From NCBI GenBank assembly GCA_947564735.1, contig CANOEC010000015.1, positions 1 through 64,000 on the forward strand: DNA of 64,000 bases. The letters are read 5' to 3'. Of the stretch, positions 1-64,000 are shown in pieces. A program made the translations under genes and the position numbers. Numbering within the stretch: position 1 is the first letter of the stretch; every line of letters begins with the position of its first letter. Below the pieces are notes generated by a model. That model had not been told where the DNA came from. It did not search any database and saw only the letters and a list, made by a program, of their open reading frames with translations. The stretch comes from an uncultured Lachnospiraceae bacterium (GTDB lineage Bacteria > Bacillota > Clostridia > Lachnospirales > Lachnospiraceae).

Positions 1-52
1 AAGCGGCTCAAAATTCAGTATTTATCAGCATTTATGACCTAGTCAGCAGACA
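1..52. other. Left edge, no gene seen
   Basis: These bases lie downstream of the broken glycosyltransferase gene. On the minus strand all three frames close within about 20 bases of that gene's stop, so the missing half of the protein is not encoded here in another frame. The abrupt end could be the edge of an inserted element, but no transposase or inverted repeat can be recognised in so short a piece. Confidence 0.4.
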
Positions 53-472
53 CTACTTAAACTGCTCTATATGTCCAACCGAGTGAATTGCCTGATAAGA
101 TCGCAATACATAACCCAACTGCGGATGTTCCTCTAAAAATAGCAAATAATCGTCCATGGCATCTGGCACAAACAAGTCATCATCTCCCATAAGCATTATC
201 CACTTTCCACTAGCTTGTTGTATGCATTGTCTTAAATTCTTATCATATCCACAATTTTCTTTGTTTTCATGATAACATATCTTATACTTGCTCTCTGACT
301 TAAATCTTTTAATCTGTTCCCGTACTTCTGTCCGCCTAGGGGCATCATCCTCACAGATTACTATCTCTATCTTGTCACTAGCTTTAATATCAATAGATTT
401 CAGTAAGCGATATAATTCTTCGGGTCTATTATAACTTGGTATACATATCGATAATAATAGGGTATCTGCCAT
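53..472 (-). pseudogene. Truncated GT2 glycosyltransferase (N-terminal half only)
   Basis: Encodes 139 residues of a GT-A fold family 2 glycosyltransferase, which would transfer a sugar from a nucleotide donor. The N-terminal strand SICIPSYNR, the CEDD segment and a GDDD metal-binding motif are present. It stops at TAG just after HIEQFK, whereas relatives of this type usually run to about 280-330 residues, so the acceptor-binding half is missing. The start at 472 is preferred over the upstream ATG at 523 because AAGGAG sits about 9 bases before it. It is the last gene of the run. Probably inactive; a genuine short form is possible but unlikely. Confidence 0.7.
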
Positions 473-558
473 TGATACATCTCCTTTTTTTATTTTATTC
501 TTGAATTTCTCCCCAATTAGCATAATTCCTCTATCCTAAATCTTCTCCCCTCCCATAT

Positions 559-1761
559 TCATGCTCCCTCTTCATATATTTTCATATATAAATCTAAATA
601 TTTTTGGTAACATAAATCTTTTCCATACATCATGGCTTTTGTCCTACACGCTGCCCTGTCCACGCAACTTTCCAACTTCTCAATTGCATTTATTACTCCA
701 TCAATGTCTCCCCGCTCCACTATGATTCCGCAAGTTTCATCTATAATTTCCGGACTCCCTCCTGTTCGATACGTTATCACTGGTGTCCCACATGCCAGTG
801 ATTCAATATTCGTAGTGGGAAAGGTATCTTCATACGTTAAATTCAAGAAAATATCCGCTGCAGAATAATATTCCACCAGTTCCATGCAACTTTCTGTTCT
901 TTCTACCCCGATAATTCCCGCAGGCACTTTTTTCAACTGTTGCTTAGATAAGCCAACTATACAAACTGCATATTTATCGTTTATCCTTTCCGCAATTTTA
1001 AACATATCAAGCAAACCCTTTTTATTTGTCCATACGCTTGCGACTCCTAATAACAGTTTCGTATCCCCCAGCCCTAATCTTTTCTTAATATCATTATGTG
1101 TGTATTTATACAATTCTAAATCTATCCCATTATTTATTACTGTACACGGAATCCCATTTAAATACGAATGAACCACCTGTTCCCTCAGCCACTTTGAAGG
1201 CGTCACAACCACCATTTGTTTTATGGAACTGAAAATTTCTTTCTTTCTATTATAATTTTCATTCACATGGCTGCCATTCCATGTCGCAGGATATCCGTTG
1301 AGATTAGCGCAATTTTTGCATTCTTTTCTCCATTGCTCACATCCAACTGACTCATAATGTGCACAATGTCCTGTAAATGCCCAGCAATCATGCATCGTCC
1401 ATATAACAGGTTTCTTATATTTCCCTAAAAATCGAAATAACAATTCATAATTCACATAATACCCATGAATATTATGCAAATGAATAATATCCGGCTCAAA
1501 AGCACAAATGTCATCAATCAGTTTTCGGGTCTTTCTTTTAGAATACAAACCATGTCGATCTGTAAGACGCGTCATAAAAGCGTGCGAATACAAATCAAAC
1601 TTATCACCTATTTTAAAACTGTCAACACCTTTCGGCGCACTCCCTCTTCCGTACGCAATCCTGCATTTCCCATTCTCTTTATCAATTATTCTACTTAAGT
1701 CTACTGCAATTCGTCCCGTACTCCCTGTTCCACAAACAACATTAATCTGATATATCTTCAT
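559..1761 (-). CDS. GT4 glycosyltransferase
   Basis: A 400-residue retaining family 4 glycosyltransferase with two Rossmann halves (GT-B fold), expected to act at the cytoplasmic face of the membrane on a growing lipid-linked glycan. The N-terminus has the glycine-rich GTGSTGRIA loop and the middle has the WTMHDCWAFTGHC segment seen in capsule GT4 enzymes. The C-terminal donor site is visible in the NLTYEDTFPTTNIESLACGTPVI region, which gives the E-x7-E pattern. The cysteine-rich stretch around residues 140-160 is common in this subgroup. It overlaps the end of the preceding GT4 gene by 20 bases, suggesting translational coupling. Donor and acceptor cannot be told from sequence. Confidence 0.85.
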   Translation of the reverse strand: MKIYQINVVCGTGSTGRIAVDLSRIIDKENGKCRIAYGRGSAPKGVDSFKIGDKFDLYSHAFMTRLTDRHGLYSKRKTRKLIDDICAFEPDIIHLHNIHGYYVNYELLFRFLGKYKKPVIWTMHDCWAFTGHCAHYESVGCEQWRKECKNCANLNGYPATWNGSHVNENYNRKKEIFSSIKQMVVVTPSKWLREQVVHSYLNGIPCTVINNGIDLELYKYTHNDIKKRLGLGDTKLLLGVASVWTNKKGLLDMFKIAERINDKYAVCIVGLSKQQLKKVPAGIIGVERTESCMELVEYYSAADIFLNLTYEDTFPTTNIESLACGTPVITYRTGGSPEIIDETCGIIVERGDIDGVINAIEKLESCVDRAACRTKAMMYGKDLCYQKYLDLYMKIYEEGA

Positions 1762-2992
1762 TGCTATCCCTTATAATCCGCTCCATAATCTCAAATAATT
1801 TTTGTTTATTAAAGTGAGCATCCGCATATGCCTGTGCCTTAATGCCCATTTCTTTTCTTTCTTCCTCTGAACAAGATTTCAGTATCTTGACAGATGCACA
1901 TACCTCTCTAAAATCTCCGGCACAAACCACCCTACCACATCCTGCGCTCTCTACAATTTTCTTCGTTTCTCCCCCTGCAACTGCCAAAATTGGCATTCCA
2001 CATGCCATATAGGATTGCAGTTTTGCAGGAATTGTCATTTTAAATATGTCATTTTCTGCAAAAGAAATAAATGCAACATCACACCACACCAAATAATTCG
2101 GAATCTCCTCTGGCATTTTCCTTCCAAGCAAGTGAAACATATCTGCTACTCCTGCTGCCTCAATATCTTTCTTAAAGCTTTCCATATACCGCCCAATTCC
2201 GATAATGATAAATTCACATTTTTCTTTTTCTTCCTTTAACAATGCTGCTACTTTAGGCAAGATATCTAATCCCTGAGCATACCCAACATTTCCCGTAAAA
2301 ACAATCTTAAATATTTCATTATCCGGCATGTCTTGAGGTTTTTGTTCCTTTAAACATGGTTTATAAAATTCTTCCGCATATTGAGGCCAGTATATAACTT
2401 TACTCTTTTTCACCCCATGAATCATCCGCCACGTACTATTGCGTGTCTCCAGATGTTTTTTAAAACTTTCCGAGGTAACAAAAATATTACAGCAATTACG
2501 ATATATATAATCTACCATAAAATCAATAAATCGTATCAAAAACTTATTGTGTATACCAGTCGCAAACTCCACATTTTCAGGCCACAAATCCTGAACATAA
2601 ATATCGCAGGGAATCTTCCTCTTATGTGCAAACCAAACCGCCGGCAATGCCTGCGTCATTGGAGAGGTTTCAAATACAAAAACCCGGTCGGGTTTCACCC
2701 GGGTAAAACTTTTCCAAATAAAACCAGAAATTACAAACGAGATATAATTAAGAATGAGCCTAAATGATGAACTCCCTCTTGAAATAATCGGTATATGGTA
2801 TATCTTTACGCCATCCACAATCTCACTTCTTTTTTTAAACCACCCATATCCTGCATAAAATCTACCCTCCGGATAATTAGGAATGCCAGTCATTACAGTA
2901 ACCTTATATCCTCTCAAAACCCATTCTTTACAAATATCATTAATACGAAACCGCTCCGGATAATAACATTGGGAGACTACTAAAAGATGCAT
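1742..2992 (-). CDS. GT4 glycosyltransferase, WbuB/WcaI-like
   Basis: A 416-residue GT-B glycosyltransferase resembling the WbuB/WcaI group, which often transfers the second sugar of an O-antigen or capsule repeat unit (frequently an amino sugar such as L-FucNAc). The N-terminal SQCYYPERFRINDI segment, the YVQDLWPE motif near residue 140 and the VFTGNVGYAQGLD nucleotide-site loop are characteristic of that group. It lies 29 bases after the priming glycosylphosphotransferase, which fits a role as the first committed glycosyltransferase after priming. The substrate assignment is inference from the subgroup and neighbour. Confidence 0.85.
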   Translation of the reverse strand: MHLLVVSQCYYPERFRINDICKEWVLRGYKVTVMTGIPNYPEGRFYAGYGWFKKRSEIVDGVKIYHIPIISRGSSSFRLILNYISFVISGFIWKSFTRVKPDRVFVFETSPMTQALPAVWFAHKRKIPCDIYVQDLWPENVEFATGIHNKFLIRFIDFMVDYIYRNCCNIFVTSESFKKHLETRNSTWRMIHGVKKSKVIYWPQYAEEFYKPCLKEQKPQDMPDNEIFKIVFTGNVGYAQGLDILPKVAALLKEEKEKCEFIIIGIGRYMESFKKDIEAAGVADMFHLLGRKMPEEIPNYLVWCDVAFISFAENDIFKMTIPAKLQSYMACGMPILAVAGGETKKIVESAGCGRVVCAGDFREVCASVKILKSCSEEERKEMGIKAQAYADAHFNKQKLFEIMERIIRDSNEDISD

Positions 2993-3021
2993 CTTACGTT
3001 ACCTCATTTTGATTGCTCTAT

Positions 3022-4350
3022 TTATTTTTCAAATCCTTCTGTGCTTTCTTTTGAAAAAATAGTTTTAATTGTTAACGCAATAATTTTAAAATCAAGCAAT
3101 ATTGATTGGTTCTCAATATAGATTAAGTCTAGCCGTAATTTATCATAAGGGGTCGTATTATATTTTCCATACACCTGTGCATAACCTGTCAACCCCCCTT
3201 TAACCCTAAGCCTATAAGAAAATTCAGGCAATTCGTCCGTATATTTCTGTACATGCTCCACTCGCTCCGGTCTTGGTCCTACAAAAGACATATCACCTTT
3301 TAATATATTAATAAATTGTGGCAATTCATCTATGCGAGTTGCTCTTATCCATCTGCCAACTTTTGTAATGCGTAAATCATCATTTGTACAAGGCACCGCT
3401 CCTTCTTTCTCTGCATCAACAATCATACTTCTAAACTTAATTATTTTAAAAATCTTACCATTTTTCGCCACTCTTGCCTGCTTGTAAAAAACAGGTCCCC
3501 AATCCTCCAGCTTTATCAAGACAGCTACCACAATAGAAATTGGGAGCGTAATAATCAAAAGCAAGAATGAGAAAACAATATCAAGAGTTCGTTTTATAAA
3601 TTCCTCCCTATTATCCTTCTCATATTCATATTTATATAATGGCGTATCAAACAAATGCTTAGCAGTACTTCCTTGGCAAAATATATCTTCCAAACTGGGA
3701 GAAAAGAAAAATTCCACTCCATTCTCCATACACATTACCATATACTTTACTCTAAGCTGGCTTTGAATTTCATATAAAAATACTGTTGAGCATTCCTGTA
3801 AACGCGATTTCAATATTTCTTCTGTTACATTTTCAGAATACAAATAAGCTACATCAAACAAATGGTTATATTTTCTTAACAATCTGTCTTTAAAATCTTC
3901 CGCCCGCTCCCTTGAAATAGCCTGTCCGTATAATATAATCGTCTTCTGTGGGACTATTTTCCTAATCAAAAAATTTTTGGCAATACAAACTATTCCCACC
4001 GTTCCTATAAGCTGTAGCACAACAATAACCGCACCCGGAATAATATTTATATAACGTCTACAAATTAGGCAGCATTCAATATAACAAATCAAATCAGCAA
4101 TTCCAAAGGAAATAAAATGAGAAAAGACAATTTCACTAATGGATGAGGAAGCAATTTTAAATGCAGAATACACATAACACCAATAACTGTATACAATAGA
4201 ATAAGACATTATGGATGCGCATATGCCTAACATCAAATGTGCTGGAAATGCCTTCCTATTATAAAAAGAAATCCAAATACCTGCAAACAGCCCTATATTC
4301 CATATATATAATATCAATCTGGTTATATGGGTTATACTTTTCTTTTGCAT
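3022..4350 (-). CDS. Priming polyprenyl glycosylphosphotransferase
   Basis: A 442-residue membrane enzyme of the WbaP/WcaJ polyisoprenyl-phosphate hexose-1-phosphate transferase family. It starts glycan assembly by moving a sugar-1-phosphate from an NDP-sugar to undecaprenyl phosphate. The N-terminal part has several hydrophobic segments and a CoA-binding-like cytoplasmic domain. The C-terminal catalytic domain starts near residue 245 with a hydrophobic hairpin, followed by IKFRSMIVDAE, TRIDELPQ, LKGDMSFVGPRPE and a VKGGLTGYAQV segment, all family hallmarks. It lies near the 3' end of the locus, 49 bases after the large membrane protein. The sugar transferred is unknown. It is the only priming enzyme of this family in the window. 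Confidence 0.93.
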   Translation of the reverse strand: MQKKSITHITRLILYIWNIGLFAGIWISFYNRKAFPAHLMLGICASIMSYSIVYSYWCYVYSAFKIASSSISEIVFSHFISFGIADLICYIECCLICRRYINIIPGAVIVVLQLIGTVGIVCIAKNFLIRKIVPQKTIILYGQAISRERAEDFKDRLLRKYNHLFDVAYLYSENVTEEILKSRLQECSTVFLYEIQSQLRVKYMVMCMENGVEFFFSPSLEDIFCQGSTAKHLFDTPLYKYEYEKDNREEFIKRTLDIVFSFLLLIITLPISIVVAVLIKLEDWGPVFYKQARVAKNGKIFKIIKFRSMIVDAEKEGAVPCTNDDLRITKVGRWIRATRIDELPQFINILKGDMSFVGPRPERVEHVQKYTDELPEFSYRLRVKGGLTGYAQVYGKYNTTPYDKLRLDLIYIENQSILLDFKIIALTIKTIFSKESTEGFEK

Positions 4351-4399
4351 ATCTCCTTTTCTCCTGCTTTCTCATAAAATTCACTTTCTCTTATTCCTG

Positions 4400-6316
4400 C
4401 TAATCGTTTTTTACAGTACACATGAAAAAAAATAGTGGCATACTAAGTGCAATAGGTGCACACATTCTAATATAAGCATTATAAGAAGATAAACATGAAC
4501 CTATCAATGTAATATATAACGGTAAATATACAATAAATATCTTCCTTCCCCTGGTCATCACTAAGAAGACACTCGCTATAATCATTAACCATATGTACAA
4601 TCCCACATTATCAAGTTTACTTAAAATTGGCAGCCCCCGCACAAATTTGTCCGAATCATTCAGTATGCTATACTTCGCATGTTCCACGGCATGTTCATAC
4701 CATGACTCCATATCATAATACAAAAATGCTTCATTCTTCCCATAATAATAAAAATTTCCTCTTAAAAAATCAAAATGCCCATATACAACCGCTATCATTG
4801 CCTCAATGCACAAATTGGTATCATTCTTTATCAGATACCTTATTAACTCATTCATTTTATCACGATCCATGCCATGTATCACGGTCCAGTCCGTACCGTA
4901 TCCATACTGAGAGGACATATATTGTTCATAGTCATCACCCAGAATATCTACTATTTCATCACATCCCTCTTCTGCCATTGCAACTGTTTTTCTGGCATGA
5001 ATTTCATTAACTGAATGCAAAACTCTTCCCTGCAAATAATATTTTAACGCATAGCCAATGTAACTATCACTACCAGATATTGGTGAAAAAATACATTTCG
5101 GTATGACCACTAATACTAGTATACCTGCTACCACGCCAATCATTAACGTGATTTGCTTGTTAAATTTACTTATATTTCTTCTTATAATTTCACTATCCTT
5201 TATCGCTATAATTGCTACAAACAATAGCGTGGGCACCACCAAAAAGATACCATTCATGCGAAAGAACACGACTCCAAACGCAGCCCCTATCCAAACTAGG
5301 TAAAATAAACGCTTATGTCTTTGTACAAAATCCTTATCGAACAAATAAAGGTATACCCCCAACACAAAACCTATAACTGCTATGGCATAGTTGGCATCCT
5401 TGCTGACAAGTGTTGCCCAATCTTGCGTTAACGGGAAAAATAATACTACCACTAATACAATATACCACAATTTTGGGGGAACTCTTCGTTGCTGAAAATA
5501 ATAGAAAATAAAAGCGTACAACAACGTACTAAAAAAATATATCATAGACATATAGATAAATAAAGCATTGTACTCACTTCCAATCCATTCACCCAATTTT
5601 AAAAAAAAGTCCATAATATACATTTGACCTACATATCCAGTTGTCTTCTGTCCTACAATAACATCATGCAAGATTGTTGTAGTATCCCAATCGATATAGA
5701 TAGGATATTTTAAAATCAGCCTTGGAAGCCAGCAAAGTAAAAAGCTTCCCCATATTAAAAAAAACATCTTTCTTGTGCCAAACTTTTTCTGAAGCATCTC
5801 CAATGGTACTTTGCGTATTGCATCATTTTGACATTTAAAGAAATACGTAAACAATACATTAATTACTTTCCATAAAATAAAAAACCAGCCTATAAAGAGA
5901 AACGCTGAGATTCGTGTTGCATGAGTTAAAAAATCCCAAGATACCACATAGTAATAGGTATCACCTATTATTCTCCCAAACGCCATTAAAAGCGCTAATA
6001 AAGCTGTACATACTTTAGTTCTCCGCCTTAAATCAATATAATGGTCTGCCATATATTGCCCCATATATGCCACAACAAACAGCAATGGAAAATAAATCAC
6101 ATATCCCTTTATATACATACTATAGTTGCTCTGACTACCAAATCTCCTAACACTTGCCAGAATTGTATTCGTGTATGGCAATAATTCTGTCTCTTTATAT
6201 CCTATTACAAATACACCCACAATACAAAAAGACTGTATGAGTCGAAAAATAACATCTATCTTTACTTTTTTTAAACAGGTCTTAATACAAACAATCATAT
6301 TATTATATTTCTCCAA
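4400..6316 (-). CDS. Large polytopic membrane protein, DUF6020-like
   Basis: A 638-residue protein with a dozen or so hydrophobic segments and a long extracytoplasmic stretch around residues 430-560. It resembles the DUF6020-type membrane proteins of Firmicute glycan loci, which look like GT-C fold glycosyltransferases. The YPIYIDWDTTTI segment near residue 205, between early membrane helices, is a plausible acidic catalytic site. Its place between a nucleotidyltransferase and the priming enzyme suggests that it adds a sugar or other group on the outer face using a lipid-phosphate donor. It could also be the missing polymerase, but no Wzy-specific motif can be recognised. Confidence 0.6.
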   Translation of the reverse strand: MEKYNNMIVCIKTCLKKVKIDVIFRLIQSFCIVGVFVIGYKETELLPYTNTILASVRRFGSQSNYSMYIKGYVIYFPLLFVVAYMGQYMADHYIDLRRRTKVCTALLALLMAFGRIIGDTYYYVVSWDFLTHATRISAFLFIGWFFILWKVINVLFTYFFKCQNDAIRKVPLEMLQKKFGTRKMFFLIWGSFLLCWLPRLILKYPIYIDWDTTTILHDVIVGQKTTGYVGQMYIMDFFLKLGEWIGSEYNALFIYMSMIYFFSTLLYAFIFYYFQQRRVPPKLWYIVLVVVLFFPLTQDWATLVSKDANYAIAVIGFVLGVYLYLFDKDFVQRHKRLFYLVWIGAAFGVVFFRMNGIFLVVPTLLFVAIIAIKDSEIIRRNISKFNKQITLMIGVVAGILVLVVIPKCIFSPISGSDSYIGYALKYYLQGRVLHSVNEIHARKTVAMAEEGCDEIVDILGDDYEQYMSSQYGYGTDWTVIHGMDRDKMNELIRYLIKNDTNLCIEAMIAVVYGHFDFLRGNFYYYGKNEAFLYYDMESWYEHAVEHAKYSILNDSDKFVRGLPILSKLDNVGLYIWLMIIASVFLVMTRGRKIFIVYLPLYITLIGSCLSSYNAYIRMCAPIALSMPLFFFMCTVKND

Positions 6317-6333
6317 AAAATTTATTTTTCATT

Positions 6334-6981
6334 CTACTTATATCCATTCCGAACCCATTCTATTGCTCTTTCATAATCATTAACCGTGTCAATTTCTTTT
6401 GTTCTGATATTCATAAACCGAACCGGTAAAAAAGGTTCAATAAGTTGGAACACATGTCCATTTCCTTTAAGCATTTTCGATGATTTCATCTGAGTCAGAC
6501 CGTTCCACTCATAATTCCCCATACATTTAGAAAATGCGCTGACATACTCTTGTCCGTCACGCTCATAGGTCTGTAACATCCATGGATCATCTGTTTCAAC
6601 GGGATTGCCGCCAACAAATTCTTCCTGACATGCCAAAATCATTTTCATATCTTCCGGATGAACCAGCAAATCACCATCCAAAGATAAAATATACTCGTTT
6701 GCATACCTTGCCGCCAATGCTACACTTGCACCTGTTCCGGTTTCACGATAATTATGATTAAAAACAAACAGAACATCTTTACGATACTGCTTTACAACTT
6801 CTATTACTTTCTCCGCCTGATATCCTACCACAACTCTAATATCATCTTCATTTTCTAATTGTTCTAAATGCCTAATAATTAGAGGTTTACCCTCCACCTC
6901 CACCAATGCTTTTGTGGTTCCTAATCCAAGTCGGTTTCCCATTCCTGCACATCCTATTATAATTGTTCTCGAAAAAGACAC
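6334..6981 (-). CDS. LicC-like nucleotidyltransferase
   Basis: A 215-residue single-domain nucleotidyltransferase of the Rossmann-like NTP_transferase family, activating a phosphorylated small molecule or sugar with CTP or another NTP. The N-terminal signature appears as GCAGMGNRLG followed by the TTKALVEVEGKPLI lysine segment, and LSLDGDLLVHPED carries the metal-binding aspartates. Size and pattern resemble LicC-type phosphocholine cytidylyltransferases and related small cytidylyltransferases. It follows a HAD phosphatase by 11 bases and shares the region with a LicD protein. That supports supply of a CDP-activated phospho-substituent, though there is no choline kinase or transporter gene nearby and the substrate stays open. 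Confidence 0.65.
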   Translation of the reverse strand: MSFSRTIIIGCAGMGNRLGLGTTKALVEVEGKPLIIRHLEQLENEDDIRVVVGYQAEKVIEVVKQYRKDVLFVFNHNYRETGTGASVALAARYANEYILSLDGDLLVHPEDMKMILACQEEFVGGNPVETDDPWMLQTYERDGQEYVSAFSKCMGNYEWNGLTQMKSSKMLKGNGHVFQLIEPFLPVRFMNIRTKEIDTVNDYERAIEWVRNGYK

Positions 6982-6992
6982 GACTTCCTCCT

Positions 6993-7595
6993 CTAAACTA
7001 ATCTTTCTAAGTAGTCAACAAGTTTCTCTTCAGAATAAACGACATGAGTAGAGCACGCTAAAACAGAAGGTGCGACATCCCTAACCCCACCAAATCCAAT
7101 TCCAATCTCAGCGGCGTCAATCATTTCAGCATCATTATTCCCATCCCCAACAGCTACAAACGGAAGGATCATTTGCCGTGCTATTGCATTTTTATCAATG
7201 ACACTGAACACGTCTTCTAAATAATCACCCTTCACCAATGCCTTTGAACAAAATACATTGGATTCCATTCCAATACGATGCATTAAACCCGAAATCCAGA
7301 TATCCAAGTTGCCTGTAACAATATAACATCTATCCTTATTCGTCCTAATAAAGTTTACAATTTTCTCGTTTAACTCAATATCTCTAACGATATTGTTAAC
7401 TTCATTCACAGGAACATTCTTTAACAGCTCTACGCGTTGGAGAAAACTTTGCTTAAATGGAATTTCTCCACGCATTGTATTCTCGGTTAGTCTGTACATT
7501 TCATTATATATACCTACCTTATGTGCAATAGTCGGAAGTATCTCCTGCTTGGTAATTGTAGAGTCCAAATCAAATAGAAAAATATATCTACTCAT
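6993..7595 (-). CDS. HAD phosphatase, SerB-like
   Basis: A 200-residue haloacid-dehalogenase family phosphatase of the phosphoserine-phosphatase type. The nucleophile motif FDLDSTIT (DxDxT) lies at residues 8-15, a threonine motif IVTG near residue 92, and the acidic metal-binding motif GDGNNDAEMID near residue 149, followed by a GIGFGG loop. A small helical cap lies between motifs 1 and 2. It sits between a methyltransferase and the LicC-like nucleotidyltransferase with gaps of about 10 bases, so it probably works on an intermediate of the same decoration pathway. It lacks the FLDRDGVIN-type pattern of GmhB, so it is not an obvious heptose bisphosphate phosphatase. Confidence 0.75.
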   Translation of the reverse strand: MSRYIFLFDLDSTITKQEILPTIAHKVGIYNEMYRLTENTMRGEIPFKQSFLQRVELLKNVPVNEVNNIVRDIELNEKIVNFIRTNKDRCYIVTGNLDIWISGLMHRIGMESNVFCSKALVKGDYLEDVFSVIDKNAIARQMILPFVAVGDGNNDAEMIDAAEIGIGFGGVRDVAPSVLACSTHVVYSEEKLVDYLERLV

Positions 7596-7604
7596 ATGAA
7601 ACGA

Positions 7605-8345
7605 TTACCTTTCTAAAATATAATAATATTGTGCCGTTTCTTTTCTATTGTTCAACGAATCCTCGTCAAAAAGGAAGCCTTCCTCCTTTATTGTAAATCC
7701 ATTATTAAAAAAGGGAGTAACAAAAAAATGTACTAATTCTTCCCTTGTTCTGTAAATAGCGTTATAGTTGTCTTGCAGTTCTTCAGAAAAAAAATTTTTT
7801 AATGTCAACCTATCCTTAATGCCTAGTGGTTCTCTTATGCAAACAATTGCATGTTTTTCACACTGCCTCACGATTTGCCCTAACACATCCACTATATCGT
7901 CATCATTTAAATACATTAATATTCCTATCATCAAAACCGTATTATATCTTCCTTCATTTTTTTGTAATAATATTTTTTCAATATCATTCACATTTCCCTC
8001 ATAAAAGCAAAAATTCTCACGAGTATTTCTTTTATTAGCAATTTGAATCAATTCACCGCTAAAGTCAAATCCTGAATACTTTTTTATTTCATCCTTTATT
8101 GCATCCGCCCATCTGCCAATACCACACGCAACGTCCAAAACGGTGGAATCAGCAGATAAGTTCAATAGCGGATATAATTTTTCTACTTCTCTCTCATTTC
8201 TTTCCTTTACCAGTTCTTTATTATTGTCTTGATACATGGTAACCGAATACGGATTATCTGCACGAAACTTTTCTGCTCTTTTTTTGAAAAATTGCTTCGT
8301 ATCTTCGTATTCTATATCTGTCACCTTTTCTATTATCCTCATCAT
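7605..8345 (-). CDS. SAM-dependent methyltransferase, class I
   Basis: A 246-residue class I methyltransferase. The SAM-binding motif I is LDVACGIGRWADA near residue 95, followed by an acidic SGFDFSG segment and a VLMIGILMYLND motif. Such enzymes in glycan loci methylate a sugar hydroxyl or a terminal phosphate. The start at 8345 is chosen over the ATG at 8396 because GAAAGGAAA precedes it and no ribosome site precedes the longer form. It lies 28 bases after the LicD gene. With LicD and the extended Wzt upstream, a chain-capping role is an attractive inference, comparable in logic to WbdD-type capping, but there is no direct evidence for the acceptor. Confidence 0.75.
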   Translation of the reverse strand: MMRIIEKVTDIEYEDTKQFFKKRAEKFRADNPYSVTMYQDNNKELVKERNEREVEKLYPLLNLSADSTVLDVACGIGRWADAIKDEIKKYSGFDFSGELIQIANKRNTRENFCFYEGNVNDIEKILLQKNEGRYNTVLMIGILMYLNDDDIVDVLGQIVRQCEKHAIVCIREPLGIKDRLTLKNFFSEELQDNYNAIYRTREELVHFFVTPFFNNGFTIKEEGFLFDEDSLNNRKETAQYYYILER

Positions 8346-8373
8346 ATTTTCCTTTCTCACAACTCTATCTGGC

Positions 8374-9690
8374 TCAACACTCTCTACGCTTTTCATCTGA
8401 ATATGTTTTTTTTATATAATGTTCTATTTCTTCGAAATCTTTATATTTTTGCTTTCCTAAACAAAAATCGGACTGACACAAACTGCATTCAATGTGTCGC
8501 TGTCTCATAACTTCTCTTGGATATTGTCGTCCATTTATTATAAAAAAGCAATAACATTTTATTTTAAATTCTTTTCGATATCTGATTTCATCTTTCTCCA
8601 TTCTCTGATATACTTCATCCAAATTAAAACTACCATCTTTTTTATCAACTGCTCCCACAAAAAAAGAATATATTCCATGTTTCTCAAAATACTCATAAAG
8701 TGGAAGAAAAAAATCAATATCCTGAACAGATTGTACTACCAGTCCAATCACTGGCAAAATATCTGATAAACAAGTGTCCTTATATTTTTCATGTGGATTG
8801 ATTTCAATATAATCCGGATAACTCATATAATCCGGATAATCATATCCTAAATACTTATCAACATTATTTGGTGCATAAAAAAATGTGTTCTCATACCCAA
8901 TTTTTTGTAATGGAAATACATCATTCCGATGTACCCAAGATTTGGTTCTTTTTGTCCTGCCAAACCCAATATGATTATCAATTCCCGGAAAGAAAATACT
9001 TGTCTCATACTCAACAATATTCTTATTATTCTTACGCTCCAGTTCTAAATATGAAACTATTTCGCGCACATTATTTATTACATGAAGTTTATTCAAAAGA
9101 TCGTCCAGATATTTCATATGATCTTCTACCTTATAGCTTTCATCGTAATAATCAAATGGCCAAAAGTCTATATACTGTACATCCACTACAGAAGTTCCTT
9201 TATATACCTGAAGCTGATCCACCCAGATATCTAAAACATACTTATTTGGATGTAATCTGAGCATTCGCTCCATTCGCCTGAATTGTTCTTCATAACTATA
9301 ATTATCCCAATTTCCATCATAAACATCTATCACACAATTTTGTTCACAAAACTTTATTAATCTATTGCTCTCTTCTCGTGTAATACCAAAATCTAAATCG
9401 TCATCCCATGGTACAAAACCACCATGTCTTACCGCTCCTATTAAATTACCTCCAACCAAAAATGGATGAAGATCTATTTCTTGTGTAAACTCCATAAACT
9501 CTTGTGCAAAATCAATTAATTGCCTCTGCTTTTTTCTTAAATATCCTGTTGCTGGTTTCAATTTCCTAATATCAGAATGCTGCTTCATCCAATCTATTTG
9601 GTTTTTTAAATCATCAATCTGAGCTTCTGTTGGAGCACCTATTGCAGTACTCACTGCATCCTTTATTTTTGATTTTAATTTTCCCATCAT
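8374..9690 (-). CDS. LicD-family phosphotransferase
   Basis: A 438-residue LicD-family protein. Members transfer a phosphorylated group such as phosphocholine, or a sugar phosphate, onto a glycan and belong to the nucleotidyltransferase-fold superfamily. The hallmark appears near residues 80-105: VGGNLIGAVRHGGF followed by PWDDDLDFGI, with the metal-binding DDD/D cluster. Residues 1-60 form a charged, partly helical extension. The C-terminal 80 residues contain a cysteine-rich segment (IECSLCQSDFCLG) that could bind metal. It follows Wzt by 12 bases. The LicC-like nucleotidyltransferase two genes downstream could supply its activated donor. The transferred group is unknown. Confidence 0.85.
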   Translation of the reverse strand: MMGKLKSKIKDAVSTAIGAPTEAQIDDLKNQIDWMKQHSDIRKLKPATGYLRKKQRQLIDFAQEFMEFTQEIDLHPFLVGGNLIGAVRHGGFVPWDDDLDFGITREESNRLIKFCEQNCVIDVYDGNWDNYSYEEQFRRMERMLRLHPNKYVLDIWVDQLQVYKGTSVVDVQYIDFWPFDYYDESYKVEDHMKYLDDLLNKLHVINNVREIVSYLELERKNNKNIVEYETSIFFPGIDNHIGFGRTKRTKSWVHRNDVFPLQKIGYENTFFYAPNNVDKYLGYDYPDYMSYPDYIEINPHEKYKDTCLSDILPVIGLVVQSVQDIDFFLPLYEYFEKHGIYSFFVGAVDKKDGSFNLDEVYQRMEKDEIRYRKEFKIKCYCFFIINGRQYPREVMRQRHIECSLCQSDFCLGKQKYKDFEEIEHYIKKTYSDEKRREC

Positions 9691-9702
9691 ATCATATCCG
9701 TT

Positions 9703-10965
9703 TTATCGATATACAATATCGTCAAACATAATCCTTCCCCAATACTGGTTGACCCAGTTATGATATTTACAATTTTCTCCCTTCACTACTTCAACAGGAA
9801 TTAATGGTGACTCATCTACTTGAAATGAAAGTCCACCAGCAAATTTATATGCTTCCACCAGCATCATATATTTTCCAGCAACCAGCGGTGAAATATCTAT
9901 CTGTAGCAATCCTGAATATTCTCCCTCGGACAGATGCCCTACTGAGCTTTTAGAATCTATCATTCCAATAACAGTCCCATCGACCGTGCTTATGATAATA
10001 CGGAAATAAAAATTCAGACTTTCCATTTCTTTCCACTTTATTTGAATATCTATTTTTTCATCATTTCTAAACACTGCTGACTTCCTATCAATAAATTCAA
10101 TACTATTGATACATACCTTGGTTCCTAATGCAACCCCACCCCTTGTGTAAGAAGCCAAATCATAATAAGAAGGTAGTTCCAACGCAAATTCCTCCGTATA
10201 TCTTTCAATTGCTTTTTCGACCTCACCATCAAAAACAATCTGTCCCTTCTGTAAAACAATGCATCTGCTACACAAATTGCGAATGGTTGCCATATTATGA
10301 CTGACATATAGCACTGTTTTCCCATCGTTTTCCGCCGCATCTCCCATTTTTCCCAGACATTTCTTCTGAAAGTTCATATCTCCGACTGCCAGTACTTCAT
10401 CCATTACCATTATCTCCGAATCCAAATGCGAAGCAACTGCAAATGCAAGCTTCACATACATTCCTGAAGAATATCTTTTCACCGGAGTGTCAATAAACTG
10501 TCTGCACTCAGAAAAATCTATAATTGAATCCATTTTTCGGTCCACTTCTTTTCGGCTCATACCAAGTATAGCGCCATTCATATAAATATTCTCTCGCCCT
10601 GTTAACTCGCCGTGAAATCCCGTTCCGACCTCCAGCATACTGGTAATGCGCCCGTTAATCCAGATATCTCCTTCAGTCGGAGCTGTGACTCTGGACAAAA
10701 TTTTTAGAAGCGTAGATTTTCCGGCGCCATTTGACCCGATAATCCCCAACGCTTCACCCTGCCTTATTTCCAAGTCAATCCCATTCAATGCCCAGAAGCT
10801 CTCGCCGGCTTTTGAGTAGTCTTGTCCGATTTTCAGATTTGGATCCTCTTTCCCGCGTTTGCGCGCCCACCAGCTTTGCAGTTCAGCATTTAAGGTTGCA
10901 CCGCCGATTGCCCCCAGTTTATACCGCTTTTTTAAATTTTCTATCTTAATTGCTATATCTGACAT
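9703..10965 (-). CDS. wzt: ABC polysaccharide exporter ATPase, Wzt with C-terminal extension
   Basis: A 420-residue ATP-binding subunit of the ABC-2 type polysaccharide exporter. The nucleotide-binding domain has Walker A GSNGAGKST (residues 77-85), signature YSSGM (165-169) and Walker B IMVMDE (185-190), and ends near residue 245. The remaining 175 or so residues form a beta-rich C-terminal domain. In O9a-type Wzt proteins this extension binds the finished, capped glycan end and gates export. It pairs with the permease 74 bases upstream and precedes LicD and a methyltransferase that could make the cap. ATPase and exporter assignment is secure; the carbohydrate-binding role follows from the extended length and position. 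Confidence 0.93.
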   Translation of the reverse strand: MSDIAIKIENLKKRYKLGAIGGATLNAELQSWWARKRGKEDPNLKIGQDYSKAGESFWALNGIDLEIRQGEALGIIGSNGAGKSTLLKILSRVTAPTEGDIWINGRITSMLEVGTGFHGELTGRENIYMNGAILGMSRKEVDRKMDSIIDFSECRQFIDTPVKRYSSGMYVKLAFAVASHLDSEIMVMDEVLAVGDMNFQKKCLGKMGDAAENDGKTVLYVSHNMATIRNLCSRCIVLQKGQIVFDGEVEKAIERYTEEFALELPSYYDLASYTRGGVALGTKVCINSIEFIDRKSAVFRNDEKIDIQIKWKEMESLNFYFRIIISTVDGTVIGMIDSKSSVGHLSEGEYSGLLQIDISPLVAGKYMMLVEAYKFAGGLSFQVDESPLIPVEVVKGENCKYHNWVNQYWGRIMFDDIVYR

Positions 10966-11039
10966 ATATCAGTATCTGCCTCTCTCAATTTTATTACTAT
11001 TATTTAAATAGCAACTACATATGATTGTCATATCTCTAT

Positions 11040-11879
11040 TTATACAGTATCCATAAATGTCTTCTCGATTCTGTTAAATAACATTACTCCTAAAAACAAT
11101 ACCAATACCGTAATTATCCAGCTGATTCCCCAATGCAAAGCCGGAAATTCTCCTGTTCCAAGAATCGAATACCGCCATACAGTAATAATCGGTGCCATCG
11201 GATTACACATGTAAATATTATAAAGATTCGCCGGAATCATAGTGGAAGTATAGACCACCGGACTGGCGTACAACCACAACTGTATCCCAAAAGATACTAC
11301 CACCACCAAATCACGATATTTTGTGGTGCATGCCGCTATAATAATACCACAACCAAGACCAAGGAGCGCCGTCTGTATAATCAACACCGGTACCAGTAAA
11401 AGCGCAGAAGTAATATGTATCTGCGTTCCGGTACATAAATAAAAGATAATGACAGCCGACAACATCACAACTTGAATCATCAAATCCAGAAATCCCGTAA
11501 TAACCGATGAAACTGGCATGACGAGTCTTGGGAAATACACTTTTCCCATAATAGCCGTATTAGCGGTAAATGTATTGGATGTCTCCGTAATACATGTCGC
11601 GAAATATGTCCAAATTGCATTACTGCAAAGATAAAAAGCAAACTGCGGGGAACCATCTGTAGCAAGTCCCGCGATATTACCAAACACAAATACATACAGC
11701 ATAACAGTAATCAAAGGATTCAAAATTAACCACAAGGGACCCAAAATAGTCTGTTTATATCGGGTATTATAATTTCTCTTAACAAATAAGAAAATCAAAT
11801 CCCGATATCGCCAGAGTTCCTTTAAATCAAAATCAAACCAATTTATTTTTGACTTTATATGTGTTGTATACTCATTCAT
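11040..11879 (-). CDS. wzm: ABC-2 type polysaccharide exporter permease, Wzm
   Basis: A 279-residue membrane permease that forms the channel moving a finished undecaprenyl-linked glycan across the cytoplasmic membrane. It has an amphipathic N-terminal region with RNYNTRYKQTILGPLW, the conserved entry segment of this family, and about six hydrophobic helices. The length is normal. It is followed by its ATPase Wzt. The presence of a Wzm/Wzt pair implies that at least one glycan made here is completed on the cytoplasmic side before export. Confidence 0.93.
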   Translation of the reverse strand: MNEYTTHIKSKINWFDFDLKELWRYRDLIFLFVKRNYNTRYKQTILGPLWLILNPLITVMLYVFVFGNIAGLATDGSPQFAFYLCSNAIWTYFATCITETSNTFTANTAIMGKVYFPRLVMPVSSVITGFLDLMIQVVMLSAVIIFYLCTGTQIHITSALLLVPVLIIQTALLGLGCGIIIAACTTKYRDLVVVVSFGIQLWLYASPVVYTSTMIPANLYNIYMCNPMAPIITVWRYSILGTGEFPALHWGISWIITVLVLFLGVMLFNRIEKTFMDTV

Positions 11880-11883
11880 AAGA

Positions 11884-12789
11884 TTAAATCAATTTCTCCT
11901 TTATTATACCAACCGCTCGATTCATCCGGTATCTCACACCTCTGCAAAAAATATGCCAGCGATACCATGGGCACACGCAGCAAATCTGCCGCCGTATCTG
12001 TCGTCTATTCAAATTGACAGCCTTATCCTCCAATGTCTCCAGAAATCTGACTCTGTCCGCTCTGCTTCCCGCTATTGAATACAAGTAAAGAAAATGTTTC
12101 TCAATCACCCGATAAGTCTGATTAATTACCTGCGCTTGTTTACTTGCTGTAAGGCTTTGTCCGTGTTCTCTATAGTAATATAGATTTTCATGAACATGCC
12201 GCATCCTCCCATTTTTCCTTATTCGTATCCAATAATCATAATCTTCTGCCAGAAAAAGTGTCGCATCATACTCTCCCGCCTTCTTTGCCACATCTTTCTT
12301 ATATAAGAAACAGGCCCCCACTACATTATGGAATGGTATCTCACAAGGATCATCCATTTTTCTCTCACAAGTTATACTCCCCTCAGAATCAATACCGGTA
12401 TAATCGGCATACACCATATCAATACCCGGATCCGATTCAAGCCAGTATACCATGCGCTCCAAAGCTTCCGGCTTATACCGGTTATCATCGGATGTCCATG
12501 TAAGATAATCGCCCGTAGCGTTAGAAAAACCAACATTTAAAGTACGAGGCAGTTTTAAATTGACAGCATTTTTAACATAACGTACCCTTTCATCACTTTC
12601 ACTATATTTCTTTATGATTTCTCCAGTGCAATCCGTTGAGCAATCATCTACAACAATTAATTCTAAATTCGTATAAGTCTGACAAAGTATACTTTTCAAA
12701 GCTTCTTCAAGATATCGTTCTCCATTATAAACCGGAAGAATCACACTTATCTTCTTGTCTTCTTTCTTTTTTTCCATTATACCTGACAT
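11884..12789 (-). CDS. GT2 glycosyltransferase
   Basis: A 301-residue family 2 glycosyltransferase with a GT-A domain beginning SVILPVYNGERYLEEAL, the VDDCSTDCT segment and a WTSDDN metal site, followed by an ALFLAEDYDYWIR catalytic-base region. The short basic C-terminus has one weak amphipathic helix for membrane attachment. The start at 12789 is chosen because GGGAAGG precedes it and it begins two bases after the previous stop; a longer upstream reading has no ribosome site. Donor and acceptor cannot be inferred. Confidence 0.85.
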   Translation of the reverse strand: MSGIMEKKKEDKKISVILPVYNGERYLEEALKSILCQTYTNLELIVVDDCSTDCTGEIIKKYSESDERVRYVKNAVNLKLPRTLNVGFSNATGDYLTWTSDDNRYKPEALERMVYWLESDPGIDMVYADYTGIDSEGSITCERKMDDPCEIPFHNVVGACFLYKKDVAKKAGEYDATLFLAEDYDYWIRIRKNGRMRHVHENLYYYREHGQSLTASKQAQVINQTYRVIEKHFLYLYSIAGSRADRVRFLETLEDKAVNLNRRQIRRQICCVCPWYRWHIFCRGVRYRMNRAVGIIKEKLI

Positions 12790-12791
12790 CT

Positions 12792-13805
12792 TTACCTTCC
12801 CTTTATTCGCTGCAGAACCATCTGAACTCTGTCGTTTATCATCTTCAGCGGAAAATGCACGTAAAACATCCAAAAATATGATTCCCTTATTCCGCTGCCA
12901 CACCAGATATATCTATTCATACGGAAAAATTGTCTGACTCTCTTTTTATTTTCATCCGTATCTGCCAATTCAAAATATCCGCCTATATTTAACGGTAAAT
13001 CAAAAGAAATCTTATCCTGTATGCTTTTACAGTCAAACTTTCCAATCGTTTTATCCCGATAATAGTCAAACCACTTCTTATAGATATCCAGTCTGCTAAG
13101 GAGCATCTCTCCTGTAAGATTCTTAGTCATGGCTCCTTGATTATCCTGACGATAAAAATAGAACTCATGCTGTGCCACTTTAATACTCTCGACCCGCGAA
13201 ATACAATGAAGAAAAAAATCCAGATCTTCTGAACACTTATAGCATTCTCCGTACTTAAGGGTATTCCTTTTCAAAAAATCAATATTATAGAGCGTTAAAA
13301 CCGCCGATGCTGGCAAATGGTTGTCCAATGAAAATAGGATCTCAAGTTTCTCTTCCAAACTCAGATTGTTTGTATTGTCGTCCACTGGAAAGAGGACTAC
13401 TTGCTGTGCCCACTGGCGCGTAAAATTAGTATGGTTATTCATGACACACATATCACATGCCGAATCACCAATAATATCCTCCACCTTTGCAAGATGATCA
13501 CTACTCCAATAATCGTCTCCATCCAATAATGCCAGATAATCTCCCGTAACATACCGCATACCCCAGTTTCTGGTATGAGGCAACCCACCATGGGGTTTCT
13601 GATACACGCGAATCCGATTATCCACCTGCTCATACTTTCTTGCAACTGATAAACTATTATCACTTGATTCATCATCTACAATAATCAGTTCCCAATTCTG
13701 GTAGGTCTGAGCCAAAACACTACGAATGCACTCGTCAAGATATTTCTCAACATTATAGACGGGTACAATCACACTATATTTATTTCCTTTTCCTGTTTTT
13801 TCCAT
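12792..13805 (-). CDS. GT2 glycosyltransferase
   Basis: A 337-residue GT-A enzyme with the usual N-terminal SVIVPVYNVEKYLDECI pattern, VDDESSDNS, a LLDGDDYW metal-binding DXD and a SEDLDFFLHCI catalytic segment. The ATG at 13805 is preferred because the only upstream in-frame alternative in the previous gene is TTG. This start overlaps the DUF6492-like gene by 26 bases, so translation is probably coupled. It belongs to the block of transferases between 11884 and 18069 that feeds the ABC exporter downstream. Confidence 0.83.
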   Translation of the reverse strand: MEKTGKGNKYSVIVPVYNVEKYLDECIRSVLAQTYQNWELIIVDDESSDNSLSVARKYEQVDNRIRVYQKPHGGLPHTRNWGMRYVTGDYLALLDGDDYWSSDHLAKVEDIIGDSACDMCVMNNHTNFTRQWAQQVVLFPVDDNTNNLSLEEKLEILFSLDNHLPASAVLTLYNIDFLKRNTLKYGECYKCSEDLDFFLHCISRVESIKVAQHEFYFYRQDNQGAMTKNLTGEMLLSRLDIYKKWFDYYRDKTIGKFDCKSIQDKISFDLPLNIGGYFELADTDENKKRVRQFFRMNRYIWCGSGIRESYFWMFYVHFPLKMINDRVQMVLQRIKGR

Positions 13806-14739
13806 ACTTTTCGCTATAGGCAACCTTCCATGTAAATATTTTGTCAGCAATTTTCTTCATCTGGCTATACAGCATGATGCTTTGCAGAAAAGAATTATTA
13901 AAAAAAAAGGCAAAGGAATCTTTTTGCTGCCACTTTTCAAACGAAATCGCATCAAATTCCCGTGCTAACCATTTTTTTTCTTTTTGCGTAAGGCTCTCTG
14001 CCTCAAAATATAAATTTCCTTCTCGACAAGATTTCCAATCTCTAAATTTGTACTGCTCTGGATATCTCACTGTACAATACGTTCCATAAGTCTCAAATTC
14101 GCTAAAGCCGCTTTGCAGTAATTCTTTTGGCTCAATCGCTCTCAATATCTTTTCATACCAGCAATTGCCTTGCAAACATGGATTGTTTTCTATCTCTTGT
14201 ACTAAATTGTTCATTATATCACACTTAATGACCATGTGCTCAGAAATGAAAGAATGGTCGATTATCTTATACATACCATCAAAAATATTTTCTATCGTAT
14301 GAAAAAAGGGTAAATGTTCTTCTGTTTTAATGTCAAACAAAGGATGCTGTCCCTCAAACATATCTATTTCTCTTAATGGTGCAGTATCGGCATCCCAGAC
14401 TAAATAATAATTGTCCTCACAGTATCGTGCATATCCCATTTTAAGAAATTGCTGGAAATACCAGCCCGTTCTTCTTAATGCTGCATCATCGCCGTCTGTT
14501 ATATCTGCAATAACGTTTCTAATCTTCTGCTTCTCTATAATACTGTCCTCATCAATAAAACAAACTTTTTCAAAAGAATAATCGTCTAATGCCTTCCGAA
14601 GTTTATCATTCCCTATAAATATCAGTCTTTTCATTGGAAGATACTTCTCCCAAGAGGGCAAAATCGCCACTGTGGATTTCAAATCTTCTTCTGTAATTGG
14701 GACAACTACATCTAATAAATGCTTCATCTTTTTTTCCAT
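13780..14739 (-). CDS. DUF6492-like putative glycosyltransferase
   Basis: A 319-residue protein that resembles DUF6492-type proteins of capsule loci. It begins LLDVVVPITEEDL, as in GT-A enzymes. It has a YLVWDADTAPLRE segment near residue 130, a likely DXD metal site, and a histidine-rich HSFISEHMVIK segment further on that could bind the acceptor. No signal peptide or membrane helix is evident. An 85-base gap separates it from the previous gene, in which I see no convincing promoter or terminator. Either of two ATGs (14739 or 14727) could be the start. A glycosyltransferase role is likely from fold motifs and context, but the sugar is unknown. Confidence 0.6.
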   Translation of the reverse strand: MEKKMKHLLDVVVPITEEDLKSTVAILPSWEKYLPMKRLIFIGNDKLRKALDDYSFEKVCFIDEDSIIEKQKIRNVIADITDGDDAALRRTGWYFQQFLKMGYARYCEDNYYLVWDADTAPLREIDMFEGQHPLFDIKTEEHLPFFHTIENIFDGMYKIIDHSFISEHMVIKCDIMNNLVQEIENNPCLQGNCWYEKILRAIEPKELLQSGFSEFETYGTYCTVRYPEQYKFRDWKSCREGNLYFEAESLTQKEKKWLAREFDAISFEKWQQKDSFAFFFNNSFLQSIMLYSQMKKIADKIFTWKVAYSEKYGKNRKRK

Positions 14740-14824
14740 ATCTTTTATTTATGATACCATACCTTCCTCTATACCGCAAATCATCCTATCTACATTATGA
14801 AACGACCTCTCTGTCGATATACCT

Positions 14825-15892
14825 TCACTCTTTATACTCGTTCATCAGCTTTTGCCAATCATAACAATTACAGTGCTTGCTCATATCACTGCTTATCATG
14901 CTATATGTGGAATTACCTTGATACAAAAGATATTCGGTCTCTGCCAATAAATACATTTCCATTACAGCATCATGATACATTTTTGATTTGATTGTCTCAT
15001 TTTCCTGTTCAGACGCCCATGTATGGATTCCTTGTTGTCCGCCGCTCTCCAATTCCGGCAGGTACTTATCATACAGTAATAATTGATTGCCAAAATACTG
15101 CTTTGCCTTCTCCAACACCTTGACTTGATCCGTTGCAAGAAAAAGTTGGTTTAAATCACGCCTCTGCATAAACTGCTCAACCATTTGAAACGTTTTATCT
15201 AAATCCTGTTCAAAGCCTTTATCAGTACAACGTATATGCAAACCTAATGTCCCTTTTGCCAGCGTATTTTCTTCGCTAAAATTCTGAATTTCTGCTTTGA
15301 TATCCTGCTTTAAAGCAAGATATTTTATTAAATACTGCCTATTATAACCGGGACAGAAGTCACCCATAATAACCACTTCTTCTTTTCGCGCCAGCGGCAA
15401 ATCTCCTCCAAGGCAGAATCTGTTGCCGCCCGGCTTATGACTTCTCATATCCACATAACCATTCGATAATTCCCATCTGTTCCATAAAACAAAATAAAAT
15501 TTGAAATAATCCTCGCTAAGAAGCGTATGCGCTACTCCGCTTCCAAAATAAATCAATTTATCCAAAATCTTGCTGCCCTTTTTATTGGCTGGTGCAGTAT
15601 GAAAATAGTCATATAGGCAAAAATCATCCGGCAGATTTTTTAATACTTTTGGGTAAAAAGAGGATGCTGAATCCCTATGTGTGTTGACTTCTTTCTGCCA
15701 TGCAAAATCTCTTATCTCAAAATATTGCGTAAAAGCATTTGTACCTTTCGCCGCAAACACTCCGTCACACCAATCGATTGAAATAATTCTTCCAGTTTTC
15801 TCACTATACTCCAATGCATTTGCCAACGTCATAAGACGATTACCGAGTCCGCATATCCCTTTTACAATCAAATATTTATCACGTCCGCTCAT
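14825..15892 (-). CDS. NodZ/alpha-1,6-fucosyltransferase-like glycosyltransferase
   Basis: A 355-residue protein with the pattern of GT23/NodZ-like fucosyltransferases. The N-terminal GICGLGNRLMTLANAL segment is typical of fucosyltransferases, and LGLHIRCTDKG near residue 225 matches the HxRxTD GDP-fucose binding motif. A LFLATDQ segment and a C-terminal GNSTYSMIS region also fit. The ATG at 15892 is chosen because TTGGAGG precedes it; the longer reading has no such site. It overlaps the upstream GT2 gene by 14 bases. GDP-fucose synthesis genes are not in the window, so the donor could be another GDP-sugar. Confidence 0.65.
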   Translation of the reverse strand: MSGRDKYLIVKGICGLGNRLMTLANALEYSEKTGRIISIDWCDGVFAAKGTNAFTQYFEIRDFAWQKEVNTHRDSASSFYPKVLKNLPDDFCLYDYFHTAPANKKGSKILDKLIYFGSGVAHTLLSEDYFKFYFVLWNRWELSNGYVDMRSHKPGGNRFCLGGDLPLARKEEVVIMGDFCPGYNRQYLIKYLALKQDIKAEIQNFSEENTLAKGTLGLHIRCTDKGFEQDLDKTFQMVEQFMQRRDLNQLFLATDQVKVLEKAKQYFGNQLLLYDKYLPELESGGQQGIHTWASEQENETIKSKMYHDAVMEMYLLAETEYLLYQGNSTYSMISSDMSKHCNCYDWQKLMNEYKE

Positions 15893-16898
15893 ACGGCTGC
15901 CTCCAAAGCATCTTTCTTGCCGTTTCAACCAGTCTATGTGCACTGATATTCATCCACACCCTTATTTTATCATACGTTTTATTTTGATACACAAATCCAA
16001 AATTCCGCCAATAACGTTCAAAACTATACACATGATTCGCCACATATAGCATTCGCATCCTCTGCTCTAATGCGCGATAGGACGCTCTTGGATTATCCAA
16101 AACCAGACATATCTGCCTAATAATTTCCTCTCTATGGATAATTTCTTTCTCGGACAGTCCGCCTCTGAAAAAAGCGCCCGCCACATCATAATCAATATGA
16201 TATTTCGCCAGATATTCTTTATTTAAAGCATCATTTACATTACCTAATGTATCTCCATATACAGCACTGGCACTTTCATTGTGTAATCGGTATAAAAGCA
16301 AATAATCTTTGAGATTCGCACAGGGAAACAATTCGACTACCCGCTTCCACAATTCAAAATCCTCACTGTAAGGAGTATTTCGATAAAATAATTTTTCCCG
16401 TAAAAAGGCGTCCTTTCTCCACATGACTGTCGGATGACCAAAGGGATTCCCCAGCATACACTCGAACCGGATACTTCCTGAGTCAGTAAAGTAGCCTCTC
16501 TTATCCAGATGCCCGTCGTCATACAACCCCTTCATGGCTGTGCCGCACATCACAATGTCCGGATGCCCATCCAGATATCTCACCTGCTTCTCAAAACGCT
16601 TTGGCAGACTAATATCATCCGCATCCATTCTGGCAATATATTCGCCTCGCGCTTCCCTCATTCCAAGATTCAAAGACTCCGCCAGTCCCAGCTTACAGTC
16701 TTTATTCTCTATCACCCTGACCCTGCAATCCATCTTCTTCTGCTCAACAATTTTCCTGCTTGCCAGATTGCTTCCATATTCCAGCAGAATCAGTATCTCG
16801 AAATCCCGAAATGTCTGGCTCAAAATACTGTCAATAGCCTCTTCCAAAAAACGCTCTCCATTATATACTGGAAACAAAACACTTACTTTAGGGTGCAT
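15879..16898 (-). CDS. GT2 glycosyltransferase
   Basis: A 339-residue family 2 transferase. The GT-A domain shows VSVLFPVYNGERFLEEAI at the N-terminus, ARMDADDIS as the metal-binding site near residue 93 and TPYSEDFELWKR as the catalytic region near residue 175. The C-terminal third is basic and helical without clear membrane helices. It follows a GT4 by 19 bases and overlaps the NodZ-like gene downstream. Similar GT2 enzymes add diverse hexoses, so only the general reaction is supported. Confidence 0.85.
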   Translation of the reverse strand: MHPKVSVLFPVYNGERFLEEAIDSILSQTFRDFEILILLEYGSNLASRKIVEQKKMDCRVRVIENKDCKLGLAESLNLGMREARGEYIARMDADDISLPKRFEKQVRYLDGHPDIVMCGTAMKGLYDDGHLDKRGYFTDSGSIRFECMLGNPFGHPTVMWRKDAFLREKLFYRNTPYSEDFELWKRVVELFPCANLKDYLLLYRLHNESASAVYGDTLGNVNDALNKEYLAKYHIDYDVAGAFFRGGLSEKEIIHREEIIRQICLVLDNPRASYRALEQRMRMLYVANHVYSFERYWRNFGFVYQNKTYDKIRVWMNISAHRLVETARKMLWRQPYERT

Positions 16899-16917
16899 TT
16901 CGTCTTTATCCTCTCAA

Positions 16918-18069
16918 TCAAGATACCAGTTCACGAAAAATCTGCATATACTGCCTGCTGATATGACTTATTTCAAACTTACTCTCTGCATATTCTTTAA
17001 TCTTTTCCGTATCAAAATCACGGTATCTCCTAATCATTTCTTCCAGACCGTCCGCTAGCGCTTTCGTACTGCCCTTATCTACTACAATCGCCGTATCTTC
17101 TGTCACAAGCGAATTGGCACCTCCTGATTTTGTTACCAAAACAGGCTTTCCAAGGAGCATCGCCTCCTGAACAGATACTCCCGAACATTCTACAATACTT
17201 GCAGACACAAAGAAATCCATCTGACTGACAATTTCATATACCTTTTCTCTGGGACAGTCTCCATAAAAAATACATTCTTTCTCAAGTCCCAGCTCCATGG
17301 CAATCTTCATGAAGTGCTCTCTATAAACTCCATCACCAATAATATGCAGCACAGCCTTATAGCCTTTATCCAGCACCTGCCGCATTGCAGGCAGAAGAAA
17401 CTGGTATCCTTTAATATCAAGGCTGTAAAAGGCTCCCACGATTACAATATTAACGCTCTCCCCGGCACGATAGTTCTTTACTGATGCTTGCATGATATTT
17501 GCCGGCTGGATTCCGTTATATACAACATGAAAATCCAACTTAGGAAAAAAGCCTCTCAAATTGTTCTGCAGATTCTCCGAACAACACGCAATATAATCAC
17601 AATGCTCATATACATACTTAGAAATGTAATAACCCACTTTGTCTGCCAAGGACACCTCTGTAGAAGAATGTTCCATTAAGACAAGTGGTATATGATAAAA
17701 ACTGCTTAGAAAAGCCGCATATTTTCCCACCTCATTTGCCACATGCGCAAATATAATATCCGGCTGAAACTCCTTTTTAATCTGTTGAAAAGTTTTAAAA
17801 ATCCTGACACGGTTTCTGATTCTCTCTTTGCGATGAAATTCGCTCCGATAGGTAAGAATTCCTCTGTCTTCATGCTTCATCACAGCCTTAACTGTCTGGT
17901 CAAAAGGATAATAAACTGCCACATTACAGTACTTCTGCAAATCAATTGCCTGCTCATAATGAAAAATACCCGCAGTAACATTATCCCGTTTATAGCTGAA
18001 ATACCAACTCGGCATAATAAGGATATTCAACCTTTTCTCCTGATTGTTCTTGCTACCAATAACATCCAT
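16918..18069 (-). CDS. GT4 glycosyltransferase
   Basis: A 383-residue GT-B transferase. The N-terminal half carries the IIFAHVANEVGKYAAFLS acceptor region and a PLVLMEHSS segment; the C-terminal half has VIVGAFYSLDIKGYQFLLPA and IIGDGVYRE in the nucleotide-binding fold. The donor motif VECSGVSVQEAMLLGKPVLV follows E-x7-E spacing. The start overlaps the end of the upstream unknown gene by 17 bases. Retaining mechanism and cytoplasmic location are family knowledge; the substrate is not determinable. Confidence 0.85.
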   Translation of the reverse strand: MDVIGSKNNQEKRLNILIMPSWYFSYKRDNVTAGIFHYEQAIDLQKYCNVAVYYPFDQTVKAVMKHEDRGILTYRSEFHRKERIRNRVRIFKTFQQIKKEFQPDIIFAHVANEVGKYAAFLSSFYHIPLVLMEHSSTEVSLADKVGYYISKYVYEHCDYIACCSENLQNNLRGFFPKLDFHVVYNGIQPANIMQASVKNYRAGESVNIVIVGAFYSLDIKGYQFLLPAMRQVLDKGYKAVLHIIGDGVYREHFMKIAMELGLEKECIFYGDCPREKVYEIVSQMDFFVSASIVECSGVSVQEAMLLGKPVLVTKSGGANSLVTEDTAIVVDKGSTKALADGLEEMIRRYRDFDTEKIKEYAESKFEISHISRQYMQIFRELVS

Positions 18070-18985
18070 TTTCTACTGTATCCTGTCTCTGAATCATCTC
18101 ACTTTGAACCGGACGAACCCAATATTCATTATAAAATCCGGAAACAAGCGGATTCTCATCCCATCTGCGTCCCTTTATCCCAAATAAAATCTGTGTAGCT
18201 CCCCCCATATGGACAGCCTGCTTTTTCATTCGTTTTGCATGAATTGCCAAAGGCATACCATATGCGCCGCAACCAATAATTGCTACATCATAGTCAACTG
18301 CATCCATCTTTTCTTTCATATAATCCAACGCATCAAACCATGTCTGAAACCGTGCATCCTTTTCACCTGCAAGCGTCTGTACTGCCCGAATCGTCCTTAT
18401 TTCAAAATCCGGAAGAATATCCGGATTTTGAAATAAGAATCTATGCTTCAAATACTGTTTCTCAATAGACTCTGCAAATGGATGTATGATAAGAACTTTC
18501 TTATCTTTTAATGCTTTACTCCATGGCTTCTCATAAATATAAGGTTCCATGGCTTCAATGCCGGTCACTGCCGTATTTTGCATATACTGTCTGACAAAAT
18601 ACTCCTCTCCCGGTTTATACCATATTCCTAACAGATCCACCTGTGAAATATCGCTCATCATAAGCTGAACAAATTTGTCTATCTGACTTTTATCTTCTGG
18701 AAAGAATCCGGACAGCATGCAAAGATTATGATCCCTGTTTTCTGCTTTCTTTCCCAATCTTTTTGCTTCTCTCTCTACGAGAACGCTTAATTCGGTTGCA
18801 CCAAACCTTGCCGCGGCGAAGGGCTGGGCACCCTCTATCAGATGTCCGATAGTCTCATTCCCTTTTTCCGCAGCCAAAAGCTCTCTGCCGGCATATGAAC
18901 GAAAGTCCGTCCGCAAATATTTTCTACACAATATTCCCAAGTATCTCTTATATTTGTAATAGTCCCAGCTCGTTCTCTCTGTCAT
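18053..18985 (-). CDS. Unknown glycan-locus protein, possibly GT-D-like
   Basis: A 310-residue protein that I do not firmly recognise. It has an AARFGATELSVL segment near residue 58, reminiscent of the RFGDGE motif of GT-D (DUF1792) glycosyltransferases, and a C-terminal AIIGCGAYGMPLA and HMGGATQILFGIKGRRW region typical of uncharacterised proteins in capsule loci. No membrane segment or signal peptide is visible. It sits between an aminotransferase and a GT4 gene with tight spacing. A glycosyltransferase is the best guess; an unrelated sugar-modifying enzyme cannot be excluded. The expected acidic D in the RFG motif is replaced, which weakens the GT-D reading. Confidence 0.45.
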   Translation of the reverse strand: MTERTSWDYYKYKRYLGILCRKYLRTDFRSYAGRELLAAEKGNETIGHLIEGAQPFAAARFGATELSVLVEREAKRLGKKAENRDHNLCMLSGFFPEDKSQIDKFVQLMMSDISQVDLLGIWYKPGEEYFVRQYMQNTAVTGIEAMEPYIYEKPWSKALKDKKVLIIHPFAESIEKQYLKHRFLFQNPDILPDFEIRTIRAVQTLAGEKDARFQTWFDALDYMKEKMDAVDYDVAIIGCGAYGMPLAIHAKRMKKQAVHMGGATQILFGIKGRRWDENPLVSGFYNEYWVRPVQSEMIQRQDTVENGCYW

Positions 18986-19003
18986 ACCAGCTTTATTTCC
19001 CTT

Positions 19004-20116
19004 TTATAATGATTTTCCAAACGCTTTCACTCTGTCGATAATCTGATCCACATCATCCATAGAAAGACTCGGATGCAACGGGATATTCAATCCCGTCTCG
19101 TTTAATATCTCGCTGTTTGGCAGTTTCGCCGTACTCTTATACAACGGATTTAAATGTAACGGATGATAGCGTAACGTCGTATAAATTCCTTCATCAAACA
19201 GCTGTTTTGCCATCTGGTCACGTTTCGGCACACGAATGAAATAGGTGAAATAAGAATGCTTATCTCCCCGTGCCTCATCTGCATCCAAAGGCGTCTCAAT
19301 CCAGTCAATCGACCCAAAAGCATCCTGATAAATATCCCATATCTTCTTACGATATGCCTGCAATTCATCTAATTTTCCAATCTGTGCAAGCCCGATTCCG
19401 GCTGAGATATCAGACGGATTCATCTTGATAAACGGCTCAACAATGTTGTATTCCCACCAACGCTCTTTCCCATGTGTAGATGCCTCAAAGCCGGATTTGC
19501 CAATACCACAATAGCGCAATACATCTGCACGCTCGATTTTCTTAGGATCCTTCGTGACAACACCGCCACCCTCACCTATAGAAAGGTTCTTTACCGCATC
19601 AAAGCTATATACCCCTGCATCGCCAATCGTCCCGCATGGCTTGCCTTTATATAAGGAATCGACCGCATGGCAGGCATCCTCAATAACCGGTAACCCAAGT
19701 TCTATGATGGGATCTAAATCTACCGGAAGTCCTGCATAATGAACCACCATAATAGCACTGGTATTTTCAGTAATATACGGTTTGATTGTCTCCGCCGTAA
19801 CATTCTGAGACTCTAAATCCACATCACAGAACACCGGAACACATCCCGCTAACATAACTACCTGCGCACAGGATACCCATGTAAATGAAGGTACAATAAC
19901 CTCGCTGCCCTTTGGAAGCTCTAGCAGAGTAAGCGCCATATAAAGTCCATTGGAGCCACTGTCAACCAACACAAACTTATCCTTTTGAAGTCTTTCTGCC
20001 ATTTTGGCCTCAAAAGCCTTGGTCTTAGGGCCCATCCCCATCCACTGGTTATTAATGCTGTCTGCAATCTGTTCTATTTCTTCCTGACCGACTTTGGATC
20101 CAAAAACATTAATCAT
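19004..20116 (-). CDS. DegT/DnrJ/EryC1 sugar aminotransferase
   Basis: A 370-residue PLP-dependent sugar aminotransferase of fold type I. It makes an amino-deoxysugar nucleotide from a keto-sugar nucleotide with an amino acid donor. The N-terminal VDSGSNGLYMALTLL cofactor phosphate-binding region, the PVIEDACHAVDSLY motif with the PLP-contacting aspartate, and the Schiff-base lysine in YSFDAVKNLSIGEGG are all visible. It follows a GNAT acetyltransferase by 3 bases, so the pair could make a 4-acetamido-4,6-dideoxy-hexose (VioA/VioB-like logic), which is inference. The 4-keto-sugar-forming dehydratase would be LegB-like at 33942 or lie outside the window. Confidence 0.85.
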   Translation of the reverse strand: MINVFGSKVGQEEIEQIADSINNQWMGMGPKTKAFEAKMAERLQKDKFVLVDSGSNGLYMALTLLELPKGSEVIVPSFTWVSCAQVVMLAGCVPVFCDVDLESQNVTAETIKPYITENTSAIMVVHYAGLPVDLDPIIELGLPVIEDACHAVDSLYKGKPCGTIGDAGVYSFDAVKNLSIGEGGGVVTKDPKKIERADVLRYCGIGKSGFEASTHGKERWWEYNIVEPFIKMNPSDISAGIGLAQIGKLDELQAYRKKIWDIYQDAFGSIDWIETPLDADEARGDKHSYFTYFIRVPKRDQMAKQLFDEGIYTTLRYHPLHLNPLYKSTAKLPNSEILNETGLNIPLHPSLSMDDVDQIIDRVKAFGKSL

Positions 20117-20119
20117 AAT

Positions 20120-20638
20120 CTACTCCTCTTTGATAATTATTTCTACATCATGAATCTCGTCTTTACTAATTCCCATAATATAATACTCTCTTTCATCCAA
20201 AATAGCAAATCCACATTTCTGATACCATTTGACTGCCGGATTATCCTTGAGAACATCACATTTGATTTTTCGTTCTGGAAACCGCTCTTTGATATATGCC
20301 AACATCACATACATCGCACTCTGCATCGTTACTCTATGTTGACCCTCTTCGCCTCTGATAATATTATACAAGTCGATTGTTTTTTCATCTTCTGCACGAA
20401 ACGCCATACAGCCGATTGGATTACCATCCTCCTCCACTATAAACATATAATCGTCCGCCCTGTCCCGATATCCCCGAAACCATTTAACCTGCTGCTTTGG
20501 TTCAATAAGTTCCTGATAGAAAAAACTTCTCCTATGAGTGTTCTTCCATTTCCTTAATCTCTCTTGATCATCATCCGTAGCAGATACCAGACTCAAATCA
20601 GGAATGTCCCTGCACGTAACAGTAATCTTTCTATTCAT
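20120..20638 (-). CDS. GNAT-family N-acetyltransferase
   Basis: A 172-residue GNAT acyltransferase, expected to acetylate an amino group with acetyl-CoA. Visible motifs are the DDDQERLRKWKN start of the fold, FIVEEDGNPIGCMAF (beta4 region), GEEGQHRVTMQSAM for CoA binding and NPAVKWYQKCGFAI at the C-terminus. The ATG at 20638 is chosen because the only longer reading starts at GTG, and AAGGGAAG precedes the ATG. It overlaps the upstream gene by 4 bases and is followed after 3 bases by the sugar aminotransferase, its likely pathway partner. Confidence 0.78.
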   Translation of the reverse strand: MNRKITVTCRDIPDLSLVSATDDDQERLRKWKNTHRRSFFYQELIEPKQQVKWFRGYRDRADDYMFIVEEDGNPIGCMAFRAEDEKTIDLYNIIRGEEGQHRVTMQSAMYVMLAYIKERFPERKIKCDVLKDNPAVKWYQKCGFAILDEREYYIMGISKDEIHDVEIIIKEE

Positions 20639-21672
20639 CTTCCCTTCGCTCCCTGTCCGCACCTCAACAATCTCTTTGCAAGCTTTCGCCCCAATATAAG
20701 ATACATGATATATGCTGATACCGTTCTGAATCGCTCTCTCTTATCAACCGGATAAAATTTATCCAGTCTCCGATTATTATCCTCATAAAAAAGCAATTTC
20801 TCTGCTCCGGCTGGTTCATAATTCTCATTATCATCAATCGGCTGGTGTGCATAATCATAATTTCTGGATGTCATAGGTTTATCCAAATCCGTCTGTATAT
20901 TCTCACAATTCATGCCCATCCCATTACAACCGGCATTTCTCGTCTTTGAAACCTTCGGAAAAAGAACATACTTATGGTTCATAAAAATATACACACTAAA
21001 TGCCATGTCTAACTTGACTATCTCATCATTTTGTACCAATACCGGAATATATTCCAGCATACCTTTTACAAAATTGCAAAACTGGTTACGGCTGGATTTA
21101 TAAAAACGCCGCATCTGAATTGGATGGCGCATAATCTTATCGAAATTCTGCATCGTAATGGCATGGTACATCTCTGCCTCTTTATTTCTCCATGTGGCAT
21201 AGCCCCATGCAGTATAATACGTGTCGATTTTCACGAGGTTGTTTTCATCCTCTACCCATTCAAAAGGGTAGGAATACCCACAGATTGCCTGCACTTCCAT
21301 GTCTTTCTCAAACAAACTGAGATTTGTATTCATATATGCCAGAAAATTAGGCGAGACCTCGATATCATCTTCCAGATAAATAAACCTGTCATATTTTTCA
21401 TATATTTTTTCTCTCACAGAAATGAAATTTTCATACCAGCCTTTATTTTCTGTCTGCTTTATAAGATGTACCTCTGCAAACCCTTCCACTCCATTTTCCA
21501 GATATTCCAGAATGCGCTCATATCCTTTTCTGTGTGAATCCCGCAATGGATAATCTAACCCAATATACAAGTCGGTACAGGACATTTCGGAATTTCTCTG
21601 CAAAGATTCAATACATTTTTTCAATTCCTCAAAACGGCATAATGTGATAATCAACACAGGCGCATAAATCAT
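20635..21672 (-). CDS. Putative GT-A glycosyltransferase
   Basis: A 345-residue protein with a GT-A fold start APVLIITLCRFEELKKCI and an acidic FIYLEDDIEVSPNF motif near residue 95, resembling GnT-I-like and GT2-related sugar transferases of bacterial capsule loci. The YYTAWGYATWRNKE region near residue 150 is typical of this subgroup. A short hydrophobic, basic C-terminus (IMYLILGRKLAKRLL) may hold it at the membrane. It overlaps both neighbours by 4 bases (ATGA). The substrate is unknown. Confidence 0.72.
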   Translation of the reverse strand: MIYAPVLIITLCRFEELKKCIESLQRNSEMSCTDLYIGLDYPLRDSHRKGYERILEYLENGVEGFAEVHLIKQTENKGWYENFISVREKIYEKYDRFIYLEDDIEVSPNFLAYMNTNLSLFEKDMEVQAICGYSYPFEWVEDENNLVKIDTYYTAWGYATWRNKEAEMYHAITMQNFDKIMRHPIQMRRFYKSSRNQFCNFVKGMLEYIPVLVQNDEIVKLDMAFSVYIFMNHKYVLFPKVSKTRNAGCNGMGMNCENIQTDLDKPMTSRNYDYAHQPIDDNENYEPAGAEKLLFYEDNNRRLDKFYPVDKRERFRTVSAYIMYLILGRKLAKRLLRCGQGAKGR

Positions 21673-22466
21673 TGCTCTTTCTCCAAAACACTTTTTGAAT
21701 CCTCCTCACTTAAAGAGGATCTTCTATCCATAAACCATCTCAAATACTGATAAACTTTACATATTTTACTTCTCATCATCAGATTGAAGCTTATAAGCGG
21801 TAATTTGTTTTCCGTCAAAAGATGCAGGGTGCTATCAATCTGATAATAGTGCAAATGATATTTTCCGGCAAGATACTCGAACGTCTTCCTATGATAAAAC
21901 ACCACGTGCTGACCGGCATGCGGCGCATAATACCACCATGATTTATCCGGATAACCCTGTTCCTCTCCATATACAGTCGTCGATATCAGAATATTCTTAG
22001 AGTAACCAAGCAGATTCTCGATTTCCTGCATTGGTTTATCAAAATGTTCAAATAGCTCAAACGCCGTAACAAAATCGACTTGCTTTCCCTGATATTCAAA
22101 CCCTTTTGCCACCAGATTCTCGGAATACTTGTCCATCCACTGAAAACGATGTCCAACATCCCGCATCATGCGCACAAAAATACCGTATCCGCCTCCGTAG
22201 TCAAGAAAGCGCTCTCCTGTAGGAAAAAATTTTCTAATCAATGTATTCACTGTGACACAAAAGCTGATATTACGCTGCATCAATCCAGTATCAGTTCCAA
22301 CAATCGCATCCCTATAAGCCTCTTTTAGCCAATAAGGTGTCTCTGTATAAATTAATTTACACCAAGGGCACTGATAATAAGATACCTCATACTTATTTAA
22401 AACAATATTCCTAAAAATATATTCCCCATCATGTCCGCAAATAGGGCATTTCATACTGACGCTCAT
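21669..22466 (-). CDS. SAM-dependent methyltransferase with N-terminal zinc ribbon
   Basis: A 265-residue methyltransferase. The first 40 residues form a zinc ribbon (CPICG ... CPWC). The SAM site is FLDYGGGYGIFVRMM near residue 85. DFVTAFELFEHFDKP is the post-motif seen in Methyltransf_23 enzymes, and a histidine-rich YAPHAGQHVVFYHRK segment follows. This zinc-ribbon architecture recurs in deoxysugar C-methyltransferases and in sugar O-methyltransferases of surface glycan loci. It has a 4-base overlap with the next gene. Whether it acts on the free nucleotide sugar or on the glycan cannot be told. Confidence 0.78.
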   Translation of the reverse strand: MSVSMKCPICGHDGEYIFRNIVLNKYEVSYYQCPWCKLIYTETPYWLKEAYRDAIVGTDTGLMQRNISFCVTVNTLIRKFFPTGERFLDYGGGYGIFVRMMRDVGHRFQWMDKYSENLVAKGFEYQGKQVDFVTAFELFEHFDKPMQEIENLLGYSKNILISTTVYGEEQGYPDKSWWYYAPHAGQHVVFYHRKTFEYLAGKYHLHYYQIDSTLHLLTENKLPLISFNLMMRSKICKVYQYLRWFMDRRSSLSEEDSKSVLEKEQ

Positions 22467-22494
22467 GCTTTCTCCTCAAGATGGCCTCCCGATT

Positions 22495-23532
22495 CTACTG
22501 ATAATTCCCCAATCGAAAGATATATACCTGTTCATACTTACCTTTCATTCGAAGCGCTCCCAGAGTCCCATTGACCATAGGCGCTATCAAGGCATCGCAT
22601 CTGGAAAGACAATATGTCGTAACCAGATAATCCATCATTTTTTCATATTTATAATTTGCATTGTTACCTTTCCCTATAATGTTGAATAGCCCTTCACTTC
22701 CTGTATCTTCAAACCGGTAACATTCATTATATATCAACTTATCATTAAAATGTTCCTTTAATCCTTTTAAAATATTTTCATCTTCTGTTGCCACGAAAAT
22801 GGCGTCATAATGCTCTTCTGCACTCTCCCAGACAGCCAGTAGTTCCTCTATCTTATCAACCGTCATTTGAACTGAAGGTAATATCGAATGCCCAAACGGC
22901 TTTAACCCTAAATAGTCTGTACCGCGACACTTAACCCCCAAAATCCTTTTCTTATCCCCTGCTGTTTTATGCCATTCCTCCTCACAAATCTTCTCGGCTT
23001 TCGTACTTAACTGCATATACTCTGACACAATTTGATGACTCTGCAATATTTTTTCTGCATCCAATATTTCCGACAACTGACCATCATACATCCCATGGCA
23101 TAATACAACATTACGACTTCGGTACACCTCCTCTAACGTATATGGAAACGGCTGCTTAAAGCAATATTCCCACCAGTTCACCCTGCCAATCGTATCCTTA
23201 TCTGTATAATAATAATTAGGGTAATGCTGCATATCCACTATCGGAATCATTCCTCTTGCAACAGCATCCCGAATATGCCCAAGCACCAAAGCATGCACAG
23301 CAAATAATCCTGCTTTTCTGTGAGGATCGCGAATAACATAAAATACTTTACCCGGATTCAGATTACCAAAAGAAGCGTGTAATTCTCTGGAATTACAAAC
23401 CAGATACACCAGAAAATTTCTACATTTCCTGCAAAACCATAAATCGCTGTTCAGCCACTTCCACTTGATAATATAATGATATGCCTTGATTAATAATCCT
23501 GTTATTCTGCTAAATGAAATATCTTCTTTCAC
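22495..23532 (-). CDS. Fucosyltransferase-like glycosyltransferase
   Basis: A 345-residue protein distantly similar to NodZ/GT23 and O-fucosyltransferase-type enzymes. Support comes from ILGVKCRGTDYLGLKP near residue 195 (the basic RGTD motif that binds GDP-sugar), FVATEDENILKGL after it, and a C-terminal CLSRCDALIAPMVNGTLGALR region. The N-terminal half has an IPIVDMQHYPNYYY segment also found in these proteins. It lies 31 bases after hldE. It is not closely similar to the other NodZ-like gene at 14825, so the two probably add different residues or use different acceptors. The donor is unproven. Confidence 0.6.
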   Translation of the reverse strand: MKEDISFSRITGLLIKAYHYIIKWKWLNSDLWFCRKCRNFLVYLVCNSRELHASFGNLNPGKVFYVIRDPHRKAGLFAVHALVLGHIRDAVARGMIPIVDMQHYPNYYYTDKDTIGRVNWWEYCFKQPFPYTLEEVYRSRNVVLCHGMYDGQLSEILDAEKILQSHQIVSEYMQLSTKAEKICEEEWHKTAGDKKRILGVKCRGTDYLGLKPFGHSILPSVQMTVDKIEELLAVWESAEEHYDAIFVATEDENILKGLKEHFNDKLIYNECYRFEDTGSEGLFNIIGKGNNANYKYEKMMDYLVTTYCLSRCDALIAPMVNGTLGALRMKGKYEQVYIFRLGNYQ

Positions 23533-23563
23533 ACCAGTCCCTCATTCTGTACTTCTACCTGTC

Positions 23564-25003
23564 CTAACATGTTCGCACTTTCTCAATAATTTCCGTGGTC
23601 GATAAGCCTTTTTCTAAATCAATAAACTGCATTTTGCCGCCATATGATTCTATCGTTTCACGCTCCGGCATATACTTTCCTTCCCAGTCTCTCCCTTTCA
23701 CCACCACATCCGGTTTCAGGATTGAAATCAATCTGGTCGGATTGTTCTCCTCCATAAGTACAACATAATCCACATACTTAAGTGCCCCGACCATACGCAT
23801 ACGATTCTCTTCATCGATGATTGGCCTGCCCTCTCCTTTTATCCTTCTTACCGATGCATCACTGTTAACCGCAACCACCAAAATATCCCCATATTGTCTC
23901 GCCTGTCTGAAAGAAGATAAATGTCCAGCATGAAGCAAATCAAAGCAGCCATTGGTGAATATGATCGTCTTTCCCTCTTCCTTTGCAATCTGAAGGTTCT
24001 TTTGCACCTCTTCCAGTGTAAAAAACTTATCTTCAGCCCCTCTCTCCATCGCATCGATCAATTCACAAACAGATGCACTGGCTGCTCCAAACTTGGAACA
24101 GACAATCGCTGCCGCCATATTGGCGAGCATACAGCAATCTTCCAGATTCACACCTATCGCCATCGTTGAGGCAATGATAGCTACCACCGTATCTCCCGCA
24201 CCGGTCACATCGATTACTTCCTGTGCTTTTGTCGGAAAATCTTTTCTCTTATTACGAGCGTCCAGATACATGATACCCTTTTCCGACCTTGACACTATGA
24301 GATGGGCTATTTCGTTTTGACTCTTTAATGCAAGGGCCGCCTGCTCAACATCCTCATCACTAACCAATGTCATCCCTGTTGCAACCGCTAATTCCTTCTC
24401 ATTCGGTTTACATACTGTCGCACCCTTATACTTACTGTAATCTTCTCCCTTCGGATCCACCACAACGGGTATTGCTTTCTCGATGCAGGCGTTGATAATT
24501 GTCTGTGCAACTCCGGGCGTAACATTTCCTTTTCCATAGTCCGACAAAATCACAACATCAACTCTTTGAAGCATATCCACTACTCTGCTTTGTATCCTTG
24601 CTTCCAAAGCAGTCGTAATCTTCTCCGTTTTTTCTTCATCCAAACGGATAAACTGTTGATTTCTGGATGTGATCCGCGTTTTGATAACCGTCTGCAATCC
24701 ATTCACATTCTCTATATAGGTTGTATCCGCACCCATTTCGGCAAAGGTATTCGTCAGCCACATGCCATCTTCATCGTTTCCCGTAAATCCGGCTACATAT
24801 ACTTTAACTCCGAGAGCAAGCAGATTAGAGACTACATTACCTGCCCCGCCGAATTTTCTCTCTTTTCCTGTAACATTCAGCACCGGCACCGGCGCCTCCG
24901 GAGAAATCCTTTTTACATCCCCATGTATATATTTATCAACCATGAAATCACCATACACCAGCACGGTAGTTTCTTTTAGTTTGTATAATTGTCTGCTATC
25001 CAT
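23564..25003 (-). CDS. hldE: Bifunctional heptose-7-phosphate kinase / heptose-1-phosphate adenylyltransferase
   Basis: A 479-residue HldE (RfaE) homologue of normal length. Residues 1-315 form a PfkB-type kinase: YGDFMVDKYIHG, KFGGAGNVVSNL and the catalytic DVTGAGDT motif. Residues 340-479 form the nucleotidyltransferase domain with TNGCFDLLHAGHL (HxGH motif) and the GRDWEGK and TTEIIEK segments. It phosphorylates D-glycero-D-manno-heptose 7-phosphate at C1 and, after dephosphorylation by GmhB, adds AMP to give ADP-heptose. It follows gmhA by 24 bases and a heptosyltransferase-containing gene upstream, so the three form a coherent unit. GmhB and HldD are not found in the window. Confidence 0.95.
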   Translation of the reverse strand: MDSRQLYKLKETTVLVYGDFMVDKYIHGDVKRISPEAPVPVLNVTGKERKFGGAGNVVSNLLALGVKVYVAGFTGNDEDGMWLTNTFAEMGADTTYIENVNGLQTVIKTRITSRNQQFIRLDEEKTEKITTALEARIQSRVVDMLQRVDVVILSDYGKGNVTPGVAQTIINACIEKAIPVVVDPKGEDYSKYKGATVCKPNEKELAVATGMTLVSDEDVEQAALALKSQNEIAHLIVSRSEKGIMYLDARNKRKDFPTKAQEVIDVTGAGDTVVAIIASTMAIGVNLEDCCMLANMAAAIVCSKFGAASASVCELIDAMERGAEDKFFTLEEVQKNLQIAKEEGKTIIFTNGCFDLLHAGHLSSFRQARQYGDILVVAVNSDASVRRIKGEGRPIIDEENRMRMVGALKYVDYVVLMEENNPTRLISILKPDVVVKGRDWEGKYMPERETIESYGGKMQFIDLEKGLSTTEIIEKVRTC

Positions 25004-25027
25004 CTCTATCTCTCCACAAATATCTTT

Positions 25028-25612
25028 TTACATGTTATCTTCCACTAACTGACATAGTGTATGTATGGTATGTTCATGTATTTCCTGAATACGTGCTGTC
25101 CTGTCATGCGGCACACACATTATAATATCGCAAAATGGCTTCATCCTTCCCCCGGTCTGTCCGGACATCCCAATCACTTTCATCTTCCTGCTCCCGGCTA
25201 AACGGACAGCCCGAATAATATTCTCGGAATTGCCACTGGTAGAAATTGCAACAAAAATATCCCCCTCAAAACCAAGTGCCTGAATCTGCCGCTCATAAAC
25301 CGCATCAAATCCATAATCATTACCGCCCGCAGACAAAATAGAACTGTCTGTCGTAAGCGCCATTGCCGGAAGCGCCTCTCTATCTTTCTCAAAGCGCACG
25401 ACAAGCTCCGCTGCCATATGCTGGGCGTCAGCCGCAGATCCTCCGTTACCGGCAATTAATACCTTATGCCCGGTCCGTATCGCATGTAATATGCATTTTG
25501 CCGCCTCAATCATCTTATCCGAATAATCTGTTTCCATGACCTGCTTAAGCAGACACATCTGCTCTCTCATGTTCTGCTCTATGATATCCTGCATATTAAT
25601 ATCCACATTCAT
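25028..25612 (-). CDS. gmhA: Sedoheptulose-7-phosphate isomerase
   Basis: A 194-residue SIS-domain protein that converts sedoheptulose 7-phosphate to D-glycero-D-manno-heptose 7-phosphate, the first step of NDP-heptose synthesis. The phosphate-binding IAGNGGSAADAQHMAAE loop and ALTTDSSILSAGGNDYG are GmhA hallmarks, and AISTSGNSENIIRA is the SIS core. The start at 25612 is chosen over a longer reading because GGAGCGGGAG precedes it and it then clears the previous stop. It is followed by hldE. Confidence 0.93.
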   Translation of the reverse strand: MNVDINMQDIIEQNMREQMCLLKQVMETDYSDKMIEAAKCILHAIRTGHKVLIAGNGGSAADAQHMAAELVVRFEKDREALPAMALTTDSSILSAGGNDYGFDAVYERQIQALGFEGDIFVAISTSGNSENIIRAVRLAGSRKMKVIGMSGQTGGRMKPFCDIIMCVPHDRTARIQEIHEHTIHTLCQLVEDNM

Positions 25613-25635
25613 TCTCCCGCTCCGGTAATTTTCTT

Positions 25636-27822
25636 TCACACTGTTTGATCCAGTTTCTCCATCACATCGTCCACTGTAACTGCATCCAGACACTTACGGA
25701 TTCCCCTTTTACTGATATACTGCTTGCATTCTACAGTCTTGCCCGAACCATCCAGAAGACAATTTCTACATTCCGCTTCATGATAGCACATAATCGGAAG
25801 TTTTCTATTTTCCTGTCTGTCTACCGTATAGGGTAAAAACCTTCCGTATTCCCACGGTCCCCAGATACAGAACGCCTGCGTATTTACCGCTGCTGCAAAA
25901 TGCACCGCACTTGTATCATTTGTGACGATAAATTCCGCTCTCCGAATAATTTCAATCAATTCCGGAAGGGACGTCCTTCCCATCCGGTTAATGACCTTCT
26001 CCTTCACTGCATATTTCTCTATAAACAGCTCTCCCAGATGTGCCTCTTCTTTACCACCACACAGACAACATTTCAGTTCTCTGTACTCTGCCCTCTTGTG
26101 CAATCTCATGGCAAGTTCCACAAAACGGTCAAGCTGCCACATTCTCTCCGTTTCACTGGCGCCCGGAAACAAAATAAAATACCGTTCCTCCGGCACTTTA
26201 CTCTGCGCAGCTTTCACCTCCTTGATAAAAGGTACGCCCGATTGTATCTCTCTATTTAGTACCTTCCCTGCAAAAAGAGCATTTCTATGAATCTCCATCA
26301 CATGCTCTTTTGGCGTGGTTATCACTTTCTGATAAATCGGTTTTGCAAAACGATACGTCCACCGGGATGATATCGTCTCCGGAGAATCTATTGTTATTTT
26401 CTCATTAGCCGCCACGGCAGACATGACCATATCCGAAAAAATTTCCTTAGAATAAGTACATTGAACTGCCTGATTCGCTTTCACATTTCTAAGTAAGTTA
26501 TGCACTGACCAACGATATTTCACTTGAGATGTATGACGTAATTTACCGTAGTTCACACCAATTACCTCATCAAAATATCCAGTATTGCTCGCAATCTCAC
26601 TACAAACCTGATTGCATATTAAAACCAGTTTTCCTTCTCTGTCCTGCCCAAATTCTTTCGCTGCATCCAGCCACATCACAAAATCACCGATTGCATCGAG
26701 ACGCACCAAAACCATATCTTTATTCTTTGTACCGTTTTTCCGGTTTCGCATTCGGATAAACAGCAAATCTGCCACTGACACTATATCAACTAGGAGCAAT
26801 GCAAATTTTTTTTTTTGTATAGCCAATAAAACAGTCGATGCAAAATAAGACCCAATAAACGTTACTATCAGCATAACGGGAATAAAGCAAATAGGATTCC
26901 ATCTTTCCGGCAGTACATTATACATAATGTCTATTATCCCCGCATGGAGAAGATACATATAAAATGACTTCTCAGAAACCCTATGCCATTCCTTCTTTAT
27001 CTTCAAATTAGAGAATCCGGCAAATATCAATATTGCCGCCGCCATCACCATCGGATGGAAATTGCCCATAAAAGCAAACTGATATTGCCGCATATCATTT
27101 CGTATCAGATATTCTCTAGCTATGCAATACAAAATCAAAATAATAAAACCAATTCCGATTTTTGCTGCCGTTTTTTTCTCTTGATGGCGGCTATAATACG
27201 TCCTTAGTACATCCCCCATCAAAAAGTATGCTAAATATACACTTCCTTCCAATCCCCAGTGCACTTTAAAAGAACTGGTACCCCATAAAATCATAGCAGC
27301 CACAAGGCTAAATTCAGCAATCTTTTTCCATATTTCAAAATCCAAGGACTCTTTTATTCTAATCAATATCGGAACCAGCAAATAGATTCCAACCAGCATA
27401 TACATATACCACAAATGATAAAATGGCTCTCCTCTGAGCCACTCTGCAAAATATGTTGCAGGTGTGTCTGTCACATCCATTCCAAGACTAATGTGATAAT
27501 ATAATTTTACAGTATTATAGCAGACATATAATGCGCTAACCAGCAATGTCGGTAAACCTACATGAAAAAAAGATTTTTTATAAAATAATTTAAAATTCTT
27601 ATTTTTTGGCTTGGATAACAGCATAGCGCCCGAAGTCATTAAAAAACATGGTACAGCAAATGTAGTCAAAGTAACACATATATTTCCCAGCGAAAAAAAA
27701 TAAACCGGTTCATCCGACACAATGTATACGCCATAATCATCCCCTATGTGCAACAGCATAACACAAATCATGGCAATTACTTTCAGCATATCATAATTTT
27801 CTTCTCTTGCTCTGTTCTTCAC
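25636..27822 (-). CDS. Acyltransferase-3 / GT9 heptosyltransferase fusion
   Basis: A 728-residue two-domain protein. Residues 1-335 form a polytopic acyltransferase-3 domain: MLKVIAMICVMLLH at the start, an FYHLWYMYML segment near residue 134 and about ten hydrophobic helices, as in OatA-type O-acyltransferases. Residues 369-728 form a GT9 domain: VLVRLDAIGDFVMW, FILFPGASETERMW (residue 549 on) and FIVTNDTSAVHFAAA (631 on), as in ADP-heptose heptosyltransferases. The linker AIQKKKFALLL is encoded at an 11-base A run in the coding strand. I see no ATG between the domains before residue 358. GmhA and HldE follow directly, supporting ADP-heptose as donor. A sequencing indel joining two genes must be excluded. 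Confidence 0.85.
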   Translation of the reverse strand: MKNRAREENYDMLKVIAMICVMLLHIGDDYGVYIVSDEPVYFFSLGNICVTLTTFAVPCFLMTSGAMLLSKPKNKNFKLFYKKSFFHVGLPTLLVSALYVCYNTVKLYYHISLGMDVTDTPATYFAEWLRGEPFYHLWYMYMLVGIYLLVPILIRIKESLDFEIWKKIAEFSLVAAMILWGTSSFKVHWGLEGSVYLAYFLMGDVLRTYYSRHQEKKTAAKIGIGFIILILYCIAREYLIRNDMRQYQFAFMGNFHPMVMAAAILIFAGFSNLKIKKEWHRVSEKSFYMYLLHAGIIDIMYNVLPERWNPICFIPVMLIVTFIGSYFASTVLLAIQKKKFALLLVDIVSVADLLFIRMRNRKNGTKNKDMVLVRLDAIGDFVMWLDAAKEFGQDREGKLVLICNQVCSEIASNTGYFDEVIGVNYGKLRHTSQVKYRWSVHNLLRNVKANQAVQCTYSKEIFSDMVMSAVAANEKITIDSPETISSRWTYRFAKPIYQKVITTPKEHVMEIHRNALFAGKVLNREIQSGVPFIKEVKAAQSKVPEERYFILFPGASETERMWQLDRFVELAMRLHKRAEYRELKCCLCGGKEEAHLGELFIEKYAVKEKVINRMGRTSLPELIEIIRRAEFIVTNDTSAVHFAAAVNTQAFCIWGPWEYGRFLPYTVDRQENRKLPIMCYHEAECRNCLLDGSGKTVECKQYISKRGIRKCLDAVTVDDVMEKLDQTV
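26806..26816 (-). repeat. 11-base homopolymer at the fusion junction
   Basis: A run of eleven T on the plus strand, hence eleven A in the coding strand, encoding the lysines of QKKK between the acyltransferase and GT9 domains. It is the longest homopolymer I noticed in coding sequence here. Runs of this length are prone to polymerase slippage and to sequencing indels. Confidence 0.9.
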
Positions 27823-27838
27823 GCTGACTTTCCTCTGG

Positions 27839-28624
27839 CTATCCTATTTTTTTCCTTACAATCTTTTTGGGAATCCACATCAACCAATATATTACCGGAT
27901 AGTTCTCCCTGATACTCCTGTCATCCTCTGCACGCATCCTGTCCAGATTGACTGCCTGAGAGCTAATTCCCATGACACAGTCCACAATACTGACATTTAC
28001 ATCTACATACTGCATTCTGACATGCTTTCTGACGCAACGCAGCAGGAAGTCAAAATCGGCACAAATCTTATACGATTCGTCAAACCGAAACTTTTTTAAT
28101 AGGGACGTCTTCGTAAAAATCCCTTGGTGACACGGCATTTTTCCCATCATCAGCAACTTAAACACCGTATTTTTCCCTGGGTATCTCTCCGTAATATTTT
28201 CGTTTTGATAGACTTTTATAACATTCCCGTATACAATATCCGGCGGCTGATTCTTCCCCGTGCCTCTACGAAGACTTTGATTCGTACCGCCTATCTGTGC
28301 CACCACATCTTTCACCGCATTTTTGTCTGCCAGAACATCTCCGCTGTTCAAAAAAAGTATATAATTGCCATCGCAAATATCAATCCCCTTATTCATGGCA
28401 TTATACAATCCGCTGTCTCTTCCAAATATGATCTTCACTCCGGAGACTTCCTTATATCTTTTAATAATCTCCAAGGTACCATCCGTAGACATGCCATCGA
28501 CAATAACATATTCCAGATTGTCGTAAGTCTGCCCAAGAACAGATTCTATTGTCCCAATAATAGTATCCGCCGTATTTAAACACACGGTGACTATCGATAT
28601 TTTGACTTCCTGCATATCGCCCAC
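27839..28624 (-). CDS. GT2 glycosyltransferase, WcaA-like
   Basis: A 261-residue family 2 transferase. It starts ISIVTVCLNTADTIIGTI, carries the VDGMSTDGTLEII signature of the WcaA-like branch, a FLNSGD metal site near residue 95 and a CHQGIFTKTSLLKKF region followed by the ICADFDFLLR acidic catalytic segment. It is short and has no C-terminal membrane domain. Gaps of 7 and 16 bases to its neighbours place it with the adjacent GT2 and the acyltransferase-GT9 fusion. The substrate is unknown. Confidence 0.85.
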   Translation of the reverse strand: MGDMQEVKISIVTVCLNTADTIIGTIESVLGQTYDNLEYVIVDGMSTDGTLEIIKRYKEVSGVKIIFGRDSGLYNAMNKGIDICDGNYILFLNSGDVLADKNAVKDVVAQIGGTNQSLRRGTGKNQPPDIVYGNVIKVYQNENITERYPGKNTVFKLLMMGKMPCHQGIFTKTSLLKKFRFDESYKICADFDFLLRCVRKHVRMQYVDVNVSIVDCVMGISSQAVNLDRMRAEDDRSIRENYPVIYWLMWIPKKIVRKKIG

Positions 28625-28631
28625 TTCCAGA

Positions 28632-29612
28632 CTACCTTCCGGTTAAATGATATAGTATCCGAAATAAAAATATAAAAACCGGGTGTGCATAGGCAATCAA
28701 AACCGCACATCCCTTCATGTACAGCGGCACTACCGGATGACTTAATGTGTTTGACATATTCATTCTTAAATCTTTCTTTAATTTGCCAATCACTTCTTTG
28801 TCATAACAGTCATTCCTACACATAGCAGTAATCACCGCCATCTCATATTCCGTATGAAATGCAATCACATCTGATGTAAGCGCCGGATACTTCCGAATCA
28901 GTTCCTGCCTAATCTGCATATAATTATCAAATGCCTGCCTATGCCTCTTTGTATATCCTCCATGTGAGATACTCCCTTTCCTTACATAACGGAAATACAA
29001 TTCCTGCGACAATATCCGGACATACCCGGCTTTCTGTGCAAGCTGCACAATCATTGCATAGTCCTCTCCGATTGTCACATTACTGCAAAAATCAATGCCG
29101 TCAAACAGCTCCTTACGAAACAGCTTTGTGCAGGGAGACCCTGTCAGATGCCTTGTATGATGCATCTGATACATACATTCCTCCGCCGTTTCACAATCAA
29201 TATATTCCTCCCGAAACCTTTGCGGATGCGAAACCTTCCCATTGTCATCAATGTCTTTGAAAATACAGCATACCATACCTGCTCCTGTATCCTGCATATT
29301 CTCATACATAATCTGGAGGATTCCTTCATCCAGCCAATCATCGGAGTCTACAAACATAATGAAGCTGCCTAACGCTTCCCTAATACCCAGACTCCGGGAA
29401 GCTGCAGGCCCCTGATTGTGCCTATGAAATGACCTAATACGCGGGTCCGACTGCACATATTCGTCACAGATTTTTTCACTTCCGTCAGTAGACCCGTCAT
29501 CCACCAGAATCAGTTCCCAATCTTCATATGTCTGCCTCAAAACACTGTCAATGCATCTGGACAAATACGGCTTCGTATTATAAACAGGAATGATTACGCT
29601 AATTTTACTCAT
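28632..29612 (-). CDS. GT2 glycosyltransferase
   Basis: A 326-residue GT-A enzyme: SVIIPVYNTKPYLSRCI at the N-terminus, VDDGSTDGSEKICDEY, and FVDSDDWLDEG as metal site near residue 91. TIGEDYAMIVQLAQKAG supplies the catalytic acidic residue. The C-terminal 30 residues are hydrophobic (YMKGCAVLIAYAHPVFIFLF) and could anchor it to the membrane. It is flanked by two further GT2 genes, indicating sequential addition of residues to one lipid-linked chain. Confidence 0.85.
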   Translation of the reverse strand: MSKISVIIPVYNTKPYLSRCIDSVLRQTYEDWELILVDDGSTDGSEKICDEYVQSDPRIRSFHRHNQGPAASRSLGIREALGSFIMFVDSDDWLDEGILQIMYENMQDTGAGMVCCIFKDIDDNGKVSHPQRFREEYIDCETAEECMYQMHHTRHLTGSPCTKLFRKELFDGIDFCSNVTIGEDYAMIVQLAQKAGYVRILSQELYFRYVRKGSISHGGYTKRHRQAFDNYMQIRQELIRKYPALTSDVIAFHTEYEMAVITAMCRNDCYDKEVIGKLKKDLRMNMSNTLSHPVVPLYMKGCAVLIAYAHPVFIFLFRILYHLTGR

Positions 29613-29618
29613 CTTCCT

Positions 29619-30611
29619 CTACTCCTGTCGGTTTCCATCCCTCTCAGCATTTACAAATTCATCTTCCGTTTTCTCAAAATTAATCCGTCTTTCTTCCACC
29701 ACAAGCGGTCTGTGGATTACACGCGTATTAATATTCAAAATATATTCCCCCAACAAACCAATAAAGAAAAGCTGTATGGAGCCAATCACATATACCCCTA
29801 TGATCAACGGTGTGTTTCCCGCTTGGAAATCATTCCAATTAAACAATTTCATAACCAAATATACCAGTGCAATCAATAAACTGACGCCCGACGATACAAA
29901 TCCAAGCAGCGTTGCCAGACGAAGTCCTACTTTCGTATACGAAGTGATACTCAGCATCGCGGCATCATACAGACTGTAGAAATTATTATGCGTCTTGCCC
30001 GCCCTTCTCTTTGCCTGCTCATATTCTATCTCAATGCGGTTAAATCCGTGTCCATACTCCGCTACAATGCCGCGCAGGAAAGGAATCGGATCATCCAGCT
30101 CCCGCAGAAGATTGATGAAGGTCTTATCATACAAGCCGAACCCCGTAAAATGCTCTATCATCTTTGTATCCGACATATTTCTGATGAGTTTATAATACAT
30201 ACTGCGCAGGAAGTAAATAATCGGATTCTCCTTACTGCTCGTCTTGATGCCGCTGACAATCTTATGCCCTTTCTCCCACTCTTCCACAAATCTTGGAATC
30301 AGTTCCACCGGATCTTGAAAATCACAGCACATGGAAATGGTGCAATCCCCCGTCGTCTGACACATACCATGAAACGGTGAATTAAACTGTCCGAAATTTG
30401 TCACATTAAAAATGGCTTTAATCTTTTTATTCTTGGCACAAATCTGCTCTAACTTTTCTCTGGTGCCGTCTGTAGAACAGTTGTCAATAAAAATAAGCTC
30501 ATAATCATATCTTGAAAGCGCCTCTTCCATCACGTTGACAACCGCAAAACTCATCGGCTCCACATTTTCTGCCTCGTTATAGCAGGGTATCATAATACTG
30601 ATTTTTTTCAT
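29619..30611 (-). CDS. GtrB/ArnC-like polyprenyl-phosphate glycosyltransferase
   Basis: A 330-residue GT2 of the GtrB/ArnC group, which loads a sugar on undecaprenyl phosphate for transfer outside the membrane. The GT-A domain shows SIMIPCYNEAENVEPM, FIDNCSTDGT and CCDFQDPVELIPRFVEEW (DXD near residue 98). Two C-terminal membrane helices follow at about residues 228-255 and 262-290, then the GEYILNINTRV tail typical of this group. It implies an extracytoplasmic side-chain step by a GT-C transferase. The polytopic proteins at 4400 and 55761 are candidates. The sugar is unknown. Confidence 0.85.
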   Translation of the reverse strand: MKKISIMIPCYNEAENVEPMSFAVVNVMEEALSRYDYELIFIDNCSTDGTREKLEQICAKNKKIKAIFNVTNFGQFNSPFHGMCQTTGDCTISMCCDFQDPVELIPRFVEEWEKGHKIVSGIKTSSKENPIIYFLRSMYYKLIRNMSDTKMIEHFTGFGLYDKTFINLLRELDDPIPFLRGIVAEYGHGFNRIEIEYEQAKRRAGKTHNNFYSLYDAAMLSITSYTKVGLRLATLLGFVSSGVSLLIALVYLVMKLFNWNDFQAGNTPLIIGVYVIGSIQLFFIGLLGEYILNINTRVIHRPLVVEERRINFEKTEDEFVNAERDGNRQE

Positions 30612-30641
30612 TCTGCATTATTACCTCTCTTTACAATGCCT

Positions 30642-32162
30642 TCACATACGTTCTTCCACATCTGTATCTCTAACAAACTTCGCTACAATTTCCGGCACCG
30701 CTTTCCCCATATCCTCCACTGCAAAAGAGATATTGTGCAGCGCTTTTGTATATATCTTCAATTCCTTTGTAACATCTCTTCGCGGTTCCAATTCCATCTC
30801 GGCAAGCGCTTTTTTGCACTCTTCAACAGTCCTGACATGATAAGTCAGCGGTGCAAGGTTTTTTACCGAATATCCAAATGCCAGTACGGGAACACCGAAA
30901 AACTGACATTCCCAAAGCGCTGTACCTGTTAAGGAAGCAACTGCCACGGCATTCCGCATCAATTCGTATGTGCTTGTTTCTATTTTCATAAGTCGTACTT
31001 TTGGAATTTTTGAAAGTTCCGTATAATAGTCCCTTGTCCGCATCAGCGATAACTGCTCCGGATGAGTTTTTACGTATATCTTCATATCATCCGGTAGTGA
31101 CTGACTAAGTATATTCAACGGAAGCATTTGATCTGCATACATGCCTCCGCCCATAGGATTAGAAGTAGCCTCGGGCTGATATTGTAATGGAAAGTAAATG
31201 TAACGTTCCCCGTATATGGGTTCTTCTGCAAGCGATTGGTAGTATTTTCGATATCCTACACTCAACTTTTTCACCGGACGTACAAAAACCCAGCGTTTCC
31301 ATGCCACCGGTATCATTCTCAGCAGTCTCGGTGTTTTGCGTATTGCTGCTGACACAAAGGATAAACTGACACCATACCTTACATAATCTTCCCCTAAAAT
31401 TCCTCTCCAAATCCTAATGATATTCGTCTCATAAAACCTTTGCCTCAATCTTCTGACAAATGGATTGGCGCGCATATACCACGGTCGCATCTGATCGGGC
31501 TGCAAAGAGGTCCATCTCGCAAATACTTCTGCTGTACTGCCCTCTAACGGAATATCTTCGATTTTACTTTGCGCATATTGTGCCGATAATCTTGCATATT
31601 CTTCTACCAATGCGGAGTCATCTGCCATAAAATCATGTAACGGATACCGCCTGAACGGTATAAAGCAGCTATGGATAAGCTGAATCGGTATATTTAAAAA
31701 TTTGCACAGATAATAAATAATACAGTCATATCCCTCATGTGGAATAGCCGATAAAAATACATGTGTAATGTGTTTCCTCTTCAAAAAATTATACCAAAAA
31801 AACAAATTATGCATATAAACTGTGTAATGACTATTCCAATCCGCCTCAATTTGAAAATCGGGATAGAGTTCAAATCTTCTCTGCTGATGCATAATTTCCA
31901 TGCTATACTGGTTCATATACTGCATAACCTTGTCATCAAGCGGAATATTATTCTCCAAATCAAGCTGCGCGTCATCATAGATTCCCCTTGCAACATTCGT
32001 GCGCAACAGACATTCTCCATATTTCTCATAAGCTGGCAGTTCTTCCGGCTCCGCCACGATAATGTGCAGCTTGTCCACTGCTGTCTTTTCTTTAATATCA
32101 CCTATCATCCGGCTGCTTAGCTCCTTCTCAACCGCCAGATTCAACAAAAGACTACGCATCAC
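30642..32162 (-). CDS. KpsC-like/capsule biosynthesis protein, putative glycosyltransferase
   Basis: A 506-residue soluble-looking protein resembling capsule_synth-type transferases (KpsC/KpsS and relatives), many of which use CMP-activated acidic sugars. Visible features are RYIYFPLQYQPEATSNP near residue 325, KIYVKTHPEQLS near residue 363 and VASLTGTALWECQFFGVPVLAFGY near residue 415. These match the nucleotide-binding loop and conserved histidine/glutamate region of the family. It overlaps the upstream ABC flippase by 11 bases. With NeuA/NeuB in the locus it is a candidate nonulosonate transferase; this is inference. CDP-glycerol-type phosphotransfer is an alternative. Confidence 0.55.
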   Translation of the reverse strand: MMRSLLLNLAVEKELSSRMIGDIKEKTAVDKLHIIVAEPEELPAYEKYGECLLRTNVARGIYDDAQLDLENNIPLDDKVMQYMNQYSMEIMHQQRRFELYPDFQIEADWNSHYTVYMHNLFFWYNFLKRKHITHVFLSAIPHEGYDCIIYYLCKFLNIPIQLIHSCFIPFRRYPLHDFMADDSALVEEYARLSAQYAQSKIEDIPLEGSTAEVFARWTSLQPDQMRPWYMRANPFVRRLRQRFYETNIIRIWRGILGEDYVRYGVSLSFVSAAIRKTPRLLRMIPVAWKRWVFVRPVKKLSVGYRKYYQSLAEEPIYGERYIYFPLQYQPEATSNPMGGGMYADQMLPLNILSQSLPDDMKIYVKTHPEQLSLMRTRDYYTELSKIPKVRLMKIETSTYELMRNAVAVASLTGTALWECQFFGVPVLAFGYSVKNLAPLTYHVRTVEECKKALAEMELEPRRDVTKELKIYTKALHNISFAVEDMGKAVPEIVAKFVRDTDVEERM

Positions 32163-33945
32163 CGTCTACCCCTTTCTCCTGCAGAACTGCTTTTCCATCC
32201 ACTATTTCATATACTGCATCACAACTCTTAATGGTTGTAAGGCGATGTGCTACAATTATCAACGTCTTATGTCCTTGTAAAGATTCTATCGCATCCATTA
32301 CAGCCGACTCAGTCTCATTATCCAAGGCTGATGTTGCTTCATCCAATACAAGAATATCCGGATCATAGTACAGTGCCCTTGCGATTGCCACGCGCTGTCT
32401 CTGACCTCCTGAAAATTTCACACCCCGCTCTCCTACGATGGTGTCAAGTCCGTCCGGCAGGCTTTCAATAAACTCTTTAAGTTGCGCCTGCTCCAGCGCT
32501 TTCCAGATAACACTGTCATCAATCCCATCCCGCCCGATTCCGAATGCTACATTATTGCGAATCGTATCATCTGTCAGATATACGCTTTGCGGCACATACC
32601 CAATCGTCCGACTCCACAATACCGGTATTTCTTTAATATCTATCCCGTCCATACAGACAGCGCCTGTCATCGTAGGCAAAAGACCAAGAATCATATCAGC
32701 AAGCGTCGTCTTCCCCGCACCTGAAGCCCCAATAAACCCAACTGCCTGTCCTTTACAAATTTTCATACTTAAATCTTCAATGACATAATGTTCTGCACCG
32801 GGATATTTCCAGCTGACATGTTCCAGACTTATCTCCTTCTCAAATTTTCTATCCTTCTCTTTTCCGCTTTCGCCTGTCTGCCAGTTTATCTGTGCATCCT
32901 TTTGCGCTGACTCCTGTGCCTCGCATATATTTTTATATACATCGTTCATCGTCGCACGATAATAAACGATAATATTATAGTTATTCGTAATTTTTCCTAT
33001 AGACGGTAAGATACGAAATGCCGCCATGGCAAAAGCTGATGCCTGCGAGATAAATTCCGTTCCATTCTGCCCGGTCAGTGACTTAACACATAACATGGCG
33101 ATAAATGCAACAATGCAAATTCCCTCAATCAAATAAGCCGGACATTCCGCAGCAAAGTTCTTAATCGCGTTCGCCTTATTTTTCCCTGTTACAGCAATAT
33201 CATAATTTCTTGCAAAGTGTTGCTGTCTCCTCGTTACCAGCACATCCTTAATCCCATTAAACGCTTCATTAACAGCCTTTATGCATCGCTGATGATAGTC
33301 CAAGGAATTCTGCCCCTGTCTACGCATGCTCTTATGAAAAACCAGAATAATAATTAGTAATGCAAATCCCGCCGAACAAGCAAGCGTTATCGCCATTACA
33401 AAGTCCGTCACAAGCAGCACCATAATGATCATCAAGGTTGACATACATTCCATTATAATTGTAAATACGCTTGTCAAGGTCGAAGAAATACCCGTAATAT
33501 CATAAATAATACTCCGTAATAACACTGTAGTGTTCGTATTAATATGAAACGTATAATCTCTGCCAAGATATGAATTCATCAGCCGCATGGATGTTTCCTG
33601 ATCTACCTTACGGAAAAAGCGATTCTTATAATAGGATAAGAAAGACATGTATATATTCTTAAACAAATAAACTGCTATGGTGCCACCCGAAACCAACAAG
33701 ACAAGACCTGTCGCATTATCAATATGCAGCCACCTCCATAAATTCTGCATATCCGGGTCCTGTAGTAAGTCATTCGGCGAAAGAATAACCTGTACCATGG
33801 GCACAAGCGCTGCGACACCCAGCATTTCCAGAAAAGAGCCAATAAACATCATAATAAAAACAAGGATGCTGCCTCTTTTCTGCTCTTTTGTAAATATCTC
33901 ATAAAATTGTAAATATAATCCTTTGATTTGTTTTAAAACTCTCAT
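32152..33945 (-). CDS. PglK-like ABC flippase (permease-ATPase fusion)
   Basis: A 597-residue half-transporter. Residues 1-345 contain a six-helix ABC exporter membrane domain and residues 370-597 the ATPase with Walker A GASGAGKTT (406-414), signature FSGGQ (511-515) and Walker B ILVLDE (531-536). PglK-like proteins dimerise and flip lipid-linked oligosaccharides outwards using ATP. A charged, lysine- and glutamate-rich linker lies between the domains. The start overlaps the end of the LegB-like gene (ATGA), and the stop overlaps the next gene, so it is coupled to nonulosonate-type genes. It is a paralogue of the transporter at 57424 with the same architecture. Confidence 0.88.
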   Translation of the reverse strand: MRVLKQIKGLYLQFYEIFTKEQKRGSILVFIMMFIGSFLEMLGVAALVPMVQVILSPNDLLQDPDMQNLWRWLHIDNATGLVLLVSGGTIAVYLFKNIYMSFLSYYKNRFFRKVDQETSMRLMNSYLGRDYTFHINTNTTVLLRSIIYDITGISSTLTSVFTIIMECMSTLMIIMVLLVTDFVMAITLACSAGFALLIIILVFHKSMRRQGQNSLDYHQRCIKAVNEAFNGIKDVLVTRRQQHFARNYDIAVTGKNKANAIKNFAAECPAYLIEGICIVAFIAMLCVKSLTGQNGTEFISQASAFAMAAFRILPSIGKITNNYNIIVYYRATMNDVYKNICEAQESAQKDAQINWQTGESGKEKDRKFEKEISLEHVSWKYPGAEHYVIEDLSMKICKGQAVGFIGASGAGKTTLADMILGLLPTMTGAVCMDGIDIKEIPVLWSRTIGYVPQSVYLTDDTIRNNVAFGIGRDGIDDSVIWKALEQAQLKEFIESLPDGLDTIVGERGVKFSGGQRQRVAIARALYYDPDILVLDEATSALDNETESAVMDAIESLQGHKTLIIVAHRLTTIKSCDAVYEIVDGKAVLQEKGVDGDA

Positions 33946-34928
33946 ATGTTATAGCAATCCACCTTATAGCGATCCATGTTATTTCTAATCCATGCAATGG
34001 TCTCCGCAATTCCCTCTTCAAAAGAATACTGCATTTTCCAGTCTGTTAATTGCATAATTTTTGCATTATCCCCCAACAATCTATTCACTTCGCTTTTCTC
34101 CGGTCTTATTCTCTCTTCATCACATAGAATTTTCGCCTTTGGATTAATCTGGGCAATAATTTCTCTCGCCAAATCCCCAATAGAAATCTCGCGTTTTGTC
34201 GCAATATTAATCTCCTGCCCAATCGTATTTTCACTCTCGGCAATTGCAATAAATCCATTTGCTGTATCTTTTACATAATTAAAATCTCTTGTCGGCGTCA
34301 AAGACCCAAGTTTAATTTCTTCTTTTCCGGAGAGCAGCTGCGTGATGATTGTCGGAATCACAGCCCTTGCAGATTGTCTGGGTCCATATGTGTTAAATGG
34401 TCTTACAATCGTGACCGGAAGCCCAAAACTACGGTAGAAGCTCTCCGCAAGGCGGTCTGCGCCTATTTTTGTCGCCGAATAAGGCGACTGCCCCTGAAAG
34501 GGATGCTTCTCATCAATCGGAACATATTGCGCAGTCCCATATACCTCTGACGTAGATGTAATCAGAATCTTCTCTGTCTCCAAATCTCTTCCCGCTTGCA
34601 GGACATTTAGCGTCCCCTTGATATTTGTATCCACATAAGAGTCCGGCGAATGATAACTAAAAGGAATTGCAATCAACGCTGCAAGATGAAAGACTTCTTC
34701 TATCCCTTTCATCGCTGTACGCACCCCATTCGGATCCCTGATGTCACCGCTAAAAATCTCCACATGTTTCATGATATCTTCCGGCAACGTATCCAGCCAT
34801 CCCCATGTATTAAAAGAGTTATAATATGTGAATGCCCTGACTTCAAATCCTTTTTTTACAAGCTCTTCCGTCAGATGACTTCCAATAAATCCATCTGCCC
34901 CTGTAACCAAAACTTTCTTACTCATCAC
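33942..34928 (-). CDS. legB: NDP-GlcNAc 4,6-dehydratase, LegB-like
   Basis: A 328-residue extended short-chain dehydrogenase. The Rossmann motif GADGFIGSHL lies at residues 10-19, and the YYNSFNTWGWLDTLP segment that follows is a LegB signature. The catalytic TSTSEVYG and YSATKIGADRL (Y-x3-K) and the substrate motif NTYGPRQSARAVIP are present. LegB makes a 4-keto-6-deoxy intermediate from GDP-GlcNAc in the legionaminic-acid pathway. A PtmE-like CBS nucleotidyltransferase directly upstream could supply that GDP-sugar. It overlaps the following ABC flippase by 4 bases. LegC and LegH homologues are not next to it. Confidence 0.85.
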   Translation of the reverse strand: MMSKKVLVTGADGFIGSHLTEELVKKGFEVRAFTYYNSFNTWGWLDTLPEDIMKHVEIFSGDIRDPNGVRTAMKGIEEVFHLAALIAIPFSYHSPDSYVDTNIKGTLNVLQAGRDLETEKILITSTSEVYGTAQYVPIDEKHPFQGQSPYSATKIGADRLAESFYRSFGLPVTIVRPFNTYGPRQSARAVIPTIITQLLSGKEEIKLGSLTPTRDFNYVKDTANGFIAIAESENTIGQEINIATKREISIGDLAREIIAQINPKAKILCDEERIRPEKSEVNRLLGDNAKIMQLTDWKMQYSFEEGIAETIAWIRNNMDRYKVDCYNI

Positions 34929-34945
34929 TTTCTCCTGCTATCATT

Positions 34946-36001
34946 TTACAGATTTTCCAACCGCTTCTTCATCTCTTCCAATTCATCAAACTGTCCCATA
35001 TCCATCCATGCATCATCATGGATCAGATAACACCCTACTTTTTCTCCATTCGTAATACATTCTTCTATCACATCCGTAATATGGACAAATGTATTATGTG
35101 GAATTTGCTCCAGAAAGAAAGGCTCTATTACATAAAATCCCGTATTGACACGATACTCAAACTGTGGTTTTTCCTCTAATCCAAGCACACGGTGATTCTG
35201 ATCTGTCCGAACTGTTCCGTATGGTATTTCATATTTCTTTTCCGCACAAACCATGGTAATTATATTTCCGCTTTGCTTATGATAATCCAGAATCTCCGCA
35301 TAATCAGCATCAACCAGAATATCGCAGTTTGACATAAAAAAAGTACTTTTCATCTCACCAGCCAGCAATTTCAATCCGCCGCCTGTCCCCATGTATTCCA
35401 TTTCCTCAACAAAATGAATGCCTCTTTGCACTTCACTGTCTGCGTAATATGCCTTTATAAGATCCTTTTTATAATTTACAATCATACTTACCTGCCTGCA
35501 GTCATATTCCGCAAAGCGATCGATAATATGCTCTGTAATCGTTTTATCCCCCACCGGAATCAACGGTTTTGGTAAAATATCCGTATAGGGTTTCAATCGT
35601 GTTCCCTTTCCACCTGCCATAATAACAAGCGGGATATTTAGTCTGCGCTTCTCCTGCTTAACCTTATTATCCCCCTCGTCCTTCCAAAAACGGATTCGTA
35701 TAATCTCCCCGTCATCATTGACTATTGGAATCGCCGTGATATAGTACTGGAGCATCAGACTCCCAGCCTGCTCTTCCTGCTCCTCCTTAAGATAAACCGG
35801 CATCTTATGGGCAATAACAGAGACTGGATCTTCAAGGCTTCCCCCGCACAGGATATGCCGGCGAACATCTCCATCTGTCACGACAGCATACAATTTCTGC
35901 CCCTTGCATACAAAGACAATACCTCGCGCACCAGATTCTATCTGGCGCATGGTCTCAAAAACACTTATATTCTCTTCCACAATGTACTTCCGAATATCCA
36001 T
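34946..36001 (-). CDS. ptmE: CBS-domain sugar nucleotidyltransferase, PtmE-like
   Basis: A 351-residue protein with two CBS repeats in residues 1-115 and a sugar-1-phosphate nucleotidyltransferase domain in 122-351. The GGKGTRLKPYTDILPKPLIP signature, MSNCDILVDADY metal site and RVNTGFYVIEP are clear. PtmE of Campylobacter has this CBS-transferase architecture and activates glucosamine 1-phosphate with GTP in legionaminic-acid synthesis. Position 17 bases before the LegB-like gene supports that role. Mannose- or heptose-1-phosphate guanylyltransferase is an alternative. The CBS pair may respond to nucleotides. Confidence 0.75.
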   Translation of the reverse strand: MDIRKYIVEENISVFETMRQIESGARGIVFVCKGQKLYAVVTDGDVRRHILCGGSLEDPVSVIAHKMPVYLKEEQEEQAGSLMLQYYITAIPIVNDDGEIIRIRFWKDEGDNKVKQEKRRLNIPLVIMAGGKGTRLKPYTDILPKPLIPVGDKTITEHIIDRFAEYDCRQVSMIVNYKKDLIKAYYADSEVQRGIHFVEEMEYMGTGGGLKLLAGEMKSTFFMSNCDILVDADYAEILDYHKQSGNIITMVCAEKKYEIPYGTVRTDQNHRVLGLEEKPQFEYRVNTGFYVIEPFFLEQIPHNTFVHITDVIEECITNGEKVGCYLIHDDAWMDMGQFDELEEMKKRLENL

Positions 36002-36062
36002 CCGCTACTTTACCCTACATAATCCTGTCTTGCTATTTCATTCACTTTCCACGTATGAATCA

Positions 36063-37181
36063 TCAGATATTGCACAGCACGTCAATAATCCTTTCCTGAT
36101 CCTCTTCAGACAAATACGCCGAAAATGGTATCGAAAATGTTCTGTCAGCATAATTTATTGTATTCTCAAAGGTTTCATCTCCCTTGAAACAATTTCCAAA
36201 CACCTTCATGCCATGCATGGGATTTGGATAATATACGATTGTCGGTATTCCTTCCTGAAGCAGTATGTTACGTATTTCATCCCGCTGTTCACGCGTCTCT
36301 GCCAAAAGTGCATACTGTGCATATGCTGAGACAGCTTTTTCCATAACAAACGGCACCACAAATTTATCTTGTAACGCCTCATTATACTTTGCTGCAATCT
36401 TCTGACGCCTGTCAATTTCTTCGTCCAAAACTTTTAGCTTTGGCAGCATGACTGCTGCCTGTATGGTATCTAAACGTGCGTTCATCCCTATTCTGACATT
36501 ATCATATTTACTGCTCCCTTTGCCATGTACACGTAATGATTTAAGAAGCTGCATCATCTCTTCACTATTCGTAAAAACTGCTCCACCATCACCATAGCAT
36601 CCAAGCGGTTTTGATGGAAAAAATGAAGTTGCCGCAATATTCCCGAATGTCCCGCATTTTTTTCCTTTATAAGAGGCGCCCAGCCCTTGCGCTGCATCCT
36701 CAATAAGCAGCAACCCGTATTTCTCCGCCACTTTGCCCAATTCATCATAATCCGCCGGATTACCGATAAAATCAACTGCCACAACTGCCTTTGGCTTTAA
36801 TTTACCCTGTTTCAATACTGCCTGTATTTGTCTTTCCAGACTCTCAGGACTGATATTATAGGTACGTTCATCAATATCGCAGAACACCGGTTCCGCCCCA
36901 AGCATGAATCCCGGTTCTACAGACGCTACAAAAGTCATATCCGGACAGAACACAGCATCGCCTTCTCCGATATCATTTGCCATATAAATCAGCTGCAGAG
37001 CATCTGTGCCGCTTGAACACCCTACAGCATATTTGACTCCCAGATATTCAGCAAGCTTTCGCTCAAATTCATCCACCTGCCTACCCAAAATAAAATCAGC
37101 GTTTTCCAATACATTACGGATGTTCTCATCAATTTCACCCTGTAAGGCACGATACTGCGCCTTCAAATCAATAAATTCCAT
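36063..37181 (-). CDS. wbpE: UDP-3-keto-sugar aminotransferase, WbpE-like
   Basis: A 372-residue DegT/DnrJ/EryC1 aminotransferase. The MEFIDLKAQYRALQ start, FILGRQVDEFERKL, CSSGTDALQL cofactor-binding region, LIEDAAQGLGASY and the lysine in SFFPSKPLGCYGDGGA strongly resemble WbpE, which aminates C3 of UDP-3-keto-GlcNAcA. The ATG at 37181 is chosen because GGGGGAG precedes it and homologues start there; it overlaps the WbpD-like gene by 14 bases. With WbpD- and WbpB-like neighbours it forms the known three-gene route to 2,3-diacetamido-2,3-dideoxy-hexuronic acid. The UDP-GlcNAc dehydrogenase WbpA is not in the window. Confidence 0.85.
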   Translation of the reverse strand: MEFIDLKAQYRALQGEIDENIRNVLENADFILGRQVDEFERKLAEYLGVKYAVGCSSGTDALQLIYMANDIGEGDAVFCPDMTFVASVEPGFMLGAEPVFCDIDERTYNISPESLERQIQAVLKQGKLKPKAVVAVDFIGNPADYDELGKVAEKYGLLLIEDAAQGLGASYKGKKCGTFGNIAATSFFPSKPLGCYGDGGAVFTNSEEMMQLLKSLRVHGKGSSKYDNVRIGMNARLDTIQAAVMLPKLKVLDEEIDRRQKIAAKYNEALQDKFVVPFVMEKAVSAYAQYALLAETREQRDEIRNILLQEGIPTIVYYPNPMHGMKVFGNCFKGDETFENTINYADRTFSIPFSAYLSEEDQERIIDVLCNI

Positions 37182-37761
37182 CCTGTTCTCCCCCTTCAAG
37201 TTCTCCGTTGATGTTTTGCCTGTATTTTTTACCACATTCCAAACAATGCAATAACCCTGATTCTTCCTGTAATTTATTGCCACATGAGCACACATAACCT
37301 GCTACTCTTCCGGGATTGCCAATTACCAGCTGATATGCTCCTACATTATGTGTCACTACGGTACCGGCTCCTACCATGGCGTATCTGCCTATGACATTAC
37401 CACACAAAATCGTCGCATTTGCACCTATCGTCGCACCTTTTTTAATTATTGTTTTCTTAAATTCATGTTTCCTTTCAATGAAACTTCTAGGATTGATCAC
37501 ATTCGTAAATACGCAATTAGGACCAAGAAAAACATCATCCTCGCAAATAACTCCCCGGTAAAGTGCAACATTATTTTTAATTTTTACATGACTGCCTATT
37601 TGCACTCCGCTCTCAATAAATACATTCTGCCCGATATTGCAATTATCTCCGATAATCACATCTGCCATAATATTACAAAACTGCCATATTCTTGTCCCTC
37701 TGCCAATCTGTGCATCACTATCTATAATGCTCGTTGGATCTGCCCGATACGCCTCATTCAT
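37168..37761 (-). CDS. wbpD: UDP-3-amino-sugar N-acetyltransferase, WbpD-like
   Basis: A 197-residue left-handed beta-helix acetyltransferase made of hexapeptide repeats. NCNIGQNVFIESGVQIG, LYRGVICEDDVFLGP, VFTNVINPRSFIERK and KKGATIGANATILCG closely follow WbpD, which acetylates the 3-amino group of UDP-GlcNAc3NA with acetyl-CoA. The C-terminal 40 residues contain CSCG and CLECG, which look like a small zinc-binding tail. The start overlaps the preceding oxidoreductase gene by 8 bases. LegH-type enzymes usually have an N-terminal Rossmann domain, which is missing here, so the WbpD reading is better supported. Confidence 0.87.
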   Translation of the reverse strand: MNEAYRADPTSIIDSDAQIGRGTRIWQFCNIMADVIIGDNCNIGQNVFIESGVQIGSHVKIKNNVALYRGVICEDDVFLGPNCVFTNVINPRSFIERKHEFKKTIIKKGATIGANATILCGNVIGRYAMVGAGTVVTHNVGAYQLVIGNPGRVAGYVCSCGNKLQEESGLLHCLECGKKYRQNINGELEGGEQDGIY

Positions 37762-38842
37762 TTACATTCTCTCCAAACCTGCCTGCAAAATCCATGGTAC
37801 TGCACTCCTGCAATGGAAATTTTACTGTTTTCCCCGTATATGCTGCTTCATAAATTGCCAATACCATTTCAAGCGCCCGGCGTCCTGCCTCCGCATCTAC
37901 ATAAGGCCGCCTACCCTGTTCAATCGCTTCAATAACATCAGCATACAGTTTTGAATGACCAAATCCATAGATATTCGGCGGATTCTCATGGCACTCCTTT
38001 TTTACTACTTCCGGATCATCCAAATAATCTGAAAAGCGCCATTCCTCAATAATATTTACTGCCTCACCGCCTGCTTTTACAGTCCCCTTCTCACCAAAAA
38101 TATATAACGTTTCTTCAAGGTTTTTAGGATATATATTTGTTGTACCCTCCACAATACCATAGCTTCCGTTTTTAAATCTGATGAGCGCAAGTCCTAAATC
38201 TTCTGCTTCAATATAATCATGCTTTAACCGATCTGTAAAACCAATTACCTCCTCCACTTCATCTCCCATCATCCAGCGCAATAAATCAATATCATGAATG
38301 CACTGGTTCATCAGCGCTCCACCATCCTGCTCCCATGTGCCGCGCCATTTGGCACGGGCATAATACTCATAATCTCTTGCCCATCTGATATGTGCCGTCC
38401 CGTAATATAATCTTCCAAATCGCTGCATCTCAATTGCTTCACGAATTTTTTGAACAGATTTATTAAATCTGTTCTGATGGCATGCACACACCTTAACACC
38501 CTTTTCTTTCGCCTTTTTTATAATGGCATCTGCATCCCGTAACGACAAGGCAATCGGCTTCTCAATAATCAAGTTACATCCAGCCTCGATACAATCCAGC
38601 GCAATCTGCGCATGTTTTCCACTCTCTGTAGCAATTGCTACAAGCTCTGGTTTCACCTGTTCTAACATCTCATGATAATCAGTATATTGAAGCACGTCGT
38701 CTGTTAATCTATGTTTTAGTATCTTATCCTTCATATTTGCCGGCACAATATCGCAAATAGCCGCTATTTCAAGATGATTATTCTGCGCCGCAACAACATG
38801 ATTCGACGATATCCTGCCACAACCAATCAATGCATATTTCAT
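37754..38842 (-). CDS. wbpB: Gfo/Idh/MocA oxidoreductase, WbpB-like
   Basis: A 362-residue NAD-dependent oxidoreductase. The Rossmann start ALIGCGRISSNHV, the conserved EKPIALS motif near residue 95 and a C-terminal alpha/beta domain with GALMNQCIHDIDLLRWMMG (GG-x-x-x-x-x-x-H-x-x-D-like) are present. WbpB-type enzymes oxidise C3 of UDP-GlcNAcA to the 3-keto sugar used by WbpE. The order WbpB-WbpD-WbpE, with short overlaps, supports this. It overlaps the upstream GT by 4 bases. A second Gfo/Idh protein at 47555 is much more divergent and belongs to another pathway. Confidence 0.82.
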   Translation of the reverse strand: MKYALIGCGRISSNHVVAAQNNHLEIAAICDIVPANMKDKILKHRLTDDVLQYTDYHEMLEQVKPELVAIATESGKHAQIALDCIEAGCNLIIEKPIALSLRDADAIIKKAKEKGVKVCACHQNRFNKSVQKIREAIEMQRFGRLYYGTAHIRWARDYEYYARAKWRGTWEQDGGALMNQCIHDIDLLRWMMGDEVEEVIGFTDRLKHDYIEAEDLGLALIRFKNGSYGIVEGTTNIYPKNLEETLYIFGEKGTVKAGGEAVNIIEEWRFSDYLDDPEVVKKECHENPPNIYGFGHSKLYADVIEAIEQGRRPYVDAEAGRRALEMVLAIYEAAYTGKTVKFPLQECSTMDFAGRFGENVNE

Positions 38843-39975
38843 ACAATCTCCTTCTCACATCCTGTAACTTTATGAATAAATTTATTATATTGTTCCATAT
38901 AAGACTCTATATTGCTTCTGCACTTTCTATTGCCCTGCTTACTGTATGAACATTCCTGAATCACCGTTGTCAGGGATTCTTCATCCTGCGGCTTAAAGAA
39001 ATGAATCTTCTCCCGCAGCTGTTCACTATCCTGCATCTTTGCAAGATCCGCCGTATCCCCGGGTATGATAACTCCGGTTCCCGAATACAGACCTTCATAG
39101 ATAGTTCTCCCAATACAAAATTGTGGTTCTCCACGTATGATATAATCGCTAACCCGATAAATACTCCCTGTCTCTTTCATCTCACCACAATATATAATCC
39201 GTGCATCGTTCTGTGTCATCTTCTCACACTCATGCCCGTAAGTATGCTGATTGTTTCCAACAATCAGAAGCCTGCTCTGGGGATTTTTGTGTTTCATAAA
39301 TGCCCGGAGCACAAACTTAGAGCCTTTGTTATCTCCTACCTGTCCCAGCATCGCAAATACCGTATTCTGTTTTGACAATCCATAACGTTCCAAGCTGTGT
39401 TCATAATCAATTTTTTCTATGTTCGTCATGTCAAACGGATTGTTAAGTACGATCGACCTGCCATTGCGTACAATCGCTTCAATTGGTATCCTTGTTGCCT
39501 CGTCAATATAGATAATTCCATCAGCTGCTTCCATTTTTTTCACAAATTTATCAATTCTTCGATAGTTCGTATTGATAACTTCTCTTGCATGGATAATATA
39601 TTTTGCCTTCCGATCAATAATAGGATACAAAACCAGTGAATTCAAATGTACATAATCATATCTACCTTTTTTGATAATACTCCTTCTTAAGCCAATTGAA
39701 AAGAGCGACATGATATTATTTACAATATGAGAACATTCCTTGAATAAACTCACGCGGTCAAAATACTGGCAACGATACCGCGGCATCCATACAAAAAATA
39801 TTTTACACAGATGTCTGCCTAATAGTCTTCTTATTTCTCCTTCATCAATCTTTGCCGTAAAGCTCTTGCAAATCATCAAGTCATAATCATACTCAATATT
39901 TTGAAGGACTCCTGCAATACTTCGATTCGCGCCGTAAATAAAAAATCCCTCATGCAGTATGAATAATGCTTTCAT
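38839..39975 (-). CDS. GT4-like glycosyltransferase
   Basis: A 378-residue GT-B protein. It starts ALFILHEGFFIYGANRSIAG, has the YDYVHLNSLVLYPI acceptor region, VFAMLGQVGDNKGSKFVLRA in the nucleotide-binding half, and IGRTIYEGLYSGTGVIIPG in the donor-site helix. The E-x7-E motif is degenerate (a single glutamate is clear), so assignment rests on the overall pattern. It sits between the amidotransferase and the WbpB-like gene with 4-base overlaps on each side. It is therefore a good candidate for the enzyme that transfers the diacetamido-uronic acid, which is inference. Confidence 0.75.
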   Translation of the reverse strand: MKALFILHEGFFIYGANRSIAGVLQNIEYDYDLMICKSFTAKIDEGEIRRLLGRHLCKIFFVWMPRYRCQYFDRVSLFKECSHIVNNIMSLFSIGLRRSIIKKGRYDYVHLNSLVLYPIIDRKAKYIIHAREVINTNYRRIDKFVKKMEAADGIIYIDEATRIPIEAIVRNGRSIVLNNPFDMTNIEKIDYEHSLERYGLSKQNTVFAMLGQVGDNKGSKFVLRAFMKHKNPQSRLLIVGNNQHTYGHECEKMTQNDARIIYCGEMKETGSIYRVSDYIIRGEPQFCIGRTIYEGLYSGTGVIIPGDTADLAKMQDSEQLREKIHFFKPQDEESLTTVIQECSYSKQGNRKCRSNIESYMEQYNKFIHKVTGCEKEIV

Positions 39976-41870
39976 TCCCCTCTTCCTTCCTCTGCAATCT
40001 GCACATGAAATACATCAATCCAATGACCTGCACAGATAATGCGCCATGGCAGATAATCGCCTCTCTTAATCATTCCTCTGTTCTCATCAAACCATTCCAT
40101 TGTCTTCCTGCTATCAATCAAATCCCCCAGCCGGCTGCAGGCATACACTAATTGCGCCCTAAATACATCAAAATGGTTATTAATCCATTTTTCCTCGGGC
40201 GTCACAAAACCCAGTTTACTAATCCTGTTCTTAATTTTATCCGGCAAAACGCCATCCAGACCATCCCGCATAACAGATTTTGTAACACCCTGCCTGATTT
40301 TGTAAGATATCGGCATACTATATATGCTTTCTGCAAGCCGGTAATCAAGAAAAGGCACTCTGGATTCTATAGAATGCGTCATCGAATTTCTATCTTCATA
40401 GTGAAGTAATGCAGACATACTGCATTTCATATGATCCAGTGAATACTTTTGCGGGCTGCTTACCTGATACAATTCCCTGCCTTTGACAGTCTGTTCAATC
40501 AATGTGCTGGAAAAGGGCAGTTTACTATACCCATACCCAACTTTCCTCTTAAGCAGCATTTTTATTTTATTTGGTATGAATGCCGATACAAAGGCGTTTA
40601 ATATAACATCTACTGCCGAAACGTGCTTCTCCGATGTGCTGCGGTTCTTACAATAGCAGTACACTTCTCTACCAAATTTTACCAGACGAAATCTTCTTAA
40701 ATAGTACGCCAATATCACGCTGTAGAACCCTGTGTAACCAGCTAACTGCTCGTCGGCTCCCTGTCCATCAAGCATTACCGTAATGCCTTGTTCTTTCGCA
40801 CTCTTAAATACATTCCACTGGGCAAATATCGAAGTTGATCCAAATGGTTCATCCATGTGCCATATGATATCATCCAGATGTTCAAATAAGTCCTCTTCTT
40901 TGGGAAATACTTTGTGAGAAATAACATTTGTATGCCGCACCACCTCATCGATATATTCCTGCTCATCATATTCCTTATCCGCAAAGCAGGAAGATATTGT
41001 ATGTTGCTCTATTTCCCTGCCGGATGCCTTGACGATGGAATCCGCCATACATACTATAGAAGAACTGTCCAGCCCTCCAGACAAACAATAACCCACCGGA
41101 ACGTCCGCCCTAAGCCTGAATTTCACCGACTGTTCAAACAGTCTCCTAAAATCGTCGCACGCTTCTTTATAGGTAAACCGTCTACCGGTGGCTGCGCCCA
41201 AATCATAATACTGCTCCAGATGGTGCCTGCCCGTTGTCAAATCTAATACTAAGTTATATCCGCCTCTTAACTGCCTCACATCGCGAAATAAAGTTTCATC
41301 CGTACAATCCAGATCCCCCAAAATCAAAAAGTCGAGCAATCTCTGCCTGTTGGCATATACGCCCCCCTCCATCATTGACAGAAGCTGCTTTATTTCAGAA
41401 CCAAAAAGGAACAACCCATCTCGATAACTATAGTAAAATGGTTTCACCCCAAACCGATCTCTTGAGCAGAAAAAAATCCTCTGTTTTTTATCATATATGG
41501 CAAAGGCCCACATACCATTCAGCTTATCAACGCATGTCTTCCCATAACAGTCATACATTGCAATCAGAACTTCTGTATCCGTGTTCGTTACAAACTTATA
41601 TCCTTTTTTTTGCAGATGGCTTCTCAGTTCCTTATAATTAAATATCTCACCATTGTATACAATGTAATATCTGTCCTTATAACAAAATGGCTGGCGGCCA
41701 TCCCTCCCCAAATCAATAATCGCGAGTCTTCTATGCCCCAGTGCAATATTGTCGTCATAATATACGCCCCTGTCATCCGGTCCTCTATAAGCGACAAGAT
41801 CGACCATGTGCTCAAACTTCTGTTTATCTATTTTGCTTTCTTTGCTATATGCTCCGCAGATTCCACACAT
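39972..41870 (-). CDS. asnB: AsnB-type glutamine amidotransferase
   Basis: A 632-residue class II amidotransferase. The start at 41870 puts the catalytic cysteine at position 2 (MCGICGAYS), required after Met removal; an upstream TTG would bury it. The N-terminal glutaminase domain contains RGPDDRGVY, LGHRRLAIIDL and YNGEIFNY. The synthetase domain has the PP-loop SGGLDSSSIV near residue 262. In glycan loci AsnB-like proteins (such as WbpS in Pseudomonas) amidate uronic acids. Here it precedes the WbpB/D/E genes, so amidation of the diacetamido-uronic acid is the likely role. True asparagine synthesis remains possible. Confidence 0.88.
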   Translation of the reverse strand: MCGICGAYSKESKIDKQKFEHMVDLVAYRGPDDRGVYYDDNIALGHRRLAIIDLGRDGRQPFCYKDRYYIVYNGEIFNYKELRSHLQKKGYKFVTNTDTEVLIAMYDCYGKTCVDKLNGMWAFAIYDKKQRIFFCSRDRFGVKPFYYSYRDGLFLFGSEIKQLLSMMEGGVYANRQRLLDFLILGDLDCTDETLFRDVRQLRGGYNLVLDLTTGRHHLEQYYDLGAATGRRFTYKEACDDFRRLFEQSVKFRLRADVPVGYCLSGGLDSSSIVCMADSIVKASGREIEQHTISSCFADKEYDEQEYIDEVVRHTNVISHKVFPKEEDLFEHLDDIIWHMDEPFGSTSIFAQWNVFKSAKEQGITVMLDGQGADEQLAGYTGFYSVILAYYLRRFRLVKFGREVYCYCKNRSTSEKHVSAVDVILNAFVSAFIPNKIKMLLKRKVGYGYSKLPFSSTLIEQTVKGRELYQVSSPQKYSLDHMKCSMSALLHYEDRNSMTHSIESRVPFLDYRLAESIYSMPISYKIRQGVTKSVMRDGLDGVLPDKIKNRISKLGFVTPEEKWINNHFDVFRAQLVYACSRLGDLIDSRKTMEWFDENRGMIKRGDYLPWRIICAGHWIDVFHVQIAEEGRGE

Positions 41871-41894
41871 ATCTTCTCTGTCCAACCACCTTTT

Positions 41895-43343
41895 TTAACT
41901 GTTCACATCCACATATCTCGAAATAAATTTCAGATAACGTTCCCGACTGTCACGCGCAAAAATATCTTCCGGGCTTACTTCTGCGTTTCTATCAACCCCA
42001 CCCTGTAAAAGCCCTACCAGTTCTTCCTTATTTTGAAACCATGTACCTATCCGGGTACTAATCCATTCACTACGTTTTGACTTCCATATCATCACACGTT
42101 TCCCCAGTGCCGCCGCCTCATATAAAGCTGTCGAGTCATCACCCACCACGGTCTTAACCCTCGAGAAAAAGTCATTTATATTTCCACTTATATTTACCAA
42201 AGTTCTGGCATCCTCCATTGTCTTTAACACATCGTACTGCTGTACCATCATGGGATGAACTTTAATAAATAATTTTTTTTCTGGCATTTTTTGTTTCACA
42301 TACTGAATCAGTTCCATATAAGGTTCCGTATCCGACGGAAGAATCAGTATGCTGTTTTCATCTTCAGTTACTCCTTCCTCTCTATTGCCACTATCCAAAT
42401 TTCTGTTAAAGTTAGCGTTCCCCAGTATATACTTTTCAATCGGAACCCTTGCAAACTGTTCCCAGAATCGCCCAAAAATTAAAAAAACGTCGGGCATATA
42501 TTCTCTATACTCCTGACTTTCATTCACTGCCTGCGAATAATTATAGGCAAAGTGACTGCTGTTGATTAATCCATGCTGTATCTCTGCAGATGGAATCTTT
42601 AAGTCCTTCAATGCCTTGATTTTACATGCCATATGACTCCCGTCACATCCCTGTGCAACAAAAACAATTTTGGGTGATATGCGGGTAAAAATTCTGTGAT
42701 AATAATTATAAATCAACCGGTTGTTCTTAGCATATCTTTCCAGTTCTATACGAATGGTTGCCCAATGCTTCTCCCTAATATCAAACGGAAGCTCCTTCCT
42801 CAGATAAATAATAAACCGTTCTATTGTGTCTTTATCCTGTGGATTCATCGGTGCAAGCTTCTCATGAAATGCACAGATTATCTCTATGAAATCAGCCTCA
42901 AATGTCCTGTATTTCTTAGGGTAAAAATGGCGAAACAGCGGAGCGCTTTCTATGATAGCCATATTGCCATGCAAACCAAGAAAATCATCATAAATCCGGT
43001 TATAATAACTGCCATCTTTATCTTTTACGTTGCCCAATACATGATTTAAACACAAAATATCAATATGTTTGCGAATAAACAACGGATTCTTATTAAACTT
43101 AAAGAACTGTGACCATTTGAAACTTAATACTCTGCCATGCTTCATATTCTCTGCAGTATTATCAATCAATCCCATTTCTTCTCCAAAATTACTTTTCCAT
43201 ATGGAATTCCATACTACATTTCTGATAAACGGCCACATCAGCATGTTATGAAATGCATAATGATATGTTAAAACTTGTCCCTTATCCTCAAATGCGAGAA
43301 ATTTCTCGAAATCCGCTTCCAGCGAAGTACTCTGCATTCTCAT
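41895..43343 (-). CDS. KpsC-like putative glycan transferase
   Basis: A 482-residue protein with a C-terminal nucleotide-binding fold typical of capsule/CDP-glycerol-type transferases: IVFVAQGCDGSHMACK, ILILPSDTEPYME, KKLFIKVHPMMVQQYD and VVGDDSTALYEAAALGKRVMIW. The D-S-T-A-L-Y-E motif corresponds to the conserved donor site. Of the clustered ATGs, 43343 has the best-spaced ribosome site (AGGGAG, 8 bases); 43349 and 43370 are alternatives. It is the first gene behind the promoter at 43431-43459. Use of a CMP-nonulosonate donor is a reasonable inference from the NeuA/B/C genes just upstream, not proven. Confidence 0.55.
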   Translation of the reverse strand: MRMQSTSLEADFEKFLAFEDKGQVLTYHYAFHNMLMWPFIRNVVWNSIWKSNFGEEMGLIDNTAENMKHGRVLSFKWSQFFKFNKNPLFIRKHIDILCLNHVLGNVKDKDGSYYNRIYDDFLGLHGNMAIIESAPLFRHFYPKKYRTFEADFIEIICAFHEKLAPMNPQDKDTIERFIIYLRKELPFDIREKHWATIRIELERYAKNNRLIYNYYHRIFTRISPKIVFVAQGCDGSHMACKIKALKDLKIPSAEIQHGLINSSHFAYNYSQAVNESQEYREYMPDVFLIFGRFWEQFARVPIEKYILGNANFNRNLDSGNREEGVTEDENSILILPSDTEPYMELIQYVKQKMPEKKLFIKVHPMMVQQYDVLKTMEDARTLVNISGNINDFFSRVKTVVGDDSTALYEAAALGKRVMIWKSKRSEWISTRIGTWFQNKEELVGLLQGGVDRNAEVSPEDIFARDSRERYLKFISRYVDVNS

Positions 43344-43430
43344 GTCCATACTCCCTATCCCCGGAAACATCCCTGCCTGTCATTGGTACTAATACTCCTT
43401 ATGATAATCCCCGGCGCATATATTCATAGA

Positions 43431-43459
43431 ATTATATCATACTCGTACCTTATTGTCTA
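43431..43459 (-). promoter_or_regulatory. Sigma-A type promoter upstream of the KpsC-like gene
   Basis: On the coding strand TAGACA (43459-43454), a 17-base spacer and TATAAT (43436-43431), with TG one base before the -10 box (extended -10). The -35 box overlaps the TAG stop of the neuC-like gene. The start site would fall near 43424, about 80 bases before the chosen start codon. Confidence 0.7.
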
Positions 43460-44650
43460 CTTTTCCACAATTCCGTCACACCAAACAGACTTTATATCGT
43501 AAAATTTTTTCTTTAATTCTATGTTTTTCTCAAGTGCAAATTCCCTAATTTTCGCTACAATGCGCTCAGATGCATGACCATCCCCATACGGGAGTTCCTG
43601 TTTTCTAATTTGCTCTCTAAACTCCTCACTATCAGCCGTACACATGGCTTCCTTAATAGCCTCGCAGTCTGGTTCGCAATTTAGGACACTACATGCCTGT
43701 ATTCTGCCTTTCTGCCTGTCACCTATATTTACTGTTGGAACATGCATGACCGGCGCCTCCAGAATACCACTGGAAGAGTTCCCTATGACCATGGAACAAT
43801 ATTTCATGGTTGACAGATAACGTACCATTCCAAGGGACTCCGTCAGATAAATTCCTCCATTAAATCCCTTTGCAAACCGTTCTAATCGTTCATTTACCAT
43901 GCGCCCGCCCGCATCTGCATTTGCCTTTGTTACTATATAGCGAAATTGTGGCATCTCCTCCATCGCCTGTAGAAGCTCGTCCAATTGTTGTAATGCCGTA
44001 TTTTCTTCCAATGTAACCGGATGAAAAGTCACCAGACAATACTTTCCATCCAGCGAAAAGTCCAAAGACGCCTCCAGCTCTTTCCTATCCCACAACTTCT
44101 GATGCAAAATATTGTCTACACCGGGCGCACCCACACAAAAAACTCTATCCGGATTTTCTCCTAACTGAATCACTCTTCTACGATAATCTTCCGTGCTTGT
44201 AAAATGAAGATAACTCATTTTTGTAATACAATGCCGGATAGCATCGTCAATCGCCCCTTCCGTAATCTCTCCCCCATGGATATGGGCAATCGGAATATGC
44301 GCATTCATTGCGGCAATGCACACTGCAAGCGTCTCATAACGATCTCCCAGAACAATCAGCATATCCTGAGGATTTTCTGCAAAAAAATGGGCAAACTTCC
44401 AGATTGCCGCCGCCATGGATTCTGACACAGCCACTACACCATCACCCTTTGCCAAAATGGGAATTTTCGCCTTGATGGGAATACCGTCTTCCTCTATCTC
44501 TTTGTATGTTTCACCAAATTCCTTTTCCAGATGCATTCCAGTGGCTATAACATTCGTAGAAAACTCCCTTTCCTGCAACAGTCCCTGTATCATATTTTTC
44601 AGCAGTCCATACTCTGCACGCGTAGCTGTCAGGACACAAATTTCCTTCAT
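43457..44650 (-). CDS. neuC: Hydrolysing UDP/GDP-sugar 2-epimerase, NeuC/LegG-like
   Basis: A 397-residue GT-B fold epimerase that converts an NDP-GlcNAc-type sugar to the free ManNAc-type sugar with loss of NDP. LTATRAEYGLLKNMI is the NeuC/LegG start; VLGDRYETLA, IAHIHGGEITEGAID (catalytic histidine and glutamate), VTFHPVTLEEN and IGNSSSGILEAPVM are all diagnostic. The ATG at 44650 is preferred to an upstream TTG. It is the last gene of the nonulosonate operon. Whether it uses UDP-GlcNAc, UDP-diNAcBac or a GDP-linked sugar cannot be read from motifs; the LegB and PtmE homologues make a GDP-sugar plausible. Confidence 0.9.
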   Translation of the reverse strand: MKEICVLTATRAEYGLLKNMIQGLLQEREFSTNVIATGMHLEKEFGETYKEIEEDGIPIKAKIPILAKGDGVVAVSESMAAAIWKFAHFFAENPQDMLIVLGDRYETLAVCIAAMNAHIPIAHIHGGEITEGAIDDAIRHCITKMSYLHFTSTEDYRRRVIQLGENPDRVFCVGAPGVDNILHQKLWDRKELEASLDFSLDGKYCLVTFHPVTLEENTALQQLDELLQAMEEMPQFRYIVTKANADAGGRMVNERLERFAKGFNGGIYLTESLGMVRYLSTMKYCSMVIGNSSSGILEAPVMHVPTVNIGDRQKGRIQACSVLNCEPDCEAIKEAMCTADSEEFREQIRKQELPYGDGHASERIVAKIREFALEKNIELKKKFYDIKSVWCDGIVEK

Positions 44651-44690
44651 GGCGAGATACCTTTCTGTCAATACATTTTGTTAATTCCTA

Positions 44691-45485
44691 TCAAAGATTC
44701 TGGCTTTCACAACAATAGAGCGCGTAGTATAAATCTTCCCGCCGATCATTTTTAACCGGAAAATGATTTCTAAATTCAGCGGTCTCATCTTGGAGGTCAT
44801 ATTCCATCAGTCCCTCCTGTCCGCTTAGTTCTTGCAAAATCTGTCCATTCGGATTTATAATACAGCTGTCTCCCGAATAGTTTACTCCCCCGATGTCCCC
44901 TGTACAATTGACCGCAATAATATACACCTGATTTTCAATCGCCCTCGCCTGCAGCAGACATCTCCAATGCGCTCTTCGCGCTTCGGGCCAGTTTGCAGGA
45001 ATCAACAGAACATCCGCTTTTTTTGAAGCAATCTGAAATATCTCGGGGAAACGCAAATCATAACAGATAAAACTGGAAAAACTAATTCCATCCATAGAAA
45101 AATACGCAATGTTCTTTCCACCTTGAAACTTTATGTCTTCCCCCACAAATGAAAATGGATGTATCTTTACATAATCCGAAAGCACTCTGCCGTCCTTATC
45201 TACAACAGTATAATGATTCTCCGCCTTTTCCCCGCAGTCCTTTACCCAGCCAAATCCAATCGCTGTATGATACTGCCCCGCATAAGACTGCATTTTATGG
45301 ATTGTTTCATAATCCTTTTCTCCGGTCACGCTTGTGTTCATGGAAAAACCGGTAAAGCTCATTTCTGGTAAAAGAAACAAATCCGCTTTACGTTCAGACG
45401 CCTCCTGCAATTTTCTTTCTACGCACTTATAATTTGCTTCCTTGTCTTCCCATATGATATTCATTTGGTATAAAAGCACCTTCAT
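44691..45485 (-). CDS. Carbon-nitrogen hydrolase, omega-amidase-like
   Basis: A 264-residue nitrilase-superfamily amidase. The catalytic triad is visible: E in LLPEMSFTGF, K in DYVKIHPFSF and C in FICYDLRFPE, and the downstream NWPEARRAHWRCLLQARAIEN segment is typical of the omega-amidase (Nit2/MtnU) branch. It starts directly at the end of neuA and ends 40 bases before neuC, so it is embedded in the nonulosonate operon. Omega-amidases hydrolyse 2-oxoglutaramate produced by glutamine-dependent transaminases. The class III aminotransferase two genes upstream could produce that compound. Direct deamidation of a sugar is an alternative. Confidence 0.8.
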   Translation of the reverse strand: MKVLLYQMNIIWEDKEANYKCVERKLQEASERKADLFLLPEMSFTGFSMNTSVTGEKDYETIHKMQSYAGQYHTAIGFGWVKDCGEKAENHYTVVDKDGRVLSDYVKIHPFSFVGEDIKFQGGKNIAYFSMDGISFSSFICYDLRFPEIFQIASKKADVLLIPANWPEARRAHWRCLLQARAIENQVYIIAVNCTGDIGGVNYSGDSCIINPNGQILQELSGQEGLMEYDLQDETAEFRNHFPVKNDRREDLYYALYCCESQNL

Positions 45486-46214
45486 TTATTCATCCTGCTC
45501 CCATAAACTTAAATCTATCAACGCATTTTCCGCCATGATGCACGCAACCTTATAATTATACATAGAATCTATCTCAATAGACTTTTCATCCGGCATAATA
45601 TAAGGTACAGAATTTTGAGCATGAAAAGACTTATGTTTCACAAAATAACTCCATTTCGCAATGTACATACATCCATTCATTGTATATTCTTTCGCCTGAT
45701 CCTGCCTTCTGACGCTTTTAAAATCCTTCATCGCCTCATAGAACTTTGAAAGACCCCCCTTGGAATCCAGTGAATGTATAAACGCCCGATTTACTTCCAC
45801 TTCTTTCATTCCAAGTAATGTATCTGCCCCTCGCTCTTCTATTAGTTTCAGTGCATTGTCCAAATCTTCTGAACTTGCAAATGGTGAGGATGGCTCCAAA
45901 AGACATATATAGTCATACCTATCTTCATCATGTTCCATAATCCATTGTACCGTATGCCAGACAACATCCATGCTGTCCGCCGTATCCGATGCCAGATAAT
46001 CCGGACGCATAAATGGAACCTCCGCCCCGTATGCAGCGCTGACTGCAGCAATCTCCTCATCATCTGTTGACACAATAATCCTTTTATCAACGCTGCATTT
46101 CTGCGCCGAAATAATCTTATATGCTATGAGCGGCAGTTTCCCAACTAATCTGATATTTTTCCGGGGCACCCCTTTTGAGCCGCCTCTTGCAGTAATAACA
46201 AATAATACTCTCAT
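45486..46214 (-). CDS. neuA: CMP-nonulosonate cytidylyltransferase, NeuA-like
   Basis: A 242-residue cytidylyltransferase activating a nonulosonic acid with CTP. The signature ITARGGSKGVPRKNIRLVGKLPL at the N-terminus is the CTP-binding loop; IIVSTDDEEIA, CLLEPSSPFASSEDLDNAL and the MNGCMYIAKW region complete the NeuA/LegF/PseF pattern. Single domain, normal length for the short NeuA class. It follows the class III aminotransferase by 9 bases. The exact nonulosonate (sialic, legionaminic, pseudaminic or a new derivative) cannot be assigned by motif alone. Confidence 0.92.
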   Translation of the reverse strand: MRVLFVITARGGSKGVPRKNIRLVGKLPLIAYKIISAQKCSVDKRIIVSTDDEEIAAVSAAYGAEVPFMRPDYLASDTADSMDVVWHTVQWIMEHDEDRYDYICLLEPSSPFASSEDLDNALKLIEERGADTLLGMKEVEVNRAFIHSLDSKGGLSKFYEAMKDFKSVRRQDQAKEYTMNGCMYIAKWSYFVKHKSFHAQNSVPYIMPDEKSIEIDSMYNYKVACIMAENALIDLSLWEQDE

Positions 46215-46223
46215 ACCTGCCCT

Positions 46224-47525
46224 CTAATTATACTTTCTGAACACCGGTTTAATCACATTGCCCATAATAAACTGATTTACATCGCCATTTAAAGCATCGC
46301 TATATATTTTCATTGCCTTTCTGGCTGCATCCAGCGTTAAATCAATTTCCTTTTGAGTATGTTCATATGCAACTGATATATATGGCATGAGTATTCCCTG
46401 TCTGACCATTTCCTGACAAAACACCGTCCGATGTTCAAATGATGCGTTGCCATCCTTGCCGCAGATTACCATATTGGGGGAACAAGCTGCACCTTGCATG
46501 TAGAAATAATCCTGCAGCGAAAACTCCTTCGCAATTTCGTTGAATCCTTCCACAAGCTGCGTTCCCATTTCCCAAATATGTTTTGTCACATTTAATTCCT
46601 TATATACATCTATTGTTTCAATAAATGCACCCAGACCACTCATCTCGGCGCCATGTGTTGTAGATACGAGAAAAACCCGCTCCTTACCCGGCGTCAGTCC
46701 CCCCATATCCATAATTTCACGTTTACCTCCCAGCGCTGCAACAGAAAAACCATTTGCCATACCTTTGCCAAAAGTAACTAAATCCGGCTCTACCCCATAA
46801 TATTTGCATGCTCCCTGCAAATCCCAGCGAAATCCGGTTATCATTTCATCAAGAATATACACAACGCCATATTCCGTACATAATTTTCTTACCTCCTGCA
46901 GAAAATTATCAACCGGTTCCTCCGTATCACAAGGCTCCATAATCAGTGCGGCAATTTCACCTTTGTACTTTTCAAACAAGTTCTTTACAGAATGAATATC
47001 ATTAAAACTAAACTGCAATGTTAAATCCTGAATTTCCTGTGGTATACCTGCATTCATAACTGTGTCTCCAATAAACCAGTCATCATAAGAGAAAAAGGAA
47101 TGCTCTTTACAGCGCGCCACATACTTTCTGCCCGTATAGGCTCTCGCCAATTTTACCGCCGCTGAAGTCACTGTGGAACCATTTTTGGCGAATTTTACCA
47201 TATCAACCCACGGGAACAAATTACACATCAATTCTGCTGCATCAACTTCAATCTTCGATGCTTTGCTTGCCGTATTGCCATTATGTATCTGCCTGATTGC
47301 TGCATCTGAAATCCTGTCATAGTCATATCCGATCGTAACCGACCTGCATGCCATTGCATAATCAATATATTGATTACCGTCCACATCCCACGTATAAACA
47401 CCCTTGCTGCGCTCCATAACTCTGGGTGCATTTTCGGGGAATACCTCATCCGTTCTACTATACGTGTGCGCTCCCGCCGGAATGAATGCATGTGCTTTTT
47501 GTCCGTATTGTTCATTCTTTGTCAT
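46224..47525 (-). CDS. Class III aminotransferase (glutamate-1-semialdehyde mutase-like)
   Basis: A 433-residue PLP enzyme of the class III fold, similar to glutamate-1-semialdehyde 2,1-aminomutase but placed in a sugar operon. FAKNGSTVTSAAVKLAR binds the cofactor phosphate, ILDEMITGFRWD holds the PLP aspartate, and the Schiff-base lysine lies in TFGKGMANGFS (about residue 254). The start at 47525 is chosen because AAGGAG precedes it with good spacing; the longer reading lacks a ribosome site. Between the Gfo/Idh oxidoreductase and neuA, it probably aminates a keto-sugar. Tetrapyrrole synthesis is unlikely as no hem genes are near. Confidence 0.85.
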   Translation of the reverse strand: MTKNEQYGQKAHAFIPAGAHTYSRTDEVFPENAPRVMERSKGVYTWDVDGNQYIDYAMACRSVTIGYDYDRISDAAIRQIHNGNTASKASKIEVDAAELMCNLFPWVDMVKFAKNGSTVTSAAVKLARAYTGRKYVARCKEHSFFSYDDWFIGDTVMNAGIPQEIQDLTLQFSFNDIHSVKNLFEKYKGEIAALIMEPCDTEEPVDNFLQEVRKLCTEYGVVYILDEMITGFRWDLQGACKYYGVEPDLVTFGKGMANGFSVAALGGKREIMDMGGLTPGKERVFLVSTTHGAEMSGLGAFIETIDVYKELNVTKHIWEMGTQLVEGFNEIAKEFSLQDYFYMQGAACSPNMVICGKDGNASFEHRTVFCQEMVRQGILMPYISVAYEHTQKEIDLTLDAARKAMKIYSDALNGDVNQFIMGNVIKPVFRKYN

Positions 47526-47554
47526 GTCTTTCTGCTCCTTCTTTAATTTCATTT

Positions 47555-48520
47555 TTACTTTTCAATCTCATCAATAATTCTCAGAATCTCTTTATCTTTC
47601 TCAAAATCATATAACGGTTTCCTGCCGCCAATCACATCAAAAAAACCTTCTATTTCTTTTGCATAGGCGTATTCATTAATAAAGTCTCCATATTTCTCTT
47701 CATGCAGGTACTGTCCAGCCTGTATTTTTTTTAGTTCATTGGAAATAAGATTCTTTTCATATAGTGTATCCGGCGTTCCATTCCATTTCATGTACAAATC
47801 CTCATTAAAAACTTCCAGCCGGCGGACAGCCTGTCTGCTTACCACGTCAACCACCAGACTTCCTATATTTCCATTTGCATGTTCGATCTGAATGAGATAG
47901 GTATCTGGAAAGTCTATACGCAGACTTGTGATTTTTCTTTTTATTACATGTACCTGCTCTATCTTCCCAAACGTATTCTGTATCCACGGTAATTCAATCG
48001 CCAGAAGTTCTCTGCATCCGTTTGTAAGTTTACTGCTGATAAAAAAATCATTTAGGTTGTCCCACGGATGCCAGTCAGGCAAGTATTGTCCTACATGATA
48101 CTGGTAAATACATTTTGTCCCGCTCTGCTTTACCTTTTGATCAATTATCTGAATTTCAGCTCTATATAACGGTGTAGATGAAAGAAAGAGAACTTTGCCA
48201 CGTTCCCCGGCTGCTTTCATATTCTCGTCATAAAAATCGCTAATCAAATTAATCTCCGTGAAAACATGCATATCACGCTCAAGACACTCTTTTATGATTC
48301 CGGCATGGAATTGCGGAGAGGTGCAGACAAATGCACAGTCCTGTTTCTCCTCCATATCGTTTAACGAGGAATAAACTTTTATATGATACTTGTCAGCAAC
48401 GTCTTTTGCTCTTTCCAAGTTACTTTCAACACCCGTAATAAGCATATCTGCATAATAATCCCGCAGCAGTCTTATTCTTCTTTTTCCCATAGAGCCAAGC
48501 CCTATAACACAAATATTCAT
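47555..48520 (-). CDS. Gfo/Idh/MocA oxidoreductase in nonulosonate operon
   Basis: A 321-residue NAD(P)-dependent oxidoreductase. The Rossmann motif VIGLGSMGKRRIRLL is at residues 4-18. The usual EKP motif is replaced by TEINLISD near residue 88, and the C-terminal half has a GCRELLAIELPWIQ segment where the family normally places its catalytic histidine. These changes mark a divergent branch. Its position before the class III aminotransferase suggests that it oxidises a hydroxyl to a ketone for transamination. A reductive role is the alternative. It is 39 bases after the synthase gene. Confidence 0.72.
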   Translation of the reverse strand: MNICVIGLGSMGKRRIRLLRDYYADMLITGVESNLERAKDVADKYHIKVYSSLNDMEEKQDCAFVCTSPQFHAGIIKECLERDMHVFTEINLISDFYDENMKAAGERGKVLFLSSTPLYRAEIQIIDQKVKQSGTKCIYQYHVGQYLPDWHPWDNLNDFFISSKLTNGCRELLAIELPWIQNTFGKIEQVHVIKRKITSLRIDFPDTYLIQIEHANGNIGSLVVDVVSRQAVRRLEVFNEDLYMKWNGTPDTLYEKNLISNELKKIQAGQYLHEEKYGDFINEYAYAKEIEGFFDVIGGRKPLYDFEKDKEILRIIDEIEK

Positions 48521-48559
48521 AACATAACCTCTTCACTTCTCCAAACCAAAATAATCATC

Positions 48560-49561
48560 TTATATCCGTATAATCCGTTCATCTTTTTGATAGTCTCTAT
48601 CCGCTGCTGTTCCAATCACCTCGTTCCATCGCATAGGGGAAACCCCGTCTCCCGGTCTCTTGGTGGTCAGATTGTCTTCCGTAAATAGCTCACCTATGCG
48701 GATACTTTCCTTCGCCACAATACTTTTACGTGCCACATCCCGATTTTTCATTTCCGAAGGCGTTGGCTGTTTAATATCACTTCCCAATGCAATGGATATG
48801 TTACGGACTGCACTCACCATCATCTTCAGTTCTGCCGGTTCCAGACTTGCCTTGTGATCCGGTCCTTCCATATTCCGATTCAGCGTAAAATGCTTCTCAA
48901 TGACAACAGCCCCTAATGCCACTGCTGCTATCGGCACTTCAATCCCTGTCGTATGATCCGAATATCCGACCGGCACACCCAATTCCTTTTGTATCTGCAT
49001 CATTGCCCGTAAATTCACGTCACAATAAGGTGTGGGATACTCCGTATTACAATGAAGCACTGTGATATCTTTGCAGCCATTATCCCGTAATATTGTTACA
49101 GCATCACGAACCTCATTAAGATAACTCATTCCTGAAGAAAGGATGACCCTTTTTCCTGTTTTCCCTACCTTTTCCAAATACGGATAGTTGGTAATTTCAC
49201 CAGAAGGTATCTTTATCAGCTCAATCCCGCATTCTACAAGATAATTCAGGCTTTCTATGTCAAACGGCGTTGACAGAAACATTATCTTCTTAGATTTGCA
49301 ATATTCGATTAGCTGTTGATGCATATCGTAAGTAAGCTCCAGCCTCTTCAACATCTCAAACTGAGACTCTTCTTTTGCTGTCGTTTTCATCTGATATTCT
49401 GCTTTTCCTGCATCCTTACATACAAGGTTTTCCGCACGGAAGGTTTGAAATTTTACTGCATCAGCGCCTGCCAATACTGCTGCATCTACTAATTTCTTCG
49501 CTATTTCTATATCACCATTATGATTCACGCCCGCTTCGGCAATGACAAACACTTCACTCAT
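48560..49561 (-). CDS. neuB: Nonulosonic acid synthase, NeuB-like
   Basis: A 333-residue synthase that condenses phosphoenolpyruvate with a ManNAc-type aldose. The N-terminal TIM barrel shows FVIAEAGVNHNGD, GADAVKFQTF, LSTPFD, IPSGEITNYP, VILSSGM and GYSDHT. The C-terminal SAF domain begins at RKSIVAKESIRIG and includes TKRPGDGVSPM. These are diagnostic for NeuB/LegI/PseI. It overlaps the preceding formyltransferase by 8 bases. Distinguishing sialic- from legionaminic-acid synthase requires alignment; the locus context (LegB, PtmE) favours a legionaminic-like product. Confidence 0.93.
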   Translation of the reverse strand: MSEVFVIAEAGVNHNGDIEIAKKLVDAAVLAGADAVKFQTFRAENLVCKDAGKAEYQMKTTAKEESQFEMLKRLELTYDMHQQLIEYCKSKKIMFLSTPFDIESLNYLVECGIELIKIPSGEITNYPYLEKVGKTGKRVILSSGMSYLNEVRDAVTILRDNGCKDITVLHCNTEYPTPYCDVNLRAMMQIQKELGVPVGYSDHTTGIEVPIAAVALGAVVIEKHFTLNRNMEGPDHKASLEPAELKMMVSAVRNISIALGSDIKQPTPSEMKNRDVARKSIVAKESIRIGELFTEDNLTTKRPGDGVSPMRWNEVIGTAADRDYQKDERIIRI

Positions 49562-50447
49562 GATTTTCCAGTCTATCCCCTATTTTTACTTTACCATTAT
49601 AAGTATACTCCGTAATCTCCAATATTGTATCCCCTGTTTTTATCAACAGTCCCTCTTTCGTCCTGCCAACCACCTGACCTACCGTATTCTTATATGCACG
49701 TGCCCCGGGAACCATCCTTGCCTTGTTTATCATTATCTTGTTCCCTCTAATCCATGATGTTGCCTGCGGACCCGGTATACAGAGCGCCCGGACAAAGTTA
49801 AAAATTTCTCTGCTCGTCTGTGTCCAATCAATGATTTCATCACCTTGAACCCGCATACCGCAATACATGCCTACCGGATCAATATCGTTTTGCTTCATCG
49901 GGATTACATTTTCCTTTTGAATCAATTTAATAGCCCGATAAAGAATCTCAGCGCACGCTTCATAAGCCGTTTGTAACAATGTACCATAATCATCATCATC
50001 CGTAATAGGGTATGTCTCCTGCAAAATAATATCCCCGGTGTCAATTCCCTCATCCATATAGTGCACCGTTATTCCAAATTCTTTCTCATCATTAATCAGC
50101 GCCCAATTCAATATATTTCTTCCTCTGTAAAATGGAAGTTTGCCGGCATGACAATTAATCGTCTTGTATTTTGGAAGGTTTATCATTTCATTTTTGAAAA
50201 TCTGGTTGAATGACATGGAAACAAATAAATCAGCTTCATACTTTTCTATTCTGCTCATAAACTCGCTTGAATTAATTTTCTCGCTCAACTCGACGGGTAT
50301 CTGGTTTTCTTCTGCTAACTTTATTAAAGTTTCATCCTTTTTATCATATCTTACGGTTACAAATACAATCTCTAAAGAATCGTCAGAAATAATCTTCTTA
50401 AATGCATTATGTCCCCATGGTCCATCAGCAAAATATCCTATTTTCAT
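49554..50447 (-). CDS. Sugar N-formyltransferase-like protein
   Basis: A 297-residue formyltransferase-fold protein related to methionyl-tRNA and sugar N-formyltransferases (ArnA N-terminal, WlaRD, VioF class), which transfer a formyl group from N10-formyl-tetrahydrofolate to an amine. The catalytic triad is visible as N and H in TINCHAGKLPFYRGR and D in VHYMDEGIDTGDII. A C-terminal domain after residue 205 resembles the OB-like Fmt tail. The ATG at 50447 is chosen because AAAGGG precedes it and the longer reading starts at GTG. It is the first gene after the promoter at 50499-50527 and overlaps neuB by 8 bases. Confidence 0.85.
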   Translation of the reverse strand: MKIGYFADGPWGHNAFKKIISDDSLEIVFVTVRYDKKDETLIKLAEENQIPVELSEKINSSEFMSRIEKYEADLFVSMSFNQIFKNEMINLPKYKTINCHAGKLPFYRGRNILNWALINDEKEFGITVHYMDEGIDTGDIILQETYPITDDDDYGTLLQTAYEACAEILYRAIKLIQKENVIPMKQNDIDPVGMYCGMRVQGDEIIDWTQTSREIFNFVRALCIPGPQATSWIRGNKIMINKARMVPGARAYKNTVGQVVGRTKEGLLIKTGDTILEITEYTYNGKVKIGDRLENHE

Positions 50448-50498
50448 GCAACACACCCTTTCTCATCTGCACGCTTTTTCCTTACATTATCTAGTCAT

Positions 50499-50527
50499 AT
50501 TATATAAGTGCATACTACACTTAGCAA
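50499..50527 (-). promoter_or_regulatory. Sigma-A type promoter of the nonulosonate operon
   Basis: On the coding strand TTGCTA (50527-50522), a 17-base spacer and a perfect TATAAT (50504-50499). The start site would lie near 50492, about 45 bases before the formyltransferase start codon. The 90-base gap that contains it is one of the few in the locus. Confidence 0.72.
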
Positions 50528-50537
50528 GATTATCTTC

Positions 50538-51482
50538 CTAATTCTTTTTCTTGTCCATATGCATTCTCCCCCATTTTTTCACCAAAAAATCTCCCATCCC
50601 CCGCAGCAGCGCCCTGCACATCGCCCGCTTACCCTGCAAAAACCAGATGAGCAGCCACGCAAGCCGGTTGCAGATAAAATAAAGGAGAAACAGCCAAAAC
50701 TGTCCTCTGCTTCCAAAGCTTCCCTTCCCGCGCATATGCAGGCTGTTACATAACAGCCAGTTTCTCGTGATATAATAAGCATTCGCCGGCTTTTCATTGC
50801 CTCCGGTAGAACCGTTGACCTTATGGCAGACCACCGCTTTCGCGCAGTAATAGATGTGGGTCTGCTTCTCCCATGCCCGCATACTGTACTCTACATCTTC
50901 ATAATAGAGGAAAAAGCGCTCATCCAGAAGTCCGACCTTCTCCACAATCCGCCTCGACAACAAAATGGCACAGCCATTCGCAAACAGACACCTGCCGCTC
51001 CGATTGAACTGTCCGCTGTCCGTCTGATTCAGTCCACTATGGATTGTCTTTTTAAGAATGGGGGAAAATGTCCCTCCGGCACACCAGATAACATCCCGTC
51101 TGTCGGCATACAGAACCTTCGGCACCACAATGGCGCCTGTCTCTTCGCCGCAGCGCATCATCTGCTCTATGGCGTCCGGCGCTATCTCCGTGTCATTGTT
51201 CAGAAGAAGATAATACTCGGTGCCCTGCTCCATCGCATAGCGGATTCCCTCATTATTTGCCTTGGAAAACCCGTAATTGTCATCAAGCGCAAGGATATGC
51301 ACCTGTCCATGCTCTCCCCACGTTTCCCGCAGCGCCTCCAAGGAGCCGTCCGTTGAAGCATTATCGACCACCACGATCTGGATCTGCTCCCGTATGGTGC
51401 TGCCAAGAATGGAGGCAATACATGCATCGTTATATTTTTTCCCGTTATAATTGACCAAAATGACACTGATTTGTTTTTTCAT
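50538..51482 (-). CDS. GT2 glycosyltransferase, WbbL/rhamnosyltransferase-like
   Basis: A 314-residue GT-A enzyme: VILVNYNGKKYNDACI, VVDNASTDGSLEAL and LLLNNDTEIAPDAIEQM (NND type metal site near residue 97) followed by FFLYYEDVEYSMRAW with the catalytic acidic residue near residue 193. These features belong to the WbbL-like rhamnosyltransferase branch. A hydrophobic patch near residues 260-285 suggests membrane association. It overlaps the Rmd-like gene by 4 bases, which would fit a D-rhamnose donor, but GT2 donors are not predictable with confidence. Confidence 0.8.
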   Translation of the reverse strand: MKKQISVILVNYNGKKYNDACIASILGSTIREQIQIVVVDNASTDGSLEALRETWGEHGQVHILALDDNYGFSKANNEGIRYAMEQGTEYYLLLNNDTEIAPDAIEQMMRCGEETGAIVVPKVLYADRRDVIWCAGGTFSPILKKTIHSGLNQTDSGQFNRSGRCLFANGCAILLSRRIVEKVGLLDERFFLYYEDVEYSMRAWEKQTHIYYCAKAVVCHKVNGSTGGNEKPANAYYITRNWLLCNSLHMRGKGSFGSRGQFWLFLLYFICNRLAWLLIWFLQGKRAMCRALLRGMGDFLVKKWGRMHMDKKKN

Positions 51483-52447
51483 GTGTTCCTTTCGTAGTAC
51501 GCAATCATATCCTTAAGTGTCACCTCCAGCGGTATGACAGGATTCCACCCGATGTCCGCACTGATTTTCTCATGGGAGCCGACAATGATACGATTGTCAT
51601 TTAACCGCACATAGTCCGGATTAACCACCGTGTCAATCTTTACCCCCACCATACCGGCAATCTTCTCCACGATATCCGACAGCCTGATACCGGTTCCGGA
51701 ACAAATATTATATAGTTCCCCCGATTTCCCATGCAGCAGCAGATGATAGTAAGCTCTCACCACATCCCGTACATCCACGAAATCGCGGACAATTGACAAA
51801 TCGCCCGTCTCAATCGTCCCCTGTGACTGTCCTTTTTGCTTAATCGCCAGTATCCTTGAGATAAAGCCCGGTATGACAAAGCGTATATCCTGCCACGGTC
51901 CGATATGGTTAAAAGAACGTGTCATAACGATATCCACACCATAACTGTCCGCATAGATGCGGGAGAGCATCTCCTGCGCCACACGGGCAACCGCATAGGG
52001 GCTGACGGGCAGCAAATGATTGTCCTCATGAAGCGGCAAATCCGCCTCCGTTACATTTCCATACTCTTCCGAGGAGCCTACCGACAAAATCCTGCATTTC
52101 AAATGCAATTCCTGTACAGCCTCTATAATATTCAAGAAGATATTCGTGTTGTTCTGAAAACATTCTATCGGATGCTTCCAGCTATATGCCACGCTGCTGA
52201 AGGATGCAAGATGCACAATATAATCCGGTCCAAACTGTGCTAACAGATGCTTCACCGCATCCGTTTCTAACAGATCCACTCTATGATAAACCGTCTCAAT
52301 ATCAGGAAATGCCGCAAAGTCAAAGGCAGGCTGACTGATATCTATGCCGCATATTTCCACGTCACGGTCATTTTCCTGCAGATAGACAAGCAGGTGTCTG
52401 CTGACAAATCCGGAAAAACCTGTAATCAATATTTTTTTCTTACTCAT
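51479..52447 (-). CDS. NAD-dependent epimerase/dehydratase, Rmd-like
   Basis: A 322-residue extended short-chain dehydrogenase. GFSGFVSRHLLVYL is the Rossmann loop, SVGSSEEYG and YAVARVAQEML give the serine and Y-x3-K catalytic residues, and FNHIGPWQDIRFVIPGF is the substrate segment of the GDP-sugar branch. IVRDFVDVRDVVRAYYHLL and LYNICSG resemble Rmd (GDP-4-keto-6-deoxymannose reductase), which yields GDP-D-rhamnose. The ATG at 52447 is preferred over an upstream TTG. A GDP-mannose 4,6-dehydratase is not in the window. It is not an HldD-type heptose epimerase by motif. Confidence 0.72.
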   Translation of the reverse strand: MSKKKILITGFSGFVSRHLLVYLQENDRDVEICGIDISQPAFDFAAFPDIETVYHRVDLLETDAVKHLLAQFGPDYIVHLASFSSVAYSWKHPIECFQNNTNIFLNIIEAVQELHLKCRILSVGSSEEYGNVTEADLPLHEDNHLLPVSPYAVARVAQEMLSRIYADSYGVDIVMTRSFNHIGPWQDIRFVIPGFISRILAIKQKGQSQGTIETGDLSIVRDFVDVRDVVRAYYHLLLHGKSGELYNICSGTGIRLSDIVEKIAGMVGVKIDTVVNPDYVRLNDNRIIVGSHEKISADIGWNPVIPLEVTLKDMIAYYERNT

Positions 52448-52523
52448 CGTTATCCCATGCCTTTCCCGCCGTTTGAGAGTTTTCTGCTTCAAGTATTCTT
52501 TCTTGCCTTATCTGTCTGCACCA

Positions 52524-53642
52524 TTACAGATTCTTCTGCAAAAAATCCATATATTTTCCCGCAAGATAGGGTCTGCTGTAAATGGAGAAATCAAACTCGT
52601 CGTTCCTGTCAACGGGAGCTTCCATCATTTCTATCCATGCTTTCGTACTATAGGGATCCTCCACATAGTTTGCCTTGCCCTGTGTCACCTCAGGAATGCT
52701 GGTTCTGTTCGTCGTGATAACGACCGCGCCGAATGCCATCGCCTCCACCGGCGGCATCCCGAATCCCTCAAAAATACTCGGAAAGAGAAAAGCCCGGCAG
52801 TGCCGGTACAGCGTATTCCGCTCCTTCGTACTGATAAACCCCGTTAAGGTTACGATATCCTGCAGCTGATTTTCTTCAATCAGCTCTTTTACACTATCGC
52901 TGGCATTGCCTGAAATACCTGATACAAGAAGTCTCTGGGGCAGATTCGTATTCCCCTTTTTTAACACCGCCATCACCCGGATCAACGTCTCCAGATTCTT
53001 ATGCGGAATCATCTGCGCCACCGTATAGTAGTAGGCACCGTCCGCAATATGAAATTTCCGGCTAACTTCCTCGAAGGGTTCCGTTTCATCCAGATTCACC
53101 ATCGCCGGAATATTTAATACCTCTATTTTTTCTTCCTTCATCCGGTATCGTCTGACCAAGTCTGCCTTCACATAGTTAGTCGTCGCAATAATCTTCTTGG
53201 AAAATTTTGCGTCAAGCCGCCAGCAGAGATCGGAATAGGCAACTTCATGAAAGGGATGATACTGCGGATAATGTGCCGCCTGTAAATCGTGGATGGTATT
53301 GATATAAGTGATGCCGCCGTTAAAGAGCGGGCGGCAGTATACGGGTATAAAGCAGTGCCGCAGACCATTTTTTCGCAGCAGTCTGTTCTGGAAAAAAAAC
53401 TGCCATAAAATTCTGCCGGCAATATTGGCAGAAACAACATTCGCCTTCAACAGCGTAATTCTCTCATCTTTCGCATAATGCGCAAAAGTCTCCGCGTTAT
53501 CTTTGGAAACAAGCAGCGTAAACCGGAACGGTCTGTCCAGCTGCACAAAACCGTCTAAAAGGTTTCTGATATAAAATTCCGTTCCGCCCACCTTACCGGG
53601 TCTGAGCCATAATAAATCAATTGCAATGTTATTCATATGCAA
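52524..53642 (-). CDS. GT4 glycosyltransferase, mannosyl/rhamnosyl type
   Basis: A 372-residue GT-B enzyme with LLWLRPGKVGGTEFYIRNLL at the N-terminus, YINTIHDLQAAHYP in the acceptor region, YYTVAQMIPHKNLETLI in the nucleotide fold and FPSIFEGFGMPPVEAMAFGAVVI with full E-x7-E spacing. The pattern matches mannosyl- and rhamnosyltransferases acting with GDP-sugars, consistent with the Rmd-like gene next to it. It follows the acyltransferase gene by 22 bases. Linkage and acceptor are unknown. Confidence 0.87.
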   Translation of the reverse strand: MHMNNIAIDLLWLRPGKVGGTEFYIRNLLDGFVQLDRPFRFTLLVSKDNAETFAHYAKDERITLLKANVVSANIAGRILWQFFFQNRLLRKNGLRHCFIPVYCRPLFNGGITYINTIHDLQAAHYPQYHPFHEVAYSDLCWRLDAKFSKKIIATTNYVKADLVRRYRMKEEKIEVLNIPAMVNLDETEPFEEVSRKFHIADGAYYYTVAQMIPHKNLETLIRVMAVLKKGNTNLPQRLLVSGISGNASDSVKELIEENQLQDIVTLTGFISTKERNTLYRHCRAFLFPSIFEGFGMPPVEAMAFGAVVITTNRTSIPEVTQGKANYVEDPYSTKAWIEMMEAPVDRNDEFDFSIYSRPYLAGKYMDFLQKNL

Positions 53643-53664
53643 ACCATACCTTTCTTAGCCGCTA

Positions 53665-54702
53665 TTACCTGCCAAACAAAACGCTCCTCCACCATGAAGA
53701 AATTCCGATAACCTTTGCAGCCGCGATACACACCGCTGCCACGACACAGGCAAGTACAACCGCTAAAACTCCCACAATAAACACAGAGTCGATGCTATAA
53801 AAATATTGCTTATAATCCATCAAAAATCCATGCAAAACATAGATTGCCAGCGAATTTTCTCCACAGACACATACCGCCTTGTATATGCGGCTTCCTTCCG
53901 GCAAAAATCTGCTGTCATTCAATCTGCAACAGACTGCAATGACACAAAGCGACAAACCGATTCTGAGCGCCTGCGTCATCCAGCCTGTATCATAAAATGA
54001 AAAAAACGGAAACGCCAGCGCATAGGCGAATATCGCGCCCGCTGTCAGCCACTCGCTGTTTAGCATTCTTTGCAGCGCTTCATGCCGGACTATCAGAATC
54101 GCAAGGAAATACGGTATCGCATAGCTTAGCATATTGATCAGATAGGGCTGCCTTGTGAAGAATGCAAGTAACGCCGTCACAATTTCCAGACCGCCCAGAA
54201 TCAGGAAATCCGCAACAATCCCCTCGCCGCCCGTCTTTGTGCGAATCGCCCAGTACAAGGCGTGTATGATTTTTAAGCCAAACAACACCGGAAAGAACCA
54301 AAGTCCGTTCTTACCATATCCAAACAACTCCAAAAGCAGCGCCTGCACCGCTTTCCACACCTCGCCAAACTCATGCTGCACTACCGCCGCATGATACCAA
54401 GACGCCCCCTCTGAAACCGCCGCACTGATAATTATCCAGCTTAAGTACGGAAGCAGTAAGCCGCGCATTCTTTTAATTAACATCCGGCTCTCTGTGCCTC
54501 TATATTTTGTCCTGTACTGCTCTTCTATATAAGCGGAGACAAAGAATAGAAGGGGCATGTGAAAAGAATAGATGACATTGAAAAGTATATCCATACTCCG
54601 GATATCAGAAAGCGAATGACCGGCTACTACCGCGATAATGGCAATCCCTTTCAGAAAATCCATATATGCATTTCTCTTCCCCTCACACAGATTCTCTGTC
54701 AT
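53665..54702 (-). CDS. Acyltransferase family 3 membrane protein
   Basis: A 345-residue polytopic acyltransferase-3 protein, the family that O-acetylates or succinylates exported glycans. The N-terminal YMDFLKGIAIIAVVAGHS carries the conserved catalytic histidine, and about ten hydrophobic helices follow, with an ENSLAIYVLHGFLM segment near residue 285. The ATG at 54702 is chosen because GAGGAGAGG precedes it; it overlaps the DUF2304 gene by 20 bases. The acyl group and target sugar are not determinable. It is a different protein from the acyltransferase-3 half of the fusion at 25636. Confidence 0.85.
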   Translation of the reverse strand: MTENLCEGKRNAYMDFLKGIAIIAVVAGHSLSDIRSMDILFNVIYSFHMPLLFFVSAYIEEQYRTKYRGTESRMLIKRMRGLLLPYLSWIIISAAVSEGASWYHAAVVQHEFGEVWKAVQALLLELFGYGKNGLWFFPVLFGLKIIHALYWAIRTKTGGEGIVADFLILGGLEIVTALLAFFTRQPYLINMLSYAIPYFLAILIVRHEALQRMLNSEWLTAGAIFAYALAFPFFSFYDTGWMTQALRIGLSLCVIAVCCRLNDSRFLPEGSRIYKAVCVCGENSLAIYVLHGFLMDYKQYFYSIDSVFIVGVLAVVLACVVAAVCIAAAKVIGISSWWRSVLFGR

Positions 54703-55069
54703 CCGTCCTCTCCTCTGTATCATGCTCCAATTCTCTGATTCTCTTCTCCATCATGCTGAGCTCCTGAACCAGAATCCTGATTTTAAGCTGCTGCCTTGAG
54801 ACAATGGAGGTAAGCGTCATCAGAATCATCATAATGAACGCGATGCACAAAATATACAAACCGTTCATGTTGCTCTCGATGCCGAGCTGTCCCACGAACC
54901 ATACTAACAGCTCCGGAAAATAAATCATGATACCCATGATAACACCGGCTACGAGCCATATCAAGGTATACTTTAGTTCCAGCATTTTCTTCTTCAGATA
55001 ATAAAGAATAATGATAAAATAGCAGATGACGGCTATGGAAAGCGTAACCTGCAGGGTATGTGGAATCAT
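54683..55069 (-). CDS. DUF2304 membrane protein
   Basis: A 128-residue small membrane protein with three hydrophobic segments (about residues 5-23, 33-52 and 68-92), then a charged coiled-coil-like tail rich in R, E and Q. DUF2304 proteins are regularly encoded next to a GT2 polyprenyl-phosphate glycosyltransferase, as here, with a 4-base overlap. They are thought to work with it at the membrane, perhaps as a lipid-sugar flipping partner similar to GtrA, but the function is not established. Confidence 0.85.
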   Translation of the reverse strand: MIPHTLQVTLSIAVICYFIIILYYLKKKMLELKYTLIWLVAGVIMGIMIYFPELLVWFVGQLGIESNMNGLYILCIAFIMMILMTLTSIVSRQQLKIRILVQELSMMEKRIRELEHDTEERTDDRESV

Positions 55070-55818
55070 TTCTGCCTCCTGACTCCGAAGCTCAATCTCC
55101 GAATCAACATCGCCAATGTCACTTTGAACATATAGTAAACCGATTTCTTGAGTGTAATGGAGCTCGTCCCATTCTCCCGATCCCGCATGACAACCGGGTA
55201 CTCAATAATTTTGCCCTTATGGACTGCCGTGATAACCATCGCCTCCGGCTCCGGATAATCCGTCGGATAATCCTCGGCAAATATATTGATGAACCTGCGG
55301 TTTACAAGACGATAGCCACTGGTGATATCCTTGACTTTGACGCCGGTCAGAATCCATCCTAAGACGCTTAAGAACTTAATCCCTATCCGCCGCACCCCGG
55401 AAGACTGAAATCCCTCTTTCTCAACAAAACGGGAACCGATGACACAATCCGCCTGCTCTTTTTGCATAGACTGTATCATCTGAGCCAGAAAGCCAACGTC
55501 ATGCTGACCGTCACCGTCTATCTGCACCGCAATCTCGTAGTCGTTGTCTCTGGCATAGCGGTAGCCGGTCTGAACCGCTCCCCCGATTCCCATATTGATG
55601 GGAAGATGCAATACCTCATATCCTCTCTCACGACAGACCTTCCTCGTGTGGTCGGTCGATCCGTCATTGACAATCACATAGTCGTACTGCGGAAAATTTG
55701 TGATTAAGTTGTCTACCACTTTCTCAATATTATCCCCCTCGTTGTAAGCCGGAATAATGATTAAGACTTTCTTCGATTCATCCATTTTACCAACCAGTTC
55801 TTTCCGTATAGTTTCCAT
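55066..55818 (-). CDS. GT2 polyprenyl-phosphate glycosyltransferase
   Basis: A 250-residue (or 239 with the ATG at 55785) family 2 enzyme of the dolichol-phosphate-mannose synthase-like branch: VLIIIPAYNEGDNIEKVV, VNDGSTDHTRKVC, QIDGDGQHDVGFLAQMI (DXD) and the KDITSGYRLVNRRFI segment. It lacks C-terminal membrane helices, which may be provided by the DUF2304 partner downstream. It probably loads a hexose on undecaprenyl phosphate. Neither start has a strong ribosome site, and both overlap the end of the upstream membrane protein, so translation is likely coupled. Confidence 0.85.
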   Translation of the reverse strand: METIRKELVGKMDESKKVLIIIPAYNEGDNIEKVVDNLITNFPQYDYVIVNDGSTDHTRKVCRERGYEVLHLPINMGIGGAVQTGYRYARDNDYEIAVQIDGDGQHDVGFLAQMIQSMQKEQADCVIGSRFVEKEGFQSSGVRRIGIKFLSVLGWILTGVKVKDITSGYRLVNRRFINIFAEDYPTDYPEPEAMVITAVHKGKIIEYPVVMRDRENGTSSITLKKSVYYMFKVTLAMLIRRLSFGVRRQK

Positions 55819-57437
55819 ATCTGCATAAGGAGCAGAAAATAAACCGCATAGAAAATCCCGAAATTATATACCAGATATCTCTGTTGCCCGAAAAAGACAA
55901 GAGAAATCACAAAAACCATCACCAGATTCGTTCCCAGCACGGCGCTCATAGCTTCGCCGTAAGCCCGCTCAACCTTCTTATCCGCATATGCCCATATCAT
56001 CAATGCCGCCGCGGATAAATATAAAAACAGCGTGACAAGATGGCATAGCAGATATATCCTCTTTATCTGAAAAAATACGGTGCAGATAAATGCCTGCGGC
56101 AGCATCATGAGCGTATGGTACAGAACCCTTCCCCAATGCGCTTTGACAAGAGCTGCTCCGATTGCCATCTGGTTTGCATTTCGTATCCTGCCATACTCTG
56201 CAGAAAGCTTTATTTCGGGTCTTTGCGCATAATAATCATTCTGTGCATGGAAGCACTCAATCCCTACGGAACCGATTCCACCCACAATATCTTTCCACAT
56301 CCACAACCCCGGTTTGGCGTATGCATATCTGCAGCCGCTTGCATCTGCCACTTCATACAAATACAAATACAGCTCCCTCAAGCCTTCGTCCTCAAAAAGC
56401 AGATAATCTTCATAATCCGCCTCATACATGCCACGGGCAAAAATAAGCGTAATATACTGGCTTGCCACCTCCTGCGGCGCGTCTTGTTCCTGCGTCTTAT
56501 TCTGTTCTTCTGTCTGCTCTTTTTCTATCTGTTCCTCGTCTATATTTTCCTCTTCTATCTGCTCCCCGTCTATACGCCCTTCTTCTATAGGCTCCTCGTC
56601 TGCCTGCATGTTTACAACCGGCGCGTCATCCACAGCTTCTCCCGCTGCATCGACGCTTTCCGCCTGATTTGCTGCTACCTGTTGTTTCATCAGATGACGC
56701 CTCACCATCTGCTGATAGCCTGCGCTGACCCTGCTCATACACCAGACGCCAGCTAGGCTGATAAGGAGACAGCCGGCAGCGCCAAGCACAATCCGCAGTA
56801 CCATCTTTCCTCTGGGCTTCTTCCCATTCCCTGCTGCAAAAAGACCGCTTTCCGTCTTCCGCGTCAGCATCACATAGAAGAAAATCACGCCGCATACGGC
56901 AAACAGAATCTGAAGCTGTGAACGGATGGACGATAACAGCAACGTCACCAGAAAGAGAAACAGCACATCTTTCATTTTTTTATCCCACGCCGTCTTCATA
57001 AGCATTGCCATAAACAAATAAAAGGCGGCATAGGCAAGTCCTTCCGTCACAATTTCCTGCGTGGTCATTGCATCCGGCATATCCGTCGAAAAAGGCAGCA
57101 ATGAAAACAGAAACACGCATCCTGCCTCCCAATATGGAAGGCGGAAACGCCGTCTGATAAATTCCGCAAATACCATCAGGCAGACACAGGCAAAAACCGC
57201 CTGCTCCATGATTACCGCCTGCAGATAGACGGCTTCCCCGAACAAGATGCGGTTTCCTCTCAAAAACAGCGGATAGATTGGCATCACGCCTTCCATATAA
57301 CTTTCCAGATTGAGATAGCTGTAACTGTCGTCAAACAATACATAGCTATCCGCTCCGAGCAGTAAAAAAGCACCCATACCCGTCAAAAACAATAATACAA
57401 GAAACAACAGATTCTTTGTACGGTTACTTATTTTCAT
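55761..57437 (-). CDS. Polytopic membrane protein with acidic repeat loop, possible GT-C
   Basis: A 558-residue protein with about ten hydrophobic helices split by a large hydrophilic region (about residues 245-380). The VLFDDSYSYLNLESYMEG segment after the first helix has paired aspartates, as in GT-C glycosyltransferases. The hydrophilic region carries six pentapeptide repeats rich in glutamate. The ATG at 57437 is chosen because AGAGGAAG precedes it and it overlaps the flippase stop by 14 bases; a longer reading runs inside the flippase gene. It lies before the GT2/DUF2304 pair, so it may use the lipid-phosphate sugar they make. No family is firmly recognised. Confidence 0.6.
   Translation of the reverse strand: MKISNRTKNLLFLVLLFLTGMGAFLLLGADSYVLFDDSYSYLNLESYMEGVMPIYPLFLRGNRILFGEAVYLQAVIMEQAVFACVCLMVFAEFIRRRFRLPYWEAGCVFLFSLLPFSTDMPDAMTTQEIVTEGLAYAAFYLFMAMLMKTAWDKKMKDVLFLFLVTLLLSSIRSQLQILFAVCGVIFFYVMLTRKTESGLFAAGNGKKPRGKMVLRIVLGAAGCLLISLAGVWCMSRVSAGYQQMVRRHLMKQQVAANQAESVDAAGEAVDDAPVVNMQADEEPIEEGRIDGEQIEEENIDEEQIEKEQTEEQNKTQEQDAPQEVASQYITLIFARGMYEADYEDYLLFEDEGLRELYLYLYEVADASGCRYAYAKPGLWMWKDIVGGIGSVGIECFHAQNDYYAQRPEIKLSAEYGRIRNANQMAIGAALVKAHWGRVLYHTLMMLPQAFICTVFFQIKRIYLLCHLVTLFLYLSAAALMIWAYADKKVERAYGEAMSAVLGTNLVMVFVISLVFFGQQRYLVYNFGIFYAVYFLLLMQIWKLYGKNWLVKWMNRRKS
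56499..56588 (-). repeat. Six 15-base coding repeats (acidic pentapeptide)
   Basis: Six consecutive units of five codons with the pattern I/T-D/E-x-x-Q/N/R (IEEGR, IDGEQ, IEEEN, IDEEQ, IEKEQ, TEEQN). The plus strand shows TCTAT recurring every 15 bases. The array lies in the large hydrophilic loop of the surrounding membrane protein and keeps its reading frame. Confidence 0.85.
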
Positions 57438-59211
57438 CTTCCTCTTCCCCGAAAATCTCCTCTTTCCTCCGCTCCACAACCTGTCCGTCAACCACTTCAT
57501 AGATAACGTCCACATTGCGGATTGTCGTAAGTCTGTGCGCAATAATAAGCATTGTCTTTGTTCCCTGAAGGTTCTCTACCGCCTCCATAACTGCCGTTTC
57601 CGTGTCGTTGTCAAGCGCCGAAGTCGCCTCATCCAATACCAGTATTTCCGGGTCATGGTACAGTGCGCGGGCAATGCCGATACGCTGTCTCTGACCGCCC
57701 GACAATCTGACGCCCCTGTCACCTACGAGTGTCTCCATACCATGCGGCAGACTGTTTATAAAGGCAGTCAGCTGTGCCTTTTTGGCCGCCTCCCATACCG
57801 CCTTTTCATCTATCTCCGAATCCCTCACGCCAAAAGCAATATTATGATAGATGGTATCATCCGATAAATAAATCACCTGCGGGATATAGCCCACCTGCGT
57901 ATGGAATGTCTTCGGCTTCTCATACACGTTCAAATCATCCGCCATGATTCTGCCTTCCTGCGGTTTCAGCAGCCCCAGAATAACATCGACCATCGTTGTC
58001 TTTCCGGCGCCGGAGGTCCCCACGAAAGCAACCATTTTCCCCTTCGGGATCACCAGATTGGCATCCCGTATCACCGCCTCTTCCACGTTCGGATAACGGT
58101 ATGTCACATGCTCTACGCGAATCGCTTCCTTCAGATTCCACGCTTCTTTCACTTCATTATCCTGCTGTTCCACATAGGAAGCAATCTCGTCCAAATCATG
58201 ATATACCAAATCCACCGACGGCAGCGCGTATAAAATATTCGTCGTATATTCATTAATCTTTCCCACACTGGGCATCAGCCGCAGCGCCGCTACCGCAAAC
58301 ACGCCAAGCTGTGGAATATAGTAGATAAAATCCGCTTCCCCGAAAAACATCTTGATGATAATCGCCGCCAGAAGCCCCGTCATACACACGGCTTCCACAA
58401 TGTGCTTGGGCAGCACTGAAATCAGCCTGTTAATCCGCTGTCCTCTGGAATATCTGGCATAATAATCCTGATATTCATCAATAAAATACTGCTCTCTGTC
58501 TAAAAGCTTAATCTCCTTGATTCCCCCCAGCGACTGGTTCATCCATTGAAAAATCTTGCCCCGGTACATCTGGTTCTTCTGACCGAGCGTTCTCGTATAA
58601 CGTCTTGTAAGCGCAAGAAAGAGTCCCACACATAAAACGAGCAGCCCAAGCACAACGATTGTTATGGACTTACTTTTCAGCAACAGAAAAATCCCGATGG
58701 CGGAACACGTAACAAGCTCCGTGGCAAGCTCCAGAAAGTAGAGGATCACCTGCATAAACTGCCCCGTATCCTCCTGCAGACTTCTCTGCAGCGTCGCAAC
58801 ATTTTTGTTCAGATGAAAAGTGTACGGCTCCTTCATATAGGTGACAAGCAGCCGTGTGGATAAATTTTTCTGCGTATCATACGAAAACTTGAACATATAA
58901 TTTTTCTGGACGGCAAGATACACGTTCTTGATAATATAAACCGCCATGATGCAAACGGAGAGAAATGTCAAAAACCCTCTGTCCGTCACAAAACCGAAGG
59001 TATCATATGCCCATTTCAGATACCATGTTTTCTGAATGGACTCCGGATTCATAATGATATTGATAAAAGGACTAAAGATTGACACACTGATCAGCTCAAA
59101 AAAACTGCCAACAATAATCGCTAACAATAGGAGTGCAATCTTTCTTTTGTCTTTTTTGTCAAAAATATATCCCAGTTTATAAAACAGGCTTTTTTTCTCC
59201 ATGTTTTTCAT
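57424..59211 (-). CDS. PglK-like ABC flippase (permease-ATPase fusion)
   Basis: A 595-residue half-transporter. Residues 1-345 hold six membrane helices and the coupling segments; residues 365-595 hold the ATPase with Walker A GTSGAGKTT (398-406), signature LSGGQ (503-507) and Walker B ILVLDE (523-528). The family flips lipid-linked oligosaccharides. The C-terminus is unusually acidic (EEIFGEEEDEN). It overlaps the following membrane-protein gene by 14 bases. The similar transporter at 32152 suggests two distinct lipid-linked products or a duplication. Confidence 0.88.
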   Translation of the reverse strand: MKNMEKKSLFYKLGYIFDKKDKRKIALLLLAIIVGSFFELISVSIFSPFINIIMNPESIQKTWYLKWAYDTFGFVTDRGFLTFLSVCIMAVYIIKNVYLAVQKNYMFKFSYDTQKNLSTRLLVTYMKEPYTFHLNKNVATLQRSLQEDTGQFMQVILYFLELATELVTCSAIGIFLLLKSKSITIVVLGLLVLCVGLFLALTRRYTRTLGQKNQMYRGKIFQWMNQSLGGIKEIKLLDREQYFIDEYQDYYARYSRGQRINRLISVLPKHIVEAVCMTGLLAAIIIKMFFGEADFIYYIPQLGVFAVAALRLMPSVGKINEYTTNILYALPSVDLVYHDLDEIASYVEQQDNEVKEAWNLKEAIRVEHVTYRYPNVEEAVIRDANLVIPKGKMVAFVGTSGAGKTTMVDVILGLLKPQEGRIMADDLNVYEKPKTFHTQVGYIPQVIYLSDDTIYHNIAFGVRDSEIDEKAVWEAAKKAQLTAFINSLPHGMETLVGDRGVRLSGGQRQRIGIARALYHDPEILVLDEATSALDNDTETAVMEAVENLQGTKTMLIIAHRLTTIRNVDVIYEVVDGQVVERRKEEIFGEEEDENK

Positions 59212-59240
59212 AACTTTCCTTCCGTCATCCTACGACTCCG

Positions 59241-59816
59241 TTACTGAAAAAGCGCCGGACATAAATTACAATGCGAGTTATTGTCGCTGATTTTTCTTGC
59301 CGGCACGCCTGCCCATGTGGTGCCGGGCTCCAGAATATCCTTGGTAACCACCGCGCCCGCGCCGACCGCCACATCATCCGCAATGTGCACGGCTCCCACT
59401 ACTTTTGCGCCAATGCCGAAGAAACAGTTATCCCCGACTACCGCCGCGTCATGGCTTCCGCCGTCAGCCATGATCACCACGCCCTCTAACAGACGGCAGT
59501 TCTTGCCAATTTTCGCATTCGCATGTACGCCCAGCATCCCGTAATGCGGAATCGCGAGCCCTTCTTCAAACACGTTGGGCGAAATAATAAATCCCAAGCG
59601 GATACTCAGTCTGTGGAAACGGAACTTATAAAATTTCCGTATGATTGCAGACACAATTCCCGATTTACAGTTCGTATAATATTCTATCTTGCGCAGCAAA
59701 ATTTCAAACTTCCACGTCTCGTCGCCGAACAGCTTCGGACGCTTGTCCCCTGCGCGCCCCAGCGCCAGCTGGTCCTGCTTTAAATAATACCTGTACGTCT
59801 CCTTACTGTCTATCAT
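59241..59816 (-). CDS. Serine O-acetyltransferase-like hexapeptide acyltransferase
   Basis: A 191-residue left-handed beta-helix acyltransferase of the CysE-like branch found in glycan loci. The N-terminal helical part (residues 1-75) is followed by IPHYGMLGVHANAKIG, NCRLLEGVVIMADGG, NCFFGIGAKVVGAVHIADDVAVGAGAVVTKD and WAGVPARKI. It would transfer an acetyl group from acetyl-CoA to a hydroxyl or amine. Cysteine synthesis seems unlikely as no cysteine genes are near; acetylation of a glycan or precursor is more likely. It lies 30 bases after the GT-D gene. Confidence 0.78.
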   Translation of the reverse strand: MIDSKETYRYYLKQDQLALGRAGDKRPKLFGDETWKFEILLRKIEYYTNCKSGIVSAIIRKFYKFRFHRLSIRLGFIISPNVFEEGLAIPHYGMLGVHANAKIGKNCRLLEGVVIMADGGSHDAAVVGDNCFFGIGAKVVGAVHIADDVAVGAGAVVTKDILEPGTTWAGVPARKISDNNSHCNLCPALFQ

Positions 59817-59846
59817 GCGGATTCCTCCTCGTTTTATCCGGCTCCA

Positions 59847-60725
59847 TCAAATCCACCGCTTAACCTGCCGCAGATATTCACCGTAAGCCTCATCCTGCAA
59901 AGCCGCTCTCTCATTCGCTTCTTTCCCGGTAATTTCATGTTTCTTTAAGGGTATTTTACTCGATGCCCGTCTCAAAAACCACTCATACTCCAAATCCATG
60001 TTGCCGATATCCAGCGCCCGGTATCCGCGCTCAAACAGCTCCACCGTAAGAAACTTCGCCGCCACACCGACTGACAGTAAGAAAAGCCTGTCCTTATCGT
60101 ACCGCGTACACGCCTCCACAATCACGGACAATGCGCCGTATGCGTCTTTCGGCGGACAGATAATGCGCTCGATGGACTTTGCACTGTCAAACAAGTCGTT
60201 TCCTACACCGTTATGCGTTTTGGTTCCTTCCACGATAACAACGTTTCTATTTTCCCATATTTTCTTGATTTTTGCAAACCATCTCTCACAGTCCTCATAA
60301 CCGCCCACATTATAATAACAGCGCGAGATAAAGGAATTGAAATAAACTTTACCCGTATCACAGTATTTCTCATAAGTCCTGCGGCAGAACAACAGATGAT
60401 CCTTCCAAAAACGTCTGCCCGATTCATGGCGGTCTGTAAGCGTATCAAAGATATCCGGAAGCGTCACCATCAAATCCTCATAAGGGTATCTGAGCATTTC
60501 GGCTAAGCCCTGCCCAATCTCTGGGGAGGCTTTCTGCAGCATCAAATCGACTCCCCTTATCATCACAATTTCCCCATCGCCAAAACGAACCATACTCTTT
60601 TCCGTAGTCAACAGCTCGTCGATGGTTTCGTCAATGGTATGCACTTTGATATGATTGTGCAGAATGCCTTTTTCATAAAGAAAATAGACAATCGCCGCTA
60701 AAATATCCTTAATTTTACGTTTCAT
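59847..60725 (-). CDS. GT-D fold glycosyltransferase (DUF1792, SP_1767 family)
   Basis: A 292-residue glycosyltransferase of the GT-D fold. The family motif MVRFGDGEI lies near residue 45, the GRRFWKDHLLFC segment near residue 103, and the C-terminal ALDIGNMDLEYEWFLR motif near residue 232. Relatives extend O-glycans on serine-rich streptococcal adhesins with UDP-glucose, so a hexosyl transfer step is expected here. It is preceded by a 107-base gap with three 17-base repeats and followed by the acyltransferase. Donor in this organism is inference. Confidence 0.85.
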   Translation of the reverse strand: MKRKIKDILAAIVYFLYEKGILHNHIKVHTIDETIDELLTTEKSMVRFGDGEIVMIRGVDLMLQKASPEIGQGLAEMLRYPYEDLMVTLPDIFDTLTDRHESGRRFWKDHLLFCRRTYEKYCDTGKVYFNSFISRCYYNVGGYEDCERWFAKIKKIWENRNVVIVEGTKTHNGVGNDLFDSAKSIERIICPPKDAYGALSVIVEACTRYDKDRLFLLSVGVAAKFLTVELFERGYRALDIGNMDLEYEWFLRRASSKIPLKKHEITGKEANERAALQDEAYGEYLRQVKRWI

Positions 60726-60759
60726 TCCGCTTCTCTTTTATATTTTGCTTTCTTTCCGG

Positions 60760-60810
60760 TTCTGCTTTACTTCTGATTCTGTTTTACTTCTGACTCTGTT
60801 TTACTTCTAT
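60760..60810 (-). repeat. Three tandem 17-base repeats in an intergenic leader
   Basis: Three direct units (coding-strand consensus TCAGAAGTAAAACAGAA) at 60760-60776, 60777-60793 and 60794-60810. The first two differ at one position; the third differs at a few ends. They lie between the GT4 stop and the GT-D start, in a purine-rich stretch without an obvious hairpin. Confidence 0.8.
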
Positions 60811-60832
60811 TCTTTCTTATTTTCTACACGGT

Positions 60833-62023
60833 TTAATACAAATTTTCCGCCTGCATCTTATCGAGCATTGCCCGGATTGTCCCATAATAAGTCTCATAGC
60901 TATACTTCTCTGACAGTCTCCGGTAGCCCGCCGCTCCCATCTCTTTCATACGCTCCCTGTCGGAGAGCATCATGGACAATTTCTCAGATAAATCCTTCTG
61001 GCTGTTGTCTTGAAACTGATAACCTGTCACGCCGTCTTCCACATAACATGCCGTTCCGTTTGTATCGCTGCAGATGACCGGAAGCGAATAACTCATCGCC
61101 TCCAGTTGGGATACCGACGCCATTTCCCTTGTGCTTGGAATCACATAGAGGTCCGCCGCCAGATATTCCGCCTCCATCTCCCGACGCGGCACATTTGTTT
61201 TGATGGTAACCATTTCTTCCATATGACAGTCCGCCACATATTTCTTAAGCTGTGCACAGTTCTCTTTCTGGAACTGCATCGTCGCCTCCCCAATGAGCGT
61301 AACATGAATCCTTGCACCCGATGAAACGCCCCCTGTTCTGCTTTGCGTGCCCACAGCTTTGTCCGACAATTCCTTTACCGCCTGCAGCAGCATCATGTGA
61401 TGTTTCCTTGGTTCATATTTCCCGATGCATAAAATATGTACCGTATCATCGGCAAAATAAGTCCGCTCCCCCGGCGCTTTTCTCGGCTCCGCCACAAAGG
61501 GGACAAAATAATCATGTTCCTTAATGGAGGTTCCCTCTCTCTTCACTCCCATGACAGGCGTCATGCGCATCTTTGGCGACATCCGCGCCACAATCCGGTG
61601 CGCTATGTCCGTTTTGAGCGGCTCTGACCATAACGGACTCTGATTATAGAGAATACAAGGATACCCTTTCTTTTTACAAATCAGATATGCCGCCATCGAA
61701 TATACGGAGCGTTCCCTTAAAATCACCACATCCGGACAAAACGCATAAATGAGTTTTTTCAGCTTCCGCACCGGCGGAAAACCATGCTGTATCTTGAATA
61801 CGATAGCCTCCGGCTTTTTTCTGTGAATCACATTGACATACAGATAGTCCAGAATCTGATACAACCGGGAATACCCTAACACCACCGGCGTCACATAGGA
61901 ATAATCCTCTATCATCGCGGCATAGTGACTGATAAAACACACCTCATGCCCATGTTCTGTCAGTCCTTTCATAATATCCATCTGGTTCGTATGATAGCGC
62001 GGGGCAATATACAGGAATCTCAT
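60833..62023 (-). CDS. GT4 glycosyltransferase
   Basis: A 396-residue GT-B enzyme: FLYIAPRYHTNQMDIMKGL at the N-terminus, PDVVILRERSVYSMAAYL in the acceptor half, ILCIGKYEPRKHHMMLLQAV in the nucleotide fold and VIPSTREMASVSQLEAMSYSLPVIC at the donor site. The E-x7-E pattern is altered around REMASVSQLEAM, but the second glutamate is present. It overlaps the radical SAM gene by 4 bases, so the two are probably made together. The sugar is unknown. Confidence 0.83.
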   Translation of the reverse strand: MRFLYIAPRYHTNQMDIMKGLTEHGHEVCFISHYAAMIEDYSYVTPVVLGYSRLYQILDYLYVNVIHRKKPEAIVFKIQHGFPPVRKLKKLIYAFCPDVVILRERSVYSMAAYLICKKKGYPCILYNQSPLWSEPLKTDIAHRIVARMSPKMRMTPVMGVKREGTSIKEHDYFVPFVAEPRKAPGERTYFADDTVHILCIGKYEPRKHHMMLLQAVKELSDKAVGTQSRTGGVSSGARIHVTLIGEATMQFQKENCAQLKKYVADCHMEEMVTIKTNVPRREMEAEYLAADLYVIPSTREMASVSQLEAMSYSLPVICSDTNGTACYVEDGVTGYQFQDNSQKDLSEKLSMMLSDRERMKEMGAAGYRRLSEKYSYETYYGTIRAMLDKMQAENLY

Positions 62024-63018
62024 ATAAACTTATTCTCCTTTAAACTGTACTTCCCGCCTTTTAAGAATTTATGCTTCACCACCCACCAGCCGGGCACCCA
62101 GATATACTTGTGCATTGCCGGCGACGCGGAACCAATCATCCAGCAGTTTCTGTCGCACTTCTTCGTACATTCCCTAACCTTCTGCGCCTGCTCCGAGTTC
62201 CAAAGCTCCTCCCACGTCTGCTCTTTCAGGTTCCCCATAACCGCCTTTTTCTCCATGCCGTTGCAGGGAATGACGTCACAGAAGGGGTCAATAAAGAAAG
62301 CATTCTTGGACATATCGCAGGGCAGAAGCCGTTTATTGCCGTAAATATAATTAATAAGTCCATGGTTAAAGTACGCGCGGAACCACTTCTTCGGCGATTT
62401 GCTCTTCAACAGTTCGTTAATCAGCTTCTCAAAGTTCTGTGCGACCTTGTATTTATCGTCAATCTTGTTATCCGTCTTTCTGAAATAAAAGGAATTGTGC
62501 AGCGTAGCCGTCGCAAACTCCATCCCCATGTCATTGGCGATATTGTAAAGCGGCACCAGATCCTCACAGTTCATATCCTGCACCGTCATGCCAAACCCCA
62601 CATCCGGATGCCCCATCTCAACCAGTGTCTTTAAGGTCTTATAACCTCTGTTGAACCCGTCGGGAATCCCCCTGATGGCGTCGTTTGTCTCCTGCAGTCC
62701 CTCGATGCTGATACGGATGCCTACCTTCGGAAACGCCCTGCACAATGCGATAATCCTGTCCGTAAAATATCCGTTCGTAGATATGACAATCCTGTCAGAT
62801 TTCTTATATAGTTCCCGCACAATATCGGGAATGTCCTGCCTGATAAAAGGCTCCCCGCCCGTGATATTTGTAAAAGCCATCTCCGGCAGCTTCTTGATAT
62901 CCTCCAATGTGATTTCCTCATCCGGTCTTGTCGGATCCTTGAAACAGTCACACATATTGCACCTTGCGTTGCACCGATACGTCACAATAACGGTACCATA
63001 TAATGTTCTCCTTGCCAT
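62020..63018 (-). CDS. Radical SAM/SPASM protein
   Basis: A 332-residue radical SAM enzyme. The 4Fe-4S cluster motif is C-x3-C-x2-C in TYRCNARCNMCDC near residue 15, NITGGEPFIRQDI is the SAM-binding GGE motif, and IVISTNGYF and IRISIEG follow. The C-terminal SPASM-like region contains CDMSKNAFFIDPFCDVIPCNG and CTKKCDRNCW, expected to hold an auxiliary cluster. Such proteins act on peptides, sugars or other small molecules; related ones occur in glycan loci next to GT4 genes. It overlaps the GT4 downstream by 4 bases and follows another GT4 by 6. The substrate is unknown. Confidence 0.88.
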   Translation of the reverse strand: MARRTLYGTVIVTYRCNARCNMCDCFKDPTRPDEEITLEDIKKLPEMAFTNITGGEPFIRQDIPDIVRELYKKSDRIVISTNGYFTDRIIALCRAFPKVGIRISIEGLQETNDAIRGIPDGFNRGYKTLKTLVEMGHPDVGFGMTVQDMNCEDLVPLYNIANDMGMEFATATLHNSFYFRKTDNKIDDKYKVAQNFEKLINELLKSKSPKKWFRAYFNHGLINYIYGNKRLLPCDMSKNAFFIDPFCDVIPCNGMEKKAVMGNLKEQTWEELWNSEQAQKVRECTKKCDRNCWMIGSASPAMHKYIWVPGWWVVKHKFLKGGKYSLKENKFI

Positions 63019-63024
63019 TCTCTG

Positions 63025-64000
63025 CTACTCCTTATATATATTCCTCACTATTTTAGCACAATATTGCTCCACTGTATCGAAATTTATATTTTTACAGTTT
63101 TCACTGTACGTACGGCATAACTCCGGGTCGTCCCACAACGCTTTGATATGCTCCGTAAGCTCCTGCGCGTCGCCTCCCCGGAACAAATCTCCCGTCACGC
63201 CGGCACGCACAAGCTCCGGCGCACCGCCAAGGTCAGAGGCAAGCACGGGCGTTGCATACATCTGCGACTCCATCACGGAAAACGGGCAGTTCTCATACCA
63301 CTCGGACGGATATACGCTGAACCTTGCCCCCGCAATCAGCCTGCGCAGCGCTTCTCCGCTCACAAATCCACGGTTTTCCACATTTTGAACTCCCTCTACC
63401 TCTTCCTCCAGCGGACCACTTCCGGCAAAAACAAAGGGAATCTGCGACAGGGCACGGCAGGCTTTTAGCAGTGTCCCTATCCCCTTCTCCTCCGAATACC
63501 GTCCGAAGTACACCACATAATCTTTTTTGCCGCAGCCTGCATCACTTCCCCCTGTTTTCCCACGCCGCACATGATCTGTCATGTCCGCACCGCTGCCCGG
63601 CTTCCCCTCTTCCTTGCAGGTAACTTCGTCCATATCGATAAAGTTATGCATCATAACGGTTTTATCCGCCAGCAGCGGGTCGGTATCCAGCTGTTTTTTC
63701 ATAAATTCGCTGGGACACACAATCACATCCACCATCCCGTAGGTCTTACGCCTGGCATAATATTTCGCCTCGATCGTACCAAGCAGACTCTTTATACGCG
63801 AACCGTGGATACATCGGTTTTTGCTACACTGCCCGAAGTCTCCTCCCCGGCAGGCAAAACAAATCTCTCCCGTCGCCGGAATCCGCATCATGTGGTTCGG
63901 GCATACCCACTGATAATCATGCGCCGTAAACACTATCTTCACCTTGCGCCCATGCTTCTTCTCATAAGCGCGCACGGCATAGATGACAGACGGCGTCAAC
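63025..64000 (-). CDS. GT4 glycosyltransferase, 5' end outside window
   Basis: The last 325 residues of a GT4 enzyme; the N-terminal 70-100 residues lie beyond the window, since the first in-frame codons here (LTPSVIYAVRAY) already belong to the first Rossmann domain. Visible are VFTAHDYQWVCPNH with a cysteine-rich CFACRGGDFGQCSKNRC insertion, VVYFGRYSEEKGIGTLLKA, and YPSEWYENCPFSVMESQMYATPVLAS with E-x7-E. The cysteine-rich insertion recurs in capsule GT4 enzymes of this type. A hydrophilic low-complexity stretch (EEGKPGSGADMT) lies before the second domain. Confidence 0.87.
   Translation of the reverse strand, partial: LTPSVIYAVRAYEKKHGRKVKIVFTAHDYQWVCPNHMMRIPATGEICFACRGGDFGQCSKNRCIHGSRIKSLLGTIEAKYYARRKTYGMVDVIVCPSEFMKKQLDTDPLLADKTVMMHNFIDMDEVTCKEEGKPGSGADMTDHVRRGKTGGSDAGCGKKDYVVYFGRYSEEKGIGTLLKACRALSQIPFVFAGSGPLEEEVEGVQNVENRGFVSGEALRRLIAGARFSVYPSEWYENCPFSVMESQMYATPVLASDLGGAPELVRAGVTGDLFRGGDAQELTEHIKALWDDPELCRTYSENCKNINFDTVEQYCAKIVRNIYKE

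Follow-up and report, generated by a model that had tools for sequence, protein, structure and literature searches.

Gene content of the locus

The analysed window (64,000 nucleotides of a contig from an uncultured Lachnospiraceae bacterium) contains a tight run of seven genes on its minus strand, as do all features located below. All seven reading frames are open at the coordinates originally predicted, and searches against Pfam and NCBIfam profiles upheld the family identity of each. The run starts with an Fmt/ArnA-like two-domain formyltransferase (FT, 49554..50456, with an ATG at 50447; PF00551 and PF02911) and a NeuB/LegI-type nonulosonate synthase (48560..49561; TIGR03569, 509 bits against a cut-off of 400, with a SAF domain), which overlap by 8 nt. 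After 39 nt follows a Gfo/Idh-type protein designated GfoA (47555..48520), assigned by PF01408 and its tree clade, and 2 nt further a class III PLP aminotransferase designated AT3 (46224..47552; Aminotran_3, NF004856). A CMP-nonulosonate synthetase of the AT3-associated type (NeuA, 45486..46214; PF02348, CTP_transf_3) lies 9 nt beyond AT3 and abuts, with a gap of 0 nt, a nitrilase-superfamily, omega-amidase-like protein (Nit, 44691..45485; PF00795, CN_hydrolase). The last gene, separated by 19 nt, encodes a NeuC/LegG-type hydrolysing 2-epimerase (43457..44671; TIGR03568, 463 bits against a cut-off of 236), for which a TTG start is listed and an ATG is found at about 44650. The joint presence of NeuB/LegI, NeuC/LegG and a CMP-synthetase is as expected of a legionaminic acid locus.

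A promoter dedicated to the run was not established. A sigma-70-like match (10/12) lies upstream at 50527-50499, and a better one (11/12) lies at the neuC end (43459-43431), but such matches occur near chance level in the region (58 against 49.0 ± 6.3 in shuffles). The run itself is sound, whereas its borders had been drawn too narrowly, since a LegB-type 4,6-dehydratase (33942..34928; TIGR04180, 524 bits against a cut-off of 475) and a PtmE-type protein combining CBS and nucleotidyltransferase domains (34946..36001; PF00483 plus CBS) are located at 33942-36001. Next to these is a WbpE-like DegT aminotransferase (36063..37295; best PDB entry 4qgr, WbpE being 3nyu), which scores 217 bits on the LegC model with its cut-off of 420. 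It is probably not LegC but part of a 3-amino-sugar trio with the LbH protein at 37168-37761 and a second, canonical Gfo/Idh protein (Gfo2, 37754..38842), whose closest solved entry is 3q2k (E 8e-76), which we take to be WlbA. The assignment of these three genes to the legionaminic pathway was set aside because of their WlbA- and WbpE-like matches, and Gfo2 probably belongs to a different sugar pathway. No protein above the LegC model cut-off is encoded within the 64-kb window; a LegC-like DegT gene is located on another contig (C13:67545-68762, 377 bits).

Several proteins of the run are poorly captured by named families. NeuA matches PseF best, with a score of 160, below the cut-off of 206. 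FT scores below every listed NCBIfam cut-off, and further Formyl_trans_N genes are located on contigs C4, C12 and C13 of the genome. Nit is closest to PRK10438, at 152.5 bits, below the cut-off of 249 and thus outside the omega-amidase family as modelled; its E-K-C residues, presumably the catalytic triad, align with those of PDB 3p8k. GfoA contains the NAD-binding Rossmann domain (56 bits on PF01408, threshold 24), but the match is confined to the N-domain and the C-terminal part is unmatched. In Gfo/Idh/MocA dehydrogenases the lysine of the EKP motif is a catalytic residue. In GfoA it is replaced by E-I/L-N in 18 of 18 proteins from AT3 loci and 7 of 7 from AT3-less loci, while GfoC, the Gfo/Idh protein of sister loci described below, retains it in 13 of 13. 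Because of this loss GfoA can be called only a putative dehydrogenase. It carries the invariant segment HVGQYLPDWHPW, and its AlphaFold model has a pLDDT of 91.6.

The AT3 family and its genomic partners

AT3 scores 607 bits on NF004856/PRK06209 (cut-off 486) and is a member of this family; its NCBI name, glutamate-1-semialdehyde 2,1-aminomutase (GSAM), is probably a misnomer. K263, HTYSR (29-33) and FFSYDDWFI (153-161) are invariant across 80 aligned proteins. A fold search with its AlphaFold model (pLDDT 81.8) returned GSAM and FumI as closest, then also PctV and GenB3/4. AT3 defines a family whose nonulosonate loci span at least 11 phyla; in 73 of 80 loci a CMP-synthetase gene is no more than six genes away. 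The original prediction of a nonulosonate locus with an additional, non-DegT aminotransferase is supported. The idea that sugars are unusual substrates of class III enzymes is right as far as LegC and PseC are concerned, but GenB3 and GenB4 (PDB 7lm0/7lld), which act at aminoglycoside C-6', belong to this class. Relatives at about 44-50% identity are present in rhizobial sugar loci that are not nonulosonate loci, which counts against the scheme proposed below. One further match, at 40%, was on a phage-labelled scaffold. When one Vibrio AT3 gene was compared with E. coli O-antigen loci of known structure in a distant blastn mode, no match was obtained.

Co-occurrence of the seven families was above chance in the 80 AT3 loci, where tblastn detected NeuB in 64, NeuA in 64, NeuC in 58, Gfo in 55 and Nit in 37, though the formyltransferase in only 15. 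A class III gene is listed in a table of a Legionella paper (PMC3694923, as far as its text was available); our literature search on this gene set found nothing beyond it.

The oxidoreductase accompanying AT3 varies. GfoA was called in 18 of the 80 loci and an SDR type, SDRa, in 46, and the two are mutually exclusive. Six loci, some of them short contigs, lack a called GfoA, GfoB or SDRa, although one of them (L026) has GfoA by tblastn. The two SDRa representatives scanned belong to PF13561; no gene of this community is present in the window. An obligate pairing of GfoA with AT3 is ruled out, since 7 of the 9 genomes with GfoA (among 392) carry it in AT3-less loci.

The most informative comparison is with related clusters. 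A syntenic cluster in a congeneric genome (G178) encodes proteins identical to those of the window at 89% (LegB), 89% (Gfo2), 70% (PtmE), 69% (NeuB), 65% (NeuC) and 53% (GfoA), yet GfoC and a different CMP-synthetase, NeuA', replace AT3-NeuA-Nit, and an LbH protein (LbH8) replaces FT. Similarly, four Arcobacteraceae loci have closely related clusters with a second Gfo/Idh gene and the other CMP-synthetase type in the place of AT3 and its own CMP-synthetase. SDRa proteins 75-100% identical are encoded in 10 of 104 Arcobacteraceae genomes; AT3 lies beside SDRa in 4 of the 10 and the other 6 have GfoC-NeuA'. An EpaA-like aldo/keto reductase was considered for the sister-locus gene in the AT3 slot and rejected, as Pfam assigned Gfo/Idh in 7 of 7. 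The NeuA type tracks AT3 versus GfoC: the two labels require 2 changes on the NeuA tree, against a mean of 10.5 after shuffling. Since AT3 and the CMP-synthetase are replaced together in related clusters, AT3-NeuA seems to be a tailoring cassette that can be exchanged. That an oxidoreductase stands in for AT3 while the rest of the locus is related fits amination of a ketone.

Of the 80 AT3 loci, 36 have Nit no more than six genes from AT3, whereas none of 44 AT3-less NeuC places has it as a neighbour. It is absent beside AT3 in 3 of the 4 Arcobacteraceae AT3-SDRa loci, which counts against the proposed scheme; in G428 it sits between AT3 and SDRa. Nit is therefore optional; its family fits a helper of omega-amidase type that would act where glutamine is the donor.

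Proposed route and alternatives

We propose that the window carries a variant legionaminic-type nonulosonate locus in which a ketone would be formed at C8 and aminated by AT3 to an 8-amino-nonulosonate, a reading to which we give an even chance. Starting from a 4-keto precursor of the LegB type, NeuC and NeuB would build a nonulosonate of the 5,7-diamino type, with FT, in the LegH slot, formylating the precursor amine destined to be N-7. Tailoring would then act on the finished nine-carbon sugar, ahead of CMP activation: the oxidoreductase (GfoA in the window, an SDR in most other phyla) would introduce the ketone, C8 being the likeliest position; rather than being re-reduced, this ketone would be transaminated by AT3. 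In sister loci, GfoC in the place of AT3 probably re-reduces the ketone, possibly to the 8-epimer. Activation would fall to the NeuA of the matching type. Should glutamine serve as amino donor, Nit may hydrolyse the by-product alpha-ketoglutaramate and thereby pull the reaction. Against this route stand the lost EKP lysine of GfoA, the more frequent occurrence of GfoA without AT3, the lack of a clear LegC in the window and the six AT3 loci in which no GfoA, GfoB or SDRa was called. More tentatively, and with less than even confidence, AT3 may represent a pan-phylum class of nonulosonate aminotransferases which, with its CMP-synthetase, sets re-reduction versus amination of a shared 8-keto-nonulosonate and, with a glutamine-transaminase/omega-amidase couple, leads to 5,7,8-triamino nonulosonates, here N-formylated. 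To our knowledge, no such couple is known from any sugar pathway.

The original prediction also had FT cap the same amine that GfoA and AT3 make, which we consider unlikely. All three genes share one run, and other possible amine-modifying enzymes are encoded within six genes of AT3 elsewhere (a methyltransferase in 13 of 80 loci, a GNAT in 6). However, the window's FT clade tracks NeuB rather than AT3, directly adjoining it in 7 of 7 cases. The NeuB-adjoining place otherwise holds a LegH/NeuD-type acetyltransferase (31 of 68 NeuB places), the two never touch the same NeuB, and the AT3-less sister cluster has its LbH acetyltransferase there. In the window no LegH lies beside NeuB, FT occupying that place, and LbH proteins are encoded elsewhere, at 37168 and 59241. 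Since FT sits in the LegH slot, the C7 nitrogen is the more likely formylation target than the amine introduced by AT3. Ketone amination fits as predicted. Capping by FT is not supported, nor is the supposed novelty of formamido nonulosonates: 5-N-formyl-legionaminic acid has been described (PMC6137143), and 7-formamido-pseudaminic acid is named in a title within the reference list of PMC3210612, in the parts of both sources available.

A second alternative, which we judge unlikely, places AT3 and the oxidoreductases earlier in the pathway, their substrate being a hexose or hexosamine of the GDP-GlcNAc segment and not the nine-carbon sugar. PtmE-type proteins are encoded in 63 of 80 AT3 loci, and one rhizobial AT3 relative lies near a glucose-1-phosphate cytidylyltransferase gene. 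The gene order ptmE-ptmF-ptmB-ptmA of C. jejuni presumably matches the GfoC-NeuA'-SDRa loci, and we take its product to be plain legionaminic acid, which argues against chemistry at C8. In P. shigelloides, PtmA has been assigned to this early GDP-GlcNAc segment and not to C8 chemistry (PMC4481668, in the part available). Against early action, the CMP-synthetase type switches with AT3/GfoC, a Gfo/Idh-CTP_transf fusion is present in one locus (L076), and EpaA is a cytidylyltransferase-reductase fusion in C8 epimerisation (PMC12053666). The PF13561-family SDRs EpaB, acting with EpaA (NMR; PMC12053666), and AciE (PMC5595891) are both reported to function in C8 epimerisation of nonulosonates.

It is quite improbable that AT3 replaces LegC and supplies the usual amine at C4, which corresponds to C7 of the nonulosonate, with no extra amine. 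Although the window lacks a LegC above the model cut-off, a LegC-like DegT gene is present on contig C13, 42 of 80 AT3 loci combine a DegT aminotransferase gene with one of dehydratase type (LegB or c11 community), and the DegT genes of four AT3-less loci (L137, L139, L140, L141) are 81-89% identical to that of an AT3 locus (L088). Finally, it is highly improbable that AT3 is a true GSAM of haem synthesis: GSAM is its best sequence and fold neighbour, but at only 23-28% identity in fold alignments, with a loop, presumably the gating loop of GSAM, nine residues shorter in both alignments shown, 211 bits on HemL (TIGR00713) against a cut-off of 527, and sugar contexts at all AT3 loci mapped.

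Relation to known systems

If the 8-amino reading is correct, the recurring annotation of AT3 as a haem enzyme would be corrected and the presence of an additional amine on surface sugars could be read from sequence. The natural swap of AT3-NeuA and GfoC-NeuA' offers a handle on the role of ptm-type oxidoreductases. An 8-amino-3,5,7,8,9-pentadeoxynonulosonate occurs in the O-polysaccharide of Flexibacter (now Tenacibaculum) maritimus, and 8-amino-Kdo also appears in the same source, whose available text names no genes for 8-amino nonulosonates (PMC3210612). The conserved AT3 family provides candidate genes, in many phyla, for these chemically known sugars. In the available text of the T. maritimum genome paper, the terms aminotransferase, pseudaminic, O-antigen and lipopolysaccharide were not found (PMC5561996).

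Like the window, the leg/ptm loci of P. shigelloides, V. fischeri and Campylobacter contain LegB-, NeuB-, NeuC-, NeuA- and PtmE-type genes, with oxidoreductase genes adjoining the CMP-synthetase gene; their table, as available, is without the AT3, Nit and FT that the window has (PMC4481668, Table 5). Unlike them, the window is without a clear LegC and an SDRa-community gene. Acinetobacter EpaA/EpaB and AciE resemble the proposed route in C8 chemistry and in having tailoring enzymes, among them a reductase linked to a cytidylyltransferase or found close to one, but give a hydroxyl epimer as end product and involve no aminotransferase in the text available (PMC12053666, PMC5595891). In Halorubrum PV6, Leg genes, a predicted formyltransferase and a nearby NeuD are linked to 5-N-formyl-legionaminic acid; the formyl group is at N-5, whereas that predicted here is at N-7, and no class III aminotransferase appears in the available part of the report (PMC6137143). 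GSAM and GenB3/GenB4 share the class III PLP fold with AT3 but differ from it in their low identity, loop and context. Shewanella KdnB and KdnA oxidise an ulosonic acid at C8 and then transaminate it in the synthesis of 8-amino-Kdo. The route proposed here would follow the same order of C8 oxidation and transamination, but the 8-amino-Kdo transaminase (PDB 5k8b) matches the DegT protein of the window, whereas AT3 is a class III enzyme and its predicted substrate a nine-carbon sugar.

The seven-gene run and its surroundings

All seven ORFs at 43457..50447 are real and lie on the - strand with gaps of -8 to 39 nt. Family scans confirmed a two-domain formyltransferase (FT), NeuB, a Gfo/Idh oxidoreductase (GfoA), a class III aminotransferase (AT3), a cytidylyltransferase (NeuA), a nitrilase-superfamily protein (Nit) and NeuC. 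The tight run of the original prediction was borne out. It may also have its own promoter, the region having 58 promoter-like matches vs 49.0 ± 6.3 in shuffled sequences.

The run is part of a long polysaccharide cluster in which most genes point the same way and which includes LegB-type and PtmE-type genes (33942-36001; LegB model 524 bits, cut-off 475), a DegT aminotransferase of WbpE-type likeness (36063), a Gfo/Idh gene of WlbA-type likeness (37754) and an LbH gene between these two. Judged by sequence, the last three look like a WlbA/WbpE-type 3-amino-sugar trio and, since the DegT gene belongs to this resemblance, no clear LegC was found within the 64-kb window. Contig C13 of the same genome carries a gene resembling LegC (377 bits, cut-off 420), and the genome has two more NeuB genes besides that of the run. 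Further nonulosonate loci were observed at C13:31092-46907 (PseB/PseC with NeuA and NeuB homologues) and on contig C24 at 32794-35784 (a second NeuC-NeuB-NeuA set). The window also encodes a 491-aa protein (41895-43370) with no Pfam or NCBIfam match and no match in the searched stretch of the sister cluster of the congeneric species G178.

AT3 and its exchange for a Gfo/Idh-NeuA pair

The AT3 locus represents a genuine and conserved variant of legionaminic-type loci, with a probable tailoring role. Among 84,980 species genomes, 193 stretches encode AT3 relatives; the best 80 were used here. The expected co-occurrence of the seven families held in these best 80 of 193 loci by tblastn for NeuB and NeuA (64 each), NeuC (58) and Gfo (55), less so for Nit (37), and for FT in only 15. 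An ORF-based count over 80 rows (the window and 79 loci; L090, whose AT3 escaped the ORF caller, and L005, judged by its length to be the same contig as L040, were left out) placed a CMP-synthetase at most six genes from AT3 in 73 rows, PtmE in 54, NeuB in 52, NeuC in 51, the Gfo/Idh clade GfoB and the SDR oxidoreductase SDRa in 46 each, Nit in 36 and GfoA in 18 (19 with L026, whose GfoA was missed by the ORF caller and found by tblastn). The rows span 11 named phyla (5/80 without phylum). GfoA and SDRa never occurred together (0/80), in rows that are phylogenetically non-independent, GfoA being mostly from Bacillota and SDRa nearly all from other phyla; neither was called in 16/80, some on short contigs.

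K263 and the HTYSR and FFSYDDWFI blocks of AT3 are invariant in 80/80 rows. Its predicted model (pLDDT 81.8, weak at 154-166) matched the folds of GSAM and FumI most closely, with PctV and GenB3/4 further down, and AT3 scored 211 bits on the HemL model (cut-off 527). Relatives of ~44-50% identity on Agrobacterium pusense pAt1 and S. fredii pNGR234b lie in loci without nonulosonate genes, the former near glucose-1-phosphate cytidylyltransferase, rfbC, PIG-L and NAD(P) oxidoreductase genes. A tandem pair of further Gfo/Idh genes (communities c21/c27) recurs in nonulosonate loci (e.g. L093:12220-13218, L068:13174-14112; L130:6111-8044).

Among 392 genomes of the window's order, AT3 (E<=1e-100) was found in 2, GfoA (E<=1e-15) in 9 and NeuC (E<=1e-60) in 44 at 46 places. 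The nine GfoA genomes are that of the window, G278 with the other AT3 locus (L045, where the match, 31% identical, is actually a GfoB-clade gene) and seven without AT3. All seven carry a further Gfo/Idh gene, GfoC (PF01408 in 7/7), at most two genes from GfoA, and a different NeuA type (NeuA') adjoins in 6/7. The G178 cluster shows synteny with the window (LegB 89%, Gfo2 89%, DegT 77%, LbH 71%, PtmE 70%, NeuB 69%, NeuC 65%, GfoA 53% identity), lacks AT3, NeuA, Nit and FT, and has GfoC, NeuA' and an LbH acetyltransferase. The GfoA tree implies at least three switches of partner between AT3 and GfoC, two of them forced by well-supported branches.

SDRa (E<=1e-50) was detected in 10 of 104 Arcobacteraceae genomes; AT3 adjoins it in four, with Nit between them in G428, and GfoC-NeuA' in the remaining six. 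A fifth AT3 (49%) occurs in G461, which has no SDRa match. Pfam assigned CTP_transf_3 in 6/6 GfoC-NeuA' loci and Gfo/Idh in both GfoC scanned (n=2). Four of these loci (L137, L139, L140, L141) share with AT3 loci the backbone c11 (dehydratase-type)-DegT-LbH8-NeuB-NeuC-PtmE at 61-93% identity; the backbone of L138 is different, and L142 has none within the stretch.

A NeuA tree of 69 rows (58 AT3 and 11 GfoC labels; the CTP13 set and near-copy L128 left out) required two label changes vs a shuffled mean of 10.5, and 0/500 shuffles were as low. L084 has pairs of both kinds; in an earlier tree its second NeuA stood beside the GfoC clade, and so did those of L062 and L076. Given the swapped loci and the NeuA and GfoA trees, AT3 and GfoC appear to be alternatives for the second step on a common intermediate, with the CMP-synthetase fitting the outcome.

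Nit is tied to AT3, being present in 36/80 AT3 rows vs 0/44 AT3-less NeuC places (E<=1e-50 within 20 kb), and is dispensable, occurring in 1/4 Arcobacteraceae AT3-SDRa loci. Glutamine transaminase and omega-amidase can act as a couple, which the tie would fit.

Formylation

FT had been proposed to cap the AT3 amine, giving a formamido nonulosonate that might be undescribed. The analysis supported neither claim. The window's clade, FT1 (7 rows; SH-aLRT support of 99 in a quickly built tree), adjoins NeuB in 7/7, the place otherwise of the LegH/NeuD-type acetyltransferase LbH8. At 68 NeuB places, LbH8 touched 31, FT1 7, neither 30 and both 0; in FT1 loci LbH8 is absent from 4/7, one gene further on in L028 and L046, and ~9 kb off in the window. 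Since FT1 always touches NeuB and never shares it with LbH8, FT probably substitutes for LegH, giving a 7-formamido group. As for novelty, 7-formamido-Pse appears in the title of a work cited by PMC3210612, and 5-N-formyl-Leg is known from the available text of PMC6137143.

Another FT clade is found directly beside PIG-L-type deacetylase genes in the nonulosonate loci L033, L055, L057, L067, L085, L098 and L103; one representative of these deacetylases was scanned, and its PIG-L match fell just short of the Pfam cut-off. This arrangement is suggestive of a putative deacetylation followed by formylation.

Proposed chemistry and known systems

Tailoring by AT3 is mechanistically plausible. A ketone would be a substrate open to both reductase and transaminase, and a Leg-type sugar has free hydroxyls at C4 and C8. 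By analogy, C8 is favoured as the putative ketone/amine site on two grounds: SDRs from the Pfam family of SDRa take part in C8 epimerisation, and an 8-amino-pentadeoxynonulosonate is known. In the portions of the papers available, the epimerisation was shown by NMR for EpaA/EpaB (PMC12053666) and by gene-structure correlation for AciE (PMC5595891), and the amino sugar is given in PMC3210612. Catalytic motifs are kept in SDRa (YxxxK, 47/48) and GfoC (EKP, 13/13), and GfoB has EAS at the EKP position in 44/46. GfoA as a real oxidant is the weakest link of the window's own pathway, because it has E-I/L-N where GfoC keeps EKP (25/25; 18 with and 7 without AT3); its predicted model is a confident fold in silico (pLDDT 91.6). 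A less likely alternative is that AT3 and the oxidoreductases act before the nine-carbon sugar stage, in line with the scheme in the accessible part of PMC4481668, which places PtmA early.

We found no functional account of the AT3 gene set in the literature searched, most subscription papers being outside reach. For L. pneumophila serogroup 6, a table entry in the available part of PMC3694923 lists a class III gene whose neighbours are pseG and a cytidylyltransferase. The Leptospira interrogans locus has a second aminotransferase, given no role in the accessible text of PMC3438082, that is possibly an AT3. In Helicobacter marmotae (L076:2479-4644), a 721-aa protein fuses a Gfo/Idh oxidoreductase with a CMP-synthetase domain, and thereby resembles EpaA, a cytidylyltransferase-reductase fusion.
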